Shown: piece by piece, positions 1-64,000 of the stretch | How the letters are laid out: each line of letters begins with the position of its first letter | Numbering within the stretch: the first letter of the stretch is position 1 | Source of the DNA: Aequorivita antarctica | GTDB taxonomy: Bacteria > Bacteroidota > Bacteroidia > Flavobacteriales > Flavobacteriaceae | Direction of reading: 5' to 3' | Assembly: GCF_007997155.1 (NCBI RefSeq) | Contig: NZ_VORT01000003.1 | Location: 124,001-188,000 of the forward strand | DNA length: 64,000 bases | Made by a program: the position numbers and the translations under genes | The notes under the pieces: generated by a model | What the model was told of the DNA's origin: nothing | Seen by the model: the letters and a program-made list of their open reading frames with translations, nothing else | Database searches by the model: none

Positions 1-17
1 TATTCTTGGTTCTTTTT

Positions 18-929
18 TTAGAAAAAGCGGTGAAGCAATAAATTTACATGAATTAGCACAATGCTGAAAACGCCAATTACTATGGCGAACTTCAAAATAT
101 TGTGCAAAACCATATAATGGATTTTGTTTTTTGAATACCAAAGAACCGCAAGAAACACGGCCAATCCTATAATACTTACATAAAAATAGTAATCCATATA
201 ACCTATCTCATCCTTAAATTTAGTGATAAGCAAAATGATTGGCGCCAAAGTCAATACGCTTAAAACAGTAAGCATTATTTTGGAAGTTTTTTCGCCATAA
301 ACCACTGGAATTGTATTGTAACCATGGGTTAAATCGCCTTTAATATTTTCAAGATCTTTCACTAATTCGCGCATAGCAATCAACAAGAAAAGAAAGGTGG
401 CGTGTACAAAAATTACAACATCAAAATTTCGGTAATGCACAAAAATTGCAAAAAATGGAATTACTGCGAGAATAGCTGCCGTAATATTTCCAATGAAAGG
501 ATATTTTTTCAGTTTATGCGAATAGAACCAAAGGAAAAAAATATAAATAGAGAAAAATAGCACAGCTCTAAACGAAACATAACTCGCAAAAATGACCGAC
601 AAAAAGTTGAGTACAAAATAAGCCGAAAGCTTGGTGCGTTGGCTCACAAGTTTGTCCAACATTGTTTTCTGCGGTCTGTTTATTAAATCTTTTTCGCTAT
701 CGTAAAAACTGTTTATGATATAACCACTGGCAATTGCTGAAGATGAAGCCAAGACCAACATGAGCAAATTCACGTCAAACAAAACATCGCGAACGCGCAA
801 ATCTGGAGCCAAAATGTAAATACTGGTGAGGTATTGGGCAATTACAATAATGAGAATATTGTAGCCGCGAACCAAAGAAAACAGGCTGAAAAACTTTAAT
901 AGGAAGAGTTTTTGTTTTCTATTGAGCAT
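18..929 (-). CDS. UbiA-family prenyltransferase (geranylgeranylglycerol-phosphate geranylgeranyltransferase-like)
   Basis: Integral membrane enzyme of 303 residues that would transfer an isoprenoid chain to an acceptor. Flavobacterial homologues beside mevalonate genes are usually named geranylgeranylglycerol-phosphate geranylgeranyltransferase. Both Asp-rich motifs of the UbiA fold are visible: N73-x3-D77-x3-D81 (first Asp of the NDxxDxxxD consensus is Ser74) and D192-x6-D199 in the second. About eight hydrophobic segments follow a basic N-terminus. The mevalonate kinase and diphosphomevalonate decarboxylase genes lie close by on the same strand, which fits a shared isoprenoid role. The acceptor cannot be read from sequence; a quinone or other lipid acceptor is possible. 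Confidence 0.82.
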   Translation of the reverse strand: MLNRKQKLFLLKFFSLFSLVRGYNILIIVIAQYLTSIYILAPDLRVRDVLFDVNLLMLVLASSSAIASGYIINSFYDSEKDLINRPQKTMLDKLVSQRTKLSAYFVLNFLSVIFASYVSFRAVLFFSIYIFFLWFYSHKLKKYPFIGNITAAILAVIPFFAIFVHYRNFDVVIFVHATFLFLLIAMRELVKDLENIKGDLTHGYNTIPVVYGEKTSKIMLTVLSVLTLAPIILLITKFKDEIGYMDYYFYVSIIGLAVFLAVLWYSKNKIHYMVLHNILKFAIVIGVFSIVLIHVNLLLHRFF

Positions 930-990
930 TTTTATCGCGTAAATAGTTAGCTATTAAAACAATTTGAAAGGACTTAAAATTCAAACCACT

Positions 991-3462
991 TTATACTTTA
1001 ATAAATCTTCTAACGCCAATTTCACCATCTGCACTTATTATTTTGATGAAGTAAACTCCTGCCTCTAATTTTGAAACATTTAATTCAGAATTACTATCAT
1101 TCAAGACATTAATATTTCTTGTAATCAATTGCCCTAAGTTATTATATATTTCAACTTTTTGAATAGTTTTTATGCAATTAATATTCAGAGTATTCGATGA
1201 TGGGTTGGGGTAAATGGAAAAGTTTAGGGTGGCGGCTTCATTAGTGCCTAAGATAAGGGTATTTTTAAACCATCTTATTTCATTTGAATCTCTAAGACTA
1301 GCAATAACATCCATATCGCCATCGCCATCAATATCATTTGCTAGAACAAAATTGGCTCCGTCAGCATTATTCATTATAATGTTTTGTGACCCAAAATTCC
1401 CAGCGCCATCAAGATTTTCGTACCAATCAACCACATCGCCGTAAAGGGAAACCGAAAGTACATCAAGATCGCCATCATTATCCAAATCCGATGTATAAAC
1501 GCCAACGGGTGTATCTAGCCCTGATGCAATATTCTTCTCTGGACCGAAATCACCTAGGCCATCTATATTCTCAAACCATACCACCTTACCATCCAATCTT
1601 TGGGTTATTATTACATCCAAATCGTTATCGCCATCCAAATCGGAAGCATGAACAAAATCGATATTGTTGTTACGAGTTGAAGCAATTAACTGGGGTGGGC
1701 TAAAAACTCCACCTCCTAAATTTTCATACCAATTTGTCGCACCATTTATTAATGAAGCAGAAACAATATCCAATCTTCCGTCGTTATTAATATCTGCGAC
1801 GTGAATATTATACGGACTCAAGGCAAAATTATCAACAATAATTTGTTCCGATCCAAAATTTCCTTGTCCGTCCAAGTTTTCAAACCATGACAATTTGTTT
1901 GTAAAAAATGTGGCTGTTACTACATCCACATCACCATCACCATCCATATCTTCAGCAGCAATATCAATATAAGCACTTGAAATTTGATTGGCTATTATTT
2001 TCTTTTCGCTGAATAGTCCATTTCCATCTAAGTTCTCTTGCCAAGCCACAAGATGTTGAGAAACAAATACAACGTCTAAATCTCCATCACCATCCACATC
2101 TTTTGCTACGACGGCTTTCGCACCATAATTATTTTGCGATATGGTTTTTTGTATACTGAAATTCCCATAACCGTCCACATTTTTATACCAAGCTATTTCT
2201 CCATCGGAGTAGGAAGCTGAAAGCACATCCAAGTTGCCATCACCATCTATATCGGCGGCATAAATGCTTTGGGGAGAATCTACATTATAAGTGAAATATT
2301 GATGCGGTCCAAAAGTGCCATTTCCATCAAGATTTTTATGAAACCCTATCCTGTCTTCTGAAGCAGAGATAATATCCGCACCGCCATTGTTATCAATATC
2401 GGCAACATAAATAGAAAAAGTAAATCCAGAGGATGTATTCACAAAATGGGGCGCACTAAAATTACCCTCTCCATCTAAATTTTCATACCATTCAATGGAA
2501 GTATCTTGATCTCTAGAAAGTCCTGAAATTACATCAAGATCTCCGTCACCGTCAATATCTGAAGCAAAAATGGTATATGGGCTAAAGGTACCCGAGGTTA
2601 TTATTTGTTTCGCACCAAAACTTGCCTGTCCATCCAGATTTTCATACCATGCTATAGTACCTGTGCTAGAATTAGATGAAGCAGAAATTACATCCATATC
2701 TCCATCGCTATCAATGTCCGCAGCCTGCACATATTTGAAGTTACCCAAGCCTATATTCTGTTTGGCCCCAAATTGCCCTTGTGAATCTATATTTTCAAAC
2801 CACACCAACTCATTGCCCAATCCCGAGGCCGATAAAACATCCATATCTCCGTCATTATCCATATCTGCCGAATAAACCGAATATACGCCCAAGGCATTTG
2901 GATTGATTATATTTTGTGTCCCAAAATTCCCTAATCCATCGGTATTTTCATACCATACAATTTTACCCTCATTAATATTCCCCGAAGCAGAAATTACATC
3001 CATGTCGCCATCGCCGTCAATATCTGAAGCAAAAACCGAAAGCGCATTGATAGCATCGGTAGTAATAATTTGCTGGACTCCAAATGTACCTTGCCCATCC
3101 AAATTCTCGTACCACGCGATTTTATTGTCATTAGATGAAGCGGAAAGTACATCCATATCTGAATCTCCATCTATATCAATCGCAAAAACCGATGAAGCGC
3201 CAATTGCGTTCACACTAATTAATTGCTGATCGCCATAAGTCCCTTGTCCGTCTAAATTTTTATACCATGCAATTTTACTGTCATTCATTGAAGCAGAGAG
3301 AATATCTATATCCCCATCACCATCAATATCGGCTGCAAAAACAGAGCGTGGATTTTGGGTGGCATTATAATCGCCAATAATGATTTTATTTTCAAAATCA
3401 ACTTGGGCAAAACTTTGCAGCGATAGAAACGAAATAAGTAAGAGGGGTAATTTTAATTTCAT
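991..3462 (-). CDS. Secreted FG-GAP/VCBS-repeat protein with T9SS type A sorting domain
   Basis: Large secreted surface protein, 823 residues from the chosen start. That ATG at 3462 begins a clean signal peptide (MKLKLPLLLISFLSLQSFAQ); an upstream in-frame start would add 11 residues ahead of it. I count about 14 repeats of roughly 50 residues, each with an Asp-rich calcium-loop-like motif (for example ADIDGDGDID) followed by a W-Y/F-x-N-x-D-G motif, the pattern of FG-GAP/VCBS beta-propeller blades. The last ~75 residues (FSIYPNPSSNTLNI to VRRFIKV) are a type A T9SS sorting domain, so export through the type IX secretion system and anchoring or release at the surface is expected. The ligand is unknown. 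Confidence 0.88.
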   Translation of the reverse strand: MKLKLPLLLISFLSLQSFAQVDFENKIIIGDYNATQNPRSVFAADIDGDGDIDILSASMNDSKIAWYKNLDGQGTYGDQQLISVNAIGASSVFAIDIDGDSDMDVLSASSNDNKIAWYENLDGQGTFGVQQIITTDAINALSVFASDIDGDGDMDVISASGNINEGKIVWYENTDGLGNFGTQNIINPNALGVYSVYSADMDNDGDMDVLSASGLGNELVWFENIDSQGQFGAKQNIGLGNFKYVQAADIDSDGDMDVISASSNSSTGTIAWYENLDGQASFGAKQIITSGTFSPYTIFASDIDGDGDLDVISGLSRDQDTSIEWYENLDGEGNFSAPHFVNTSSGFTFSIYVADIDNNGGADIISASEDRIGFHKNLDGNGTFGPHQYFTYNVDSPQSIYAADIDGDGNLDVLSASYSDGEIAWYKNVDGYGNFSIQKTISQNNYGAKAVVAKDVDGDGDLDVVFVSQHLVAWQENLDGNGLFSEKKIIANQISSAYIDIAAEDMDGDGDVDVVTATFFTNKLSWFENLDGQGNFGSEQIIVDNFALSPYNIHVADINNDGRLDIVSASLINGATNWYENLGGGVFSPPQLIASTRNNNIDFVHASDLDGDNDLDVIITQRLDGKVVWFENIDGLGDFGPEKNIASGLDTPVGVYTSDLDNDGDLDVLSVSLYGDVVDWYENLDGAGNFGSQNIIMNNADGANFVLANDIDGDGDMDVIASLRDSNEIRWFKNTLILGTNEAATLNFSIYPNPSSNTLNINCIKTIQKVEIYNNLGQLITRNINVLNDSNSELNVSKLEAGVYFIKIISADGEIGVRRFIKV

Positions 3463-3590
3463 TTTCAATGAATTATAAAAACAAGATATGAGCAATCGAT
3501 TTCACAATAGAAATCAATTGCTAGCAAAGTAATCAAAATTTATATTTTTTGGTTTGAAACTAAAAAGAAAGAATCCAGAAGAATGATGCT

Positions 3591-4529
3591 TTAAAAACTA
3601 TAAACCACTTCAAGTTTATAATTTTTCAAGGCCTTACGGGCTTCGTCAATATCTTCCGTGAAGCCAAGCATATAGCCTCCTCCGCCAGAGCCACAAAGTT
3701 TTAGGTAGTATGCATTGCTATCAATTCCCTTCTTCCAAAGTTTGTGGAACTGTGCTGGAATCATTGGTTTAAAATTGTCCAAAACCACTTTTGAAAGCTG
3801 TTTGATATTCCCAAAAAGCGATTTCACGTCGCCTTGCAGAAAATCCTCAACGCAAGCGTCTGTATGTTTTGTGAATTGGTCTTTAAGCATATTCCGGAAA
3901 CCTTCCTGCTTCATATTTTCCATAAAAATCTGAACCATTGGAGCGGTTTCACCAGTACTGCCACTGTCCAATAAAAATACGGCACCTTTTCCGTTTTCGG
4001 TTTGAGAAGGAATACCGGCAGGCTCAATATTGTCTTTGGAATTGATTAAAATAGGAAGACTCAAATAACTGTTCAACGGATCTAAACCTGAAGATTTTCC
4101 ATGGAAAAAAGACTCCATTTCAGCAAAAATAGCTTTTAGAGTAAGCAGTTTTTCACGGGTAAGATTTTCAAGAACCGTAATTTTATCATTTGCATATTTA
4201 TCGTAAATAGCCGCTACCAAAGCGCCGCTGCTACCCACACCGTAACCCTGTGGAATGCTACTGTCAAAATACAATCCCCTTTCCACGTCCTTTTTCAAAG
4301 CTTCCATATCAAAAGAAACCAATTTTGGATTTTCTGTCTGAAGTGTTTCCAAATACTCAGCAAACCGTTTTAGGCTAGCGTTTGATTTGTGTGTGGAAAT
4401 GGTATGGTGTTTATCAATTTTCAACGCACCTTTATAAAAATTATAGGGAATTGATAATCCTTTGGAATCCTTGATAATTCCATATTCACCGAAAAGTAAA
4501 ATTTTTGAGTAAAAGAGGGGGCCGTGCAT
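3591..4529 (-). CDS. Mevalonate kinase (GHMP kinase family)
   Basis: Cytosolic kinase of 312 residues expected to phosphorylate mevalonate with ATP. The GHMP signature loop is at residues 95-103 (GYGVGSSGA), and the C-terminal glycine-rich motif CGSGGGG is near residue 280. The N-terminus (SKILLFGEYGII) matches the mevalonate-kinase K-[IL]-x-L-x-G-E-x motif. Length fits the family. The diphosphomevalonate decarboxylase at 9275-10357 and the prenyltransferase at 18-929 support the pathway; phosphomevalonate kinase is not in the window. Some databases place close flavobacterial relatives in a generic GHMP kinase family, so substrate assignment leans on context. Confidence 0.85.
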   Translation of the reverse strand: MHGPLFYSKILLFGEYGIIKDSKGLSIPYNFYKGALKIDKHHTISTHKSNASLKRFAEYLETLQTENPKLVSFDMEALKKDVERGLYFDSSIPQGYGVGSSGALVAAIYDKYANDKITVLENLTREKLLTLKAIFAEMESFFHGKSSGLDPLNSYLSLPILINSKDNIEPAGIPSQTENGKGAVFLLDSGSTGETAPMVQIFMENMKQEGFRNMLKDQFTKHTDACVEDFLQGDVKSLFGNIKQLSKVVLDNFKPMIPAQFHKLWKKGIDSNAYYLKLCGSGGGGYMLGFTEDIDEARKALKNYKLEVVYSF

Positions 4530-4738
4530 ATTTTAATTCTTTCTAATGTTAAAAATACAGATTTTAACGATAAGATTCTTTTTAAAATGCAAAGATACGG
4601 TTTTTAAGAATTATAGTTTCAGAAAATTTCATTCAGAAGTTCAAAAAATTTAAATTAAAAAGTTGAATTTAAGTATTCTACAAATTCTTGATGACATTTT
4701 AATGAATTTGCCGATGTAGTGTCAAAAACCCTTGCACA

Positions 4739-5881
4739 ATGAAAACTTCAACATCATTTTTCGTCCTCCTTTTAGTCTCTTCCATTTTCACTTCATGCCT
4801 TAATAGTAATGGAAAACAACAGAATTTTAATGAAGAAGACACCTTCGGGGAGTATTACAACGAAGAAAACGCCTCCGAAAATTATGAAAACGGCAACAAT
4901 CAGATTGCAAAAAAAGGTGAAATGAAATACTTCAACACCATAGATTCCCGAAACGGAATGGTGATGTCGCGCATTCCATTTCCTTCCTCTTGGCAAAAAC
5001 AAAATGGCGGCGAGTACCTCTATACAGGGCCAAATGGAATTAAAGTTCACGGCGAACGCGGGGGAAGTTTTATGTTTTCTAAAGACCCACAAATGAACCA
5101 AATGTATCAGCAAAGCGGAATGCAGGTGCAGCTTCCAAAATCCATAGACCAAGTAATAAATGAAGGTTTTATGGAATACGCCAATAAAATAAATCGCAAA
5201 CTGGTGCGGAAATACCCAATGCCACAATTTGCTGCTTGGGACAAACAATTTGATGACCAACTGTATAAGAGCATGCCTTCACAAAAAACGTTCACCGTTA
5301 TGGGCCTGGAATGGCGCGACCCAGATGGCACCTCATTCCTTACCGTATTGCATCATTACGTTTCTTACGATCAATACGGAGGTTACTGGGGCATAACCTA
5401 TTCTGTGCTTGAAACTTCTAAAAATGTTTTTGAACAAGCCAAAATACAATACCTCAACGGGCTTTTAAACCAACAAATAAACTCACAGTGGCTGCAGGCA
5501 GTAAACCAAAAGGATATGCAAATTGCCCAGCAGAGCAATGCCGGCCACCAACAACGAATGGCGAATATAAAATCCTTTGGCGACCAAAACACTGCACGTT
5601 TCAATGAGCGAATGGCCGCGATGGACCAAAATATGGAAAGCTGGCGAGCCAATCAAGTCGCGGGAGATAGAAACCAAGAGCAGTTTCTGGACTATGTAAA
5701 CGAAAGAACTAATGTAGTGGACCCTAATACTGGACAAACTTATAAAGTAGATGCAGGCGCAAATCAATATTGGATAAACAGCCAAGGCGAATATATAAAA
5801 AGTGACAATGCTAACTACAATCCGAACCAAGACAACAATATCAACAACCAAACTTGGACGGAATATGAGGAACAAAATTGA
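4739..5881 (+). CDS. Putative lipoprotein of unknown function
   Basis: Product of 380 residues with a hydrophobic N-terminal signal ending in SSIFTSC, so Cys20 is a plausible lipidation site; the -3 residue is Phe, making the lipobox slightly atypical. The mature part is acidic and Asn-rich at first, has a globular middle (around residues 60-240, rich in aromatic residues), then a Gln/Asn/Met-rich helical stretch (about 240-310) and an Asn-rich low-complexity tail. I do not recognise the family. It is divergent from the mevalonate kinase gene and lies about 110 bp before the TPR-CHAT gene on the same strand. Confidence 0.7.
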   Translation: MKTSTSFFVLLLVSSIFTSCLNSNGKQQNFNEEDTFGEYYNEENASENYENGNNQIAKKGEMKYFNTIDSRNGMVMSRIPFPSSWQKQNGGEYLYTGPNGIKVHGERGGSFMFSKDPQMNQMYQQSGMQVQLPKSIDQVINEGFMEYANKINRKLVRKYPMPQFAAWDKQFDDQLYKSMPSQKTFTVMGLEWRDPDGTSFLTVLHHYVSYDQYGGYWGITYSVLETSKNVFEQAKIQYLNGLLNQQINSQWLQAVNQKDMQIAQQSNAGHQQRMANIKSFGDQNTARFNERMAAMDQNMESWRANQVAGDRNQEQFLDYVNERTNVVDPNTGQTYKVDAGANQYWINSQGEYIKSDNANYNPNQDNNINNQTWTEYEEQN

Positions 5882-5915
5882 AGTAATTTCATAAAGCAAT
5901 AGCTCTGTATGAAAT

Positions 5916-5944
5916 TTGCCAATCAAAAATAAGTTGTATCTTTC
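5916..5944 (+). promoter_or_regulatory. Putative flavobacterial promoter for the TPR-CHAT gene
   Basis: TTG at 5916-5918 and TATCTTTC at 5937-5944 are separated by 18 bp. This fits the Flavobacterium -33 TTG / -7 TAnnTTTG consensus with one mismatch in the -7 box. The element sits about 50 bp upstream of the ATG at 5993. Confidence 0.45.
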
Positions 5945-5992
5945 TTCAAAATATCCCCAGAAACATTTACTTATTTTTTAGGTTTTTCAACT

Positions 5993-8900
5993 ATGAAATT
6001 CAAACGTTGGATATTTTTTTCCTTACCTCACATCATTATATTTCTTTCTGTGTTTACAATGTATCCGCAAGAAAAAATTATGTCCGTAAAAGAAATCCAA
6101 ACCCTTATTGAACAGGATTCGCTTGCAAAAGCCCAAACGGAAGTATCAAAAAACCTTACCTATTATCGCACCCAAAAAATATTCGATAGCCTTTATAATT
6201 ACATCCAGTTTGAAGGCAGTTTTAAGCTAAATAACGGTGATAAGAAACTGGCTATCAAAAAAGCAGAGGTACTTACTCAAGAAATAAAGAATAACGCTTC
6301 CCCGCATTTTGTTGTTGAAGCTATTACAGAAATGGGCTGGATTTACGATGATGCTGGGCAGCATCAAAAAGCCTACGATTTTCTAGAAACTGCCATTCCC
6401 TTCGCACTTCGCAATAAAGAACCGCAAAATACTGACGTTGCAGGTGTGGAGTATCGCCGGGGTTATTATGCATCTAAAATGGGCGGTTTCCCTTTGGCAA
6501 ATAAACATTACCAAACATCACTGCGGTTGTTGAGGAAGAGCGGAAAACAAGATTACGTTTTTTATAACCAAGTTTACAATGCCCTTGGCGGAATGATGTG
6601 GCAGGAAGCCAAACTGGACAGTGCAAAATTCTATTTTCAAGAAGCCGTGAAGGTATTGGAAAAAACGGATGAAACCGATATTATGAACCGTTATTACCGT
6701 CCATCGCTAGTGAAAATGAACCTTGCTATTTTGTGGAACGCTTTGGGTAAAAATCAGGAAGCAATTGCAATTTCAGAAGAAGCCCTTGCTGGCTTTCAGC
6801 AATATATAAATCGCTCCACGGATGAAGCACGGACCTATAAAGCAAAAAACCATCAATGTGTTGTGATAGATAATATGGCAACTTTTTACAATACCCTTGG
6901 CGAGTACTCCAGATCGCAGGAACTAATTGAATATTCTTTTGAACAGAAAAAAAAGCTTTTCGAAAAAAACGACATCAACCTCATCATTTCAAATATCATT
7001 CTTGCTGAAGCCAAAACGGCAAGTCACGATTTTGAAGGCGCAGCAAAAAATGCCGACCATGCATTGGAACTCTTAAAAACCAGTCCAGGCGCCGATTTAT
7101 ACTGGGGAGCCGCAGCATTATCTACCCGCGCCACCATTTATGAATTTATGGACGACACTGAAAATGCCGCAATTTTTTATGAAAAGGCAGAAACAATGTA
7201 TCGAAAATCCATGGGCGATACCTATACCAAGGATTTTCTGGACAACATTATGGAATATTCCCTCTTTGCTGCAAAAAACCAAAAAAAAGAGAAAGCTATT
7301 TCCCTCGCCAAAGAAACGTATCATTTCACGCATACGGGTGATTTTAAAAACACACTTCAAGAATTTTATCACACCATCAATTTGGCACAAGTGCATTACC
7401 TACTTAAGGATTATGCCGAAGCTGAAAAATTTAGTGAAGAAGCACTGCGTTTCAACATCTTAAAAAAAGGCGAAAAAATAAGCGCTACAGATTCCATTCT
7501 TAGCCAATACCGCAAACCACAGGCGCTACTTATCAATGCTCAATCAAAATACTATTCTACTGAAAACAAAAACCCCTTTTTTTTGAAAGACCTATTACGC
7601 CAAGTGGAGGAGGGTGTTGCCATCTTGGACCAACGCAAAAAAGTGGTTAGCAACAACGAAAACGTTACGCTACTGATAACCGAAAACGAAGAACTTTTAA
7701 ATTTTGCTAAAAAACTTCGGCTCGAACTTTTCCAAATGACTAAAGACGAAGTATATCTGGACAAAATGATAGCACTTCATGAGTCGAGCATTTATAACCG
7801 CATTCGCTCGCGATTGAACCTTCGGGATAACGTGGCATTTCAGCACATTCCGAAAGAAGTGGTTTCGAGAGAAAACAGTTTAAAGGCAAAAATGGTTTCT
7901 TCCCTCAACGACTCACAAAACAGCAGCATAGCGCCATTCTTTAAAGCATCAGAAAATTGGGAACAATTTCTGGATTCGTTGAAACAGAATTATCCCAGAT
8001 ATTACAAAATGCGTTATGCAACTTTGGAAGAACCCATCAACGACCTTCAACAAAAAATACCTAAAAATACCACTGTGGTCCGGTATATTTTTATTGAAGA
8101 TGACCTCTATGTTTTTGTAGTCTCGCATTCCATTAAAAAAATGATAAAACTAAATTATTCAGCTGTCAAAAATTACATCCCAAAACTCAAAAATGACGAG
8201 TTTTCAGTTGAAAAAATGCGGCCGCTACTTTATGAGTTGTACCGCGCTTTATGGTTTCCATTAGAAAAATATGTGCATACCCAAAAAGTAGTTATTATTC
8301 CCGATCGCGATCTTTTCAACCTCAGTTTTGAAACACTTACCTCAAAACCAATGAAGAATTTTCAAGAAATGGCTTCCATAAGCTTATTGGCGAAGTATGA
8401 TATTTCCTATAATTTCAGTTTATTGCTCTACAAAGATAAAGGCAAGGTTGCCGATTATTCTTCAGAGTTTATTGCCTTTGCTCCCGGTTTCAACAAAAAA
8501 ATGAAGGAGGAATACAAACTCACAATCAAAGATTCCGTAGCGTTGGACAAAACCTATTTAAGATTGCTACCTCAGCCTTTTAGTGAAGATCTGGTGAAAC
8601 AATATGCCAAAGTTTTTAATGGCAATTATTTTATAAATGAAAACGCCAGCAAAGAGTTGTTTATTAATCGAGCCAAAGAACACAAAATAATCCACATTGG
8701 TACCCATGCAGAAAGCAACAATATAAGTCCGGAGTTGAGCCGCCTTATTTTTGCAAAAAAGACTGATAGCAAAGAAAACTATGACGAAAACTCGCTGTAC
8801 TCATATGAAATTTATAACATAGACCTCTCTTCTAATCTCGCCATCCTTACCGCTTGCGACACGGGCAAACCCACTTATCAAGCTGGTGAAGGAATGATAT

Positions 8901-9250
8901 CGTTGGCGCACGCCTTCAATTATGCCGGAAGTGAAAGCATCTTGACAAGCCTTTGGGAAATAGACGAAGAATCCAGTGCTGTAATCGTAAAACTTTTTTA
9001 CGACAATCTTTCCGAAGGAATGCCAAAAGATGAAGCCTTGCGAAAAGCAAAACTAAGTTACATAGCCACAGCCGAGGGCCGTACAGTTGCCCCACAATAT
9101 TGGGCAGGCCTTGTGCTTATTGGCGATACTACTCCAATAAATTTAAATAATGATATCGCTTGGTGGTGGTATGTTTTGGCGGGATTTGTTGCGCTAGCAC
9201 TTCTTGTTCTAATAATACGTAACAAAAAACAGGCACCGTCTGAAAACTGA
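5993..9250 (+). CDS. Membrane-anchored TPR-CHAT domain protein (caspase-like)
   Basis: Predicted 1085-residue protein. A hydrophobic signal-like N-terminus (residues ~5-24) leads into a long run of TPR-like helical repeats (about 60-600), then a CHAT (caspase HetF associated with TPRs) peptidase-like domain at about 700-1040. The two catalytic positions are intact: His905 in IIHIGTHAES and Cys955 in ILTACDTGK. The conserved SLWEIDEESS and YWAGLVLIGD stretches follow. One hydrophobic helix near the end (WWWYVLAGFVALALLVLIIR) is followed by a short basic tail. By the positive-inside rule this puts the TPR and CHAT parts on the periplasmic side. Target unknown. Confidence 0.87.
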   Translation: MKFKRWIFFSLPHIIIFLSVFTMYPQEKIMSVKEIQTLIEQDSLAKAQTEVSKNLTYYRTQKIFDSLYNYIQFEGSFKLNNGDKKLAIKKAEVLTQEIKNNASPHFVVEAITEMGWIYDDAGQHQKAYDFLETAIPFALRNKEPQNTDVAGVEYRRGYYASKMGGFPLANKHYQTSLRLLRKSGKQDYVFYNQVYNALGGMMWQEAKLDSAKFYFQEAVKVLEKTDETDIMNRYYRPSLVKMNLAILWNALGKNQEAIAISEEALAGFQQYINRSTDEARTYKAKNHQCVVIDNMATFYNTLGEYSRSQELIEYSFEQKKKLFEKNDINLIISNIILAEAKTASHDFEGAAKNADHALELLKTSPGADLYWGAAALSTRATIYEFMDDTENAAIFYEKAETMYRKSMGDTYTKDFLDNIMEYSLFAAKNQKKEKAISLAKETYHFTHTGDFKNTLQEFYHTINLAQVHYLLKDYAEAEKFSEEALRFNILKKGEKISATDSILSQYRKPQALLINAQSKYYSTENKNPFFLKDLLRQVEEGVAILDQRKKVVSNNENVTLLITENEELLNFAKKLRLELFQMTKDEVYLDKMIALHESSIYNRIRSRLNLRDNVAFQHIPKEVVSRENSLKAKMVSSLNDSQNSSIAPFFKASENWEQFLDSLKQNYPRYYKMRYATLEEPINDLQQKIPKNTTVVRYIFIEDDLYVFVVSHSIKKMIKLNYSAVKNYIPKLKNDEFSVEKMRPLLYELYRALWFPLEKYVHTQKVVIIPDRDLFNLSFETLTSKPMKNFQEMASISLLAKYDISYNFSLLLYKDKGKVADYSSEFIAFAPGFNKKMKEEYKLTIKDSVALDKTYLRLLPQPFSEDLVKQYAKVFNGNYFINENASKELFINRAKEHKIIHIGTHAESNNISPELSRLIFAKKTDSKENYDENSLYSYEIYNIDLSSNLAILTACDTGKPTYQAGEGMISLAHAFNYAGSESILTSLWEIDEESSAVIVKLFYDNLSEGMPKDEALRKAKLSYIATAEGRTVAPQYWAGLVLIGDTTPINLNNDIAWWWYVLAGFVALALLVLIIRNKKQAPSEN

Positions 9251-9274
9251 AGTTGTTCGTTTGCTATTCGGGTT

Positions 9275-10357
9275 TTAAATTTTTAATTTTTCAGCTCCCA
9301 AACCAACCTCATCTACAATAAACTCTCCATTTTTACAGAATTGCGAAAGCTCTTTTTTGATGAAATGTAAAACTGTTTCCTTTTCAATTTCTGGGTAAAG
9401 CACATGTACATTAGCACCCGCATCCAACGTAAAGCAAACGTTGCTAGCAGTTTCTTCCCTAAATTTCCAAATACGATTGATTATTTCCAAGGTGTTTGGT
9501 TTCATCAATATGAAATAGGGCATCGAGGTCATCATCATAGCGTGAAGAGACAATGCCTCACTTTCCACAATTTTGATGAATTCAGAAACATTACCATTTT
9601 TAAAAATCGGGATTAGCTTGGAGAGATTTTCCTTTGCTTGCCTGAAGCGTTGTTCGGCAAAAGGATGATCTAGCATCAAATCGTGGCCAAGGGTACTACT
9701 CACTTGCTTTTCGCCTTTGTCAACCAATAAAATCGTGTCTTGATAATTCTTGAAGTTCGGATGTACCTCAAAAGGATATTTTGTGCCGAAGAATTTACTG
9801 CTTCCGTTAATATCTGAGTGTTCACCCCAAACAATCAACGGTCCTTCCACACTTCTGGAAGCACTACCAGACCCCAAACGCGCAAGAAAAGACGCTTTTT
9901 CAATAAAATATTCGTCCATAATATGCGGTTGCATTTGCTGTTCCATATCCATTAAACAAAGCGCCAATGCACTCATTCCACTAGCGGAGGAAGCAATACC
10001 ACTACTGTGGGGAAAACTGTTGGATGTTTCAATCTTAAATTTGAAATCTTTCAAAAATGGCAAATACACCTCCACCCTTTCAAAGAATTTTTGGATTTTC
10101 GGCTCAAACGAAACTTCTCTTTTTCCGTCGAGATACACTTCAAAATTAAATTCCTGAGAAGAAGATTTTTCAAAAGACAACTTAGTATTTGTATGACAGT
10201 TGCTCAAAGTAAAGCTTACTGATGCATTCATCGGCATTTGCTCACCGTATTTCCCCCAGTATTTAACTAATGCGATATTGCTGGGCGATCGCCAAGAAAC
10301 GGTTCCGGAAGATAAAGACTGAGTATAACTACAAACAATGAATCTGTGTTGTGCCAT
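9275..10357 (-). CDS. Diphosphomevalonate decarboxylase family protein
   Basis: GHMP-fold enzyme of 360 residues expected to convert mevalonate diphosphate to isopentenyl diphosphate with ATP. Family markers visible: NIALVKYWGK at 27-36, the glycine/serine loop SSGIASSASG at 118-127, and LDAGANVH with the catalytic-type Asp312 (counterpart of the DAGPN motif). A mevalonate 3,5-bisphosphate decarboxylase activity cannot be excluded, since the two share a family. It converges with the TPR-CHAT gene with only 24 bp between stops and shares strand with the mevalonate kinase gene at 3591-4529. Confidence 0.86.
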   Translation of the reverse strand: MAQHRFIVCSYTQSLSSGTVSWRSPSNIALVKYWGKYGEQMPMNASVSFTLSNCHTNTKLSFEKSSSQEFNFEVYLDGKREVSFEPKIQKFFERVEVYLPFLKDFKFKIETSNSFPHSSGIASSASGMSALALCLMDMEQQMQPHIMDEYFIEKASFLARLGSGSASRSVEGPLIVWGEHSDINGSSKFFGTKYPFEVHPNFKNYQDTILLVDKGEKQVSSTLGHDLMLDHPFAEQRFRQAKENLSKLIPIFKNGNVSEFIKIVESEALSLHAMMMTSMPYFILMKPNTLEIINRIWKFREETASNVCFTLDAGANVHVLYPEIEKETVLHFIKKELSQFCKNGEFIVDEVGLGAEKLKI

Positions 10358-10458
10358 ATTGTTAGGGATAGATTACAAAAGTAAAACACTTTTTCGGTTA
10401 TCGTGATGACAATTTAAAAACGTTTCGATGTATTCCTATAATCCTAAAACCACATATC

Positions 10459-11934
10459 ATGAAGAAAATATTACTTCTCCCTATTTTATTTCTTTTTAAT
10501 TTAAACATTTCCGCTCAAAATTGGAATCAAATAGGGCAAGATATAAATGGCGAATCGGCAGATAATTGGAGCGGCTTTAGGGTAAGCTTAGATGCCACAG
10601 GAAATACTGTCGCTGTTGGCGCTCCCATAAACGATGGGATAAATGGCGAGAATTCGGGCCAAGTGCGGGTGTTCTCAAAAAATGGCAACTCGTGGATCCA
10701 AAAAGGGACTGATATAGACGGAGAAGCAAGCCAAGATGTTAGCGGTTGGGCAGTAAGCATTAGCGCAGACGGAAATATCGTCTCCATAGGCGCAACTAAC
10801 AATGATGGCAATGGCAACAACGCAGGACAGGTTCGTCTATTTCAGTTTAACAATACCGATTGGGTACAGTTGGGTGCCGACATAGATGGGGAGGCAGAAG
10901 AGGACCGAAGCGGAACTTCTGTTACTATCAGTAACGATGGAACGTTAGTAGCCATAGGATCTGTCTTTAATCAAGGTGTAAACGGCGCACAATCGGGTCA
11001 CGTTCGTGTATATATGTATAATGGTTCTGATTGGACTCAAAAAGGAAATGATATAGACGGAGAAGCATCTATGGATCTTAGCGGAGGCAGTATAAGCATC
11101 ACGGGTGATGGCAATATAGTGGCCATTGGCGCAACTGGAAATGATGGAGGGGGTGACTCTTCAGGACACGCCCGTGTATATTCCTGGAATGGAACTGCGT
11201 GGGTACAACTTGGTAATGATATAGATGGGGAAACTGAAGGAGATCGCTTGGGCACTTCCGTAAGTTTAAGCGACAATGGAAATTTCCTTGCTGTGAGTGC
11301 ACCAGATTACAATACGGGTGCTGTGTATGTTTATAATTTTAATGGAGCCAATTGGGTACAGGTTGGACAAACGCTTTTAGGTGAAAATGCTTTGGACGGA
11401 TATGGAAATTGGATTAATTTAAACGCCGACGGCATGTTTCTTGCGGTAGCTGCCCCATTATATGATTCCGATAGAGGTCTCGTAAAAATTTACCACTTCG
11501 ATGGAACTTCGTGGCTTCAATATGGAATAGATCTATTGGGTGAAGCGGAAAATGAAGCCAGTGGCTTCAGTGTTCAGTTGAGCAACGACGGCCAGCGCGT
11601 TGCCATAGGAGCCCCTTTTAATGAAGAAAACGGGTTTGATGCTGGACAATGCAGGATATATGAGTTTGGAACACTCGGGGTTGAGGATAATTTTCTGAAT
11701 CGAATTAGACTATATCCAAACCCTTCTAACGGTACTTTCACAATAGACCTAGAAAAGGAATATACCGATGTAACCGTAAAGATTTACAATATGCTGGGGC
11801 AAATTATTTCTTCGGAAAAATACGCTTTGGCAAAAACAATTGAGAAAGAAATCACAAACGCAGCTGGGGTTTATTTTGTGAAAGTAAGTACAGCTAAAGA
11901 AGGATCAAACACTTTAAGGATTATAAAACAATGA
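10459..11934 (+). CDS. Secreted repeat protein with T9SS type A sorting domain
   Basis: Exported protein of 491 residues. Signal peptide MKKILLLPILFLFNLNISAQ is followed by about seven repeats of ~60 residues containing G-x-DIDGE and V-A-I-G-A-x-N-D-G motifs, resembling integrin-alpha/FG-GAP beta-propeller blades. The C-terminal ~75 residues (IRLYPNPSNGTFTIDL to LRIIKQ) form a T9SS type A sorting domain, so surface display or secretion through the type IX system is expected. It is followed by a clear terminator at 11970-11998, making it probably a single-gene unit. Confidence 0.85.
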   Translation: MKKILLLPILFLFNLNISAQNWNQIGQDINGESADNWSGFRVSLDATGNTVAVGAPINDGINGENSGQVRVFSKNGNSWIQKGTDIDGEASQDVSGWAVSISADGNIVSIGATNNDGNGNNAGQVRLFQFNNTDWVQLGADIDGEAEEDRSGTSVTISNDGTLVAIGSVFNQGVNGAQSGHVRVYMYNGSDWTQKGNDIDGEASMDLSGGSISITGDGNIVAIGATGNDGGGDSSGHARVYSWNGTAWVQLGNDIDGETEGDRLGTSVSLSDNGNFLAVSAPDYNTGAVYVYNFNGANWVQVGQTLLGENALDGYGNWINLNADGMFLAVAAPLYDSDRGLVKIYHFDGTSWLQYGIDLLGEAENEASGFSVQLSNDGQRVAIGAPFNEENGFDAGQCRIYEFGTLGVEDNFLNRIRLYPNPSNGTFTIDLEKEYTDVTVKIYNMLGQIISSEKYALAKTIEKEITNAAGVYFVKVSTAKEGSNTLRIIKQ

Positions 11935-11969
11935 TTATTCAATAGCTTGTGAGGTTGAACAACAACCGG

Positions 11970-11998
11970 AATGCCCCTCTAACAAGGGGCATTTTTTA
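11970..11998 (+). terminator. Rho-independent terminator after the T9SS repeat protein
   Basis: AATGCCCCT (11970-11978) pairs perfectly with AGGGGCATT (11985-11993) around a 6-nt loop, followed by a T run. It lies 36 bp after the stop at 11934. Confidence 0.85.
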
Positions 11999-12123
11999 TT
12001 AGAGAAAACCAAAAACAAATTGAATTTCCCTCTTCGTTATTGGCTCATAGCTACTCGCTAAGAAAGTGATGACATTCCCACACCAATTTCGATGTAACAT
12101 TATAATCCTTAAAAAACCAAATT

Positions 12124-13713
12124 ATGAAAATTTCATTTACCTTATTCGCATTACTATTAGGTGTCTGTAATGCCTTTTCACAAGATCCCGCCATTATGTG
12201 GCAAAAAACCATCGGTGGTAGCGAGGGCGATTTTTCAACTGCTTTTGAAGCTACTTCAGATGGAGGCTTCATCATTGGTGGCTATTCCAACAGCAACATT
12301 TCTGGAGAAAAAACTGAAAATAGCAACGGCGGCACCGATATCTGGATTGTCAAAATTGATGCCTCAGGAAACATTATGTGGCAAAACACCATTGGCGGAA
12401 GCGGAAACGATTCGCTCCTTTCCATTAAACAAACTTCGGATGGCGGTTACATCGTAGGTGCAGGGTCTGACTCAAACATTTCTGGCGACAAGTCTGAAAA
12501 CTCTCGTGGAGGACTCGATTACTGGATTTTAAAACTGAATAGTTCTGGCACTATCGTCTGGCAAAAAACCTATGGTGGAGCCCAACCAGAATTTGACACC
12601 TACGTTGTTGAAACCAACGATGGCGGTTACTTTGTAGGCGGATATTCCGATAGCGACATTAGTGGAGACAAAACCGACCCTACCAACGGACAACGTGATT
12701 ATTGGGCTTTAAAGCTCGATAGCACTGGAGCTATTGTTTGGCAGAACAGCATTGGTGGCAGTTTGGTGGACCGTCCACAGGCAGCCTTTCAAACAAACGA
12801 TGGAGGCTACATAATTGGGGGATTTTCCACTTCAGGTGTTTCAGGTGATAAAACCGAAACCAACCGAGGCGTAACTGACAACTGGATAGTAAAACTTGAC
12901 GGCAGCGGAAACGTACAATGGGACAAAACTTATGGTGGCAACGATAGCGACGTGCTGCGCAATATGGTAAAAACAGCAGACGGAGGTTATATCGTGGGCG
13001 GCTATTCAAAATCCAATATTTCTGGAGACAAAACCGAAAATTCTCAAGGCGATTATGATTACTGGATATTAAAACTGAACACCAGTGGAAACTTAGTTTG
13101 GCAAAACACTATTGGTGGCAGTGGCATAGACTATGTTCGCGATTTAAAACAACTTGCAGACGGCACCTATATGATAGCCGGTTACAGCAACAGTAACATT
13201 TCTGGCGACAAAACCGAAAACAGCAACGGTGGCTACGATTATTGGTTGGTAAGACTAAATTCCTCTGGAAGCATCCTTTCCCAAAATTCCATTGGCGGCG
13301 CTGCCGATGAAAGCGGTACATACATCCTACCAACAGTTGACGGCAATTTTGCAATGTTCTGTTCCTCAAACTCCAATATTTCGGGAGATAAAAGCGAAAA
13401 CAGTAGAGGTCTGGATGATTACTGGGTTTTTAAAACAACGCCTAGCATTCTTGGCGTTTCAAGAAATACTTTTGGTCCAGCTATCAGCGCCTACCCAAAC
13501 CCAACGAATGGCAGATTTACAATAAATCTAGGTGAAAGCTTTTCAGAAACCAATGTTACCATTGTCAATATGCTTGGCCAAGTTGTTTCATCAAAAAATT
13601 ACAAAAACACCCAAATGCTGGATTTAGAAATCAACGGCGCGTCCGGAATCTATCTGGCAACCGTAAAAACCGCGGAAGGAAAACAAGCAACTCTTAAAAT
13701 AACCAAAAAGTAA
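12124..13713 (+). CDS. Secreted tandem-repeat protein with T9SS type A sorting domain
   Basis: Exported protein of 529 residues with an N-terminal signal (MKISFTLFALLLGVCNAFSQ). Seven tandem repeats of ~59-60 residues follow; each unit has W-Q-N/K-T-I-G-G-S, a DGGY-I-V-G-G-Y motif, the block S-N-I-S-G-D-K-T-E-N-S and D-Y-W-I-x-K-L. The repeats probably build a beta-propeller or solenoid. The final ~80 residues (ISAYPNPTNGRFTINL to TLKITKK) are a T9SS type A sorting domain. The upstream neighbour is the same class of cargo but is separated from it by a terminator. Confidence 0.86.
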   Translation: MKISFTLFALLLGVCNAFSQDPAIMWQKTIGGSEGDFSTAFEATSDGGFIIGGYSNSNISGEKTENSNGGTDIWIVKIDASGNIMWQNTIGGSGNDSLLSIKQTSDGGYIVGAGSDSNISGDKSENSRGGLDYWILKLNSSGTIVWQKTYGGAQPEFDTYVVETNDGGYFVGGYSDSDISGDKTDPTNGQRDYWALKLDSTGAIVWQNSIGGSLVDRPQAAFQTNDGGYIIGGFSTSGVSGDKTETNRGVTDNWIVKLDGSGNVQWDKTYGGNDSDVLRNMVKTADGGYIVGGYSKSNISGDKTENSQGDYDYWILKLNTSGNLVWQNTIGGSGIDYVRDLKQLADGTYMIAGYSNSNISGDKTENSNGGYDYWLVRLNSSGSILSQNSIGGAADESGTYILPTVDGNFAMFCSSNSNISGDKSENSRGLDDYWVFKTTPSILGVSRNTFGPAISAYPNPTNGRFTINLGESFSETNVTIVNMLGQVVSSKNYKNTQMLDLEINGASGIYLATVKTAEGKQATLKITKK

Positions 13714-13742
13714 CTTTTTTCATTTTTAATAGTTAATTTGGT

Positions 13743-13769
13743 GGAGGCTCTTAAAAGGGGCCTCTTTCA
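13743..13769 (+). terminator. Possible terminator after the T9SS tandem-repeat gene
   Basis: GAGGC (13744-13748) and GCCTC (13760-13764) form a short stem with an 11-nt loop, followed by TTTCATTTT. It is weak but correctly placed ~30 bp after the stop. Confidence 0.5.
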
Positions 13770-13930
13770 TTTTGAGCACAGCAAAGAAACCCTCATATCT
13801 CATAAATCTTTCTTCTCTATTCTCTTTTCCTTATTCTTTATTCTTAAACCAGTCTGGCATCAAAAAGCATAAAATTTCCTATCTTTCACAAAAGTTTAAA
13901 ACATAAAATCAATTCTTTAAAAAATATACT

Positions 13931-14323
13931 ATGAAAAATCTTATCGTTCTCTTCGCCTTTGTTCTTTTTGCAGCAACCGCACAAAGCCAATCGCTAACAC
14001 AAAAAGACGTTACCGGCACTTGGCTTGTAGTAAATGTTGAAAATAGCAACAGCAACCCAAAAATGGCAGCGGCAATGACCAATGCCGTGATTAACCTTTA
14101 TGCCGACAATAGTTTTGAGATAAAGGAGAAACAACAAAACGGTACTGCTTATACATACAACACCACTTCAAATAAAAATGCAACGTGGAGCTTCAACGCT
14201 AGCACCCAAACCATCAACACTACCCGCACAAAAATGACACTTAAAATTTCCAAAAGCGGCGACAAAACCTTTTTCACCGACAGTGAAAGCGGGTTGAAGT
14301 TTGAGGTGAATAAGCCAATTTAA
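13931..14323 (+). CDS. Small secreted lipocalin-like protein
   Basis: Product of 130 residues with a signal peptide (MKNLIVLFAFVLFAATAQSQ). The mature part begins LTQKDVTGTWLVVNVE, the GxW start typical of bacterial lipocalin-like families, and continues with alternating polar/hydrophobic strands expected of a small beta-barrel. The ligand is unknown. It stands alone, with 200 bp of AT-rich leader upstream, and is followed by two small cytosolic-type genes on the same strand. Confidence 0.65.
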   Translation: MKNLIVLFAFVLFAATAQSQSLTQKDVTGTWLVVNVENSNSNPKMAAAMTNAVINLYADNSFEIKEKQQNGTAYTYNTTSNKNATWSFNASTQTINTTRTKMTLKISKSGDKTFFTDSESGLKFEVNKPI

Positions 14324-14354
14324 AAGTGAAATATAAAACATTCACTTTAAGGTG

Positions 14355-14843
14355 ATGAATGAAATCAATACAGAAATGTACCGCAAATGCGGCCTAAACA
14401 TTTCAAACTTCATAACCGAACCCGAAAGCAAAGAATACAACGCTTGTCAATTTCAAATTGATGGGCGTCTTGTTATAAGCAGAATCGCAAAAACAACCCC
14501 TAAAAAAATAGGCCAATTCGTTACCTTCTGGAACCGAAATACAAAGGGAATCACCCAACCCTATTCTGAAATAGACAACTTCCACTTTTACGTTATCAAC
14601 GTACAGAAAGAAAACCATGTTGGGCAATTCGTCTTCCCAAAATCAATTTTAATAGCCAAAGGGATAGTTTCCACCGAAAAGAAAGACGGCAAAAGAGGGT
14701 TTCGGGTTTACCCTATTTGGGATGCACCCACCAGCAAACAAGCCCAAAAAACCCAACAATGGCAACTTGATTATTTTTATGAGATTAATAGTAAGACCGA
14801 CTTAGAAAAAGTTGCCGAGCTGTACCACTCACATTATAACTAA
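14355..14843 (+). CDS. MepB family protein
   Basis: Cytosolic-type protein of 162 residues resembling the MepB family (named after mepB in the Staphylococcus aureus mepRAB locus, biochemical role unsettled). Recognisable blocks include YNACQF, KKIGQFVTFW, FYVINV, GQFVFPKSIL and KRGFRVYPIWD. I chose ATG at 14355; a GTG directly in front (14352) is in frame and would add one Met. It is followed 33 bp downstream by a DUF2071 gene on the same strand. Confidence 0.75.
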   Translation: MNEINTEMYRKCGLNISNFITEPESKEYNACQFQIDGRLVISRIAKTTPKKIGQFVTFWNRNTKGITQPYSEIDNFHFYVINVQKENHVGQFVFPKSILIAKGIVSTEKKDGKRGFRVYPIWDAPTSKQAQKTQQWQLDYFYEINSKTDLEKVAELYHSHYN

Positions 14844-14875
14844 AACAGTATTATACCACTATAAACCAACCCTAA

Positions 14876-15598
14876 ATGAGTTTCTTAAAAGCCGAATGGA
14901 GAAAACTAGCCATTGCAAATTATGTAATTAATCCTGTAACCCTCTCCAACTATCTTCCCGCTGGAACCGAACTCGATTTATGGGAAGGCAAATGCTATGT
15001 CAGTTTAGTCGGGTTTATGTTTCTCAACACAAAATTAATAGGAATAAAAATTCCGTTCCACGTTAATTTTGAGGAAGTCAATCTACGGTTTTATGTAAAA
15101 AGATTTGAAAACGGCACCTGGAAACGCGGCGTAGTTTTTATCAAGGAAATAGTTCCAAAACCAGCATTGACCCTAGTTGCAAATACAATCTATAAAGAGA
15201 ATTATGAAACATTGCCAATGCTTCACAAATGGGAAGAAAATGATTCGGATAGAATTGTAGCCTATCAATGGAAAAAAAATAAACAATGGCAATCATTTAA
15301 AATAATTTCAGATATTGAACTCTCAGAAATTCCAGAAAATAGCGAAACGGAGTTCATTACGGAACATTATTGGGGCTATGCAAAAGTGAACGAAAAAATA
15401 ACTAATGAATACGAAGTAACCCACTCAAAATGGCGGCAATACAAAGTAAAAAGCTCAGAAATAAAAGTTGATTTTGGAGTTGTGTACGGCAATGATTTTG
15501 ACTTTTTAAATAACCTAAAACCCGAATCGGTTATGCTTACAGAAGGTTCAGAAATAACTGTTGAAAACAAAAGAACAATAAAAATAGAATCCCATTAA
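14876..15598 (+). CDS. DUF2071 (YqjF-like) protein
   Basis: Cytosolic-type protein of 240 residues matching the DUF2071/YqjF family: MSFLKAEWRKLAIANY at the start, YLPAGTELDLW, CYVSLVGFMF and the FEEVNLRFYV block. Function is unknown; Bacillus YqjF relatives are of the same fold. Its stop overlaps the next gene's start by one base (TAATG at 15596-15600), so the two are probably translationally coupled. Confidence 0.8.
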   Translation: MSFLKAEWRKLAIANYVINPVTLSNYLPAGTELDLWEGKCYVSLVGFMFLNTKLIGIKIPFHVNFEEVNLRFYVKRFENGTWKRGVVFIKEIVPKPALTLVANTIYKENYETLPMLHKWEENDSDRIVAYQWKKNKQWQSFKIISDIELSEIPENSETEFITEHYWGYAKVNEKITNEYEVTHSKWRQYKVKSSEIKVDFGVVYGNDFDFLNNLKPESVMLTEGSEITVENKRTIKIESH

Positions 15599-15990
15599 TG
15601 AAACCCCTCAAAAAAATCCTATTCCTGTATATACTCCTCCAGTCTTTTTTCTGCATAAACGCACAAGAAAAAGACTGTGCGTTTTTTAAAACAGGTAATT
15701 TCAAATACGTGCTCGAAGATCAACCCGAAATCATAATTCGCACAGACTCTACACAGGTTGAACTAAACCCAATTGATAAAATTGAAATTTACTCCACGGT
15801 GGAATGGATTTCAGACTGCGAATATGTTTTAACCTACAAAAGAATAGAAAACTACCCTGAAGACGTAAGCCACATAATAGGCAAAAAAATATATTGCGAA
15901 ATACTTGAGACAAACGGCAACTGGATGAAAGTACACGCCAAGGGCGTTTATGTAGACGCCCCAGTAGAGTTTATCAAGCTAAAAGATTAA
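15598..15990 (+). CDS. Small exported protein of unknown function
   Basis: Product of 130 residues with a signal peptide (MKPLKKILFLYILLQSFFCINAQ) and a compact mature domain of about 107 residues. A Cys pair in the mature part (Cys26 and the Cys in SDCEYV) could form a disulfide in the periplasm; a third Cys lies in KKIYCEI. The start overlaps the DUF2071 stop (TAATG). I do not recognise the family. Confidence 0.65.
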   Translation: MKPLKKILFLYILLQSFFCINAQEKDCAFFKTGNFKYVLEDQPEIIIRTDSTQVELNPIDKIEIYSTVEWISDCEYVLTYKRIENYPEDVSHIIGKKIYCEILETNGNWMKVHAKGVYVDAPVEFIKLKD

Positions 15991-16649
15991 CAAAAGAAAT
16001 CTTCAATCACCGAAGCTTCAGCGTAGGAGGAATAACCAACAACTAACGACCGACACCCCCATTACAAAAAAACCGTAACATACTATAAATCAAAGGTTTT
16101 GCACATAAAAGTAGTAAATCAAATGTATTATGAGTCCAGTACTTAAAGTAGGTCACCACAAAAATGTAGCAAACTTTAGCGCAGCGGTTACAATCCCAAA
16201 AATAGAAACCCATAACCAACTCCCCAGAATCTAAAGCCCCTAATGCGTTTCTCATTTAGGATGAGGCGGCTTTTTTTTAATGGTTTTGTCAAAATCAAAA
16301 TATAAATTGAAAAAATAGACCCAATTACGGAAAACCGTAAAGAACATTCAATTTAATAGAAGAAGTTTGAAGAAGGGTAAAACCAACTAGTATTAAAAAA
16401 CAAAACAACTAACCTAAAACAACCAAAATCATGAACAAACATCTCCTTCAATCACAACGCACTCATATTTCACCATATAGAACAAATTGAAAAACAAAAA
16501 CGCAATGACGATCAAGCAAGTCAAATGGCTATGCTTGCCGCTGTTAAAGGAAAATAACCGCTATCTACTTCAAAAAAAAGCAAATGAATTTTTTCAATAA
16601 CAAATCAATATATTTTAAGATTATTTTAAGGGTTTACTATATTTGAAAA
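15991..16649. other. Non-coding stretch with a degenerate small reading frame
   Basis: No intact gene seen. ATG at 16431 opens a 19-codon frame that ends at TGA 16488-16490, while the overlapping +1 frame continues from 16480 to TAA at 16555-16557 and reads like real protein (EQIEKQKRNDDQASQMAMLA, then AVKGK). This suggests the remnant of a short gene with a frameshift. TATATTTG at 16638-16645 resembles a flavobacterial -7 box but sits so close to the next ATG that it would give a nearly leaderless transcript. Confidence 0.3.
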
Positions 16650-19600
16650 ATGAAAAAACACATCCTCCTCACAATCTGGCTATTTAGCTTTGTTGCTATT
16701 GGTCAAGAGAAACTAGAAATTATTGACCTCGATGAAATTAATAACTCCATAGCATCAAAATCTCAAGAAAAAGACTACGAGGGCGTTCTTGATGTTTTGG
16801 GAAAGATCAATAAAAACGACTCTACTTACGCAAGTTCCCTGATTAGAAAATCATATTATTTAATGGCTTTGGATAGGTATGAAGATGCCGTTGCCACCTT
16901 AGATGAGGGGCTTGCCATGGGTGTTGGCGATCTAAAGAGTTCATTTTATCAAAACAAAGGGGTTTCATATATCAACCAAAAAAAATATGAGGAAGCCATT
17001 AAAACATTTGACGAAGGTTTAAAAATTTTCCCTGCAAATTATCTTTTGTTGTATAACAAAGCAGTTGCTTTACAAGGGATTGGGCAGCTTAAAGAGACCG
17101 TTAAAATCTTAGAACAAGTTATTGCTTTAAGTCCATTTTACACCAAAGCATACATGCAACTTGGCTCTATTTACTATGAGCAGGAACGTCCCTCACAAGC
17201 TTTAATGGCTTTTAATCTCGCCTTAATGATAGAGCCAGATAAGGAATTTTCATTTGCAAGACTTAAAGCGATAAACACTATGTTAGGTTCAGAAAATGAG
17301 AACCAGCGAACTCCCGGGCTGATTCTTTCTGAAGACGATAAAGCTTTTGATGATATTGATTTAATAATAAGCAACCGGATTGCATTAAATAAGAATTATA
17401 AAATAGACAATGAATTAGATTTTGCTTTAACCAAACAAAATCATGCATTACTAATAAAGCTTGAGGATTTTAAGGGTAAAGGTGGATTTTGGAGCGAAAA
17501 AATGGTTCCTTTTTATAAGTGGATTAACGACACTAAAAATTTTGATGCTTTTAGTTATACCATCGCCTATTCAATAGAAAACAAGGATTATAAAAAGATT
17601 GTAGAGAAACATACTAAGGAGGTTATGGAATTTATAAAGCCAGCAGTTCTTGCTTGGACAACCATTACCAGAACTGACAATAAAGCGCTTTTCAACGATA
17701 AAATAGTTCAATTTCAATATGACAAGACTGCCATTTCCATAAGTGGGATGGGCGCTATGGCGGCTGACGAAAAACAAATTGGAGACTGGATATATTTTAA
17801 TAAAGAGGGAAGAGTAATTGCCGAAGGTAAATATAACGAGAACGGGGAGCGCAATGGCAAATGGATATGGTTCAACGATCAATTAGCACTTAACGAAACG
17901 GCCATTTATAAAAATGGCGAACTAAATGGGGAAAATGTTATCTACTATCCAGACGGACAATTGTCTATTAAGGCCTTTTACAAAGACGGCAAAGTTGATG
18001 GGGAATATCTTTTTTATTACGAGAATGGCGCGTTGAAACAAAAGAAATATTTTAAGGATGGAGAACTTTCAGGTACCTACACCTCCTACTTTATGGTAGG
18101 GGAGGAAATCCCTGAATTTATTACCCCTTACAAACAAAACGAGGTACACGAAAAAGCCAGCGAGTATTTTTCTAATGGAAAATTGTATTCCGAAATTCCT
18201 TTTAAAGATGGAAAAAGAGATGGCATTGAAAAAATATTTTATTTAAATGGCAACGTATCTAATGAGTTCACCCATATAGACGGGCAGCTTCAAGGCCCAA
18301 TTAAAACGTACCATTCAAACGGTAAGGTTTCTGACGTTGGCACTTACAAGGACGATCTTTTACAAGGACCTTACACTACTTACTACCCAGATGGAACATT
18401 AAAAAGTGAAGGTAATTATTTAGATGGTTTACTCGATGGAAGCTATACCTTTTACGATTTTGATAGTAAGAAATATTATAACTACTCCTATAAAAAGGGC
18501 GATATAATTGATTATAGATTTTTTAATAAGAAGGACGAAGTATTAAAAGAAGGAAAAAAGCGGGGAGGCGAATTCTACTACAACGGTTTTGCTGCAAATG
18601 GCAATCTTACAACGGAAGGGCTTTACGATGTGTCTGGTGGTCGAAAAGGAGCATGGAAGTATTATGGGAACGATGGTAATTTAACAGCAAAAGGCACTTA
18701 TGAAAATGACTTAACACAAGGGGTTTATACCGCATATTATCCAAATGGCACGAAAGAATGGTTGGGTAATTATAAAAACGACACGCTTGTGGGCTACTAC
18801 GCCAACTATCATAAAAATGGCAAGATAGATAATCAGGGAGGCTATAAAAATGGGCTACAACAAGGTGAATGGAGGTTTTATTACGTGGACGGAAGTTTAA
18901 AAAGCATCAATTTTTATCATAAAGATGAATTACATGGAGTACAAAAATATTATGGCATTGAAGGCAAACTAACACATATTGCTTTATACGAATACGGCGA
19001 TTTTTTATCTGAAACATTTTATGACAGAAACGAAAAGCAATTTCAGGAAGTAAGCTATAAACCCTCAAAAACAGATACACTGTTGGTCTTTAAACATTAT
19101 AATGGAAAAATATATACTGAAAGTTCTTACATCTACGGAATAAAACACGGAGATTACAAGTCGTATTTCTTTAATGGGAAATTAGAAAACGAAGGCGCAT
19201 ATTTAAACAGCGCTCAAAATGGGGCTTGGACCTGGTATTTTGAAAATGGAAAACCTCGAGTTGAAGCTAATTACGTTATAGGAAATCTTGAAGGCAAGTT
19301 TATTCGGTATTATGAAAATGGACAAATTGAAGATGAAAATTATTATGAATTAGGAAATGCAGTGGGCACATGGAAATCTTATTACGAAGACGGTACGCTA
19401 TATACAAACACTACGTATATTGATGGAGAAGAACAGGGGCGTAAAGAATTTTATAGTCCAAATGGGAAACTACAATTAGTTCGATTCTATGAGCATGGTA
19501 CGCTAATAGGCTATAGCCATAGCGGTAAAGACGGTAAGGAGTTGGCAATGATTCCTATTGAAAATGAAACTGCGAAGATTACTGCGTATTACGACAATGG

Positions 19601-19949
19601 AAAAATTTCGCGAGAGATGGGACTTCAAAACGGACAATATACAGGCGTTTACAAAACCTACTTTTACGGTGGCCAGCTAAAAGATGAGTTTACGCACGAA
19701 AATGGCGAGTATCAAGGTCCAAAAATTTCCTATTATGCAAACGGAAATATGAAGGAACGAAAGGAGTATCTAATAGGGGAACTTCACGGAAAAGCAACAA
19801 AGTATTATGAAGATGGTACGCTAATGGAAGAAACTCATTTTAAAAATGGCATTCAAACCGGAAACGCGGCCAGTTATGATAAAACAGGGAAAAAGACCAA
19901 ATCTGAAGAATATTTTAATGGAAGTATATACACGCAGCAAGTTTTTTAG
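16650..19949 (+). CDS. Exported TPR plus MORN-type (YwqK-like) repeat protein
   Basis: Predicted 1099-residue exported protein. Signal peptide MKKHILLTIWLFSFVAIGQ, then TPR-like repeats at about 50-200, a linker, and from about 380 to the end more than 20 MORN-variant units of ~23 residues with the pattern Y-Y-x-N/D-G-x-L-x-x-x-x-x-Y-K-D-G-x-x-x-G. These are the repeats annotated as toxin-antitoxin YwqK family antitoxin, but the label says little about function; in flavobacteria such proteins are large periplasmic or outer-membrane scaffolds. The gene leads an apparent operon with the two DUF3857 genes; its last 32 bp overlap the next start. Confidence 0.82.
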   Translation: MKKHILLTIWLFSFVAIGQEKLEIIDLDEINNSIASKSQEKDYEGVLDVLGKINKNDSTYASSLIRKSYYLMALDRYEDAVATLDEGLAMGVGDLKSSFYQNKGVSYINQKKYEEAIKTFDEGLKIFPANYLLLYNKAVALQGIGQLKETVKILEQVIALSPFYTKAYMQLGSIYYEQERPSQALMAFNLALMIEPDKEFSFARLKAINTMLGSENENQRTPGLILSEDDKAFDDIDLIISNRIALNKNYKIDNELDFALTKQNHALLIKLEDFKGKGGFWSEKMVPFYKWINDTKNFDAFSYTIAYSIENKDYKKIVEKHTKEVMEFIKPAVLAWTTITRTDNKALFNDKIVQFQYDKTAISISGMGAMAADEKQIGDWIYFNKEGRVIAEGKYNENGERNGKWIWFNDQLALNETAIYKNGELNGENVIYYPDGQLSIKAFYKDGKVDGEYLFYYENGALKQKKYFKDGELSGTYTSYFMVGEEIPEFITPYKQNEVHEKASEYFSNGKLYSEIPFKDGKRDGIEKIFYLNGNVSNEFTHIDGQLQGPIKTYHSNGKVSDVGTYKDDLLQGPYTTYYPDGTLKSEGNYLDGLLDGSYTFYDFDSKKYYNYSYKKGDIIDYRFFNKKDEVLKEGKKRGGEFYYNGFAANGNLTTEGLYDVSGGRKGAWKYYGNDGNLTAKGTYENDLTQGVYTAYYPNGTKEWLGNYKNDTLVGYYANYHKNGKIDNQGGYKNGLQQGEWRFYYVDGSLKSINFYHKDELHGVQKYYGIEGKLTHIALYEYGDFLSETFYDRNEKQFQEVSYKPSKTDTLLVFKHYNGKIYTESSYIYGIKHGDYKSYFFNGKLENEGAYLNSAQNGAWTWYFENGKPRVEANYVIGNLEGKFIRYYENGQIEDENYYELGNAVGTWKSYYEDGTLYTNTTYIDGEEQGRKEFYSPNGKLQLVRFYEHGTLIGYSHSGKDGKELAMIPIENETAKITAYYDNGKISREMGLQNGQYTGVYKTYFYGGQLKDEFTHENGEYQGPKISYYANGNMKERKEYLIGELHGKATKYYEDGTLMEETHFKNGIQTGNAASYDKTGKKTKSEEYFNGSIYTQQVF

Positions 19950-21870
19950 CTTTAAAAACATTGGGGTTATTTTAATGCTTGTTGCTACTTCTGCACAGGC
20001 TCAATATTCTGATATTTTTCAGAATTATAAGGAAAAGTATCCCGAGGCTTCTTTTGTTCGCCTTAATCAGGAATCTAATCTTTTTATCACCATTAAAAAC
20101 GGTAATATCGATATAGTTGAGAAGAATGTAGAAGAGAATTTATATCTTAATGAGTCAGCCACACAGGGGTCTAAACAATCTTTAAATTTTTCAAGCTTTT
20201 TTGAATTGGAAGAAATCGAGGCTTCTTCCTTTAATTACGAAGACCGCAAATACAGAGAAGAAAAGGTTTCGGTCTTTACTGAAAAAGACGAGATGGGCGA
20301 ATCTTTTTATGACGACACAAAATCTGTAAACTTTGTTTATTCCAACCTTAAAAAGGGGTCGAGATCACAACTAAAATACTCTCAAAAAATTAAGAATCCG
20401 CGGTTTTTAACTCCTTTCTATTTTGGAAACTTTTCGCCCATAGCTCAGAATAAATTCAGTATTACTGCAGATGCTTCGGTAAATTTAAAATTTAAGCAGT
20501 TTAATACTGAAGGAATGGATATTGTTTTCACCAAAGAAGAAAAACGTGGGAAGATAACTTACACTTGGAAATTAAAAGATGTAAAAGCTTTTGATTATGA
20601 ATCTCAGGCATCAACATATAAAAATATACTGCCACACCTAGTACCAATTATTGCGTCTTATGAAGTAAATGGCAATACCGTGCCCGTCCTTAATGAAACC
20701 AAAGATCTTTACAATTGGTATTACTCGTTGGTTAAGGATGTTAATCAAGAGCCGGCAGACCCCGAACTTATTGCCCTTACAAGAAGTCTTACCGATGGTT
20801 TGGATAGCGATTTGGAAAAAGTAAAAGCTATTTATTATTGGACGCAACGCAACATTAAATACATTGCTTTTGAGTATGCCTTAGGTGGTTTTATTCCCAG
20901 AGAAGCCAATCAGGTGTTTAAGAAAAAATACGGCGATTGTAAAGACAATAGCAGCATTCTATTTAAAATGCTAGAAATTGCAGGATTGAAAGGTAATTTA
21001 ACTTGGATTGGCACCCGCGATATTCCATACAGCTATGAAGAAGTGCCAACGCCTATGGTTGACAACCATATGATTTTAAGCTATTTTGACGGCGCTGATA
21101 TTTATTACCTAGATGCTACTGGAAGAAATATCCCGATAACATATCCATCTTCTTTTATTCAGGGAAAAGAGGCACTTATTGCATTGGATGACAGTAATTA
21201 TCGCATTGCTAAAGTCCCAATTATCCCGGCTGAGATGAATTCTGTTAAAGATAAAACCCAACTTAAATTTGAAGGGAAGCAGCTTGTTGGTGTAACAGAG
21301 GTTGAAATTTCTGGGTACAATAAAATAGATTATATCTATGCCTTGGGAAATCTCAATACGAAAAATGAGCGCGATATTTTTTACAATGAAATTTTTCAGA
21401 AAGGAAACAATAAGTTTATTGCCCAAAATATTTCAGAAACCAATAAGGATGATTACGATAAAAACATAATTGTTACTTACAATTTTACTATTGGCGATTA
21501 TTTTAAGCAATTTGGAGATCAGATTTTTCTTAACCTAAACCTCAACAAATATGTTTCGCAATACCGCACAGATCCCAACCGTAAGCGCGATATTGAAGTA
21601 GATTTTAAAAACTATTATACTTTTGAAACCGAACTTCAAATTCCCGAAGGATATAGCGTAGCGTATTTACCAGAATCGCAAATTTTTGAGATCGACTATA
21701 TAAAAGCGACCATTTCTTATTCACAAATAGATGGAAAAATACAATATAAGCACACCGTAATCTGCGATTTTTTAAACCTTAATCTCGAGCAGCAAAAGGA
21801 GGTTAATGAGCTTATTACTAAGGTTGAAAAGGCATATAAGGAAGTGGTGACTTTTACAAAAAAAGCATAA
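19918..21870 (+). CDS. DUF3857 and transglutaminase-like domain protein (triad intact)
   Basis: Exported protein of 650 residues. The ATG at 19918 gives a full signal peptide (MEVYTRSKFFSFKNIGVILM then LVATSAQAQ), though it lies inside the end of the preceding gene; starting later would cut the signal. An N-terminal DUF3857 domain (~50-250) precedes a transglutaminase-like fold whose Cys341 (YGDCKDNS), His384 (VDNHMI) and Asp399 (YYLDATG) form the expected triad. A C-terminal beta-rich DUF2569-like region follows. It likely acts in the periplasm on a protein or peptidoglycan-type substrate, unknown. The next gene starts 10 bp downstream. Confidence 0.83.
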   Translation: MEVYTRSKFFSFKNIGVILMLVATSAQAQYSDIFQNYKEKYPEASFVRLNQESNLFITIKNGNIDIVEKNVEENLYLNESATQGSKQSLNFSSFFELEEIEASSFNYEDRKYREEKVSVFTEKDEMGESFYDDTKSVNFVYSNLKKGSRSQLKYSQKIKNPRFLTPFYFGNFSPIAQNKFSITADASVNLKFKQFNTEGMDIVFTKEEKRGKITYTWKLKDVKAFDYESQASTYKNILPHLVPIIASYEVNGNTVPVLNETKDLYNWYYSLVKDVNQEPADPELIALTRSLTDGLDSDLEKVKAIYYWTQRNIKYIAFEYALGGFIPREANQVFKKKYGDCKDNSSILFKMLEIAGLKGNLTWIGTRDIPYSYEEVPTPMVDNHMILSYFDGADIYYLDATGRNIPITYPSSFIQGKEALIALDDSNYRIAKVPIIPAEMNSVKDKTQLKFEGKQLVGVTEVEISGYNKIDYIYALGNLNTKNERDIFYNEIFQKGNNKFIAQNISETNKDDYDKNIIVTYNFTIGDYFKQFGDQIFLNLNLNKYVSQYRTDPNRKRDIEVDFKNYYTFETELQIPEGYSVAYLPESQIFEIDYIKATISYSQIDGKIQYKHTVICDFLNLNLEQQKEVNELITKVEKAYKEVVTFTKKA

Positions 21871-21880
21871 TATATATACT

Positions 21881-23842
21881 ATGAAAAAACTAATCAGTTG
21901 TTGGGCACTTATACTTATTGCTCCATTACTTTTCGCACAGGAAACTCCATTTTACAAAAACTATTCTTGGGAAGCAAACCCTAATTTTTCAGTAAAGGTT
22001 GCAGACAGCACTTCTATTGTAGGCGTGAAGGATAAGATAGTTACCGAATTTATTTTTGAAGGCAAAGACCTTATAGAATATTTTTTAGAACACAAAGCAG
22101 TATGGCTTAACAGCGATGAACGTATAGAAGATTATAACAAGATTTATTTGCCGTATAACAACGATTCGGAATTGCTTATTAGTAAAGCTCGTGTAATTAA
22201 GCCTAATGGCGAAATTGTAGTACTGGACGATTCAAAGATTCATACAGCAGAAGACGAGGAAACAAAACGAGTATATAAATTTTTCGCTTTTGAAGGGATT
22301 GAAAAAGGTAGTATAATTGAGTATTATTATTTGGTAAAACGCGCCCCAGAATACTCGGGGAAGCTACTTACATTTCAAACATCTTACGCTAAGAAAGACA
22401 TCACTTTTGAACTTTTTTCGCCTTCCAATTTAGTATTTAAGTTCAAAAGTTTTAATGGCTTACCAGAAACGAAATTAGATACCCTTTCGGAAGAAAATTT
22501 GCACTGGACGATGCACGCTGCCGAATTACCGGGCTTGGAGCATGAAAGTCAGTCGGCTTATAAGGCTTCGGTTGCTTCCTTGATTTTTAAACTGGATGAA
22601 AACCTGGCTAATAACACTAAGGATATTACTTCATATAGCAAGGTTTCGCAGAATTTATACAATTATTATTATACCGAGATTGACAAAAAAGCACATAAAA
22701 AGCTCACCAAATTTTTGGATGGGGCAGGCGTGAAATCGGGTATGGAGACAGATGAGGTGCTCCAAACACTGGAGTCTTATATTAAAACCAATGTTTACCT
22801 CAAGCAAGGCAATAATGTAGGCAACGATTTAGAAAGCGTCTTGGACCAAAAAGTGGCAAGTACCGAAGGAATAATGACTTTGTATATTTCACTTTTTAAA
22901 ACTTTAGATATTAAGCACGAGCTTATTTTAACCAGTGACCGTCAAGACTTAAAATTTGACCCAGAATTTGAAGCGAATACGTTCCTGAATGAGTTTCTTT
23001 TCTACTTTCCTAAAACAGACAAGTATTTGGCGCCAACAGAAGTAGACACCCGTTACGGATTTCCACCAGCTTACTTAACAGACACATATGGGCTGTATAT
23101 TAAAGAAGTTGTTTTGGGAGATTTTAAATCGGCTACAGCAAAAATTGAATATATTAATCCTGTCTCCGCAGAAAAGACGGTCGATAAAATGATTATCGAT
23201 GTTGCTTTTAATTCGGAGGATCTCACCCAAAATACAATCAAACTCGACCGTTCTATGAGTGGTTATTACGCGGGGTATATACAACCTTTTGTCCACCTTA
23301 TTCCCGAAGAAAATAAAACCGAGCTTCTTGAAGATTTTGCTAAAAGGCTGGATGAAAGTGCAGTTATAAAAAGTAAGGAAATGATAAATGCCGATCCCGC
23401 TCTTTTTGGTATAAAACCCTTGCAGTTTGTAATTGATTTTGAAACGGAATCGTTTGTTGAAAAAGCTGGAAACCGTTATCTCTTTAAGGTAGGCGAACTT
23501 ATTGGTAAGCAAGTACAAATGTATCAGGATAATGAACGTATGCTCCCCCTCGAAGATGAATTTACCCGTACTTACTATCGCACCATTAACATAAAAATTC
23601 CAGAAGGATACCGTGTGGCAAATGCTGAAGACATTAACATAAATCACTCTTATTCTAAAGATGGGAAAGAGGTGCTAATGTTTAAATCTACTTATGAAAT
23701 TGACGGCGATACCTTGACAATCACTGCAGATGAATTTTATAAGATTAATTTAATCTCAAAAGAATTTTACGAAGATTACCGAAAGGTGATAAACAGCGCT
23801 GCTGATTTTAATAAGGTGACTTTAATTTTGGAACCCAAATAA
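21881..23842 (+). CDS. DUF3857 protein with a catalytically dead transglutaminase fold
   Basis: Exported paralogue of the preceding gene, 653 residues, signal peptide MKKLISCWALILIAPLLFAQ. DUF3857 occupies about 45-210. In the transglutaminase-like region (~260-390) the positions that are Cys, His and Asp in the neighbour read as Ser (VASTEGIM), Glu (FLNEFLFY) and Pro (KYLAPTE), so hydrolase or transamidase activity is unlikely. A binding or partner role to the active paralogue is an inference from the 10-bp spacing and shared architecture. It is the last gene of the probable three-gene operon. Confidence 0.8.
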   Translation: MKKLISCWALILIAPLLFAQETPFYKNYSWEANPNFSVKVADSTSIVGVKDKIVTEFIFEGKDLIEYFLEHKAVWLNSDERIEDYNKIYLPYNNDSELLISKARVIKPNGEIVVLDDSKIHTAEDEETKRVYKFFAFEGIEKGSIIEYYYLVKRAPEYSGKLLTFQTSYAKKDITFELFSPSNLVFKFKSFNGLPETKLDTLSEENLHWTMHAAELPGLEHESQSAYKASVASLIFKLDENLANNTKDITSYSKVSQNLYNYYYTEIDKKAHKKLTKFLDGAGVKSGMETDEVLQTLESYIKTNVYLKQGNNVGNDLESVLDQKVASTEGIMTLYISLFKTLDIKHELILTSDRQDLKFDPEFEANTFLNEFLFYFPKTDKYLAPTEVDTRYGFPPAYLTDTYGLYIKEVVLGDFKSATAKIEYINPVSAEKTVDKMIIDVAFNSEDLTQNTIKLDRSMSGYYAGYIQPFVHLIPEENKTELLEDFAKRLDESAVIKSKEMINADPALFGIKPLQFVIDFETESFVEKAGNRYLFKVGELIGKQVQMYQDNERMLPLEDEFTRTYYRTINIKIPEGYRVANAEDININHSYSKDGKEVLMFKSTYEIDGDTLTITADEFYKINLISKEFYEDYRKVINSAADFNKVTLILEPK

Positions 23843-23968
23843 ATTACAGAAAGAAATTCTTCTAAACATACAATGTAACTAGAGTTCTCCCCTTCTTGGG
23901 CGAGCATTCCGCCCATAACCTCACTACCAAAAATTTGCAACATATAACCACATAGCCAAACCCAAAAA

Positions 23969-24670
23969 TTGAAACTAGCAACCCTAAATATTAATTGGGC
24001 GAATAAAAGCAAATCCAAAAATCACTGCCTCAAAATCGAGAAATTCTTAAATGCACAAGACTTCCATTTCCTAATTCTTACCGAAGCAATAAACCTAGAT
24101 CTACCAAACTTCCCATTCAAATACCTTTCAGAGCAAATTCCAGAAAACATACGCTATGAAAATTTAAATTACCCCGAATATCTAAAAGGCGAAAAAGCAT
24201 ACCGAACCATAATCTATTCCAAATTCCCAAGTGTAAAAAAGCATCATGTAATAGACGGAAAAACAAGCCTTGCCCAAGAGTTTGAAACAGAAATAGGCAA
24301 CATCATTATTTACACAACCATAATTGGAACCTAGTATAACAAACAGCCATTCGTCCAAAAAGAATTGGAAAACTGCATTAACGACTGTGAAAAAATACAC
24401 CAATCAAACCCCAACCTAATAATTGTTGGCGATCTAAATACCTCTTTTCAGGAAAACGAAAAACAATTAACAATAAACACTGAAACAACCCAAGCATTAA
24501 AAAGGCTCTTTCAAAAACTAGAAGTCTTCAATGCCACGGAAAAGATAGCTCAGAATATAGATCACATCATTTTGCCAAAAGATTTTGATAAAAGATTAAT
24601 TGAAAGTAACATTTTTATAAAAAAAGATGAATTAAGTGACCATCAAGGAGTTTTTATAACTATTAAATAA
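23969..24670 (+). pseudogene. Endonuclease/exonuclease/phosphatase family gene interrupted by an in-frame TAG
   Basis: One continuous frame of about 233 codons, broken only by TAG at 24332-24334. Upstream part: MKLATLNINWANKS, FLILTEAI and an IIYSKFP-type strand. Downstream part: LIIVGDLN (metal/catalytic Asp and Asn), IDHIILP and LSDHQGVF (the family's terminal SDH motif). Both halves belong to one metal-dependent phosphoesterase fold, so this is a single gene with one nonsense change rather than two genes. Readthrough or a sequencing error are the alternatives. The downstream half has only a TTG (24365) as possible restart. Confidence 0.8.
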
Positions 24671-24992
24671 AATCAAAAAAAGCTCCTTCCCCTATTCTAA
24701 AAACAACAATCATAACATCAACATCCCATTAAAGGGGAAGGTGGATTTCTAAAAATGCCCAAAAGCATTTTTAGAAAGACGGAAGGGGGTAAAAACCTAA
24801 ACACTTCCCTTACCCACATTCTCATTTCTTCCACCCTTTTCTCACTTACTCAAGATAAAAACGCTAAAATCATTTTAGCAGAGAATATTCCGCAATAAAC
24901 TAAGCTATAAGACTTAGGCTTAAAGCCTAAGGCAAAAATTGTAACAATCTGAAAGAAATAGCGTTATATAGATTCATCAATCTAAAATCACT
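24671..24992. other. Intergenic stretch with a long perfect hairpin
   Basis: No gene seen. It contains a 13-bp perfect inverted repeat (see 24746-24777) flanked by purine-rich AAAGGGGAAGG and GGAAGGGGG tracts, and a shorter dyad around 24913-24931 (CTTAGGCTTAAAGCCTAAG). Confidence 0.5.
24746..24777. repeat. Perfect 13-bp stem hairpin, REP-like
   Basis: TTTCTAAAAATGC (24746-24758) and GCATTTTTAGAAA (24765-24777) are exact inverse complements around a 6-nt loop CCAAAA. No T-run follows, so it does not look like a simple terminator. The right arm 13-mer recurs at 49878-49890 in another intergenic region. Confidence 0.7.
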
Positions 24993-26093
24993 ATGCTACA
25001 ACGCTTTTTCATCTTCTGTTCCGGCGCAGACACCGCCATCCTTGAAGAATGTTCCCCTGGGGAGCGCACAAAATACGCCGGTATTGGCGCCACCGTGTTC
25101 TTTACCGCCGTTATGGCAACCATTGCTGGGGCTTATGCACTTTACACTGTCTTTGACAATTACTACACCGCCATTTTCTTCGGAACTATTTGGGGATTAT
25201 TAATTTTCAATCTCGATAGATTTATCGTTTCCACCATCAAAAAAAGAAATAATTTCTTTGATGAATTAATTCAGGCCTCACCGCGAATCGCCTTGGCAAT
25301 AATCATAGCCATAGTAATCTCAAAACCTTTGGAAATGAAGATTTTCGAAAAGGAAATCAACCAAGTGTTGCTCACAGAGAAAAACGAAATGACCCTCGCC
25401 AACAAAGACCAATTGGCTTTGCAATACACCCCTTCCGTAACAGCTTTGGATACCGAAATTGAAGGTTTAAAAAAGGAAATAACGGATAAAGAAGCCGAAG
25501 TAAACGCGCTATACGAAACCTACATAGCCGAAGCCGAAGGCCGCAAAGGCACTGAAAAATTAGGCAAAGGCCCAGTTTACAAAGAAAAACGCGAAAAACA
25601 CGACGCCGAACTCGCCGCATTGGCAGAATTAAAGAAAACAAACGCAGAAAAAATCACCGCAGCCGAAGCACAAATAGCAAGCCTCGCCACCGAATATAAA
25701 ACCAAGGTAGCCGACACCCAGCCCGTAATCGATGGCTTTGATGGTTTGATGGCGCGCGTAAACGCTTTGGATAAACTTCCGTGGTTACCATCGCTTTTTA
25801 TCTTTTTACTCTTCCTAGCGATTGAAACTTCCCCTATACTCGCTAAACTTTTGTCCCCAAAAGGGACTTACGATTTAAAGTTGGAAGAACAGGAGAGTGC
25901 TTTAAAATCTTGGGTAACCCAACAGAAAGCACAAAGGGATATATTAGTAACCACAGACCGCGACATTAACAACAGAGTCTATGCAGACATCGCCGAAGAA
26001 CAGGAACTTTACGATTACAAACGCAAAAAAGCCCGTGAATTGATGCAGATGCAAGCCGATGCGTTTTATAAAAAACAGAAAAGTATAATGTAA
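24993..26093 (+). CDS. DUF4407 membrane protein
   Basis: Inner-membrane protein of 366 residues of the DUF4407 family. Four hydrophobic segments are visible: two near 30-52 and 60-78, one near 95-110 (IALAIIIAIVISK), and one near 265-283 (LPSLFIFLLFLAIE). Between the third and fourth lies a ~150-residue charged, Ala/Glu/Lys-rich coiled coil (about 125-240), probably periplasmic. The C-terminus is again charged and helical. The start MLQRFFIFCSGAD is typical for the family. Function is unknown. A strong terminator follows. Confidence 0.85.
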   Translation: MLQRFFIFCSGADTAILEECSPGERTKYAGIGATVFFTAVMATIAGAYALYTVFDNYYTAIFFGTIWGLLIFNLDRFIVSTIKKRNNFFDELIQASPRIALAIIIAIVISKPLEMKIFEKEINQVLLTEKNEMTLANKDQLALQYTPSVTALDTEIEGLKKEITDKEAEVNALYETYIAEAEGRKGTEKLGKGPVYKEKREKHDAELAALAELKKTNAEKITAAEAQIASLATEYKTKVADTQPVIDGFDGLMARVNALDKLPWLPSLFIFLLFLAIETSPILAKLLSPKGTYDLKLEEQESALKSWVTQQKAQRDILVTTDRDINNRVYADIAEEQELYDYKRKKARELMQMQADAFYKKQKSIM

Positions 26094-26114
26094 TTGCAAT
26101 TAGCCATGCATGAG

Positions 26115-26158
26115 GGACGAAATTTTAACGTGAAGTTTAATTTCGTCCTTCTCTTTTT
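26115..26158 (+). terminator. Rho-independent terminator after DUF4407
   Basis: GGACGAAATT-type arm at 26115-26124 pairs with AATTTCGTCC at 26139-26148 (10 bp), followed by TTCTCTTTTT. It lies 22 bp after the stop. Confidence 0.85.
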
Positions 26159-26192
26159 CAGTATTATTGTTAGTCAATTACTTTAAAACAGC

Positions 26193-29100
26193 ATGAATAA
26201 ACACACTCCCGAACAAGCATCACAAGTAGCCAGAGACCATTATAACATAGACGCAGTATCGTCAAAACTAGACGGCTATGTTGATGAAAACTTTTTATTG
26301 ATCTGTCCGCAAATTAGGCGGAAAACCGCTTCGGGTGAAAAACACCTTCTAAAAATAGCATCGGAAGAAATTGGCGAACAACTGGATTTCCAAATTCAAA
26401 TTCTGAAACACTTATCTGCAAAAAAACTTACTGTCGGGCTATCCGAAGTTATTCCAAATAAAGAAGGCAAACCACTTTCAATACTTCCAAACAATAAAAC
26501 CGCAAGAGTATTAAGCTGGCTTCCTGGCCGTCTATGGGCAACCGTAAACCCAAAAACCGAAAACTTGCGAAACAGTCTGGGCGAAGCTGCCGGAAGTTTA
26601 ACAATGGCGCTAAAAGACTTTGAACATAAAGCAGCACACAGAAATCTGGATTGGGACTTAGCAAATTCGGCTTGGACTTCAGCGCACTTAAGTCGCTTTT
26701 CAGGAAAGCAAAAAGAGATTGTTCAATACATTCAAAAGCGTTTTAATGAAATTCAAGAGGAATACAAAAATCTTCCAAAAAGTATCGTTCACAATGATTT
26801 AAACGATTACAATATTTTAGTTTCCGAAGATTTAAGCAATCCAAAAATTACAGGCTTAATAGATTTTGGAGACTCAATTTTTACCCAAACTATAAACGAC
26901 CTTGCCATTGTTTTGGCGTATGCAATTATGGATCTACCCGATCCACTTTCAGCAGCTTTGGAAGTAATAAATGGCTATAATCTAAACTACAAACTTTCAG
27001 AAAAGGAACTGGAATGTCTTTATACATTAATTGGAATGCGCCTCGTTACAACCGTGACGAACGCTTCCCTTAAAAAAGAGGAATTTCCCAACGACAATTA
27101 TTACGTAATCAGCGAAAAACCTGCGTGGGATTTACTTGAAAAATGGTTTATTGTAAATGAAAACTTCGCCTATTATTCCTTCCGGAGTGTTTGTGGGTAT
27201 TCCGCACATCCATTGGAAGAGAAGTTCAAAACTTGGGCGGAAAACAATCAAGTCCCTCTAAAAATACTGTTTCCAACCTTTGCTTCAGAGAAAGTGGTAA
27301 ATCTCGATATGAGCGTTGGCAGTACGCTACTTGGCAATCTTTCGGAATACAACGATCCCGAGATTTCAGAGTTTAAATTGAAACAATTCCGAAAACAGCA
27401 TCCCAAAACCATACTGCTGAACGGTTATTTGGAAGCACGTCCTTTTTACACTACCGAAGCTTTTAAAAGCGAAGGCAACAACGGCCCACAATACCGTACT
27501 GTTCATTTAGGAACTGACTTTTGGATACCAGCCAAAACACCCATCCACGCCCCTTTTGACGGAACTGTAAAAATAATCCATCACAACAATTACGATAAGG
27601 ATTACGGCCCAATGCTCATCATAGAACACAAATTTAAAGGCGGAAAATTCTATTCGCTTTACGGACATTTGACCCTAATGTCGTTGGAAATTTTAAAAGT
27701 TGGGCAGAAAGTAAAACAGGGCGACCGCATCGCTTACATCGGCAAAGCATCTGAAAATGGTAATTGGGCACCACACCTTCATTTTCAATTGATTTTAGAT
27801 TTGTTGGGCAATAATGAAAACTTCAATGGCGTGGCTTTGCCTACAAAAGTCTCGGTTTGGAAAAGCATCTGCCCCAACCCAAATTTTATATTTAAAGAGG
27901 AATTAAATACTTCCGAAGAAAAGATTTCAGATGAAAGCATAATCAATTTCAGAAAGGAACACCTCGGAAAAGGTTTGAGTCTTTCCTATGACAAACCTTT
28001 GCACATAGTGAGAGGCGAAGGCGTTTATTTGATTGATATTGAAGGGAGAAAATATTTGGACACAGTAAACAATGTAAACCACGTTGGGCATCAGCACCCA
28101 AAAGTGGTTGCCGCCGGACAAAAACAAATGGCAGTTTTGAATACGAATACCCGCTATTTACACAAAGAAATTATCGCTTACGCGGAAGCATTGCTGAAGA
28201 AACTACCGCCGCATTTATCTGTAATCCACTTTGTAAATTCAGGCAGCGAGGCCAACGAACTTGCCTTGCGAATGGCTAAAACCGTTACGGGTAATAAAGA
28301 TATTTTGGCAATAGAAGTGGGCTACCACGGAAATACGAACGCTGTGATGGACGTGAGTTCTTATAAATTTGAAGGCGAAGGCGGCTTCCCAAAACCCGAA
28401 ACAACACACATTCTTCCACTTCCAGATTCCTTTCGAGGGAGATATTCAGGAGAAAATTGCGGAATTGATTACGCCAATCATGCAAAGGAAGTCATTACAA
28501 ATTTAAAAGCCGAAGGCAAAGAAATCGCAGGCTTTATAGGCGAAAGTATGATAAGTTGTGGCGGACAGATTGTTCCACCGAGCAATTATTTTAAAGAAGT
28601 TTATAAGCACGTTCACGAAGCTGGTGGCATTTGTATTGCAGATGAAGTGCAAACAGGTTTCGGACGAATGGGTAAAACTTTTTGGGCGTTTGAGCTTTAC
28701 GATGTAAAGCCAGATATTGTAACCATGGGCAAACCCGCTGGGAACGGTCATCCGCTCGCGGTTGTTGCGTGCACAAAAGAAGTTGCAGAAAAATTCAATA
28801 CGGGAATGGAGTATTTCAACACCTTTGGTGGCAATCCCGTTTCCTGCGCCATTGGTCGCACGGTTTTGGAAGTAATTGAAGAAGAAAACCTGCAACACAA
28901 CGCATTGGACGTTGGTGGCTTTCTAATAAGTGAATTGAAAGTACTTCAAAAGCAATTTTCACTAATCGGCGACGTGCGCGGGGAAGGATTATTTTTAGGG
29001 TTTGAACTGAATGATTCAAACAAAAATCCATTGCCGGAACACGCTTCCTATTTGGCAAATAGAATGAAACAACTCGGCATTTTGATGAGCATTGACGGTC

Positions 29101-29216
29101 CAGATCACAATGTTTTAAAAATAAAACCCCCGATGATTTTTAGTAAAACGAACGCAGAAGAGCTTATCTTTAGACTGAAAATTGTTTTTGGAGAGGATTT
29201 TATGATGAAATTTTAA
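26193..29216 (+). CDS. Triple fusion: APH-type kinase, M23 (LytM) domain, class III aminotransferase
   Basis: Protein of 1007 residues with three domains. (1) Aminoglycoside-phosphotransferase-like small-molecule kinase, ~20-340: HND at 200-202 with catalytic Asp202 and Asn207, then DFGD with Asp224. (2) M23/LytM domain, ~410-570: His438 and Asp442 in HLGTDF, His528/His530 in HLHF, all zinc ligands present. (3) PLP-dependent class III aminotransferase fold, ~590-1007, with Schiff-base Lys847 in TMGKPAGNGHP. The kinase plus aminotransferase-fold pair matches the bacterial fusions that linked human hydroxylysine kinase and ethanolamine-phosphate/phospho-lysine phospho-lyase, so phosphorylation of an amino alcohol followed by phospho-elimination is the best guess. 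No signal peptide; the M23 domain appears cytosolic. Confidence 0.88.
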   Translation: MNKHTPEQASQVARDHYNIDAVSSKLDGYVDENFLLICPQIRRKTASGEKHLLKIASEEIGEQLDFQIQILKHLSAKKLTVGLSEVIPNKEGKPLSILPNNKTARVLSWLPGRLWATVNPKTENLRNSLGEAAGSLTMALKDFEHKAAHRNLDWDLANSAWTSAHLSRFSGKQKEIVQYIQKRFNEIQEEYKNLPKSIVHNDLNDYNILVSEDLSNPKITGLIDFGDSIFTQTINDLAIVLAYAIMDLPDPLSAALEVINGYNLNYKLSEKELECLYTLIGMRLVTTVTNASLKKEEFPNDNYYVISEKPAWDLLEKWFIVNENFAYYSFRSVCGYSAHPLEEKFKTWAENNQVPLKILFPTFASEKVVNLDMSVGSTLLGNLSEYNDPEISEFKLKQFRKQHPKTILLNGYLEARPFYTTEAFKSEGNNGPQYRTVHLGTDFWIPAKTPIHAPFDGTVKIIHHNNYDKDYGPMLIIEHKFKGGKFYSLYGHLTLMSLEILKVGQKVKQGDRIAYIGKASENGNWAPHLHFQLILDLLGNNENFNGVALPTKVSVWKSICPNPNFIFKEELNTSEEKISDESIINFRKEHLGKGLSLSYDKPLHIVRGEGVYLIDIEGRKYLDTVNNVNHVGHQHPKVVAAGQKQMAVLNTNTRYLHKEIIAYAEALLKKLPPHLSVIHFVNSGSEANELALRMAKTVTGNKDILAIEVGYHGNTNAVMDVSSYKFEGEGGFPKPETTHILPLPDSFRGRYSGENCGIDYANHAKEVITNLKAEGKEIAGFIGESMISCGGQIVPPSNYFKEVYKHVHEAGGICIADEVQTGFGRMGKTFWAFELYDVKPDIVTMGKPAGNGHPLAVVACTKEVAEKFNTGMEYFNTFGGNPVSCAIGRTVLEVIEEENLQHNALDVGGFLISELKVLQKQFSLIGDVRGEGLFLGFELNDSNKNPLPEHASYLANRMKQLGILMSIDGPDHNVLKIKPPMIFSKTNAEELIFRLKIVFGEDFMMKF

Positions 29217-29231
29217 ATTAACTTTAAAACG

Positions 29232-29252
29232 ATTCTGCGATAAAAGCAGAAT
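29232..29252 (+). terminator. Weak hairpin between the triple fusion and the NTF2-like gene
   Basis: ATTCTGC (29232-29238) and GCAGAAT (29246-29252) form a 7-bp stem with a 7-nt loop but no strong T-run follows. It could attenuate or simply be incidental. Confidence 0.35.
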
Positions 29253-29260
29253 GATTTAAT

Positions 29261-29689
29261 ATGAAAAAACTACTCTTACTTTTCTGCCTATTCGTTACGT
29301 TTAATGCTATTTCCCAAACCGAAGCTTCAGATAAAGAAGCAATTTTTTCTGTGCTCAAAACACAACAAGATGCCTGGAATAAAGGCGATTTGGAAGGTTT
29401 TATGGAGGGTTATTGGAAAAGTGATTCTCTAAAATTTTATGGGAGCAAAGGAGTTACAAACGGTTGGCAAAAAACCTTGGACAATTACAAAAAAGGCTAT
29501 CCTTCAAAAGAATACACGGGCAATCTTAGTTTCACAATTGAAGCAATTACCAAAATTGAAGAAAATTCATATTATATAATGGGCCAGTTCCATTTGGTTC
29601 GGGATGCAGGAAATGCGAACGGAGTCTTCCTGATTATCTTCAGAAAAATTGAAGGTGAGTGGAAAATTATTGCAGATTTGAGCTGCTAA
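29261..29689 (+). CDS. Exported DUF4440/NTF2-like (SnoaL-type) protein
   Basis: Product of 142 residues with a signal peptide (MKKLLLLFCLFVTFNAISQ) and an NTF2-like cone-shaped fold: KEAIFSVLKTQQDAWNKGDL is the canonical helix of the DUF4440/SnoaL group, followed by W-K-S-D-S-L and the C-terminal strands ending GEWKIIADLSC. Function is not predictable; such domains bind small ligands or act as enzymes. Its stop overlaps the stop of the convergent hydrolase gene by three bases (29686-29689). Confidence 0.8.
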   Translation: MKKLLLLFCLFVTFNAISQTEASDKEAIFSVLKTQQDAWNKGDLEGFMEGYWKSDSLKFYGSKGVTNGWQKTLDNYKKGYPSKEYTGNLSFTIEAITKIEENSYYIMGQFHLVRDAGNANGVFLIIFRKIEGEWKIIADLSC

Positions 29690-30681
29690 TTTCCCTTTAT
29701 TCGTACCCAAAGATCAGTCAGCAACTTTTTGGCATCGCGCGTATCTTTTGGCTCTTCGGTAACTTTTAGTTCGTTTCCTTCTTTTTCTAGAAGAAAACTG
29801 AAAGCGTATTTCTCAGCACGTTGATCTACGCTCATCATCCCAAAACGGAGGTCGTTTAAATAGATTCCATCTTCTTTTTCAGAAATGGTATACCAGCCCT
29901 TTGTAATTTTTATAAGCCTTTGTACTTTGTCTTCTTCCTTTAAATTTCCAAGGGATTCGTGATTTTTTGGATGTGAGGAAAATTGAATCGGTTTTGAATC
30001 AAAAAAAGAATAATCGCCTATCAAAAAGGAATCTTCGGTTTCCACGTTTGCAGTCCATAAAATAGTATTCAATGGGCTGGGTTTGGTTTCCAAAGCGGAA
30101 TAGGCTATGTTTTGATTTTTTAGTGCAGTTTCAAATTTATAAAACGTAACTCCCTTTAAAACTAAGGTAAGCAACATATAAGCGCTACTTAAAATCAAAC
30201 CGAGATTATTAAATCTTCGCCTTTTAATACTTCCTCTTTTTTGAAACATCGCCAAAATCAAAAACGCTAGAAATGGCAGTGTATAAAGCGGATCGATTAC
30301 GAAAATGTTTTTATACGCCAATCGGAGGTCAAATGGCCAAAAAAGCTGTGTGCCCCAAGTGGTATGTGCGTCCAATAATGGATGCGTCACGAAACACAGA
30401 AACCAAAACCAAGACCATTCCTTTAAACTCGCGCGTTTGTCCCAAAGCGAAAGTAGCCATCCAAATAGCAGCCCGAACACGACAGCAAAAACGATGGAAT
30501 GTGTAAATCCTCGGTGGATTTCCAAAGCGGAAACAGTATCGGTAAAATAGTTTGCAATTATATCTAGATCTGGAATTGTTCCAGCAATCGCGCCTAGGAC
30601 CATTGCTTTATTGCCAATCTTTTTTCCTAAAACTGCTTCGCCAACAGCAGCGCCCAAAACTATCTGTGTTACTGAATCCAT
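29686..30681 (-). CDS. YdjM-like membrane-bound metal-dependent hydrolase
   Basis: Membrane protein of 331 residues of the LexA-regulated YdjM/DUF457 type. Family motifs: MDSVTQIVLGAAVGEAVLG, GTIPDLDII with paired acidic residues, HRGFTHS, and FVTHPLLDAHTTWGTQ with His/Asp metal-ligand candidates. Five or so hydrophobic helices occupy the first 190 residues; the last 140 are soluble. Substrate unknown. Convergent with the NTF2-like gene. Confidence 0.85.
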   Translation of the reverse strand: MDSVTQIVLGAAVGEAVLGKKIGNKAMVLGAIAGTIPDLDIIANYFTDTVSALEIHRGFTHSIVFAVVFGLLFGWLLSLWDKRASLKEWSWFWFLCFVTHPLLDAHTTWGTQLFWPFDLRLAYKNIFVIDPLYTLPFLAFLILAMFQKRGSIKRRRFNNLGLILSSAYMLLTLVLKGVTFYKFETALKNQNIAYSALETKPSPLNTILWTANVETEDSFLIGDYSFFDSKPIQFSSHPKNHESLGNLKEEDKVQRLIKITKGWYTISEKEDGIYLNDLRFGMMSVDQRAEKYAFSFLLEKEGNELKVTEEPKDTRDAKKLLTDLWVRIKGN

Positions 30682-30734
30682 TAAAAGTTAATATTTACAA
30701 TAGCCATGCCGCGAAAATACGCCCTTCTAGAGTA

Positions 30735-30768
30735 TAAAAAAAGGATGCTTTTTTAAAACATCCTTTTC
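30735..30768 (-). terminator. Terminator for the duplicated-domain secreted protein
   Basis: On the minus strand AAAAGGATG pairs with CATCCTTTT across an 11-nt loop and is followed by a T-run (A-run at 30735-30742 on the plus strand). It sits just past the stop of the gene at 30792-31616. Confidence 0.75.
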
Positions 30769-30791
30769 TTAAAATTATAATTTACGAAGTT

Positions 30792-31616
30792 CTATTTTGA
30801 AAGTTCCGCCACTAAGGTATAAGCAGCATCCCCGTGAATACCCGTGAAATACTTGCCCCATTTTTCACCTCTTTTTTTACCTGAATCTCCAGGCCAAGCT
30901 TGGCCAATCAACTCGCCATTTTTATCGAACATCTTTTCCATATCACACAAAGAATCTACAAAAAATGCTTCAATAAATTCAGTTTTGTCGCTTCCCCATG
31001 CGTGAACATTGGGATAGTAGGCTTTTATGTATTCGTTTTTTGAAAGGACTTTAGAAAAACTCTCGGCCCGCATTTCATTAAATTCCTTTTGGGAACCGTC
31101 TTCGGGAAAGGTGAAATGCGTTTTTCTAACGTACAATACTAAATCCTTGGTGTTGTTATCTGGCAATAGTTTTGCGCCGTCAATAGGAGCATAAATTTCA
31201 TCGGAATGCATTACTGAGAAATAATCATCGCGGTTTTTAAAATAGGCATCTCTTGCTTTCTCGTCTGGCCAAGCTTGTTTTGCAAGCTCCTCAGCACGAT
31301 CGGCAGCTTTATCCATTGCTTCCCAAGACGGATAGGTCTGTACGTAAAGAACTTCAGAATTGTCCGGTGTAAAAAGGTGCGTGTAATAAGATGCCGATAA
31401 AACGTATTGGTTCTTGCTTACTACTTTTTGCAGATATTCCTTTTCCAAAGCTTTCCAATCATCCATGCTGAAATCATCTTTATCCATGTTCCAGTGCATT
31501 GTAGTAACTGATAGGTATTTAGGTCGATTCGCTTCATTTTGAGCGAACACACTAAAATTCAACAGCAACATAATTGATGCTATTGCAATAAACTTAAGGT
31601 TGGTGGTTGTTTTCAT
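30792..31616 (-). CDS. Secreted protein with an internally duplicated domain
   Basis: Exported protein of 274 residues, signal peptide MKTTTNLKFIAIASIMLLLN then FSVFAQ. The mature protein is two related halves of about 110-120 residues: K-V-V-S-K-N-Q-Y ... A-K-Q-A-W-P-D ... Y-F-S-V-M-H in the first and K-V-L-S-K-N-E-Y ... I-G-Q-A-W-P-G-D ... Y-F-T-G-I-H in the second. The pattern suggests tandem ferredoxin-like (dimeric alpha-beta barrel) folds making an intramolecular dimer. I do not recognise a named family or function. Confidence 0.72.
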   Translation of the reverse strand: MKTTTNLKFIAIASIMLLLNFSVFAQNEANRPKYLSVTTMHWNMDKDDFSMDDWKALEKEYLQKVVSKNQYVLSASYYTHLFTPDNSEVLYVQTYPSWEAMDKAADRAEELAKQAWPDEKARDAYFKNRDDYFSVMHSDEIYAPIDGAKLLPDNNTKDLVLYVRKTHFTFPEDGSQKEFNEMRAESFSKVLSKNEYIKAYYPNVHAWGSDKTEFIEAFFVDSLCDMEKMFDKNGELIGQAWPGDSGKKRGEKWGKYFTGIHGDAAYTLVAELSK

Positions 31617-31786
31617 AATCCCATAAAATTAAATTAGTATAAATATTAAAATTGATTACTAAATAAAATTTTGGGGCAAGCCGAGGAGAGTAAAAAGCTA
31701 AAATGAAGAGTTTATGAGGAATAAAACTGTTTTAAAAGTAATAAAAAAATAATTACAAACAACTGTTTTTGTGATAATTATAAAAA
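31617..31786. other. AT-rich leader, original downstream flank of the MutS-like operon
   Basis: No gene seen. It contains the promoter region of the minus-strand gene at 30792-31616 and, by the direct-repeat logic of the neighbouring element, the sequence that originally followed the stop codon of the MutS-like gene. Confidence 0.4.
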
Positions 31787-31851
31787 TCAATCTACAATCT
31801 GCATTTTCTTCAGCAGAAAGGAGGCGTTCATATTTTGGCAAATTCCAGGTT
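31787..31851. repeat. Left copy of a 65-bp direct repeat (3' end of the MutS-like gene)
   Basis: Matches 34873-34937 at 62 of 65 positions, starting exactly at the stop codon (TCA on the plus strand). Translated on the minus strand it encodes the same last 20 residues as the MutS-like protein (PGICQNMNASFLLKKMQIVD, stop); all three differences (Ser TCC/TCA, Gln CAG/CAA, Val GTA/GTG) are synonymous. Similarity ends abruptly on both sides. A TTTCT-N5-AGAAA dyad at 31805-31819 could be a recombinase core. Confidence 0.92.
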
Positions 31852-31862
31852 CTATTATAAAA

Positions 31863-31949
31863 ATGGATGAAATATTAGAAAAAAGTAACAAAGAGAATTT
31901 GTTTTCAAAATTTGTGACAAAATGTAGAAAGCTGAAAAACAAATATTAA
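31863..31949 (+). CDS. Possible 28-residue small ORF in the inserted element
   Basis: ATG at 31863 opens a frame MDEILEKSNKENLFSKFVTK then CRKLKNKY, stop TAA 31947-31949. It begins 11 bp inside the left direct repeat and precedes the large P-loop gene on the same strand. It is charged and helical, but too short to judge; it could be a leader peptide, the tail of a lost gene, or chance. Confidence 0.2.
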   Translation: MDEILEKSNKENLFSKFVTKCRKLKNKY

Positions 31950-32031
31950 CCAAAACTTTAAAAACTGGCTTTGTACATGTTAATTTGATACATTTATGTC
32001 GTAATATCTAAAGTATAACGAGATTTTATGC

Positions 32032-32050
32032 TGCTTTTTAAATAAAGCAG
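32032..32050 (+). promoter_or_regulatory. Hairpin just upstream of the P-loop/TPR gene
   Basis: CTGCTTT (32032-32038) and AAAGCAG (32044-32050) form a 7-bp stem with a 5-nt loop, ending 29 bp before the ATG at 32080. It could be an operator or a translation-control element; no function is shown. Confidence 0.35.
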
Positions 32051-32079
32051 ATTGATGATTGTTAGTAATTAATATCACT

Positions 32080-34788
32080 ATGAACTTAAACGAAATACAA
32101 GATTTTATTATTAGGAATTGGCCTATTCTAACATATATCTTCGGTGGTGGCGGTGGTTTGACTTACTTAATTACACATTTAGTAAATAGAAGAAATAAAC
32201 GAAATAAAGAAAGAAAAGATTACGATTTAAAATATTGGAAAATCATAAAACCTTCGAAAAAGATTAAAAAAACGGATTTCAATGTTCCGAGAAATAATAA
32301 ATTAATTTCGCGACCGTGCGATACTGAAATTAAAAATAAAATTTTGGATAATAAACAAAATGTTATTTTAATAGGAGGAACTGAACCAAATCTAAAATAT
32401 GGAAAATCTACACTTCTTTATACAGTTCTTAAACAAAAATCTCTAAAAGAGTATGTTGTATTTATTCCAAATCTTACCACAAAAATTATATCTGAGGATG
32501 AAATCTATTTTCCTCAAAAATGGCTAGAAACTCCAAATAGTAAGTTTATCTTACTCGTAGAAAATCTAAATAATTATAAGGATAATATGCAAAGTCTCAT
32601 TATCTATTATAATTTATTACTGAAAAAATCCAAAACCTTCTTTTTCATTATTACCTCCGATTTTGATTTTGATTTTGATTGGGGAAATGTGGAAATAAAA
32701 TTTCACAAAATTAAATTAAGCCCGATTGATAGAATAAATGAGAAAGATTCAATCATAATTACTCATTTAAAAAATGTTTTTGAGACACTTGAACCAACTC
32801 CACGTAAAATACTCTCATTTCTAAATTTATATGAGGAATTAGGTTTAAATACAAATAGTAAATTTATCTATGACATTATTCATTATGATTTACTGGATAT
32901 ATCGCAAGAAGATTTCAATAATAGGCTTTTTACATTAGAAGCAATTGATTTTATTATTTGGAAAAAAGAGGAAATAAAACTAAAAAAATCAATTGTTAAC
33001 CCTGATTTTTCTAATTATGATTTAGTTAAACCTACCCATGATATAGATATTCATTTTATAGAAAACTATTTTTCTCACAATAAAAATTTCACCGGCCTTA
33101 TTTATCTATCCAGCATATATGCAGATAGAAAGAATTTTCAAAAATCAAAAAAAACATTACTTAAAATTCTTGAATTTAACCCTCGCCATACTAAAGCTAA
33201 ATATTTATTAGGAGAAGTATTATTAAAAGAATATCAAACTAATATAACTGAAAACAAATCTTATGATATTGACCTGTTAGATGAAGCAATTGATTGGTAC
33301 GAAACAACGATTAGGGAAAATAATAATTTCTATAAATATAAATTAAGTTTGGCATTTTGTTTTATTAAAAGAGGCCAATCACCCAAAAATTCAACATTTC
33401 AAAAGCTAGATTTCTTCGAAAAAGCATTGACTAAGATTGATGAAACAAAGAGTTTAATCAATTTAGACAATTATTCATTTAATTATGCCTACGCTGTTTT
33501 TTACAAAAAGTTAAAACAACCCGAAACTTCATTATCTTATTACAAGATTGTAATGGATATTAATTATTCCAAGTTCAATTATAAGTTATTTACGGAATAT
33601 GCGGAGCTACTTTATATGATTAATAAACATAATTTTAGAAAAGACTATACTGACGAAATCGAGAAATATCTATTATTGGCAGATGAAGTGAGACCTAAAA
33701 AATATTACAAAACAAACTATGTCCTAGCAAATTTTTATAATTGGAGAAGTCAGGATTCTAGGGTTAGTAAACAAGATAAAATGAATTATAAAAAATTATC
33801 TATATATAATTTTGACTTGGCCTTTGAAAATTCAGACAATAAATATTTACAGGCTCTAAAGGGAAAAGCTAAAGTTCTAATTTCCCAAAAAAAATCGGTT
33901 GAGGCTATCGAGATTTTAAAAAATGTTGTACAAGCTAATCCTAATGATTTTTATTCTCTAAAAGCAATAGGAACAGCTTATGCTAGAAAAGAAAACGTCA
34001 AAAAAGCGATATCCTATTATTTAAAAGCAATCGACAAAAGCATTTCAATGAGTTATATTAAAACCATGGAAGAAATCGAGAAATCTTTTTATCCAAAACT
34101 TTTTAAAGAACTTCAAAATTTATCGAATTATAATGAATTTATCGAATTACTTGAATCGGCCAAAAAAGAATCTATTCATATACTTGCAAAACGATTTATT
34201 GAAGATGAAATATATTTTACTCATATAGCCCAAATAAAAAATGACATAGATGAGATTACTGAACCTAATGACGCCATAGAGAATAGACTTAATTCTATAA
34301 GAAGCATGGCCGTTAGAGATTTTAAAAATAAAACTTTAGCAGTATATTTTATACGATTAGGAGATTTGGAAAAAAATAAAAAGAATAAAGTAGATTATTA
34401 TAAAAAAGCCGAAAATATTCTGTTGAATAGTTTCCGAACTCCAAATAAGAAACCACATTCTTATTATAAACATATGATAGTTATTTCAAGTAAAATATCT
34501 TTAATTGAAGAAACAGGAAATTACATTGAAATTATTAAAAAATTTGAGAAACAAATTGAATATTCCGACAATAGTTATGCGGAAATTCATTTCGAATTTG
34601 CCAAATATTTAGATTCTCTACTGAATATTAATTATGATGTTCAGACAACTTTAGATAAATGCATTGATCAATACTTAATAGCTCATAAAAAGTTTAGTTA
34701 TAAATCATATAATTATATTGAATTACAGTATTGTGAAAATAGATTAGACAAACTAAAATCTAATTTTAAAAATGGTTATAGATTATAG
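32080..34788 (+). CDS. Membrane-anchored P-loop NTPase with TPR repeats (candidate defence protein)
   Basis: 902 residues from the first ATG (an in-frame TTG at 32059 would add seven). An N-terminal transmembrane helix (~14-35, with a GGGGG run) is followed by a basic stretch. A P-loop-like GGTEPNLKYGKST lies at ~99-111: GKST is intact but the glycine normally five residues before GK is displaced. FILLVEN resembles Walker B and FFFIITSD a sensor-1 strand. A helical region follows, then TPR-like repeats from about 330 to the end (for example SVEAIEILKNVVQANPN). This layout resembles STAND NTPases, in which TPRs sense and an N-terminal module effects; here the effector would be the membrane helix. 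The gene is alone in its element and far more AT-rich than its neighbours. No exact family recognised. Confidence 0.75.
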   Translation: MNLNEIQDFIIRNWPILTYIFGGGGGLTYLITHLVNRRNKRNKERKDYDLKYWKIIKPSKKIKKTDFNVPRNNKLISRPCDTEIKNKILDNKQNVILIGGTEPNLKYGKSTLLYTVLKQKSLKEYVVFIPNLTTKIISEDEIYFPQKWLETPNSKFILLVENLNNYKDNMQSLIIYYNLLLKKSKTFFFIITSDFDFDFDWGNVEIKFHKIKLSPIDRINEKDSIIITHLKNVFETLEPTPRKILSFLNLYEELGLNTNSKFIYDIIHYDLLDISQEDFNNRLFTLEAIDFIIWKKEEIKLKKSIVNPDFSNYDLVKPTHDIDIHFIENYFSHNKNFTGLIYLSSIYADRKNFQKSKKTLLKILEFNPRHTKAKYLLGEVLLKEYQTNITENKSYDIDLLDEAIDWYETTIRENNNFYKYKLSLAFCFIKRGQSPKNSTFQKLDFFEKALTKIDETKSLINLDNYSFNYAYAVFYKKLKQPETSLSYYKIVMDINYSKFNYKLFTEYAELLYMINKHNFRKDYTDEIEKYLLLADEVRPKKYYKTNYVLANFYNWRSQDSRVSKQDKMNYKKLSIYNFDLAFENSDNKYLQALKGKAKVLISQKKSVEAIEILKNVVQANPNDFYSLKAIGTAYARKENVKKAISYYLKAIDKSISMSYIKTMEEIEKSFYPKLFKELQNLSNYNEFIELLESAKKESIHILAKRFIEDEIYFTHIAQIKNDIDEITEPNDAIENRLNSIRSMAVRDFKNKTLAVYFIRLGDLEKNKKNKVDYYKKAENILLNSFRTPNKKPHSYYKHMIVISSKISLIEETGNYIEIIKKFEKQIEYSDNSYAEIHFEFAKYLDSLLNINYDVQTTLDKCIDQYLIAHKKFSYKSYNYIELQYCENRLDKLKSNFKNGYRL

Positions 34789-34872
34789 TTCCTGAAGCAT
34801 TTCCTTTATCTCTCTATTAATGAATAATAACATTTTAACCTCTTAAATAAATATTAAATTCAAACAAGCGTT

Positions 34873-34937
34873 TCAATCCACAATTTGCATTTTCTTCAGC
34901 AGAAATGAGGCGTTCATATTTTGGCAAATTCCAGGTT
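34873..34937. repeat. Right copy of the 65-bp direct repeat, in the MutS-like gene
   Basis: Forms the functional last 21 codons plus stop of the MutS-like gene and matches 31787-31851 at 62 of 65 positions. It contains the same TTTCT-N5-AGAAA dyad (34891-34905). Confidence 0.92.
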
Positions 34938-36645
34938 TGAAGGTATAGTCGAAAAAGAGTTCGTCCTTTTCAATCCGTGCATCGAAGAAATAGTTTTTTA
35001 CTCCAGACAGTTCTTCTGCAGCAACGCAAAGACTTAGATCGTGCGTAGCGATAATTCCCGTGGAATTGCTAGCAACGAGTTTTTCAATAAATTTGCGGGA
35101 GCCAATGGCTTTGTCTATGCTGTTTGTTCCTTTCAAGATTTCATCGAGAATGATGAAATAACGATCGGTTTTTATTTCGTCAACAATAAATTTTAAACGT
35201 TTTAATTCACTGAAAAAGTAAGATTCATCATCAGTTAAACTATCCGTGGTCCGCATACTCGTAATGAGCTTTATTGGGCTGTATTCCGCTTTTTCTGCAC
35301 AAACCGGCAAGCCAATATTTCCCATTACAATTTGAAGTGATACGGTTCTCAGAAATGTACTTTTCCCTGCCATATTTGCTCCTGTAACAATGAAAAACTC
35401 TTCAGAATTAATCTGAAAATCATTGCGAACCATCGTTGCCTCTTTTAACAGCGGATGCCCAGCACCTTTCACTTTTAGAACGGGAACTTCATCGTTTATT
35501 TTTGGAAAAACATAATTGGGATGATTAAAACTGAAATTCCCCAAACTGTTGTAAGTATCAAAAAAAGTAATTGCATTGAACCAGACGGGAACGCTTTCTT
35601 TATGGGCTTTAATCCATCGTTCAATGTTATAGCTCTGTCTCAAATCGCGCAGCATAAAACCATTTGCGATAACACCGATGAGCATATTGCTTCGTTGGTC
35701 TAAAGCGTCCAAATGTTTGGCGAATTTCTTTAAAAGGTCTGAAGCCTTTATTTCTGAATTAACCACTAAATTTCTTTTTTCTGAAAGAAATTCTGAAGAA
35801 AAGTTCTCTTTTTCAATCTCCAGAATCAATTTATGAAACTGTTCAAAAGTGCTTTGAATTTTTGAAGTGTCTGAGGAAAGATCATTTACTTTTTTCAAAT
35901 AACGTCCCGAAATGGCAAGCCCTAAAAAGAACCATCCCCCGATTGCATAACCTGATACTAAATCGAGATAATTCAACACTATCAAACCAACGGAAATGAC
36001 TGAAAAAACTAATGAAACTGGCTTAATCCATTGGGGAACGAAGGTTTTATAATTTTTCAGCCAATCGGTAACCTCAGCTGCGGAAACTTCTGTTTTTACC
36101 AAAGAAGCAATAGCTGAAAACTGTTGACGCCATTTGGGCATTTCAGACAATTCGTTTATTGCTTCTTGCTTTTTTGGAATAGCATCGATTTCATTTTCAG
36201 TGAAAAGTTTCGCCAAAAAATCAGCTCCACTTTCCAAGGCAGTCCTATTTAAATATTGAAAAAAAGAACCACGTCCAAAAAGATCAATGTCCTGACTGTA
36301 GAAATGGAGCGGATTTTTATATTTTTCACCAGAAGGCAAATGATGAAAAACACGGTTCATCACGTCAAGTTCAGTTTCATTTTGCTCAATCAACTTCCTT
36401 TTCAAATCTCGCTCGTATTGCAGGCCGCTATGCTTTGAAACCAAATAAATGAATGCCGCTATTGCCAGCGCGATAATAGCAATTACAATTTTCGCGTTTC
36501 CAAAGAAAAAATAAACCCCAGCACAAGCAAGCAAAAAAACAACGAGCCTAATCGTACTCGAAACCACGAGTTTGCGTTTTATTTTTTGAAGTTCCTCGGA
36601 GTGGATTTCAATCTGTAATTTGTAAAAGTTTGACGAATTCTTCAT
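34873..36645 (-). CDS. Membrane-associated MutS-family ATPase
   Basis: Protein of 590 residues with a MutS domain V ATPase at the C-terminus: GANMAGKST (422-430, the MutS Walker A form) followed by FLRTVSLQIV, DDESYFFSELKR, FIILDEILKGTNS (Walker B) and ATHD. The N-terminus carries two hydrophobic helices (~32-50, 53-70) and another pair near 209-247, unlike canonical MutS. The mismatch-recognition domain is absent, so a role other than classical mismatch repair is likely; it belongs to the MutS-related family common in Bacteroidota. Last gene of a compact minus-strand operon, 17 bp after the MmcQ gene. Its 3' end is the insertion site of the element at 31787-34937. Confidence 0.85.
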   Translation of the reverse strand: MKNSSNFYKLQIEIHSEELQKIKRKLVVSSTIRLVVFLLACAGVYFFFGNAKIVIAIIALAIAAFIYLVSKHSGLQYERDLKRKLIEQNETELDVMNRVFHHLPSGEKYKNPLHFYSQDIDLFGRGSFFQYLNRTALESGADFLAKLFTENEIDAIPKKQEAINELSEMPKWRQQFSAIASLVKTEVSAAEVTDWLKNYKTFVPQWIKPVSLVFSVISVGLIVLNYLDLVSGYAIGGWFFLGLAISGRYLKKVNDLSSDTSKIQSTFEQFHKLILEIEKENFSSEFLSEKRNLVVNSEIKASDLLKKFAKHLDALDQRSNMLIGVIANGFMLRDLRQSYNIERWIKAHKESVPVWFNAITFFDTYNSLGNFSFNHPNYVFPKINDEVPVLKVKGAGHPLLKEATMVRNDFQINSEEFFIVTGANMAGKSTFLRTVSLQIVMGNIGLPVCAEKAEYSPIKLITSMRTTDSLTDDESYFFSELKRLKFIVDEIKTDRYFIILDEILKGTNSIDKAIGSRKFIEKLVASNSTGIIATHDLSLCVAAEELSGVKNYFFDARIEKDELFFDYTFKPGICQNMNASFLLKKMQIVD

Positions 36646-36662
36646 TTATTTTTTTTGAATTT

Positions 36663-37022
36663 TTAAAGCGAATCAAGTTCGGCTTGGAGTTTTTTTGTAA
36701 GGTTTTGCACAACCAAATCATAGGAATGATTGATCAATTCCAAAACCAGTTCGTGCGGCAAATTGATTTCCAATTCTACAGTATTCCAGTGAACTTTGCT
36801 CATATGATACCCTGGCCTGATTAGTCCGTCATATTCTTCTCGAAGCTCAATAGACCTTTCTGGGTCACATTTTAGATTGGCTTGGGCGGGATTATATTCC
36901 AAACCCGTAAGCGCAAACATTTTCCCCATTACCTTAAAGACCAATGTCTTTTCATCAAAAGGAAAAGATTCAGTTACCCCTTTTTTTGAAATGCAATAAT
37001 TCCTGAATTCTTCTATGTTCAT
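36663..37022 (-). CDS. MmcQ/YjbR family DNA-binding-fold protein
   Basis: Small cytosolic protein of 119 residues of the MmcQ/YjbR family: MNIEEFRNYCISKKGVTESF, KTLVFKVMGKMFAL, LKCDPERSIELRE and the C-terminal DLVVQNLTKK are typical. The fold is similar to DNA-binding double-psi proteins, but its role is not established. It is sandwiched in an operon, 6 bp after the transglutaminase gene and 17 bp before the MutS-like gene. Confidence 0.87.
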   Translation of the reverse strand: MNIEEFRNYCISKKGVTESFPFDEKTLVFKVMGKMFALTGLEYNPAQANLKCDPERSIELREEYDGLIRPGYHMSKVHWNTVELEINLPHELVLELINHSYDLVVQNLTKKLQAELDSL

Positions 37023-37028
37023 AATGGT

Positions 37029-37958
37029 TCAGTTTATTTTATAGCCCAAAGCAGGTTTTCCATCAAAATAGACTAGTAATGTTTTTGCCCCGATGATCAA
37101 AGGCACATTAAATTTTATTCGGTTTGCTTCCCTTTCAATTTCTTCAATGAAAATCATCTCGGTTCCATAAGAATATGAGATTTTTTTAGGGTTTGTATTT
37201 TTGATGGAAAATAAAATTTTGTCGAAATATTCGTTTTCAAAAAGCAAGCCTTTTGTTGGGAATTCAATATCCTTTGGCAACAGATTTTTCTCAATGATCA
37301 ACGGTTGTTCTGAAAACTGTTCCCTGCTTAAGATTCCATCAGAAAAAGCATCTTCATACATATCTGGATAGTGTGTTTTAATAAAAATCTCTGGTGGTGT
37401 TTTATAGTAAAAATAGCTCGGTTCCTTAATAAATTTACCATTGTATTTCCCAGCGCCCCAAGTAGCGTCAAATAGATAGGGTCTGCCGTCAATTGTAGCC
37501 ACGTTCCAAATATGGACTCGCTTAAAGGGTCTTCCAATATCTGGAAAATTGGATTTTATATCGCCACGTACCAAATAGTTTTTTATTCCCTGCTGTTCAC
37601 ACAATTTTTCAAAAAGCATGGCATATCCTTCGCAAACGGCGACACCTTTTTGAAGAGTTCGTTGAATGATTTTTCCACGAAGCTTTTCATCTTTTTCATT
37701 TCGTTCGCGATAATTTGTGAAAGTGTAATCAAACTGCTTGTATTCATCAGGTTCGTATGAAATATTCTGGATAATCCAAGTATAGATTGCTCTAACCTTA
37801 TCTTCTTCAGAAGCAAAATCACGGGCTATAAATTTTGAAAGTTTTTCTGGATTCTCAAAAGTGTTTGGATACATTGAAATGATGGCATCCACCCGTTCAT
37901 AATCTTGGGCAAGTGCCGATATGTTCAAAAAAAGAAAAAAAAGAACTAGGAGTTTCAT
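37029..37958 (-). CDS. Exported transglutaminase-like (Transglut_core) protein
   Basis: Product of 309 residues from ATG 37958, which gives a signal peptide (MKLLVLFFLFLNISALAQ) and overlaps the DUF4230 stop as ATGA (37955-37958), so translational coupling decides the start. The transglutaminase-like core has Cys109 (VAVCEGYA), His149 (VHIWN) and Asp164 (LFDATWG), a complete triad. It probably acts in the periplasm as a peptidase or protein-modifying enzyme; the substrate is unknown. Confidence 0.85.
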   Translation of the reverse strand: MKLLVLFFLFLNISALAQDYERVDAIISMYPNTFENPEKLSKFIARDFASEEDKVRAIYTWIIQNISYEPDEYKQFDYTFTNYRERNEKDEKLRGKIIQRTLQKGVAVCEGYAMLFEKLCEQQGIKNYLVRGDIKSNFPDIGRPFKRVHIWNVATIDGRPYLFDATWGAGKYNGKFIKEPSYFYYKTPPEIFIKTHYPDMYEDAFSDGILSREQFSEQPLIIEKNLLPKDIEFPTKGLLFENEYFDKILFSIKNTNPKKISYSYGTEMIFIEEIEREANRIKFNVPLIIGAKTLLVYFDGKPALGYKIN

Positions 37959-38572
37959 TTTTTTGAAGCAATTTCTTTTGGGGTTTCTTTGACTTCCAAG
38001 GCGGTATAATCGAGTTTCCAATTAATGGTTTCTACCAATTTTTCCATTAGCTGTATCGTTTCCAAAGCCTGTTTTGAAGCTTCATTCAACAAGCCACTTT
38101 CCGGGATTTTATCAACGATATGTTTTTTGGCTTCTTGGTTTATCTCGGTCAGATCTGTTGCTGTAAATGGGTTTGCCCAACCTTCGCGTTTGTCGTAATA
38201 TTTAAAATCGGTCTCGATGGTGAGCAATTCAGGCTGTGGAAAATTGGTTAAAATAATCGTCTTATTTTTGGTGTCAGCGTGCATTTTCACTTTTGTGAGG
38301 TCAAAACCAATATGTGCTTTGGCCTCAATTAGAATTAGGGCTTTCTTCTTTCCCAAAATTAAATTCAGCCACTTATCTTTCACATTTTCGTAATAGAAAA
38401 TTTCAGAAAAATCACCTTCCACTGTAATGAATTTACACACACTTCTGATTTTCTCCATCAAAATAACGGACTGCGTGCTCACTCTTTCTCTTTTTCGGCC
38501 ACCGCTGAAACGGGCGAAAAGAAAGTAGGCTAAAATGGCGCCAACAGCCAAACCTATAAATAGATATTCCAT
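37955..38572 (-). CDS. DUF4230 membrane-anchored protein
   Basis: 205 residues from ATG 38572 (a TTG at 38587 is in frame but would overlap the upstream stop). An N-terminal transmembrane helix (MEYLFIGLAVGAILAYFLFA) is followed by a DUF4230 domain: VSTQSVILMEKIRSVCKFITVEGDF in parts, KKALILIEAKAHIGFDL, and a C-terminal helix with NEASKQALETI. Function unknown. The neighbouring genes overlap (ATGA with the transglutaminase gene) or lie 4 bp away. Confidence 0.85.
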   Translation of the reverse strand: MEYLFIGLAVGAILAYFLFARFSGGRKRERVSTQSVILMEKIRSVCKFITVEGDFSEIFYYENVKDKWLNLILGKKKALILIEAKAHIGFDLTKVKMHADTKNKTIILTNFPQPELLTIETDFKYYDKREGWANPFTATDLTEINQEAKKHIVDKIPESGLLNEASKQALETIQLMEKLVETINWKLDYTALEVKETPKEIASKK

Positions 38573-38576
38573 AATA

Positions 38577-38927
38577 TTATTTTCCAATGCTTCCCAAATG
38601 TGTGTTTTTAAAACTGTCCGGATATTTCAATCCGTAGCCAAAAACTCTGTCGAAGGAAGCGTGTGAGAACAAAATTACGCCTATTAAAATTAACAATGAA
38701 TTGTTCAGATAAAATCCTGACAAACCAATGGCAATGGCAATCGCTTTGTGATGAAAAACATTGTAAGTGAATGCGCCAATTTTTGTGTTTATCAAATATC
38801 CGAACATTCCAATATCTGGGGTGAGCAGCAATGCCGGAAACCACCACCACGCATAATCTAATTGTGAGAAGAGGAAAATTCCCAAAATAAATTGCGCTAA
38901 TTCCTCAATTTTTAAAGTTGTTTCCAT
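38577..38927 (-). CDS. DUF4260 membrane protein
   Basis: Small membrane protein of 116 residues with about four hydrophobic helices and the DUF4260 hallmarks LLTPDIGMFGYLINT, YNVFHHKA and SHASFDRVFGYGLKYPDSFKNTHLG. The conserved Asp, His and Arg residues facing the membrane suggest an enzyme or transporter, but the role is unknown. It starts 2 bp after the cyclase gene stops. Confidence 0.88.
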   Translation of the reverse strand: METTLKIEELAQFILGIFLFSQLDYAWWWFPALLLTPDIGMFGYLINTKIGAFTYNVFHHKAIAIAIGLSGFYLNNSLLILIGVILFSHASFDRVFGYGLKYPDSFKNTHLGSIGK

Positions 38928-38929
38928 TT

Positions 38930-39676
38930 TTAAATAATTTTATAAAGTACCGGTTTGCTCGGTGAAGCATCATTGTGAAAAGATGCTATTTGAAGGTTTA
39001 GCAAATAACTACCATCCTTTACTGAATCGGGTGCGTAAATCAGTTCTGTAATTGTACATTCATGACGTGGGTTTTCAGGATACTCCCAAAAAGCTTTGTG
39101 TGCCAAAAGCTTGCCTTCGTCCTTTTCTTTGTCAACGGAAGGGAGGTCTATCAGCAAATGTTTTACCCCGATTTCTCGTAAAAACAAAGCAGCTTTTTCG
39201 TGAAGAAACGGCCAATTGGTATCTGACCAGTGTTTTGTTTGTTTTTCTGAAGTATTTGGAAGTGATCTAATTACTATAGCTTCGGGCGTTTTTCCATTTA
39301 ATGCTTCGCGAATGCTTTCTTCAGAAATAATTTCGTCATCGCCCACTTTTTCGGGTTTTACTGAAATCACTTCAGCTAAAAAAAAGAAAGTTTTTAATGC
39401 TTCGTTCACGGAATGAAATTCTTCTGAAATATGCCCGAAACATTCGGTATGCGTGCCGTGTGCGTGTGGATTGAAAAATACATTGTTGAAATTAACCGAA
39501 GCCCCTTCCGAAACTTTCCCCGTCCAATCCCCCATTTTTACCGGCTCAATGGTAGGTTTGTTTTGGTACCACGCCAATGGATTTTCTTTAGAAGCCTGCA
39601 ATGGGATTGAAATATCCAGTGGTTTGGAGAGGTCAACTTTGATAGTTTGATTGTTTATTTCAATGGTAGTTTTCAT
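38930..39676 (-). CDS. Cyclase family protein (kynurenine formamidase-like)
   Basis: Cytosolic metal-dependent hydrolase fold of 248 residues from ATG 39676; earlier in-frame starts add 13 unconserved residues. The metal-binding motif HAHGTHTECFGH (71-82) matches the family's HxGTHxDxPxH with Glu78 in place of Asp and Cys/Phe/Gly in place of the usual residues. LLIDLPSVD and the C-terminal ELIYAPDSVKDGSYLLNLQI are also typical. An amide, ester or cyclic substrate is expected; kynurenine formamidase itself is not proven. Confidence 0.8.
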   Translation of the reverse strand: MKTTIEINNQTIKVDLSKPLDISIPLQASKENPLAWYQNKPTIEPVKMGDWTGKVSEGASVNFNNVFFNPHAHGTHTECFGHISEEFHSVNEALKTFFFLAEVISVKPEKVGDDEIISEESIREALNGKTPEAIVIRSLPNTSEKQTKHWSDTNWPFLHEKAALFLREIGVKHLLIDLPSVDKEKDEGKLLAHKAFWEYPENPRHECTITELIYAPDSVKDGSYLLNLQIASFHNDASPSKPVLYKII

Positions 39677-39765
39677 GTGTCTATAACAATTATTTTTAAT
39701 GGTCACATGGAACATCCTAAATAAACAACACCGTGTTTGCTCTAGAAATATTCAATGATGTTTCA

Positions 39766-40935
39766 TCAATCTAAATTTACTAAGAATAAATCTGCCGCAA
39801 TGCCATCGCTCAAAAACTTTCCTTTTTTTGAAATTTTCAAGGTTTGGTTTTCTTGGGTTAAAAGTTCGTTTTGTAAATGGATTTCTGCTTGTTTCAAAAG
39901 ATATTCAGAATAATCTTTCCCGAATTCACTTTCAACTTTTTCCAAAGAAATACCCTTTTTGGTTCGCAATCCAGTCATCACGTATTCGTTGTATTTGTCT
40001 TCTTTAGAAAGCATTTCTGTTTCCGAGGGAAGAATTTCTTCTTCAATACTTTTAATATATTTCGTGTTGTTCGCCACGTTCCAACTTCGTGATTTCCCAT
40101 CATAACTGTGCGCTGATGGACCAATGCCCAAATACGATTTTCCTTCCCAATAGGCTGTATTATTTCGGGAATGGAACCCTGGCTTTCCGAAATTTGAAAA
40201 CTCATAGTTTTCCAAACCAGCTTCTTCAGTTTTAGTGAGCAATATTTCGTAATGTTGTTTTGCAGACTCCTCATCCACTGGCGGCACAATTCCTTTTTCG
40301 ATGAATTTTTTTAAAGCGGTTTTCGGCTCGACTGTTAAAGCATAACACGAAAGATGTGGCACATTGAGCTTTAGCGCAATTTCTAGGTTTTCTTTCCAGC
40401 GTTTATCGCTCATTCCTGGAATTCCATAAATCAAATCGATGCTGATATTTTCAAAATATCGCTTCGCTTCTTTTATACATTCCAACGCTTCGGTAGCATC
40501 ATGGGCGCGGTTCATCAGTTTTAAATCCTCTTCAAAAAAAGATTGGATTCCGATGCTTAATCGGTTAATTCGTGAATTTGTGAATTTGTGAATTTGTTCT
40601 TTTGAAATGTCGTCCGGATTAGCTTCGAGTGTAATCTCAGAGTTTTCGGAAACCTTGTAATTTTCATATATTGTTTGAAAAATCTGCTGCATTTCTTCCG
40701 AGGAAAGCAAGCTGGGTGTGCCGCCACCGAAATAAATGGTTTCAACCTCGCCAATTAATTCATCTTTTCGGAGCACTAATTCTTTACAAAGTGCATTAAC
40801 TAATTCGCCTTTTTTCTTTAAAGAAGTTGAGAAATGGAAATCGCAGTAATGACAGGCTTGTTTGCAAAAGGGGATGTGGATATATATTCCAAAGCCGCCA
40901 TTTTTATTTCCAAAATTTTCTGAATTATTCTCCAT
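39766..40935 (-). CDS. hemW: Radical SAM heme chaperone HemW
   Basis: Cytosolic radical SAM protein of 389 residues. The [4Fe-4S] cysteines are Cys24, Cys28 and Cys31 in HIPFCKQACHYCDFHF; the SAM-binding FGGGTPSLL follows. Further HemN/HemW features are LSIGIQSFFEEDL, SIDLIYGIPGMSDKRW and the C-terminal HemN domain (GLRTKKGISL). HemW delivers heme to target proteins rather than acting as a coproporphyrinogen oxidase; the length and lack of the HemN N-terminal extension favour HemW. It is 89 bp upstream of the cyclase gene and may head the same minus-strand operon. Confidence 0.9.
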   Translation of the reverse strand: MENNSENFGNKNGGFGIYIHIPFCKQACHYCDFHFSTSLKKKGELVNALCKELVLRKDELIGEVETIYFGGGTPSLLSSEEMQQIFQTIYENYKVSENSEITLEANPDDISKEQIHKFTNSRINRLSIGIQSFFEEDLKLMNRAHDATEALECIKEAKRYFENISIDLIYGIPGMSDKRWKENLEIALKLNVPHLSCYALTVEPKTALKKFIEKGIVPPVDEESAKQHYEILLTKTEEAGLENYEFSNFGKPGFHSRNNTAYWEGKSYLGIGPSAHSYDGKSRSWNVANNTKYIKSIEEEILPSETEMLSKEDKYNEYVMTGLRTKKGISLEKVESEFGKDYSEYLLKQAEIHLQNELLTQENQTLKISKKGKFLSDGIAADLFLVNLD

Positions 40936-41095
40936 AACTTAGGGAATGCCCAACTTTAAAAAGCCTGATACTTCATAAGTCCTCAAAATTAGTTATTATT
41001 TTTACCAGAATTGGGGTTCTTGCTTTAAAAAGCTGGCCCGCAAATAATTTACAAAACATAAATTTATACTTCGCTATCTATCTTTCTCCCTTCTT

Positions 41096-42124
41096 TTGTG
41101 TTCCGTTCTTTCCTTTGGACAGGCCGATACACAAAAAATACGAGTAGGCTATGCGGGTTCGGCTCCATTTGTACTTCACAATGAAAAGGAAGAAGGGATT
41201 GTTTTTGATATTTGGCAAGAAATCGCTTTTGACCTCGGTCTGAGATATACATTGCAAGAATTTCCTTCAGTGGAAGATGGCATTGATGCGGCTAAAAACC
41301 ATAAAATAGATATCTTAATTGGTCCAACGACAATAAATGCAGAACGTGCGGCAGTAATTTCATTTTCACAGCCTTATTATGATACCGAAATGGCAATCTT
41401 GGCGCCCATACAAGAACTTACACTTTGGGAAAAAATAAGTCCTATTTTTTCAACAACATTCCTTTATGCCATCTTGGGATTACTTTTAATACTTACCATT
41501 GTGGGCCTTTTGTTTTGGCTGGTGGAAGGGCGAAAATTTAAAGACGAATACGGAAAACAAATGCATCAAGGCATTGGGGCTGGCATTTGGCTTGCCATTG
41601 TAACTATGACCACTGTTGGTTATGGCGATTATGCTCCTCGAACTCCCGCAGGAAGGGTCGTAATGGGTTCTTGGATGATAATCTCACTTATTTTGGCAAC
41701 TTCCTTTGTAGCCGGAATTGCCACAACTTTCTCCAAAACTACCCAGGAAAACAAAACCATTACCAGCTTGCAACATTTGGAAGGTAAAACTGTGGCCGTT
41801 CCAGATTACAGAAAAATTATGGATAGGGTCCGTAATGTAGAAGGCACGCCCATAGCTGTAAAAACTGTTTCTGAAGGCTATAAAATGCTTTTGGATAAAA
41901 AAGTAGACGCCTTGATTTATGATGAAATACCGCTGGAATATATATTTGGAACTAAAGAAAAGAACGATTTTGTTTTGAGCAAGAAAAAAATTGAACCTCA
42001 ATATTATGGCTTTGTCTTCCCCATCGGTAGCGATTTGAAACGGAAAGTGGATGTAGAAATAATCCACCTGCAGGATAACAAAGAAATTTTACATATTATA
42101 GAAGACTGGATTTCAAGAAACTAG
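41096..42124 (+). CDS. GluR0-type ligand-gated potassium channel
   Basis: Prokaryotic ionotropic-glutamate-receptor-like channel. A periplasmic solute-binding lobe (IRVGYAGSAPFVLHNEKEEG) is interrupted by a three-segment pore module: TM near 121-143, a P-loop with the K+ filter TVGYGD (173-178), and TM near 191-212. The second binding lobe follows. This is the S1-M1-P-M2-S2 order of GluR0. The given coordinate is a TTG that cuts into the signal peptide; the frame is open back to 41048 and would read ILRYLSFSLLLCSVLSFGQ from ATA 41066, so the true start is probably upstream at a non-standard codon. The ligand is presumably an amino acid. Confidence 0.85.
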   Translation: MCSVLSFGQADTQKIRVGYAGSAPFVLHNEKEEGIVFDIWQEIAFDLGLRYTLQEFPSVEDGIDAAKNHKIDILIGPTTINAERAAVISFSQPYYDTEMAILAPIQELTLWEKISPIFSTTFLYAILGLLLILTIVGLLFWLVEGRKFKDEYGKQMHQGIGAGIWLAIVTMTTVGYGDYAPRTPAGRVVMGSWMIISLILATSFVAGIATTFSKTTQENKTITSLQHLEGKTVAVPDYRKIMDRVRNVEGTPIAVKTVSEGYKMLLDKKVDALIYDEIPLEYIFGTKEKNDFVLSKKKIEPQYYGFVFPIGSDLKRKVDVEIIHLQDNKEILHIIEDWISRN

Positions 42125-42158
42125 CAACCTTTTACAATCTAAAGATTACGGGTTGTAT

Positions 42159-42716
42159 TTACTTAACCCTATCTTCATTCTGTTTTACAAAAGCGGCCCA
42201 GCCGGTATAGCTTTTTCCAACTTCAACTTTCCCTGAATTATAAAAATGGCAAACTGCTGCTGCCAATCCATCGGTGCTATCCAGGTTCTTGGGAAGTTCT
42301 TTTAAGCTTAAAAGACTTTGAAGCATTTTTGCCACTTGTTCTTTACTGGCATTTCCGTTGCCGGTGATGGCCATTTTAATTTTTTTGGGGGAATATTCGG
42401 TTATAGGAATTTCTCGTGAAAGCCCAGCCGCCATAGCTACTCCTTGTGCCCTACCGAGCTTGAGCATCGATTGTACGTTTTTTCCAAAGAATGGTGCTTC
42501 AATTGCAATTTCATCTGGATTGTGGCTGTCTATAAGTTCAATTGTTCGCTCAAAGATAAGTTTCAGTTTTAGGTAATGGTCGTCATACTTTTTTAGTTGA
42601 AGCTCATTCAGTTGTATAAAATGCATCTGTTTTCCCACCACTTTTATAAGACCGAAACCCATAATTGTGGTTCCAGGGTCGATTCCTAAGATAATTTTTT
42701 CAGGTTTTTCTTTCAT
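42159..42716 (-). CDS. ruvC: Crossover junction endodeoxyribonuclease RuvC
   Basis: Cytosolic Holliday-junction resolvase of 185 residues. It cuts four-way junctions together with RuvAB. Catalytic acidic residues are visible: Asp13 in ILGIDPGTT, Glu in IAIEAPFFGKN, and Asp in LDSTDGLAAAVCHF. FFGKNVQSMLKLGRAQG is the family signature block. Length is normal. It is divergent from the flippase gene, with 45 bp between starts. Confidence 0.95.
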   Translation of the reverse strand: MKEKPEKIILGIDPGTTIMGFGLIKVVGKQMHFIQLNELQLKKYDDHYLKLKLIFERTIELIDSHNPDEIAIEAPFFGKNVQSMLKLGRAQGVAMAAGLSREIPITEYSPKKIKMAITGNGNASKEQVAKMLQSLLSLKELPKNLDSTDGLAAAVCHFYNSGKVEVGKSYTGWAAFVKQNEDRVK

Positions 42717-42761
42717 TCCAATTGAGATTCCTGCCTTAACAGGAATTTGTATTTTAGCACA

Positions 42762-43718
42762 ATGATTGCCTTACCCCACAAAGCTAAACAATATCTGCTT
42801 GCCGCCGCCAAAGTTTTGGTGCTCGCTGTAACTTTCGGGTATATTTTTTATAAACTAAAAAGCAATACTTCGTTAGGCTTTAGTGAGTTTACGGCAACTA
42901 TTTTTTCCAAAGGAAGTCTTTCAATTTATACCGTATTGCTATTGCTACTTTTAGCAGCTGGAAATTGGTTTTTTGAAATCTTGAAATGGAAAACCTTGGT
43001 TTCAACATTTGAAAAAATAAATTTCAAAACTGCACTAAAGCAATGTTTGGCTTCACTAACAGTTTCGTTGGCAACGCCCAACCGTATTGGCGAGTACGGC
43101 GCAAAAGCACTTTTCTTTGAAAGCAGAAAGCGGAAAAAAATACTCTTGCTCAACTTCTTTTCCGGCGCAGCACAAATGCTGGTCACGACCTTTTTTGGCA
43201 CTTTTGGAATGCTTTATTTTTTACGAAATTTCAATGTAAACTATTCAGTCACGACGCTTTGTTACTTTGGAATTGTACTTATTTTACTTTTTGCGGTCGG
43301 TTATTATTTCAAAGAAAAGGAATTGTTATTGAAGGGTTTTTCTATAGCAAAAACCCTTCAATTTTTTCGAGATATTCCGTTTCAAATAAAGTTTAAAACA
43401 GTGCTCTTTTCTACATTCCGCTATGTAATTTTCAGCAGTATGTTTTATGGATTGTTGTTGTTTTTTGGTGGGAACATTACCTTTTTGGAAGCCATTCCGC
43501 TGATTTTTTCAATGTATTTTTTGGTTTCTATTCTTCCCACTCTTTTTATTTTTGATGTTGTAATCCGTGGTGGTGTTGCTGTGTGGCTGTTTTCGCATGA
43601 AGGGATTCCGGAATTGGTGGTTTTGTCAACCGTGCTTGCAATGTGGCTTTTGAATTTTGTCCTGCCTTCGCTTTTAGGTAGTTTTTTCGTACTCACCTAT
43701 AAACCTATCACCAGATGA
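42762..43718 (+). CDS. Lysylphosphatidylglycerol-synthase-TM/flippase-like membrane protein
   Basis: Polytopic inner-membrane protein of 318 residues from ATG 42762; a TTG 15 bp upstream is in frame. About eight hydrophobic helices and the N-R-I-G-E-Y-G-A-K-A motif (after LATP) place it in the LPG_synthase_TM/UPF0104 superfamily of lipid flippase-like proteins. Its stop overlaps the next start as ATGA (43715-43718), coupling it to a glycosyltransferase, which suggests handling of a glycolipid or polyprenyl-linked sugar. Substrate unknown. Confidence 0.82.
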   Translation: MIALPHKAKQYLLAAAKVLVLAVTFGYIFYKLKSNTSLGFSEFTATIFSKGSLSIYTVLLLLLLAAGNWFFEILKWKTLVSTFEKINFKTALKQCLASLTVSLATPNRIGEYGAKALFFESRKRKKILLLNFFSGAAQMLVTTFFGTFGMLYFLRNFNVNYSVTTLCYFGIVLILLFAVGYYFKEKELLLKGFSIAKTLQFFRDIPFQIKFKTVLFSTFRYVIFSSMFYGLLLFFGGNITFLEAIPLIFSMYFLVSILPTLFIFDVVIRGGVAVWLFSHEGIPELVVLSTVLAMWLLNFVLPSLLGSFFVLTYKPITR

Positions 43719-44842
43719 TTTGGATCTTTTTGATACTTTTTGTCGCTTACTTTTTTTGTATGATGGCCTTGGTGTATGGTTTTAAAAAAGTGAAGCCTTT
43801 TTACTCAGAAGAAATAAACTCTAAAATCCGTTTCAGCATACTAATCCCATACCGAAACGAGGCGGAAAACCTTCTGAATCTTTTGAAAACAATTGCCAAA
43901 TTAAATTATCCTTCAGAACTATTTGAAATCATTTTTGTGAACGATGCTTCCGAGGATAATTCGGAAGCAATTATTTCCGAAGCAATTGAAAGAAGTAAGT
44001 TTTCAATACAAACCATTCAAAACAAACGCGTTTCCAATTCGCCCAAAAAAGACGCCATTTCCGTAGCGATCAAAAACTCAAATTTTGATTGGATTGTAAC
44101 CACCGATGCCGATTGTGAACTCCCTAAAAATTGGCTGAAAACGCTTGATACTTTTATTCAAAAAAACAATCCCGTGATGGTTTGCGGCCCAGTAATTTAT
44201 AAATCGAATGGAAGTTTTATTGAAAACTTCCAACAATTGGACGGCTTTAGTTTACAGGCCATAACCATTGGCAGTTTCGGGTTTGGAAATCCTTTGCTCT
44301 GCAACGGCGCCAACTTGGCATACAGAAAAGGGGCATTTTTAAAAGTGAATGGCTTTTCTGGCAATGATCACATTGCGAGTGGTGATGATATCTTTCTGTT
44401 GGAAAAGATGAAAAAAGCCTATCCAAAACAAGTTCAATTTTTAAAATCGAAAGAAGCCATTGTTTCCACAAAACCACAAAATAATTGGAAAGATGTTATA
44501 ACCCAACGCATACGGTGGGCTTCAAAGACTTCAAAACAAAAAAGCTTATTACTAATACTTTTGGGGGTATTGGTGTTTTTAGTAAATATTTCACTTTTAG
44601 CAATTCCCTTTTTAATCTTATTCTATTTTAAATATGCAGGTTTATATATATTACTTATCTACTTAAAATTGATTACGGATTATATTGTTGTTCGTCAAAC
44701 AGCAGATTTTCTAAGTAAAAAAATTAACTTTTGGAAGTTTCAGTGGCTACCCTTTGTATATGCCCAACTATTCTTGATTGTATTATATGGTAGTCTTCGT
44801 GGTAATTACGTTTGGAAAGGCCGAACCTTCGAAAAACAGTGA
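43715..44842 (+). CDS. Family 2 glycosyltransferase, membrane-bound
   Basis: Product of 375 residues. One N-terminal helix, then a GT-A domain: FSILIPYRNEAENL, FVNDASEDNS, the metal-binding D131-A-D133 in TTDADCELP, the acceptor-site acidic GDDIFLLEK and the QRIRW motif of processive or polyprenyl-type GT2 enzymes. Two to three C-terminal helices follow. It is translationally coupled to the flippase-like gene, so it likely builds a lipid-linked sugar on the cytosolic face. Donor and acceptor unknown. Confidence 0.87.
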   Translation: MIWIFLILFVAYFFCMMALVYGFKKVKPFYSEEINSKIRFSILIPYRNEAENLLNLLKTIAKLNYPSELFEIIFVNDASEDNSEAIISEAIERSKFSIQTIQNKRVSNSPKKDAISVAIKNSNFDWIVTTDADCELPKNWLKTLDTFIQKNNPVMVCGPVIYKSNGSFIENFQQLDGFSLQAITIGSFGFGNPLLCNGANLAYRKGAFLKVNGFSGNDHIASGDDIFLLEKMKKAYPKQVQFLKSKEAIVSTKPQNNWKDVITQRIRWASKTSKQKSLLLILLGVLVFLVNISLLAIPFLILFYFKYAGLYILLIYLKLITDYIVVRQTADFLSKKINFWKFQWLPFVYAQLFLIVLYGSLRGNYVWKGRTFEKQ

Positions 44843-44891
44843 TAAATTGATTTAATTTTTTACCTTAGCCATACTTTAAAAACACGCCCTT

Positions 44892-45776
44892 ATGAAATCG
44901 CTCCTCCCCATTTTCGCTTTGTTTTTTATACTTTCCGCAACAACGCTACAAGCACAGGAACAATATACTGTTGATGGCCAAACCTATACTTTGAATACTG
45001 AAGTTGAGGGCACATTAACCTTGCTTTGGAACACCGTTGAAGGCGAATACCGCTATTTTTCAAAGAAAGGAAATGATATTGTTGAACTGAAAAACACAAA
45101 ACAAAACGGTGATTACCAAGAAGAATACAAAGTAACATTACAACAGCAAACTAGTGACGCCTCCGTTTCGACCGAAAAAGTGAAACTTACATTGCCCAGC
45201 CTGCACGCCTTTTTTGTGCAATACAACAAAAAGAAAGATCCAAATTTTAATGAAACAGAAAAATCCATTGATCTTGAGTTTCGACTTGGAGCTTTTGCGG
45301 GAGTTAGTAACAGTATTTATACAACAAACCCAACAAACGCTCTTCAACCAGTTGCAGGAATAGATCTGGAACTAATAGATGCAATAAAATTGAAAAGACA
45401 CTCCGTTGTGCTTCGTTTTAAACAAACTTTTGAGAGCAGCGATTACAAATATACCGCATCACAAATTTCGTTGAATTACCGTTTCAAATTTGTAAAAACA
45501 CCAAAGTTTGACGCCTTTATAAATTGCAAATTTGCTGCACTTACATTTTCGAAAAGGGAGTTTACTTATATATTAGAAAGCGATCCTCCCACCATTATTA
45601 CAGAAAATAGTTCAGGCAGTGATTTTAACGCTCCTGTTACCTTCGGAATTGGTGCAGACTATAAAGTTGGCAATGGCTATATTACCTTTAATTATAATGA
45701 CATTGTTGGCCTGAATGTGGAAAGCAATGATGAATTTCCTGTAGATTTTACGCTGGGTTATAAATTCAATTTGTAA
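44892..45776 (+). CDS. Putative outer-membrane beta-barrel-like protein
   Basis: Exported product of 294 residues with signal peptide MKSLLPIFALFFILSATTLQ then AQ. The first ~100 mature residues form a small domain (YTVDGQTYTLNTEVEGTLTL), and the last ~170 show alternating hydrophobic/polar strands ending in DFTLGYKFNL, an aromatic-terminated strand typical of outer-membrane barrels. I do not recognise a specific family. It abuts, end to end, the convergent lipoprotein gene (stops at 45776/45777). Confidence 0.65.
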   Translation: MKSLLPIFALFFILSATTLQAQEQYTVDGQTYTLNTEVEGTLTLLWNTVEGEYRYFSKKGNDIVELKNTKQNGDYQEEYKVTLQQQTSDASVSTEKVKLTLPSLHAFFVQYNKKKDPNFNETEKSIDLEFRLGAFAGVSNSIYTTNPTNALQPVAGIDLELIDAIKLKRHSVVLRFKQTFESSDYKYTASQISLNYRFKFVKTPKFDAFINCKFAALTFSKREFTYILESDPPTIITENSSGSDFNAPVTFGIGADYKVGNGYITFNYNDIVGLNVESNDEFPVDFTLGYKFNL

Positions 45777-46256
45777 TCAATTTGTTTTAATAATGACTGG
45801 CAATGTGAATTGCGTTTTCACAGGAATGCCACGTTTATAGGCCGGTGCCACAGGTTGTAGCGAATCGATACTTTGCAAAAGCCATTTTTCCAGCTCTGGA
45901 AATTCTTTTTGTAGCAACGTATCCATTTTTATTTCGAGAATGGTAAGTTGGCCGCTGCTGCTCACTTCAAAATTTACTTTTACGGTATCGTAAACCTCAC
46001 GAGTTGCAATCATAGCTTCGTGGCTAATGGATTTGTAAAGTTGTGAACTGATGGTGTTTATAAAACAATCTTTCTGTTCGGGTTTTTCCAAAGTGTTTTC
46101 GCAGTTAGAAAAGGATGGGTAGCTATCTACCTCTTTCCAGTCTATGGCTTCCATTTCTTTTTTATAGACATTTTCTGAAGAAACTTTTTCGGTCTCAAAA
46201 AACTGGCAGGAAGTTGCCAGTAGCAGTAAAAAAACAAAAAGTAAACTGTGTTTCAT
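45777..46256 (-). CDS. Lipoprotein with a TonB-C-like domain
   Basis: Product of 159 residues with a lipobox ending at Cys17 (LLATSC). The C-terminal half (VKVNFEVSSSGQLTILEIKM to TQFTLPVII) resembles the TonB C-terminal fold, and the preceding YPSFSNCENT...QKDCF resembles VPTFPGCLGDNEVLKKCF in the M56 protein at 46640-48058, so the two are related. As a periplasmic lipoprotein it may bind envelope partners; no energy-transducing TM partner is encoded here. Confidence 0.65.
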   Translation of the reverse strand: MKHSLLFVFLLLLATSCQFFETEKVSSENVYKKEMEAIDWKEVDSYPSFSNCENTLEKPEQKDCFINTISSQLYKSISHEAMIATREVYDTVKVNFEVSSSGQLTILEIKMDTLLQKEFPELEKWLLQSIDSLQPVAPAYKRGIPVKTQFTLPVIIKTN

Positions 46257-46639
46257 TTGTCTTTATTATTTGTTTTTTTAAGGACAAATGGAACATCCAA
46301 ATAGACTTAGTGGTCTATTTTATAAATAATGGATGTTTCATTTCAGAAAAAATTCAACTTGAAAAGTACAAATTTACTGAAACATACGTGATTAAATTGA
46401 AAGTCAAAGCGGAATGTCAATCAGGGATGTTACATACCTGTATTGAATACCGTCGATGTATGTGTTTTAAAAACTAATATATAGGCAGATAAAAGATAAT
46501 GTCTTAAATAGTAAAGTGATTATCTCATTTAGAACAGGGGTCCTAAAAGAATTTTTTAGTATCTGTTCGAGCACAGTCGAGAATTTTAATTCCAGACTTT
46601 TAAAAAAGGTTTCGACTGTGCTCGACCGGATACAATAGT
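46257..46639. other. Intergenic stretch with a REP-like inverted repeat
   Basis: No gene supported. Besides the promoter region of the lipoprotein gene it contains the inverted repeat at 46567-46625. The reading frames across it lack any conserved features. Confidence 0.5.
46567..46625. repeat. REP-like inverted repeat
   Basis: TCGAGCACAGTCGA (46567-46580) and TCGACTGTGCTCGA (46612-46625) are exact inverse complements, 31 bp apart. The core GAGC(A/G)CAGTC recurs at 50051-50060 as GAGCGCAGTC, consistent with a dispersed intergenic palindrome family of Bacteroidota genomes. It lies 15 bp beyond the stop of the M56 gene and may also end its transcript. Confidence 0.7.
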
Positions 46640-48058
46640 CTATTCCACTACATTAAAGACAATAGGCAATGAATAAAGTACGCCTACTTTTTGGCCTTTT
46701 TGCTCACCGGGCCGCATCTGTGGAAGTTTTTTAATGATGCGAATGGCTTCGGTTTCTAGCTCTGGTTTTGGAGCGCGGGCTTTTACATCTACAATATTTC
46801 CAGACTTGTCAATTTTAAACTGAACGGCGATGCGTTGGAGACCCAAAAGCCCCAAATCATTACCAAGTTTCGTATTGAAATTTTCCCCAACAAAAGCACT
46901 GATACTCTCTGAGAAACACTTCTTCAAGACTTCATTGTCACCTAAGCATCCCGGAAAGGTTGGCACCTTTTCTATTGCGGCAAAAGGAACGTCTGCTTCA
47001 TTTTGGTCTTTGGTTTCATCCAAATATTCTTGAAGCGAAGTGTAAACTTTATCGCCTGGTTGAGATTCTGAGGTTAAAAACTTTAATGCTTTTTCTTCTT
47101 CGGGGGTCATGTCGCCTTTTTTCATAATGGCTTCAGCCAGTTCGTTAATTTTGTTCATCACTTCGGAATCTGACTGTTGGACAGTTTGTGTTTCTTCAGC
47201 TTTTGGGTCATTACTACAAGCAGTGTAAATTAACATGCCACAGATTGCTGGTAATAGCAGTAAATACTTTACCTGTGCAGCTTTTCGTGATTTTGATTTT
47301 TGTAACATAATGATTCGTTTTTTGATTAATGATTGATTGAAAAATGTATTGATGAATGATATTTTTTCTGTTTGGAATACTTCAGAAAGTAGGTTTTGAT
47401 AGTATTGTTTTTTGTCTTTTTCGGCGGTAACCTTTGCATCTGCTATGAATTCGTGGAGCGTAGTCATGCGGTTTTGAAAGAGAAAGACCATCGGGTTGAA
47501 CCAAAAGACAATGCGAAGCATTTCAAAAAACAGTAGATCTAAAGAATGTTTTTGTTCAATATGAATTTTTTCATGGGCAATGATGCTAGCTTTGCTCTCT
47601 TCGGAAATGTTTTCACCCAAAAATATGATGTTGAAAAAGGAAAAGGCTGTATCGGTTTTTTGAAGAATTTTAAGTTTGAATCCATTAAAATATTCTGTGG
47701 TTCCAGAGAAATACAGTTTTGCTATTTTGTAGAATTTCCAAAAGAAAAATACAGCACTGAGTCCAATTCCTATAAACCAAAAATCCAACAGTCCCGGAAG
47801 CCAAAATGACGTACCGCTTGTAATTGTTTCAGGAGTATTCCCGCCAATAACAACCGCTGGCAATTGAAAAATAAATTCCTGCGGAATGTTTTGCTGAATA
47901 AAATCGATACTTACAAAAGGCAAAACAAGACCCAAAATCGGGGTCAGAAACAGATAGATTCTGTTTAAACCGAAAAACGTTTCCTTTTTCAGAAAGAGGT
48001 CATATACTGCCAAAAACAGTACTTGAAAAGCGAATATTTCAAATAGGGTATGTATCAT
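46640..48058 (-). CDS. M56 (BlaR1-type) metallopeptidase with TonB-C-like domain
   Basis: Inner-membrane sensor-peptidase-like protein of 472 residues. Four hydrophobic helices (near 8-22, 32-50, 90-108, 265-280) surround a gluzincin-type active site HEKIH (His162, Glu163, His166). The periplasmic C-terminus (~360-472) is a TonB-C-like domain, a usual Bacteroidota arrangement replacing the penicillin-binding sensor of BlaR1. Its ATG overlaps the BlaI stop (ATGA, 48055-48058). By analogy it cleaves or inactivates the BlaI-type repressor upon a periplasmic signal; the signal is unknown and no beta-lactamase is nearby. Confidence 0.87.
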   Translation of the reverse strand: MIHTLFEIFAFQVLFLAVYDLFLKKETFFGLNRIYLFLTPILGLVLPFVSIDFIQQNIPQEFIFQLPAVVIGGNTPETITSGTSFWLPGLLDFWFIGIGLSAVFFFWKFYKIAKLYFSGTTEYFNGFKLKILQKTDTAFSFFNIIFLGENISEESKASIIAHEKIHIEQKHSLDLLFFEMLRIVFWFNPMVFLFQNRMTTLHEFIADAKVTAEKDKKQYYQNLLSEVFQTEKISFINTFFNQSLIKKRIIMLQKSKSRKAAQVKYLLLLPAICGMLIYTACSNDPKAEETQTVQQSDSEVMNKINELAEAIMKKGDMTPEEEKALKFLTSESQPGDKVYTSLQEYLDETKDQNEADVPFAAIEKVPTFPGCLGDNEVLKKCFSESISAFVGENFNTKLGNDLGLLGLQRIAVQFKIDKSGNIVDVKARAPKPELETEAIRIIKKLPQMRPGEQKGQKVGVLYSLPIVFNVVE

Positions 48059-48423
48059 TTTTCAGTTTTTTCAGAATTAATTTCTTTCATAATAACCTCC
48101 ATTTCCTGAATGCTGATATCGTTTTTCTTCATAAAAAAAGAAACCATACTTTTAAAAGAGCCCTGAAAATAACCGTCCATCAATTTATTTAAAGATTGAC
48201 TGCTATACTCCGTTTTCTTCACTTTAGGGTAATAAACATGACCACGCCCTTCTTTTCTATAATCGACAAAATCCTTGCTCTCCAGAATCCGCACAATAGT
48301 AGAAACTGTGTTGTACGCAGGTTTTGGCTCGGGCAATTGCTCTATGATTGACGCTACGTTTGCCTCTGCCAAATCCCAAAGAATTTGCATAATATCCTCT
48401 TCTGCTTTTGTTAATTGTTTCAT
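48055..48423 (-). CDS. BlaI/MecI/CopY family transcriptional repressor
   Basis: Winged-helix repressor of 122 residues: MKQLTKAEEDIMQILWDLAEAN is the typical start, followed by YNTVSTIVRILESKDFV (recognition helix region) and DYRKEGRGHVYYPKV. It is coupled to the M56 gene by a 4-bp overlap and so forms the classic repressor/sensor-peptidase pair. Two perfect dyads (48451-48484) directly upstream of its start are probably its own operators. Confidence 0.92.
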   Translation of the reverse strand: MKQLTKAEEDIMQILWDLAEANVASIIEQLPEPKPAYNTVSTIVRILESKDFVDYRKEGRGHVYYPKVKKTEYSSQSLNKLMDGYFQGSFKSMVSFFMKKNDISIQEMEVIMKEINSEKTEK

Positions 48424-48450
48424 TTTTATATTATTAGAAGGTTCAAATAT

Positions 48451-48484
48451 AACTAATACGTTAGTTTAAACTAATTTTTTAGTT
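48451..48484 (-). promoter_or_regulatory. Twin operator dyads upstream of the BlaI-type repressor
   Basis: Two copies of AACTAA-N4-TTAGTT, at 48451-48466 and 48469-48484, only 2 bp apart (centres 18 bp apart). They lie 28-61 bp upstream of the repressor's start, where its promoter must be. Perfect symmetry and spacing near two helical turns suggest cooperative binding of two dimers and autorepression. Confidence 0.72.
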
Positions 48485-48493
48485 ATGTTTTTA

Positions 48494-48531
48494 TAAAAAA
48501 AACCTTACCGACTTTTACGCCTGTAAGGTTT
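48494..48531 (-). terminator. Terminator of the nitroreductase gene
   Basis: AAACCTTAC (48500-48508) pairs with GTAAGGTTT (48523-48531); read on the minus strand a T-run follows (A-run at 48494-48502). It insulates the nitroreductase gene from the BlaI operon. Confidence 0.8.
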
Positions 48532-48552
48532 TACATTTTTAAACCTATAAAA

Positions 48553-49107
48553 TTAGACCCAGATAGTCTTTTCTTCTATAGTGCTTTTGCGCGTTCCTTC
48601 GGGAAGTTCGTCATCATATTTTCCCATATAGAAAAAACCGAGACATTGCTCTCCTTCTTCCATTTGAATGAATTTGTCCATATACTTCAAAATGCCAGGA
48701 GAAGCCCAATACGCACCAATGCCTATTTCGTGTGCGGTGAGCCACATGTTTTGAACTGCCATAGCCGTAGCCGCAATTTCTTCCCATTCGGGTAAACTTT
48801 CCTTGGGGTCACGCTGCATACAAATTGCTATTACACAACCAGCTTTTACTGGGTTGTCCATAAACTTGCTATAGGTAAATTCTGAAAAATTCTCGGTAGT
48901 TTGCTTGTAAGTTTCGGCCGCAAATTTTCCTAGAGCCACCTGCGAAATACCATGAAACACCTTAAAACGCCAAGGTTCTGTTCGTTTATGCGTTGGCGCC
49001 CAATTTGCGCTTTCAAGTATGGTTAAAACTTCTTCTTTGGTGATAGGTTGGCTGTTATATTGTGCAGGGAAAACCGCGCGGCGGTTTTTTATAGAATTCG
49101 AAATCAT
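48553..49107 (-). CDS. Nitroreductase family flavoprotein
   Basis: FMN-dependent NAD(P)H oxidoreductase-like protein of 184 residues. Landmarks: N-terminal IKNRRAVFPAQY (phosphate-binding R-R), SANWAPTHKRTEPWRFKV (FMN site), a central helix with VQNMWLTAHEIGIGAYWASP, and the C-terminal FFYMGKYDDELPEGTRK. The substrate is not predictable: quinones, nitroaromatics or flavins are all possible. Single gene with its own terminator. Confidence 0.88.
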   Translation of the reverse strand: MISNSIKNRRAVFPAQYNSQPITKEEVLTILESANWAPTHKRTEPWRFKVFHGISQVALGKFAAETYKQTTENFSEFTYSKFMDNPVKAGCVIAICMQRDPKESLPEWEEIAATAMAVQNMWLTAHEIGIGAYWASPGILKYMDKFIQMEEGEQCLGFFYMGKYDDELPEGTRKSTIEEKTIWV

Positions 49108-49240
49108 TTTTTTTTATTTAGCGACGTGAAGATAGTAAAAGGGTCTTTCAAAAAAAATAATTTTAATGCTATCTGAAAAAATAAAAAAACCATTCTGACC
49201 CCACTTAATTTCTAGGTGTTCTTTTCTTTTTTTTTCAATT

Positions 49241-49666
49241 TTAAACCATATAACCACTTAAGCTGTGCTGTGGGATTGTAAAAGAATGCAAAATCGCTCT
49301 TAGGCTTTTTGCATAATTGGATGCATTGGGTAATTGTATTCTAGATTTCAGTTTTTTTAATTCCTTCTCATCATCAGAAAACACCATGCCCGATTGATAG
49401 CTTTCGAAGAGTCTATGGCTTATTTCTTGATCCATCATAATTGTTATCTGATTATGCCTATCGTCCTTTTTTATTTTTGATAGAATGGTTTCAACATCAT
49501 CAATCTCCCCTTCCAACACCTGTAAAAAGGTACCCTCATTATAGAGTAACAAACCAGTAACATTCCGAAAAACATTCTGCGTTTTAGAAAATGAAAAGAG
49601 TGCCTCCAATTTGTGGTTTTGCCATAAATTAACTGAGTTACTAATATAACATTTTGTGTGAAGCAT
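49241..49666 (-). CDS. BLUF domain blue-light sensor protein
   Basis: Product of 141 residues, essentially a stand-alone BLUF (FAD-binding blue-light sensor) domain with a short C-terminal tail. The photoactive residues are in place: Tyr7 (CYIS), Asn31 (seven residues before the Gly of VTGLLLY) and Gln49 (FLQVLEG). The block DDRHNQITIMM and the SGMVF strand complete the fold. No output domain is fused, so signalling should go through a partner. It stands alone between long intergenic regions. Confidence 0.87.
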   Translation of the reverse strand: MLHTKCYISNSVNLWQNHKLEALFSFSKTQNVFRNVTGLLLYNEGTFLQVLEGEIDDVETILSKIKKDDRHNQITIMMDQEISHRLFESYQSGMVFSDDEKELKKLKSRIQLPNASNYAKSLRAILHSFTIPQHSLSGYMV

Positions 49667-50145
49667 ATTTAGAATTTGGTGTTATTTTAAAGGTACGGCT
49701 AGTTTATCAAGGACTAACTTAAAGTATTGTTAATGTTATACTTAACAGGCGCATACAAAAGAAACACCCCTCTTAAAGTACTATGCTAAGAACGTCAACA
49801 CTAACCAACCTTTCTTTCTCCACAGGCAAAATATTCATAATTCAAGCAAAATTGGAGCTGGCTTTATAATAATCAAAGCATTTTTAGAAAATTAGAAGAA
49901 ACACAATTCACATGTTACGCTACTCTAAAACTTCGACTTTCGTCGTTCTTCCCCCTTCAATTTACACCTCACCAAAACCTAAGGTGTCCGAGTGAATTTT
50001 GGTAAGCGAAGCAAAGCAAAAATTTGCCTGTGCTGAGCTAAGTTTAACCTGAGCGCAGTCAAAGGGTCGAAGTTTATCAAAGCCCCCTACTTCAGTGTGG
50101 ATTAATCCCAAAAATGGAGAAAACTGTATGGATATTGTATAAAAC
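49667..50145. other. Repeat-rich intergenic stretch at the left edge of the island
   Basis: No gene supported. It contains the 13-mer GCATTTTTAGAAA at 49878-49890 (also the right arm of the hairpin at 24746-24777), a nested dyad (ACACCT 49964-49969 / AGGTGT 49982-49987 and ACCAAAA 49971-49977 / TTTTGGT 49997-50003), and the REP-like core GAGCGCAGTC at 50051-50060. Confidence 0.45.
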
Positions 50146-50174
50146 AAAAAAAGCCCATCCATATGGATAAGCTT
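50146..50174 (-). terminator. Minus-strand terminator, probably the former tRNA-operon terminator
   Basis: AGC-CC-ATCC-ATAT-GGAT-AA-GCT symmetry at 50152-50173 with an A-run to its left gives, on the minus strand, a hairpin followed by seven Ts. It lies about 60 bp beyond the tRNA 3'-end remnant in the direction of tRNA transcription. Confidence 0.7.
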
Positions 50175-50234
50175 CTCATCGGTCTATTTCTAAACCACAA
50201 GCCACCTTTAGGTGACTCAACACAACATCTTGTT

Positions 50235-50252
50235 GCGGTCTGGACGAGACTC
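50235..50252 (-). repeat. Degenerate tRNA 3' end (probably tRNA-Asp): putative attachment site
   Basis: GCGGTCTGGACGAGACTC is, on the minus strand, the T-arm/acceptor 3' end (GAGTCTCGTCCAGACCGC). From memory of Bacteroidota tRNA-Asp genes (ending GAGTCCCGTCCAGACCGC) it matches at 17 of 18 positions, with acceptor strand CCAGACC and the Asp discriminator G. No tRNA body follows to the right, where the integrase is instead. This is the layout of a displaced 3' fragment left when an element integrates into a tRNA gene. Confidence 0.65.
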
Positions 50253-50361
50253 CAATCATTATATTTTGATTTATCTTCATATATCCATATCCCTTGTAAT
50301 ACGGGAGAACTATAATATATATTTTCTTATTTGATGTTAATTTACGTCATTTTATTTACAT

Positions 50362-50382
50362 TTACCGCACGGTTACCGCACG
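50362..50382. repeat. Tandem 10-bp direct repeat upstream of the integrase
   Basis: TTACCGCACG at 50362-50371 and 50373-50382, one base apart, lying between the putative attachment site and the integrase ATG (50397). The 11-bp period is one helical turn, fitting a protein-binding site, either integrase arm sites or an operator. Confidence 0.55.
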
Positions 50383-50396
50383 ATAAATTAATTAAT

Positions 50397-51632
50397 ATGT
50401 ACAACTACGTCTTCAATATCAATACTAACTCAACTAAAACTGGCAAGGATATTCCTTTAAAAATTAGATATTATGAGGATGCGAAAAAGAGAGTTCAAAT
50501 TGATACGGGAATAAAAATTGCCAAAAGACACTGGAGTGAGTCTAAGAAGAGACTAAAGAATTCTGCTGAAATTCCATTTGAATATGCAGAATTTGAAAGG
50601 TTAGAATCTTTGGCCAATCAAATCATTGACCATTACAAGAAGAAAAAACTTCCTCTTACTTGCAAAAAATTTAAGAATCATTTTATAAATGAAAATTTAA
50701 TTGAAGTAAATGATTCCGTGGAAGGTGTTTATGAAGAGTTAGAAAAGTTCATAGAAAAAAAGAAGTCTGAAGTAGTTCCAGATGTAATCAAAGATTATCA
50801 TACATTAAAAAAACACCTTGAAACCTATGAGACCGCTGAAGAAACCACATTAACATTCAAATCTTTCAATTATGATTTTTACCATAGTTGGATAAAATTC
50901 CTTGCTTTTAAATACAAAAGAAGAGACAAAAAGATTGGCCTTAAGAATAATAGTATTGGCAAATCAATTAAAAATCTTAAAGCATTTTTAAACTATTGTA
51001 TTCAGTCGGAAAAAATCGAGCCAATTGACCTTACAGCATATAAAGGGATTCAGGACGAGGTAGACCACATATACTTGAAGCAAGAAGAGATAGACAAAAT
51101 TGCAAAGGTCGATTGTAAAGGAGATGAAGAATTGCAGAAGGTGCAGGACTTTTTTATAATTGGATGTTATACAGGACTACGTTTCTCTGATATTGCTAGA
51201 ATCAAACCTGATTATATAAAAGACGACTTCTTACACTTGATACAAAAAAAGACTTCTGGAAGAGTTATAATACCTCTTCGCCCTCCTGTAATAGAAGCAC
51301 TTAAGAAATACGATTATCATTCACCAGATGTATCCAGCTTTGTTTTTAATAAAAGGATAAAAGAACTTGGGGAAGAAGCTAAACTAAATGACTCTGTAGA
51401 ATTAGAGCACAAAAGAGGAGCAACTAAAGATGTAAAAACATTTAAGAAGTATCAGCTCATAAGCTCACATACCTGTAGACGTTCATTTTGTACAAATGCT
51501 TACTTCGATGATATTGATGTTCAGCTTATAATGAAGGCTTCGGGACACAAAACAGAAAAAGCTTTTAGGAGATACTTAAAATTGTCCAATTTAGAAGCTG
51601 CTGAAAAACTTAAGCAAGCTTGGGGAATGTGA
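50397..51632 (+). CDS. Tyrosine recombinase/integrase
   Basis: 411 residues from ATG 50397; in-frame upstream starts (TTG 50331) would add 22 residues that run through the tandem repeats and lack conservation. Domains: N-terminal arm-binding (MYNYVFNINTNSTKTGKDIP), SAM-like core-binding (~125-215) and C-terminal catalytic. Catalytic residues Arg262 (YTGLRFSD), Lys in IQKKTSG, His358 and Arg361 (SHTCRRS), His384 (SGHKTEK) and nucleophile Tyr393 (FRRYLKLS) are all present, so it should be active. It is beside a tRNA 3'-end remnant and presumably drives integration of the island. Confidence 0.93.
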   Translation: MYNYVFNINTNSTKTGKDIPLKIRYYEDAKKRVQIDTGIKIAKRHWSESKKRLKNSAEIPFEYAEFERLESLANQIIDHYKKKKLPLTCKKFKNHFINENLIEVNDSVEGVYEELEKFIEKKKSEVVPDVIKDYHTLKKHLETYETAEETTLTFKSFNYDFYHSWIKFLAFKYKRRDKKIGLKNNSIGKSIKNLKAFLNYCIQSEKIEPIDLTAYKGIQDEVDHIYLKQEEIDKIAKVDCKGDEELQKVQDFFIIGCYTGLRFSDIARIKPDYIKDDFLHLIQKKTSGRVIIPLRPPVIEALKKYDYHSPDVSSFVFNKRIKELGEEAKLNDSVELEHKRGATKDVKTFKKYQLISSHTCRRSFCTNAYFDDIDVQLIMKASGHKTEKAFRRYLKLSNLEAAEKLKQAWGM

Positions 51633-52204
51633 ATAAAATTTCCTCCATAATAAAACCTGGTTATTTAGAGCTACTAGAAAATAAGCTAACTGGAAGGATT
51701 CTTGACGGGGGGTACTTAAAAAAACGGATTCTTAATTTTGCATACCCTGACGGGAGGTATAACCCCAATCTCTCAAATAATTTTTTATTTCACAATTTAC
51801 CCCACTTGAAGGCTATACACGGGTAAAATTAGCGATATCACCAAATCCTTTTTATGCCCTATTTAGCCTCCTAAGGCAAAACACGGGTTATAAGCCCCAT
51901 TTCAGGAAATTCTAGATAAAAAATAAAAACCCTGCTTTTCCCACTTGGGTACTATAGGCGCATAAGGAATGGATAAGCCTCCCTTTAATAATGTTACGTA
52001 AGTTAGGTTAATATAGGCGTTATTGGGGAGGGGGACTTACAGATTGCCTCTCTGGAATATCTTTTCATATAAATCATAATTCAGTAGAGCGGGATTGACG
52101 CAAGAACCTTTAGGCTTATAACTGATTTTTAATTTGTAAAATTATTTTTGATTAAGTACTGATTCCGCTATTGTGTTTATACTCGTGTTATGCACAGGTT
52201 TTTC
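51633..52204. other. Non-coding stretch with several short direct repeats
   Basis: No gene supported. Repeats seen: GGATTCTT at 51697 and 51726; GACGGG(G/A)GGTA at 51704-51714 and 51749-51759; GGCnAnACACGGGT at 51811-51824 and 51875-51888; TATAGGCG at 51953-51960 and 52012-52019. The pattern of imperfect repeats spaced by ~45-65 bp suggests protein-binding sites (recombination, replication or transfer origin) or a decayed repeat array. The last part holds a cassette-type motif (52165-52197). Confidence 0.5.
52165..52197. repeat. attC-like half-site after the lipoprotein gene
   Basis: On the minus strand it reads CTGTGCATAAC followed by ACGAGTATAAACACAATAGCGG. The same arrangement, [core]AAC-AC...GTA...AA-CGCAATTACGG, follows the next gene of the array (see 55072-55207), suggesting a related recombination site. 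The opposite arm is not evident. Confidence 0.35.
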
Positions 52205-53041
52205 TCACGCTTTAATTAGACTCTCTATTTTTTCGCAAGGATTTTGATTTGGTTTAGGCATTACCTCTAAAATGTCAACAGACCAATCGAAATTTTCTTC
52301 TCTGATTTTTTCTCCCAAATATGTGCCTTTTAATCCTTCGATAATCATTTCTCCAACATCGCCCTCATTAATGGAAATTTCACTATCCAAAGTTTTCATA
52401 TAAATCATTGCATTATCAGATTTGCGTGATATAGTAATGCGATATTTTATATTCTCTATTTTGTATGGGGTTAAATTATAAAGTCGCAACGCAACAAAAT
52501 CAAATCTATCTCTATCATAATTATTCCACATTAACTCCTTTTTTCTTAACATTGTTGGATTATAAGGTTTGGATTTAAAATCAGAACATTCATTTGATAT
52601 ATTTTCAAAGTAGAAAGCCATTAATGAGTTTGCATCTTTGTTTTTATCGTTGTAAGTAGGAAATCGTAATCTATAAATATTTCCATTTGCTTTCACGAAA
52701 ATTATGAATGACCCATTGTCAATAATTTGACCACCATTTAAAGCGTCTGAAAAATCGTACTTAAGAAATTCGAGTTGTGAATTGTCAAGTGTTTTGTACG
52801 CTTGCTTAAAATTTGTTGAGATTACATTTTTAATTTGGGATACACCTTCTCCATAATTACTGGATTTGAATTCTGGTGATGTTAAATCAAACAAGTTCAT
52901 AAAGCTAATGGAATCTTTTTCTTTTATTGCCTTCAATGCATAATCCTTCACAGAATCAAAATTGTATTTATTCAATTCGATTTGTGAATCGCAAGCAGAA
53001 AGACTAATGATAGCGATTATTAATAAAAGTTTTATTTTCAT
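52205..53041 (-). CDS. Putative lipoprotein of unknown function
   Basis: Product of 278 residues with lipobox LSAC (Cys17) after MKIKLLLIIAIIS. The mature protein has an N-terminal helical part and a C-terminal beta-sandwich-like part (LYNLTPYKIENIKYRITISR). I do not recognise a family. It starts only 27 bp after the stop of the GHKL-nuclease gene on the same strand and directly after a cassette-end sequence (53049-53058), so it may be a further cassette or its remnant. Confidence 0.6.
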   Translation of the reverse strand: MKIKLLLIIAIISLSACDSQIELNKYNFDSVKDYALKAIKEKDSISFMNLFDLTSPEFKSSNYGEGVSQIKNVISTNFKQAYKTLDNSQLEFLKYDFSDALNGGQIIDNGSFIIFVKANGNIYRLRFPTYNDKNKDANSLMAFYFENISNECSDFKSKPYNPTMLRKKELMWNNYDRDRFDFVALRLYNLTPYKIENIKYRITISRKSDNAMIYMKTLDSEISINEGDVGEMIIEGLKGTYLGEKIREENFDWSVDILEVMPKPNQNPCEKIESLIKA

Positions 53042-53048
53042 AAATTAT

Positions 53049-53058
53049 GTTGCCAGTA
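53049..53058. repeat. Cassette-end sequence, partner of 55072-55081
   Basis: GTTGCCAGTA here is the exact inverse complement of TACTGGCAAC at 55072-55081; together they bracket the GHKL-nuclease gene. The hairpin that should follow on the lipoprotein side is missing. Confidence 0.65.
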
Positions 53059-53068
53059 GTAGTACTTA

Positions 53069-55057
53069 TTACGGAATGATAACTTCTTCCTTACTAATAG
53101 CCGTGTTGTTCTTTGATTTCTCTACGATTTCATCCGCATCTTTACTTAATTCATAAAGTTTTTCTCTTTCTAATTTTAACCTCTCATCAAGAAAGTTATG
53201 CCTTAACTCAAATTCAGTAAATATTTCACTCCAAGTTTTAACATAAATTTTTATTCTACCATCTTCATTGTAAATTAGAGATTCTTCTCCGTGAGTTTTA
53301 TTTGTCCTAATTTGTCTTTCAATAAATTGACTAGTGTTAAACTTGTTTCCAATTAAGTAAAATTTCCACGACATATTTGGAGCATTAAACTCTTGTCTTG
53401 AACTTATAACACTTAAGTACTTCATAACTTGAGAATACTCTTTTTCTCCTAATTGGATTTTCGGATGCTTTAATTCAAGAACAATATTTTCTATTTTTGC
53501 ATCTTTTTTATGTTGTCGACAAGCAAAAATATCCATTTCTCTATTTTTATCTATATGGTCTATTTTAGTGTCTTTTATCTCTCCAGTAGTTTTATAAATG
53601 TACCTTTTTAGTGCTTCCTCAAATTTAGGTTCAGCGGCTGTTACTAAATGATATTCTTCTCCGAACAGCCAATAATGATTTTCTATTAAATCTTGCAAAT
53701 GAGGTATTTCTTTAGCTCCAAGCTCTTCATTAAAAACAAGTTCTTTTAATTGATAATAAGTTTTGTATCTATCTTCAATTAGCTTAATGGTATTTATAAC
53801 TCTGTTTAGGCTTGTTTTGTGAAGGATTTTTGACAAATCCTCTCTTTCTTCAGGTTCGAGTTGAGTTACGCTTTCTATTATTTTGAAGATATTATCTCTT
53901 TCGTTAGAGTCAAGTAGTAAGTCTATAAATTGAACGAATATCTTTTTTTGTTCAAGATTTAAATTAGAAAATATCTTAGGTTGGACTTCATATAATCCAA
54001 TGATAGTGTCTTTAAGTTCTTTACTTCTAATTTGCTCCCAAGAATTATTATAAGTTGGTATAATACCGTCTAATTCGTAGTCCATTACTAACCTTTCGGC
54101 ATATGCCCTTAAATAAGGTTTTCGTTTATTTTTTAAATATTCGTTAAGTTTAGTTATTAAATATTTATACTCAACAGAAGATTTTGCTTTGGAGAATAAG
54201 CTTTTTTGATTGCTTTCTTCATTTGTGGTAAAATCGAAATGTGAAAAGAAATCACTTTCAATATAAATACTATGATAATAATAATCTCCTTTTTTATTTA
54301 GAGTAGTGAAGTCTTTATAAATTTCCTTTCCATTAGAATCTTGAAAATAAAATTTAGAATGTTCCTTGTTTAAAGATTCATTCCATTGAACATATTTGAT
54401 TTTAAATATGCTATTGTTATTCTCCAAGTTGAAAAAATCTCTATCTGCAACTAATTCTGAATAATCCAAAGGTGTTCCATTTATTAGAATTGAATATTCT
54501 TTATTTAATTCTAAAAACCAGCAAAACTCTTTCTTTATATAATTTTTTAAATCTATCTCAAATACATCTTTACTAATAAGTAAGTTGGTGAAATAAACCG
54601 TGGTTCCCGTGAAATTTACATCTGTGTTTAAAATTTTCTTTTGGTATACTTTTAAATTTTCAGCAGATATAGCTATTGTTCCACCTTTTATTCCTTGATT
54701 TTCGTAAGATGTAGTCCATTTCGCACCATTTGCAAAAGTGTAAAATGTAAGTCTACCCACTCCGTTTTTACCGTGTAAAATCGATGAATGTTTTGGAGAT
54801 TGAATTTGAATCGATTTTTCTGAATCATAGAAGTTATCAAATTTGTAGGCTAAATTTTCTAGGTCAATTCCTGTTCCATTATCTTTTACTTGAATAAAGT
54901 TGATTCGTCCTAATTCGTTGGAATCATAATTTATTTCAATTTTTGTAGCCTTAGCATCAAAACCATTCCAGATATATTCAGCAAAAGAAGAAGCAGGGTT
55001 GTAGTTCTTCAATACTCTTTTTATTCCTTTAGATGTAATTTTCGCTTCGTTCTGCAT
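53069..55057 (-). CDS. GHKL ATPase fused to a PD-(D/E)XK (Shedu-like) nuclease
   Basis: Protein of 662 residues. The N-terminal GHKL (MORC/HSP90-like) ATPase has the N-box FAEYIWNGFDAKA (Glu27, Asn31), DNGTGID (59-65) and HGKNGVGR (95-102). A middle helical region leads to ENHYWLFGEEYHLV, similar to the W-L-L/F-G start of Shedu (DUF4263) nucleases, and a nuclease core with Asp509 (REMDIFAC) and Glu528-x-Lys530 (VLELKHP). A cytosolic ATP-controlled DNase is expected; an antiviral role is inferred from the fusion and island context. The gene is bracketed by a perfect 10-bp inverted sequence, as in an integron cassette. Confidence 0.8.
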   Translation of the reverse strand: MQNEAKITSKGIKRVLKNYNPASSFAEYIWNGFDAKATKIEINYDSNELGRINFIQVKDNGTGIDLENLAYKFDNFYDSEKSIQIQSPKHSSILHGKNGVGRLTFYTFANGAKWTTSYENQGIKGGTIAISAENLKVYQKKILNTDVNFTGTTVYFTNLLISKDVFEIDLKNYIKKEFCWFLELNKEYSILINGTPLDYSELVADRDFFNLENNNSIFKIKYVQWNESLNKEHSKFYFQDSNGKEIYKDFTTLNKKGDYYYHSIYIESDFFSHFDFTTNEESNQKSLFSKAKSSVEYKYLITKLNEYLKNKRKPYLRAYAERLVMDYELDGIIPTYNNSWEQIRSKELKDTIIGLYEVQPKIFSNLNLEQKKIFVQFIDLLLDSNERDNIFKIIESVTQLEPEEREDLSKILHKTSLNRVINTIKLIEDRYKTYYQLKELVFNEELGAKEIPHLQDLIENHYWLFGEEYHLVTAAEPKFEEALKRYIYKTTGEIKDTKIDHIDKNREMDIFACRQHKKDAKIENIVLELKHPKIQLGEKEYSQVMKYLSVISSRQEFNAPNMSWKFYLIGNKFNTSQFIERQIRTNKTHGEESLIYNEDGRIKIYVKTWSEIFTEFELRHNFLDERLKLEREKLYELSKDADEIVEKSKNNTAISKEEVIIP

Positions 55058-55071
55058 TTTTGTTTTTGTAT

Positions 55072-55207
55072 TACTGGCAACGTTTAGTATAACCGCAGTT
55101 ACGGATAAATATACGAGGTTTTTCGGTTTAGCATTGACGTTAGCAATTAGGCGTGGATTCGGACGCAGTCGAATCCGCCGTAATTGCGGTTCTACAGTGT
55201 TGGTAGC
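55072..55207. repeat. attC-like recombination site between two cassette genes
   Basis: Starts TACTGGCAAC (55072-55081) and ends GTTGGTAGC (55199-55207). Inside, AACCGCAGTTACGG (55091-55104) pairs with CCGTAATTGCGGTT (55178-55191), 13 of 14 bp, and GGATTCG/CGAATCC (55155-55161, 55170-55176) forms an inner hairpin. The outer ends are not complementary to each other beyond CAAC/GTTG, but each is exactly complementary to the far end of its adjacent gene unit, the rule for integron cassettes. Confidence 0.6.
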
Positions 55208-55212
55208 AGTTT

Positions 55213-55995
55213 TTAAATTCCGTTTGGAAAATATTCTTTTAGATAAACCTTTGCTTCCTCATAATCTAATTCGGATGCTTTTTTCATATAATAATACTCT
55301 AATTTATTTTCACGTAATTTTCCATATTCAAAACCCAAACCATAGTTTATTTTTGGATTATTTGGCTCTAATTTCAATGCTTTCTTTATTAATTCAATTG
55401 CTTCATCATTCAAGCCACAGGATGATTTAAAAATCCCGTAGTTAAAGTATAATTCAGGAAATTCAATATTGTTAATTAGTTTTAAATAACATTTTTCCGC
55501 TTCAGCTTGGAACTCAATTAACTTGAATTTTTCAGCATCTGTTAACTCTTTTTCTTGCTCAATTAATTTATAAGACTTATTGGCAAAATCATTAGCAATT
55601 TCGTATAAATTAGTGTTCTTCACTTTTACACGTATTTCAAGATGAAAAGGTATCGGATTTCCAATAAAATAATCTGTATGACCATTCGAGTAATCTATAA
55701 CTATATCTAAAACTTCAACTGAAATATCTGATATTCGATATTGTTTATTCTCGTAATTAAATATAGATTCAATTTTTAATGTTGTATTTCCTAAAATAGA
55801 AGATATTTTCTTGTAATCCGAAGTTTCAAATATTGCTTTTTCACCTTCATCTTTAAAAACAAATCGAGGATAAATAAGGGCATCTTTATATTCAATATCA
55901 TTTATCGAAGGAAAGTCAGGTAAGTTAATTCCCATAAAAGAGTTAACCTTTTTTGGTCTTAAATTTTTATAAATATCTTTCTTAAATAAACTCAT
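55213..55995 (-). CDS. Cytosolic protein with a C-terminal TPR module
   Basis: Product of 260 residues without signal peptide. The N-terminal ~130 residues form an unrecognised beta-rich domain (PRFVFKDEGEKAIFET, YENKQYRISDISVEVLDI). The C-terminal ~110 carry TPR-like repeats, clearest in LYFNYGIFKSSCGLNDEAIE and LIKKALKLEPNNPKINYGLG. The gene is bracketed by the inverted pair GTTGGTAGC (55199-55207) and GCTACCAAC (56017-56025). Function unknown; a single-gene cassette product. Confidence 0.65.
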   Translation of the reverse strand: MSLFKKDIYKNLRPKKVNSFMGINLPDFPSINDIEYKDALIYPRFVFKDEGEKAIFETSDYKKISSILGNTTLKIESIFNYENKQYRISDISVEVLDIVIDYSNGHTDYFIGNPIPFHLEIRVKVKNTNLYEIANDFANKSYKLIEQEKELTDAEKFKLIEFQAEAEKCYLKLINNIEFPELYFNYGIFKSSCGLNDEAIELIKKALKLEPNNPKINYGLGFEYGKLRENKLEYYYMKKASELDYEEAKVYLKEYFPNGI

Positions 55996-56016
55996 TTTTA
56001 TTTTTTTTCTTGAATT

Positions 56017-56025
56017 GCTACCAAC
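56017..56025. repeat. Cassette-end sequence, partner of 55199-55207
   Basis: GCTACCAAC is the exact inverse complement of GTTGGTAGC at 55199-55207; the pair brackets the TPR gene at 55213-55995. Confidence 0.62.
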
Positions 56026-56160
56026 GTGTTATATCTACACTAAAGGTGACCTTTTTCGCATTATAAGGGATAAACACACCTTCTTGTGATTCTATCCGTT
56101 TCTGTTATTTTTACTAAAACTACAATTAATCCATCAAATATCCATCATACATATTCTTGA

Positions 56161-56853
56161 TTATAGCTTCATCCCATACATCATATTATCCAGTTCTCTC
56201 CAATTGGGGATGTGCTTCGAAAGTTCTGCCCAGAATTCTTTAGAGTGATTCTTTATTTTAGTGTGTACCAGTTCGTGGACTATTAGGTAATCTATTAGTG
56301 AGAATGGTAATTTTATAGATTCTATATTTATGGTAATGGCATTATTGGGGGAACAACTTCCCCATTGTTTTTCAAGCTTTTTAAACTGAACTTTTTCATA
56401 TTTCAAGCCTGTTTTCTTTGACCATTTTTTTAGTCTTGGTTTTATCTTTTCTAAGGCTTTCTGAGTGAAGAAATTTTCAAAGGCTTCAACTAAATTGGAT
56501 TGGCTGTTTAAACTTTTAGGAGTGAGAACTTTAAACTTTGATTCAGTGAAGTCTATTTCTATGTTTTCAATGTCATTATTGATGAATATCTCCACATAGT
56601 ACTTTCTGCCCAAATACTGAATCCTGGAACCAGTGACTATTTCATCTTCTCCTATGGACTTAACGAGCTCTAACTTATCTATTATCCACTTGGCTTTTTT
56701 GGCTATTAGTTTGTCACTTTTTTCAATGGATATGAGATTTCCTTTCAGAGTAACCCCTTTCCCTTTTTCTACAGTTATGTAATGGGATTTGAGCCCTTCC
56801 TTTTCAAGAATGGTATATTCTATCGTTTTATGTCCGTACTTAATCTCTGGCAT
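56161..56853 (-). CDS. YgjP-like (SprT/DUF45-type) metallopeptidase
   Basis: Cytosolic zinc peptidase-like protein of 230 residues. HELVH (His193, Glu194, His197) with His203 in KNHSKEFW completes the YgjP zinc site; QWGSCSPNNAITIN is the family signature. These genes habitually accompany type I restriction hsdR genes, as here, where it is the last gene of the operon (2 bp after the GIY-YIG-like gene). Its function in restriction is unsettled. Confidence 0.88.
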   Translation of the reverse strand: MPEIKYGHKTIEYTILEKEGLKSHYITVEKGKGVTLKGNLISIEKSDKLIAKKAKWIIDKLELVKSIGEDEIVTGSRIQYLGRKYYVEIFINNDIENIEIDFTESKFKVLTPKSLNSQSNLVEAFENFFTQKALEKIKPRLKKWSKKTGLKYEKVQFKKLEKQWGSCSPNNAITINIESIKLPFSLIDYLIVHELVHTKIKNHSKEFWAELSKHIPNWRELDNMMYGMKL

Positions 56854-56855
56854 TA

Positions 56856-57194
56856 TTAAAACTTATGAATATAATTTTGTGAAAGCTTAACTTCCTGTTC
56901 AATTCTTTTCATTTCTGCGCTATCGTTTAATGCTATTGTTCTATAAATTATATTCTCAATATTATTTAAAACGTATTTACGCTTTTCTTCATTATTTCTT
57001 GTTCCTTGTCCATATGGTTTTGGTAACAACGAGCTCATCCTATATGCAACATTGTTACCGCAACCAAAAAGAATAAATTCATTAGTCGCTTTATTCTTTA
57101 ATTGATATACTCCTTTTCCGTATGGGGCTATTAAAATGTCATTATCAGCTGGATTTGGAAATTCATACCATTCAGACCAGTTAAAATCTTTCAT
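56856..57194 (-). CDS. Small GIY-YIG-like protein
   Basis: Product of 112 residues. G-V-Y-Q-L-K-N followed by I-L-F-G-C-G-N-N-V-A-Y-R-M resembles the GIY and YIG strands with the N-x4-R helix of GIY-YIG nucleases, and a late IEQEV could supply the catalytic Glu. The second motif has Phe-Gly instead of Tyr-Ile-Gly. It lies 5 bp after hsdR and 2 bp before the YgjP gene, so it is co-transcribed. Nuclease activity is an inference. Confidence 0.5.
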   Translation of the reverse strand: MKDFNWSEWYEFPNPADNDILIAPYGKGVYQLKNKATNEFILFGCGNNVAYRMSSLLPKPYGQGTRNNEEKRKYVLNNIENIIYRTIALNDSAEMKRIEQEVKLSQNYIHKF

Positions 57195-57199
57195 AAATC

Positions 57200-60100
57200 C
57201 TATCCCTTATTTTTTATCAAAACATCCACCATTTCCCTAGCTTTTATTTTTGCCTCTGAACTTTCCAATTTAGCTTGTAGTAAACGTTTTATCTTGTTTT
57301 CAATGTCTTTCTTAACTCTGCCTTTATTCTGCCAATCAATAATATCTAATTCACCCTTTATAAGAGCAAATAAGCTCCTGGTAGCGTCTTCTGCTTCATT
57401 ATTGAATATAGTCTTCATTGAGTTGAAAACCGCTCTGCTACGCTCTGTATTGAATCCTTTTTCTTCTCCTTCTTTTTGCTGGCTAATTATCTCATCCTGG
57501 ATTTGGGAATAGGCCAATAATAATTGAAGCTGGGTCAGTCTTTTTTCTTCATATTGTTTCAAAAGCTCCTCTAACCTTTGTGCTAAGGGCTTGTAAAAAT
57601 CTGGGTTTTTGTCAATGCCAACTTTTATGGTGTGCTTTAAGTTGTTTCGCATCTTCAACTCTTTGGTGGCTGGAGAGGCGTTCATAATTTCCTCTTTGAA
57701 CTTTTCTTTATCTATAATAGAGATAGGTTCGTTCAAAAGACTTTCAACTCCTTCAGATTTTAAGTGGGCATCTATCATATCCTGAAGCATCTTACTTTCA
57801 TCGGGACTGATACGAAGACCATCATCATCTGGATATGCGTTTTTGGCTCTCAACTTCAATTCATTGTAGAGCTTAAAATCATCTTCATATTTCAACGCTG
57901 CCTGGTTGGGCAGGATTAGGTTAATGGATTTGTTGAAATCTTTCAGTAAGGTTTTAAACTCATCCCTTCTGTCCAAAGGTTCAATATACAAAAGAGCTTT
58001 ATCAATATATTTCTCCCTGTCATACTTTCTATCAACTTTTAAGGGTTTGAAAAACTCTACCAGCTTATTGTGATTCAACTCTAGGATTGGCAGCTCTTCA
58101 TTTATATTTTTAAGAATATCATCTGGTCTAAGGTCGCCTGAAAATATTTCAAGTGCCTGAATCAGATAGTCCGTGATACCGTTGTAATCAATAATAAATC
58201 CTGCATTCTTTCCTTGTCTGCTTCTGTTTACCCTTGCAATGGCTTGCAATAGATTGTGTTCCTTTAAAGGTTTGTCTAGATAGAGGCAGGAGGCAATGGG
58301 TGCATCCCAACCTGTAAGCAACATATCTGAAACTATGATAAAGGCAGTATTGTCATATTTTTTCTTCTTGCCAGATTTATCTCTTTCTCTCTCATCTCCA
58401 AAAGGAAGTTTAAAATCATCAGTAACTGTTTTTACCATTTCAGGGGGAACTACCAGAATGGGTTTTTGGTCATTGGGATTGTTTTTGTTCCACTCCAATG
58501 TTTTGAAATACTCCTTTGCGATGGCATCGCCTTTTGGAGAACCCATACTGATGACCACTTTGGAATCAAAATTATGATAGCCTTGTTCTTTTAATTTCAA
58601 GAGGGCTTCTTGATATTTTATTGCTGCTGGTCTGCCACTGCAAACTATCATTGCCTTGTGCTTATCAGGATAGATTTTATCTCTGTAATGGTCTACAATG
58701 TGTTTGCTTATATCCCGAATCCGCTCTTTAGAAAGTTGATATTTTTGAAGAGCTTTCCTTTTTAAAAGGTCTTTCTTTTCTTCCGATTCATCTTTGAACT
58801 TTTCTTCAAACTCCTTATCTAGTTCCTCTTTTTTGATATCCAGTTTGGCAATTCCTTCATCATAGAGCAGTTCTACAGTGGCACCATCTGCAACAGATTC
58901 TTTGATAGTATAAACATCAATATAATCTCCTCCATAAAACTCTCCTAAAGTGGATTTGTCTTCTTTGGAAATAGGAGTGCCCGTAAACGCTATAAACTTT
59001 GCATTGGGTAAAACCGAACGCATAAAAGCTGCTAGGAATCCATAATGGCTGCGGTGGGCTTCATCCACCATAACATAGAGGTTTTCTTTGTTTGAAAGTG
59101 CAGCGAGGTCTATTTCTGTGCGCTCAATTTCTATCCATTTACCCTCCTGTAACTCCTTAGTGATTTTGATGAGTTTATTATCTAAAATCTTTTTTTCGAT
59201 TTGGATATTGCCTTTTTCCTCAATTTCAGTTTGGTCTTCTTGGGAAGTAGATTCCCTATCGCTTTCCTGGAATTTCTGAATTGTGGTTGTTATTATAGAA
59301 CCATAATCATTGCCTAATAATTTTTGTAAATGTGCTACCGAGGATGCCTGTTTTACATTTTTAAAACCTACGTGTTGTAAGGTTGTTGTAATCTGCCTAT
59401 CCAAATCCTTACGGTCAGTCATCACCAAAATGGTGGGATTGTTGAAACCATATTCTGGAGCTTGCAGTTTTCTGGCAATGTATGCCATAGTCAAAGACTT
59501 CCCACTTCCTTGGGTGTGCCAAACAACGCCACCTTCATCTCCTTGCAAACGCTTAATTGTTTTATTGGTTGCTCTTAATTGCTGATGTCTTGGAAGTTTT
59601 TTAATGGTTCTTCCTTCTTCCATTTCAAATAGGATAAAATGACGGATTAAGTCCAAAATTCTTTCTTTTCTGAAAAGAGCATACAAAAGCACATCCTGTT
59701 TGGAAGGAGAATCCCCTAAAAAACTAAGGTCTTCATCTTTGCCTGGTCTGTATAGGAAATAAAATTGTTGGGGCGCACCAATGGCACCATATCTTCCTCC
59801 ATCCTTCCAAATTCCCAAACAGAATTGGTTGAAATGGAAGAGTTTTTCTGAGTTTTCTTGGTAATATTTAATATCATTATAAGCAGTGTCCCAGGCATTG
59901 GTAGCTATTGGAGATTTGCATTCAATAATTGCAATGGGCAGCCCATTTATATAGACTACTAAATCTGGAATTGAGTTTTGGTATCTGCCGTGGTATCTTA
60001 TCTGGTTGACAATTAAATAATCGTTGTTGTCAGGGTTTTTGTAATCTATGAAATGGATTGGGTGAAAGTCTTCCTTCCCATCTATTACCTGCTTCACCGT

Positions 60101-60379
60101 CTGAGCTCCACCTCTGATTAAATGCCATATCTTTTCATTGATTTCCATAAGGGAAGTTCCCGTTACGGATGTGATAAGGCCATAGGCTTTATTTAGGTTA
60201 TTGTCATTTATCCAGGGGTTTATTCTTTTAATGGCAGCGAGCAACCTGTCCTTTAGAATGGTTTCAGTAATATCTGTACGTTCATCCTGAGTAGCTCCAT
60301 TGATATATTGATATCCCATTTTCTGAAACAGCTTAATGGCTGGTAGTTCACTTTGGATGTATTCTGGAGTGTTACTCAT
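57200..60379 (-). CDS. hsdR: Type I restriction endonuclease, motor/nuclease subunit R
   Basis: 1059 residues, normal for HsdR. Nuclease domain: P138-D139 and E153-x-K155 (IIECKSP), the PD-(D/E)XK site that cleaves DNA after translocation. SF2 motor: Walker A GSGKS (291-295) in VVWHTQGSGKS, DEAH-box VMVDEAHRSHYG, FTGTPIS, and motif VI region AIARVNRSRQG. The C-terminal helical domain would bind HsdM. The start overlaps the upstream gene by 8 bp. hsdM and hsdS are not in the window; without them no methylation or sequence specificity can be provided locally. Confidence 0.93.
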   Translation of the reverse strand: MSNTPEYIQSELPAIKLFQKMGYQYINGATQDERTDITETILKDRLLAAIKRINPWINDNNLNKAYGLITSVTGTSLMEINEKIWHLIRGGAQTVKQVIDGKEDFHPIHFIDYKNPDNNDYLIVNQIRYHGRYQNSIPDLVVYINGLPIAIIECKSPIATNAWDTAYNDIKYYQENSEKLFHFNQFCLGIWKDGGRYGAIGAPQQFYFLYRPGKDEDLSFLGDSPSKQDVLLYALFRKERILDLIRHFILFEMEEGRTIKKLPRHQQLRATNKTIKRLQGDEGGVVWHTQGSGKSLTMAYIARKLQAPEYGFNNPTILVMTDRKDLDRQITTTLQHVGFKNVKQASSVAHLQKLLGNDYGSIITTTIQKFQESDRESTSQEDQTEIEEKGNIQIEKKILDNKLIKITKELQEGKWIEIERTEIDLAALSNKENLYVMVDEAHRSHYGFLAAFMRSVLPNAKFIAFTGTPISKEDKSTLGEFYGGDYIDVYTIKESVADGATVELLYDEGIAKLDIKKEELDKEFEEKFKDESEEKKDLLKRKALQKYQLSKERIRDISKHIVDHYRDKIYPDKHKAMIVCSGRPAAIKYQEALLKLKEQGYHNFDSKVVISMGSPKGDAIAKEYFKTLEWNKNNPNDQKPILVVPPEMVKTVTDDFKLPFGDERERDKSGKKKKYDNTAFIIVSDMLLTGWDAPIASCLYLDKPLKEHNLLQAIARVNRSRQGKNAGFIIDYNGITDYLIQALEIFSGDLRPDDILKNINEELPILELNHNKLVEFFKPLKVDRKYDREKYIDKALLYIEPLDRRDEFKTLLKDFNKSINLILPNQAALKYEDDFKLYNELKLRAKNAYPDDDGLRISPDESKMLQDMIDAHLKSEGVESLLNEPISIIDKEKFKEEIMNASPATKELKMRNNLKHTIKVGIDKNPDFYKPLAQRLEELLKQYEEKRLTQLQLLLAYSQIQDEIISQQKEGEEKGFNTERSRAVFNSMKTIFNNEAEDATRSLFALIKGELDIIDWQNKGRVKKDIENKIKRLLQAKLESSEAKIKAREMVDVLIKNKG

Positions 60380-60941
60380 TACTGCAATAAGTTACTAAAT
60401 GTTGTAAATGTTGTTTATACTCTTCAGCAAAATCAAATAGTTCTTGCGCCTTTATTCTTGGATAGTCTTCTATATTATTAGGCAAAATTTTAATTAGAGA
60501 ACTTAATTTAGAAAAGTCTTCACCTGTAGATTTATAAGCAATCCATTCATTGCTTGTAGTATGTTCCCAGCCATCAAAATTCTTTCTAACGCTCATTTTA
60601 TAGGCATTTGTTTTTTCAATATTTACTTTATCTTGAAAAGTATTTGCCCAGAGACCAATATTTTGATTTTGGCCTAAATGTTCATATGTAAACCTGAAAT
60701 CTTTATTAGGTTCAAGATATAAGTATAATTTGGAATTATGAGCAAAATTATTTTCATAGATTTCTACTTTAAAGTCTGTATCCTTTGTCAATTCCTCTAA
60801 TTCTCTCTTTACAGCATACCAGAATTTTGAAACCATTTTATCTACAACGGCTCCCATATGCTGGTAAATTTCAAAAGCAGAGGAAAAATTTTCCTCATCT
60901 ATTGTAAGGGTTTTGAAAATTTCATCATCGTATTTACTCAT
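60372..60941 (-). CDS. Unrecognised protein encoded between a PDDEXK_4 nuclease and hsdR
   Basis: Cytosolic protein of 189 residues with no clear motif. It begins with an acidic helical segment and has a beta-rich middle (FKVEIYENNFAHNSKLYLYL) followed by helices. It starts one base after the stop of the PDDEXK_4 gene and overlaps hsdR by 8 bp, so it is tightly coupled to both. Similar C-terminal regions follow the nuclease core in some longer PDDEXK_4 proteins, so the two ORFs may be the halves of one ancestral protein; this is a tentative reading. Confidence 0.6.
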   Translation of the reverse strand: MSKYDDEIFKTLTIDEENFSSAFEIYQHMGAVVDKMVSKFWYAVKRELEELTKDTDFKVEIYENNFAHNSKLYLYLEPNKDFRFTYEHLGQNQNIGLWANTFQDKVNIEKTNAYKMSVRKNFDGWEHTTSNEWIAYKSTGEDFSKLSSLIKILPNNIEDYPRIKAQELFDFAEEYKQHLQHLVTYCSNE

Positions 60942-60942
60942 C

Positions 60943-61704
60943 TTAAAAATATTTTATGATTTCTATATATTGTTTTACTAACTCCTTTACATTGGCTGAC
61001 TGAACATTTGGCATCGTTGCATTTAGCATATCTGAAATATCCGTTTGATAACTGAGGCATTTTAAAACATCAACATCTACCAATCGAGTTTTCAAATCTT
61101 CATTTATCGTATATTCAGAAGGGGTTTTCCCGTCCTTAGTAAGATAAACTAATAAGATATTCTCATCCTTTAGCCCCAAAGTTTTTGTACAATAATTATA
61201 ATACCGCTCCAATTGTTTGGGTTGGTCAGGTGCATCAATTTTGTTTTCAATCACTACTGCAAACCTCTGTTTTAGACCAATACTCTGAATAAAGATATCA
61301 ATACGACCATATAAAGCAGTATGCTTTTCTTCAAGAACTTCAATTTGATTTAGATTAATGTTGGTAAATCTATTTTTTTTGTCTTCCGAAATTTTAAGGG
61401 ATTCGATAAAAGCTGTATAAAAAAGTAATTGTTGGCCGTGAGTACTTCTAGTTTTTAAAAGGTTCACCAAAAAAGGCGTGTGGGTTGTAGTTTCTCTATA
61501 ATTAATATTTAAAATATTGAAAATATTATAGTTTATAGCATTTGAAAGATTCCATTGAGAATAGCCATTCTTCATTTCAATAAAATTCGAAATTACAGTC
61601 TGTATTTTAGGGATGTTTTCATCAATCAAACGTTGCTCAAATCTATGTTTTGTTTTTAAATAGGCTTCAAGTAAATTTTGGATATTTTGCTGGGACACTT
61701 CCAT
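60943..61704 (-). CDS. PD-(D/E)XK nuclease family protein (PDDEXK_4 type)
   Basis: Cytosolic protein of 253 residues. Nuclease core: Asp136 in GRIDIFIQ and Glu153-x-Lys155 in VVIENKI, followed by PDQPKQLERYYNYC, the usual PDDEXK_4 continuation with a Q-x3-Y helix. An N-terminal helical region carries TPFLVNLL. It is spaced by one base from genes on each side. It probably cuts DNA; target and control unknown. Confidence 0.78.
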   Translation of the reverse strand: MEVSQQNIQNLLEAYLKTKHRFEQRLIDENIPKIQTVISNFIEMKNGYSQWNLSNAINYNIFNILNINYRETTTHTPFLVNLLKTRSTHGQQLLFYTAFIESLKISEDKKNRFTNINLNQIEVLEEKHTALYGRIDIFIQSIGLKQRFAVVIENKIDAPDQPKQLERYYNYCTKTLGLKDENILLVYLTKDGKTPSEYTINEDLKTRLVDVDVLKCLSYQTDISDMLNATMPNVQSANVKELVKQYIEIIKYF

Positions 61705-61705
61705 A

Positions 61706-62893
61706 TTACAATTGATTTTTATCTCTCAAATCCATATAAATGTAATTTAGAAAATGGTCAACTTCTTGCAAATTATTAATGTTTAAATCTTTCCCAATCA
61801 TTGAAATTAACTCACAATATTGAGCATAGTCTGCTCCTTTAAAACTGGTTTTGGTTTTGATGTTGACACCCAAAGTTTTCAAGCTTTTTAAAGGATTGTT
61901 GTTTAAAACAGTAAACCTTTTAGAATCATAGGTGGTTAACATTTCAGTGAAAATATTATAGGACAAACCATTTATTGATTTTGATTTTTCTAAAGCTTCA
62001 TCAAAAATTTGAGAGGTACTTTTTGATTTAAAATTTTCATCAATATGTTTTATAAGTGCAGTAGTCTTTTTATAATTTTCAATCACATAAGTTTTTCTTC
62101 TATAAAGTCCATTTGAGTGCCATAGATGTCTGTAACCACTTGCTCCGATTAATTCACTATATAAATCAGTAAATCTTCTTTTATTGATGGGCGAGTCACT
62201 TATTTCTTGAAGATTTTTTTTAGCTTCTTTATACCGTCTAATTTTATCTTTCAGACCAATTTGCTCATCTTTATTATTTAAATATCTGTCATAATATTTA
62301 TTCAGCAGTTTTTTATTTATATAGGGTTCGTTGCTTATTTCTTCTTTAGCCTTTTCTATTGCTTTTTTAATTTTTTCATATTTGCCTTTATATTGTTGCA
62401 ATTGAAGGTAAGCAGCTTCAGAAACATAATCCTGTTCCAGAAGATTGTCAAAATAATCTTGAATTTCAATGGCTTCTTTGACTTTAGGAGCGTAGTGATT
62501 TAATACGGACAATTCCTCATTTTTCTCCCAAGCATTTTTAGTGAGGTTTGCGGAACCAATAACTACAGATACTTTCTTACTGGTTCTGAATAAATACAAT
62601 TTAGGGTGAAAAGCTGCATTCTTCATTTCAGCTAAATACAATATTAGCAGCCTATTTTCATTGGATAGTTTGTAGAGTTTTAATAGTGCTTCTGGACTTG
62701 ATACCATCATATTAAGCCCTACAACCAAACGGACTCTTGCTTTATCTTTTAATGCATTTTGAATTAATTTTATAATTAAAGAATAACCACCGTCTGTCAA
62801 AAATGCTACTGCTATATCAATCTCATTGGAATTTTGCCACAGATTAATTATAGTTTGCTTGTGGTTAATTTCTTTATTTGTGATTATTTCCAT
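61706..62893 (-). CDS. Phospholipase-D-fold (HKD) nuclease-like protein
   Basis: Cytosolic protein of 395 residues. A single HKD half-site is present in the first 120 residues: His96-x-Lys98 in FHPKLYLF, then GSANLTKNAW (Ser114, Asn116). PLD-fold nucleases with one HKD act as dimers, as in the restriction enzyme BfiI or related helicase-associated nucleases. The rest (120-395) is a charged helical coiled-coil-like region without recognised motifs. It sits two genes upstream of hsdR in the same operon. Confidence 0.72.
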   Translation of the reverse strand: MEIITNKEINHKQTIINLWQNSNEIDIAVAFLTDGGYSLIIKLIQNALKDKARVRLVVGLNMMVSSPEALLKLYKLSNENRLLILYLAEMKNAAFHPKLYLFRTSKKVSVVIGSANLTKNAWEKNEELSVLNHYAPKVKEAIEIQDYFDNLLEQDYVSEAAYLQLQQYKGKYEKIKKAIEKAKEEISNEPYINKKLLNKYYDRYLNNKDEQIGLKDKIRRYKEAKKNLQEISDSPINKRRFTDLYSELIGASGYRHLWHSNGLYRRKTYVIENYKKTTALIKHIDENFKSKSTSQIFDEALEKSKSINGLSYNIFTEMLTTYDSKRFTVLNNNPLKSLKTLGVNIKTKTSFKGADYAQYCELISMIGKDLNINNLQEVDHFLNYIYMDLRDKNQL

Positions 62894-62936
62894 TCAACAT
62901 TTTTAAAAATTGAAATTATATTATCTATTAATATTA

Positions 62937-64000
62937 TCACTCATTAGGTTTTTTTATTATAGCAGTTCCATCAGCAAAAAATTCAAAATCTTCAGAAGAA
63001 AAGGATTCGAAATTCATTTTAGGGGAAATTTGTGTTTCAGATTTTTCAAGATATCTTACTACGGTTTCGGATATAGCAGGCAAAAAGTTTATAGGATTCC
63101 TATTAATAAATCTTATCAAAGAGAAAATTTCAAAAAATCCCGATGAAAAAATATCATCCTTAATTGAAAAATCTTCTAGATTTGGAAAACCATCGGGAAT
63201 AAAGTATTTATTGTCATCAATAAAAATTTCTGATAAAGTGCTTATTTCGATGGATTTACCATTCATTAAGTTTTTAGAATTTCTAAAATCTCCAATCATA
63301 TAAAACCAAGCGGCATAATGTAATTTTAAAACACTATCATTATCTTTAATTCGGTTAACTTCATTTTCAGGGTCAACCCAATGCAACATTGAATCATCAT
63401 CATTATTTTCATCTGACCATTCAGCACAAAATCCAAATTTTTTAGTGACATTATAATAACCGTTATTATTAATGATTTGCTCACCACTATCACATTGACT
63501 AAGTGCTTTCTTCAGCTTGGTTTTAAAACTTCCACTTGAGGTTGTTTCTTTTCCCTTAGATTCTACTAAACACAATTGATTAGATGCGATTTGGTTTTGT
63601 GCAACAAAATCGGGAGTAGAGCTTTTAGGTGGAATAGTAATTCCTCTATTTTTACAGAAAATGTGAAAATCGACTATATAAGGGTACCCATTCTTCTCTA
63701 AATATAAATAGACAGTTCCTTGAGATGTTTCTCCAATTCTTGAAGTTCTTGAGAAATCTCTTAAACTTTCAATCCTTTTAGAATTGATACGAATATTCGG
63801 ACTATGTCTATCTATCAAACTTGAGAGTCCAAGGTTAGAAGCAATAGCATCAAGCCAATATTCAGTATTGTATAAGTTTCTTGATGAAATGGTCATTGCT
63901 ATAGCGTGCGAGAGACGCCATCCATTGATTGGAAAATCGCTTGGCGAATTTAAGGGTAATGGAAGTCTTCTATTCAAGATTAAACTATTTTTGTCATATT
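62937..64000 (-). CDS. Putative PD-(D/E)XK nuclease-like protein, 5' end beyond the window
   Basis: The frame is open to the right edge; the first possible start inside is a TTG at 63977 (346 residues), which looks too late because the coding sequence continues upstream. A nuclease-like motif is seen: Pro122-Asp123 in SSTPDFVAQ and Glu139-x-Lys141 in CLVESKGK (numbering from the TTG), spacing typical of PD-(D/E)XK. The C-terminal part (FIPDGFPNLEDF, LIRFINRNPINF) is unrecognised. First visible gene of the minus-strand operon, 43 bp before the PLD gene. Confidence 0.6.
   Translation of the reverse strand, partial: YDKNSLILNRRLPLPLNSPSDFPINGWRLSHAIAMTISSRNLYNTEYWLDAIASNLGLSSLIDRHSPNIRINSKRIESLRDFSRTSRIGETSQGTVYLYLEKNGYPYIVDFHIFCKNRGITIPPKSSTPDFVAQNQIASNQLCLVESKGKETTSSGSFKTKLKKALSQCDSGEQIINNNGYYNVTKKFGFCAEWSDENNDDDSMLHWVDPENEVNRIKDNDSVLKLHYAAWFYMIGDFRNSKNLMNGKSIEISTLSEIFIDDNKYFIPDGFPNLEDFSIKDDIFSSGFFEIFSLIRFINRNPINFLPAISETVVRYLEKSETQISPKMNFESFSSEDFEFFADGTAIIKKPNE

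Follow-up and report, generated by a model that had tools for sequence, protein, structure and literature searches.

A probably horizontally acquired single-gene segment bracketed by a duplicated gene end behind a MutS-like gene of Aequorivita antarctica

The insert and its cargo gene

The stretch of DNA of the marine bacterium A. antarctica that was analysed (the window, 64,000 nucleotides) carries an intact gene for a MutS-like protein with a MutS domain V ATPase. Comparison of the window against itself revealed a 65-bp direct repeat (31787–31851 versus 34873–34937, identity 62/65, E about 1.5e-19) whose two copies both end at the stop codon of this gene; the copy at 34873 opens with the reverse complement of its TGA. 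All three differences between the copies are in synonymous third positions of the MutS-like gene. The 3,021 bp between the copies have a GC content of 25.1%, compared with 35.9% in the remainder of the window, and contain only one long open reading frame. Both the repeat at the stop codon and the AT-rich segment of about 3.0 kb with one large gene, which had been proposed in a sequence-only reading of this DNA, were thus confirmed. The locus comprises the following features.

30792–31616, minus strand: native downstream neighbour gene, 274 amino acids, following the MutS-like gene in 13/15 loci
31617–31786, no strand: native intergenic region from the MutS-like stop codon to the neighbour gene, conserved at the empty sites of Aequorivita
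31787–31851, minus strand: displaced 65-bp copy with three synonymous differences; the native intergenic region comes after it (repeat comparison)
31852–34872, no strand: inserted segment, 3,021 bp, 25.1% GC (composition and search of relatives)
31863–31949, plus strand: candidate feature inside the insert, read by eye from the sequence
32080–34788, plus strand: cargo gene, 902 amino acids, with a likely ATG start at 32080 read by eye
34873–34937, minus strand: gene-attached 65-bp copy, i.e., the final codons and TGA of the MutS-like gene (repeat comparison)
34873–36645, minus strand: MutS-like gene, intact, 590 amino acids, with a MutS domain V ATPase; its NCBIfam scores for MutS1 and MutS2 stay under the cut-offs

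The stretch past the displaced copy (31617–31786) is an intergenic region common to relatives, and of the 15 named Aequorivita-type loci (L003–L017), 13 have the 274-aa neighbour gene as the first gene after the MutS-like one (it is degenerate in L007, and the contig ends in L010).

The reading frame of the cargo gene starts mechanically at a TTG (32059), with the likely ATG start at 32080, and its stop codon ends at 34788. The encoded protein has a hydrophobic N-terminal segment, an atypical GKS motif and TPR repeats. For a STAND-like NTPase, in which repeats would come after a P-loop NTPase domain, the only NTPase-type signature is the atypical GGTEPNLKYGKS motif. The Pfam search gave TPR-type matches, with TPR above the cut-off, and detected no recombinase in the cargo or elsewhere in the insert, which bears out the earlier statement that no integrase lies inside. 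Residues 1–340 had no match to PDB sequences or to Pfam, and a single-sequence AlphaFold model (mean pLDDT 42) was too poor for a structure search. The searches of Pfam, PADLOC, PHROGs, NCBIfam and PDB sequences returned TPR-type matches, weak matches below the cut-off or none; within the searches of this analysis, the cargo is an orphan TPR protein. The proposal that it serves defence is unsupported, PADLOC having returned 0 families at E ≤ 1. In the full-length search two candidates per genome were scored, in a sample with only two other Aequorivita. Similarities to residues 1–337 in eight other genomes of the family (E 3e-4 to 9e-3) were short, in some cases ran across stop codons, and were taken as chance. 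Carriage of the insert by a phage or plasmid was rejected: the cargo protein had no match in viral contigs, plasmids and phage records, the insert DNA had none in phages, and viral contigs held neither an exact match to the degenerate site pattern nor a relative of the MutS-like protein. A Bacteroidota promoter-like motif occurs 8 times in the window (8.9 expected) and is absent from the insert.

Empty sites, occupied sites and scars at other genes

The site of the repeat is single-copy in 27/27 congeneric genomes searched (at most six candidates per genome were scored), as had been predicted for empty sites, and the end of the insert was found in none of them. Similarly, the left 259 bp of the insert had no match in 99 relatives except two at chance level, and no second copy of the site was present in the downstream stretches (0.1–10 kb) of L003–L017. 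In G010 and G033 the 65 bp also had a partial second match, which lay on a contig other than that of the gene-end match and was taken for chance or local similarity. We conclude that the 3.0-kb segment is a real insertion, specific to this lineage, and that it lies at a protein gene's 3' end. An insert bracketed by direct repeats, with a single-copy empty site, is the arrangement of an att-element; a foreign gene within a long repeat that is single-copy in insert-free relatives is equally that of an insertion with long target duplication.

Second C-termini of the MutS-like protein were identified by peptide search in 3 of the 257 matching genomes (397 searched), that is, in the discovery genome with the 65-bp repeat (G000) and in two genomes of two other genera. 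In G292, a 143-bp repeat encloses genes for a sigma factor and a 204-aa protein; in G339, the repeat is 81 bp and the cargo a 190-aa protein. Seven genomes initially showed two peptide matches, of which four were dropped: the second match was a full-length gene in G323, G473 and G477, and was weak (48%) and 364 kb away in G294. Different cargo at the same gene end had been predicted and was found, in two more of these 257 genomes of the family; the repeat length is not constant (65, 81 and 143 bp). Three different cargoes thus lie behind the MutS-like gene together with no mobility genes, the arrangement of minimal mobile elements.

The same scar occurs behind other genes. A second end of sdhB was found in 1 of 382 matching genomes (397 searched): in G380, the duplicated end spans 219 coding bp. 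The 30 other genomes with two sdhB matches (31 in total, counted by eye) were dropped, since the second match was a further full-length gene, far away or on another contig (28 genomes), a 45-aa ORF at a contig edge (G336) or a 52% match on another contig (G461). Behind sdhB, G380, G178 and G446 carry cargo, G430 is empty and G256 has other genes. Among about 1,213 other ORF ends, taken from a mechanical ORF list, two had a scar; the set of loci is partly redundant (L076 and L009 represent one contig) and includes L110 and L111, which were fetched because they were occupied. A dehydrogenase (SDR) gene in G229 has a repeat of 76 bp, and the scar is perhaps also present behind an outer-membrane-type gene. 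Less weight was given to the L166 case, whose displaced copy carries a frameshift (by eye) and which may go back to an older duplication. Empty congeners with one copy exist for G339 (G054 and G482) and for G229 (G413). The repeats in G000, G292, G339, G380 and G229 all end at the stop codon or a few bases from it, and their length is arbitrary.

The duplicated copies also differ in how they have diverged. Differences are biased towards synonymous ones in G000 (3/3 nucleotides, P = 0.0075), G339 (10/15, P = 2.4e-5) and G380 (6/12, P = 0.028), which suggests that the two copies in these genomes are two functional alleles; there is no such bias in G292 (1/6; copies 95.8% alike) or G229 (4/14). 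In G339, the gene-attached copy is 96% like that of the congener G054; its displaced counterpart is foreign over the whole length, being no closer to the congeners than to another genus. Comparison with other species singled out neither 65-bp copy of G000 as native; an assignment of the gene-attached copy as the native one had rested on three variable sites and was dropped.

How the insert may have arisen

The best explanation of the 3.0-kb segment is a horizontally acquired single-gene cassette without a recombinase of its own. We consider it reasonably probable that a donor fragment consisting of a gene end and the cargo, probably recircularised, was inserted by one-sided homology and left the duplicated gene end behind. 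In a donor relative, the cargo would lie directly behind that organism's own copy of the conserved gene. A fragment with a short piece of the gene's 3' coding end and the cargo would enter the recipient, be recircularised there and integrate by one crossover of its gene-end piece with the corresponding end of the resident gene; a homologous join on one side with an illegitimate join on the other is a less likely variant. The gene would remain whole with the cargo behind its stop codon, and a further copy of the gene end, truncated to an arbitrary length, would mark the far side of the insert. The repeat would end at the stop codon because donor and recipient share the coding sequence and not the sequence beyond it. 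That the scar recurs around other cargo and at other conserved genes suggests an ordinary by-product of recombination and not the mark of a new site-specific mobile element.

Such events have been described in E. coli, where conjugation with one-sided homology gave a PCR product of the duplicated homologous end in 56 of 60 Lac-minus clones; the 14 duplications sequenced were 109–950 bp long, and the outcome was ascribed to one crossover with a circular molecule that had been shortened (PMC3240628). Arrangements of the donor type exist for two of the cargoes: G178 and G446 have both G380 cargo genes behind sdhB without a repeat, and in G481 the MutS-like gene is followed by a relative of the G339 cargo, again without a repeat. 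G178, G256 and G446 had been fetched for their large distance between sdhB and the MutS-like gene, and two of these three hold the G380 cargo. Relatives of the cargoes of the other inserts were sought in the fetched loci alone, and since nearly all of these lie around the MutS-like gene, the search is biased towards it. One further hit in L145, a partial match (34%) to the sigma factor of G292, was left out of the cargo relatives, since proteins of this type are widespread. Several observations count against one-sided insertion: no donor was found for the 902-aa cargo, the donor-type arrangements being those of the two other cargoes only; neither G000 copy stands out as native; the synonymous bias is missing in G292 and G229; and the scar counts leave room for a preference for the MutS-like gene. 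In addition, the pattern in G339 would require that the crossover fell right at the limit of the homology or that there was a second transfer.

An integrase-dependent origin, in which the 65 bp would be an attachment site and a tyrosine recombinase encoded elsewhere would integrate integrase-less mini-islands, restoring the MutS-like gene, is the strongest of the alternatives and still unlikely. Cis-mobilizable elements, or integrase-less genomic islands, have att-like repeats at the 3' end of a gene and no integrase; the restored gene, the direct repeat at its 3' end, the AT-rich cargo and the three occupied MutS-like sites with different cargoes all fit such an element. Moreover, the genome has 12 Phage_integrase matches, one of them inside the window (50.3 kb). 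However, the 65 bp had no further match in the genome (E ≤ 0.001), so that none of the other integrase genes has the full site next to it, and no relatives of the 12 integrases were found at 87 MutS-like downstream regions (0.1–15 kb) other than the window's own at 50.3 kb. No integrase was found in any insert examined, whether in G000 or at the other scarred loci, nor did the searches turn up a related element with an integrase or a reuse of the site. The repeats are unequal in length, the ends of the inserts have no clear common sequence (the best similarity, with E 0.007, is chance-like), unrelated genes bear the same scar, and relatives of the cargo occur without a repeat. Att-elements are marked by a constant core, shared ends, target specificity and a recombinase, either their own or that of a related element at the same site, and none of these features was seen here; a much shorter core common to the repeats could nevertheless exist. 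The excess of scars at the MutS-like gene has p = 0.038 with the discovery case included and p = 0.14 without it, for counts obtained by different methods (peptide search for the MutS-like gene, DNA self-comparison for the controls). Because the scar also lies behind sdhB, the dehydrogenase gene and perhaps the outer-membrane-type gene, the MutS-like gene cannot count as a proven hotspot, and an integrase hotspot at its end was rejected; the counts leave room for a preference. The proposals of a site-specific target, of a new integration hotspot and of cargo mobilised in trans were thus not upheld.

Somewhat less probable again is a strict target duplication, in which the resident gene end was copied during insertion of the cargo, by an event akin to transposition or break repair, and both copies derive from the recipient. 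The anatomy fits, and the G292 copies, with mostly non-synonymous differences, look like a drifting duplicate, as do those of G229 without synonymous bias; against this stand the synonymous bias in G000, G339 and G380 and the displaced copy of G339, which is not particularly congener-like. Insertion in another species followed by two-sided allelic recombination in the flanking conserved genes, which would make the repeat uninformative on entry here, agrees with the repeat-free donor-type arrangements, with the congener-like and foreign copies of G339 and with neighbouring genes in this genome that differ in their closest species, but is improbable, as no congener with the insert was found among those searched and the two copies differ at three sites versus at least four for either copy against any other species compared (a comparison in which the 65 bp discriminates weakly).

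Relation to known systems and the scar as a diagnostic

The insert resembles two known systems, minimal mobile elements and insertion with long target duplication. The former, described by Saunders and Snyder, are mentioned in PMC2649163. They are reportedly cassettes behind or between conserved genes that are exchanged via homology of the flanks. Our inserts share with them the exchange of gene cassettes between genomes without mobility genes, but a two-sided exchange would be expected to leave the gene end unduplicated. Insertion with long target duplication, reported for Helicobacter pylori by Nobusato et al. 2000 (cited in PMC1643837, PMC4978471 and PMC3154945), likewise has a long repeat around an inserted gene, the repeated sequence being single in another strain. 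It has been described as often tied to restriction-modification genes, whereas the cargo here is mixed, and here the repeats end at stop codons and some copies are allele-like. The one-sided recombination of PMC3240628 similarly has one homologous end, a gain of foreign DNA and mainly end duplications, in the setting of a laboratory plasmid in E. coli; in the classical homology-facilitated illegitimate recombination of competent species, as summarized there, resident DNA is generally deleted. In the T6SS immunity-gene arrays of Vibrio, a conserved stretch is proposed to anchor incoming modules and older 3' parts are displaced downstream; those modules are effector–immunity pairs in dedicated clusters (PMC5361080), whereas here unrelated genes lie behind conserved genes.

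It is conceivable, and we suggest this only tentatively, that the Flavobacteriaceae share a pool of small cassettes behind conserved genes, moving between species with the 3' coding end of the host gene as their only address label, which would be an integrase-free, homology-addressed counterpart of integron cassettes. If so, the duplicated gene end would be a diagnostic scar and any conserved gene end a potential site. The donor-type arrangements for two cargoes make the mechanism testable, and two look-alikes, an attachment-site repeat and the scar of an integrase-free insertion, can be told apart. Scar-flanked cargo can be detected by simply scanning the surroundings of intact genes for an additional, truncated 3' end, which makes the rate of gene entry without a recombinase measurable; the scar was present at roughly 0.2–1.2% of the conserved gene ends examined.

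Insertion at the end of the MutS-like gene

The final 65 bp of the MutS-like gene, TGA included, are repeated at 31787-31851 with 62/65 identical positions, and the segment between the two copies comprises 3,021 bp with a GC content of 25.1%, compared with 35.9% elsewhere in the window.

36645 to 34873, minus strand: MutS-like gene, 590 aa, MutS domain V (Pfam)
ATG 32080 to stop 34788, oriented towards the MutS-like gene: cargo gene, 902 aa, sole long ORF of the insert

The nearest named relatives of the MutS-like protein are from Aequorivita, and its scores fell below both the MutS1 and the MutS2 cut-off of NCBIfam. Past the displaced copy, positions 31617-31786 form an intergenic region also present at Aequorivita empty sites; beyond it lie a gene of 274 aa and then one of the YdjM family. 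Of the 15 named Aequorivita-type loci (L003-L017), 13 have the 274-aa gene in this next position; in L007 it is degenerate, and the L010 sequence stops too soon to show it. Several further genomes lack this gene, and there YdjM follows directly. Five of these loci (L008, L013, L015, L016, L017) have a gap of ~3 kb between the YdjM and DUF4440 genes, close to the MutS-like gene and not at its end.

The 3,021-bp segment is an insertion. The MutS-like gene end is single in all 27 other genomes searched of the genus, and the left 259 bp of the insert, used as a query against 99 relatives (the 27 congeners included), were absent apart from two chance-level matches in other families. The full 65-bp site had no further match in the window's genome. 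An extra weak 33-bp match of the gene end on another contig of the congener G010 was taken for chance.

In the 902-aa cargo protein, a hydrophobic stretch at the N-terminus is accompanied by TPR repeats and an atypical GGTEPNLKYGKS motif; our guess is a membrane-anchored TPR sensor ATPase. No full-length match was found among 396 other family genomes (TPR-region matches alone, in 7), and searches of viral contigs, plasmids and phages gave no match. The sequence-only reading had suggested defence cargo, a label that is unsupported because a PADLOC search gave no match for this protein. Clearer defence-type genes stand away from the insert, at 53-63 kb, and 50331-62893, where a tyrosine integrase stands next to an AT-rich stretch, looks like a genuine defence island:

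50331-51632: tyrosine integrase
53069-55057: HATPase protein
57200-60379: type I restriction HsdR
61706-62893: NgoFVII/PLD-type restriction protein

Occupied sites at the MutS-like gene and at other genes

Searched with the C-terminal 25-aa peptide of the MutS-like protein, 257 of 397 family genomes gave a match, and a nearby truncated second copy of the gene end (the scar) was present in three of these, the window's own among them. In G292 the repeat (143 bp, 95.8%) brackets 1,272 bp with genes for a sigma factor of the sigma-70 type and for a protein of 204 aa; in the one-contig genome G339 it measures 81 bp (81.5%) and brackets 680 bp with a single gene for a 190-aa protein, lipoprotein-like by eye and without a Pfam match. 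Two of the three G339 congeners, G054 and G482, are empty with a single copy. Single-copy empty sites, in these two and in the 27 congeners of the window's genome, and other cargo at the same gene end thus bear out two predictions of the sequence-only reading. On its gene side the G292 insert ends in a short repeat (L110:8872-8958) that has at least 18 further, mostly partial matches in that genome and may belong to a family of small interspersed repeats.

The 3' ends of 1,300 ORFs, drawn from the window plus 88 loci (89 sequences), were also scanned for a second copy lying no more than 15 kb away, 40 bp or longer and 75% or more identical. Of the five matches, three were the MutS-like sites; the other two were at a gene for a short-chain dehydrogenase in G229 (76 bp, 83%, bracketing one 184-aa gene) and at a 335-aa gene in G173, outer-membrane type by eye and without a Pfam match (277 bp, 91%, bracketing efflux genes). 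In G413, of the same genus as G229, the dehydrogenase end is single and there is no insert; the G173 duplication is possibly older. As control gene we used sdhB (succinate dehydrogenase iron-sulphur subunit), whose protein has Pfam Fer2_3 and Fer4 domains. Its C-terminus matched 382/397 genomes, one of which, G380, had a nearby truncated second copy (227 aligned bp at 93%, 219 of them coding), bracketing a 371-aa and a 670-aa gene.

The scar rate was 3/257 at the MutS-like end versus 3/~1,595 at control ends (382 sdhB plus ~1,213, i.e. 1,300 minus 87 MutS-like; Fisher p = 0.038), and 2/256 versus 3/~1,595 without the discovery genome (p = 0.14). Against sdhB alone, p was 0.31 with and 0.57 without that genome. 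The scar is not specific to the MutS-like gene: a preference for this end is possible, and these counts do not demonstrate the proposed integration hotspot in the sense of a dedicated site. The genome's 12 integrases, used as queries, had no relatives at the 87 MutS-like ends scanned, other than the integrase of the window itself at 50.3 kb, and none in the five sdhB loci. Comparison of the terminal 150 bp at either end of five inserts gave no clear common sequence (best E 0.007, AT-rich).

Possible donors and mode of entry

Cargo relatives were sought in loci nearly all around the MutS-like gene, and for two cargoes (G380, G339) they were seen behind the same gene without a repeat. Both G380 cargo genes stand behind sdhB in G178, of the same genus, and in G446, with no second sdhB end, and G481, a G339 congener, carries behind its MutS-like gene a relative of the G339 cargo with 43% aa identity. 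Such loci resemble donor arrangements; no donor was found for the cargo in the window. G430 is empty behind sdhB. Between G178 and G380, the 50 alignable bp separating sdhB from the cargo are 88% identical and the cargo genes 84-85%. The two G380 sdhB ends differ at 12/219 sites (5.5%), versus ~13-14% between either end and G178; barring gene conversion, the repeat therefore seems to postdate the species split. In L195, L207 and L209 (G380, G178, G446; two genera) the two-gene cassette separates sdhB from an M28 peptidase gene and encodes one protein of 371 aa and one of 670 aa, the latter of FG-GAP/ASPIC type with a secretion sorting tail; in G256 other genes occupy the sdhB-to-MutS-like interval.

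Differences between the copies were synonymous in 3/3 cases in the window (P = 0.0075 versus random change), 10/15 in G339 (P = 2.4e-5) and 6/12 in G380 (P = 0.028); in these three of the five cases, the copies therefore look like two functional alleles, not a gene end and a decaying duplicate. The synonymous share was 1/6 in G292 and 4/14 in G229. Comparison of the window's two 65-bp copies does not tell native from foreign.

Entry was probably by one crossover of a fragment carrying gene end and cargo. Such a donor fragment would be trimmed and recircularised, and its integration via a single crossover would yield the observed anatomy. The scar has the anatomy of the 'insertion with long target duplication' of H. 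pylori (Nobusato et al. 2000, as cited in PMC1643837, PMC4978471 and PMC3154945), and it resembles the minimal mobile elements of Neisseria (PMC2649163) and, from Vibrio T6SS clusters, the displaced 3' parts that have been proposed there (PMC5361080). When E. coli conjugation was run with one-sided homology, 56/60 Lac-minus clones gave a duplication PCR product, and 14 sequenced duplications measured 109-950 bp (PMC3240628). No report of such an insertion in Flavobacteriaceae was found in the open-access literature, searched mostly in general terms.

In G292, two adjacent genes (L110:4129-5382) have near-identical first 67 bp (90%, signal-peptide-like region), and no match longer than this was found between them; these shared starts are a 5'-end counterpart of the 3'-end scar.
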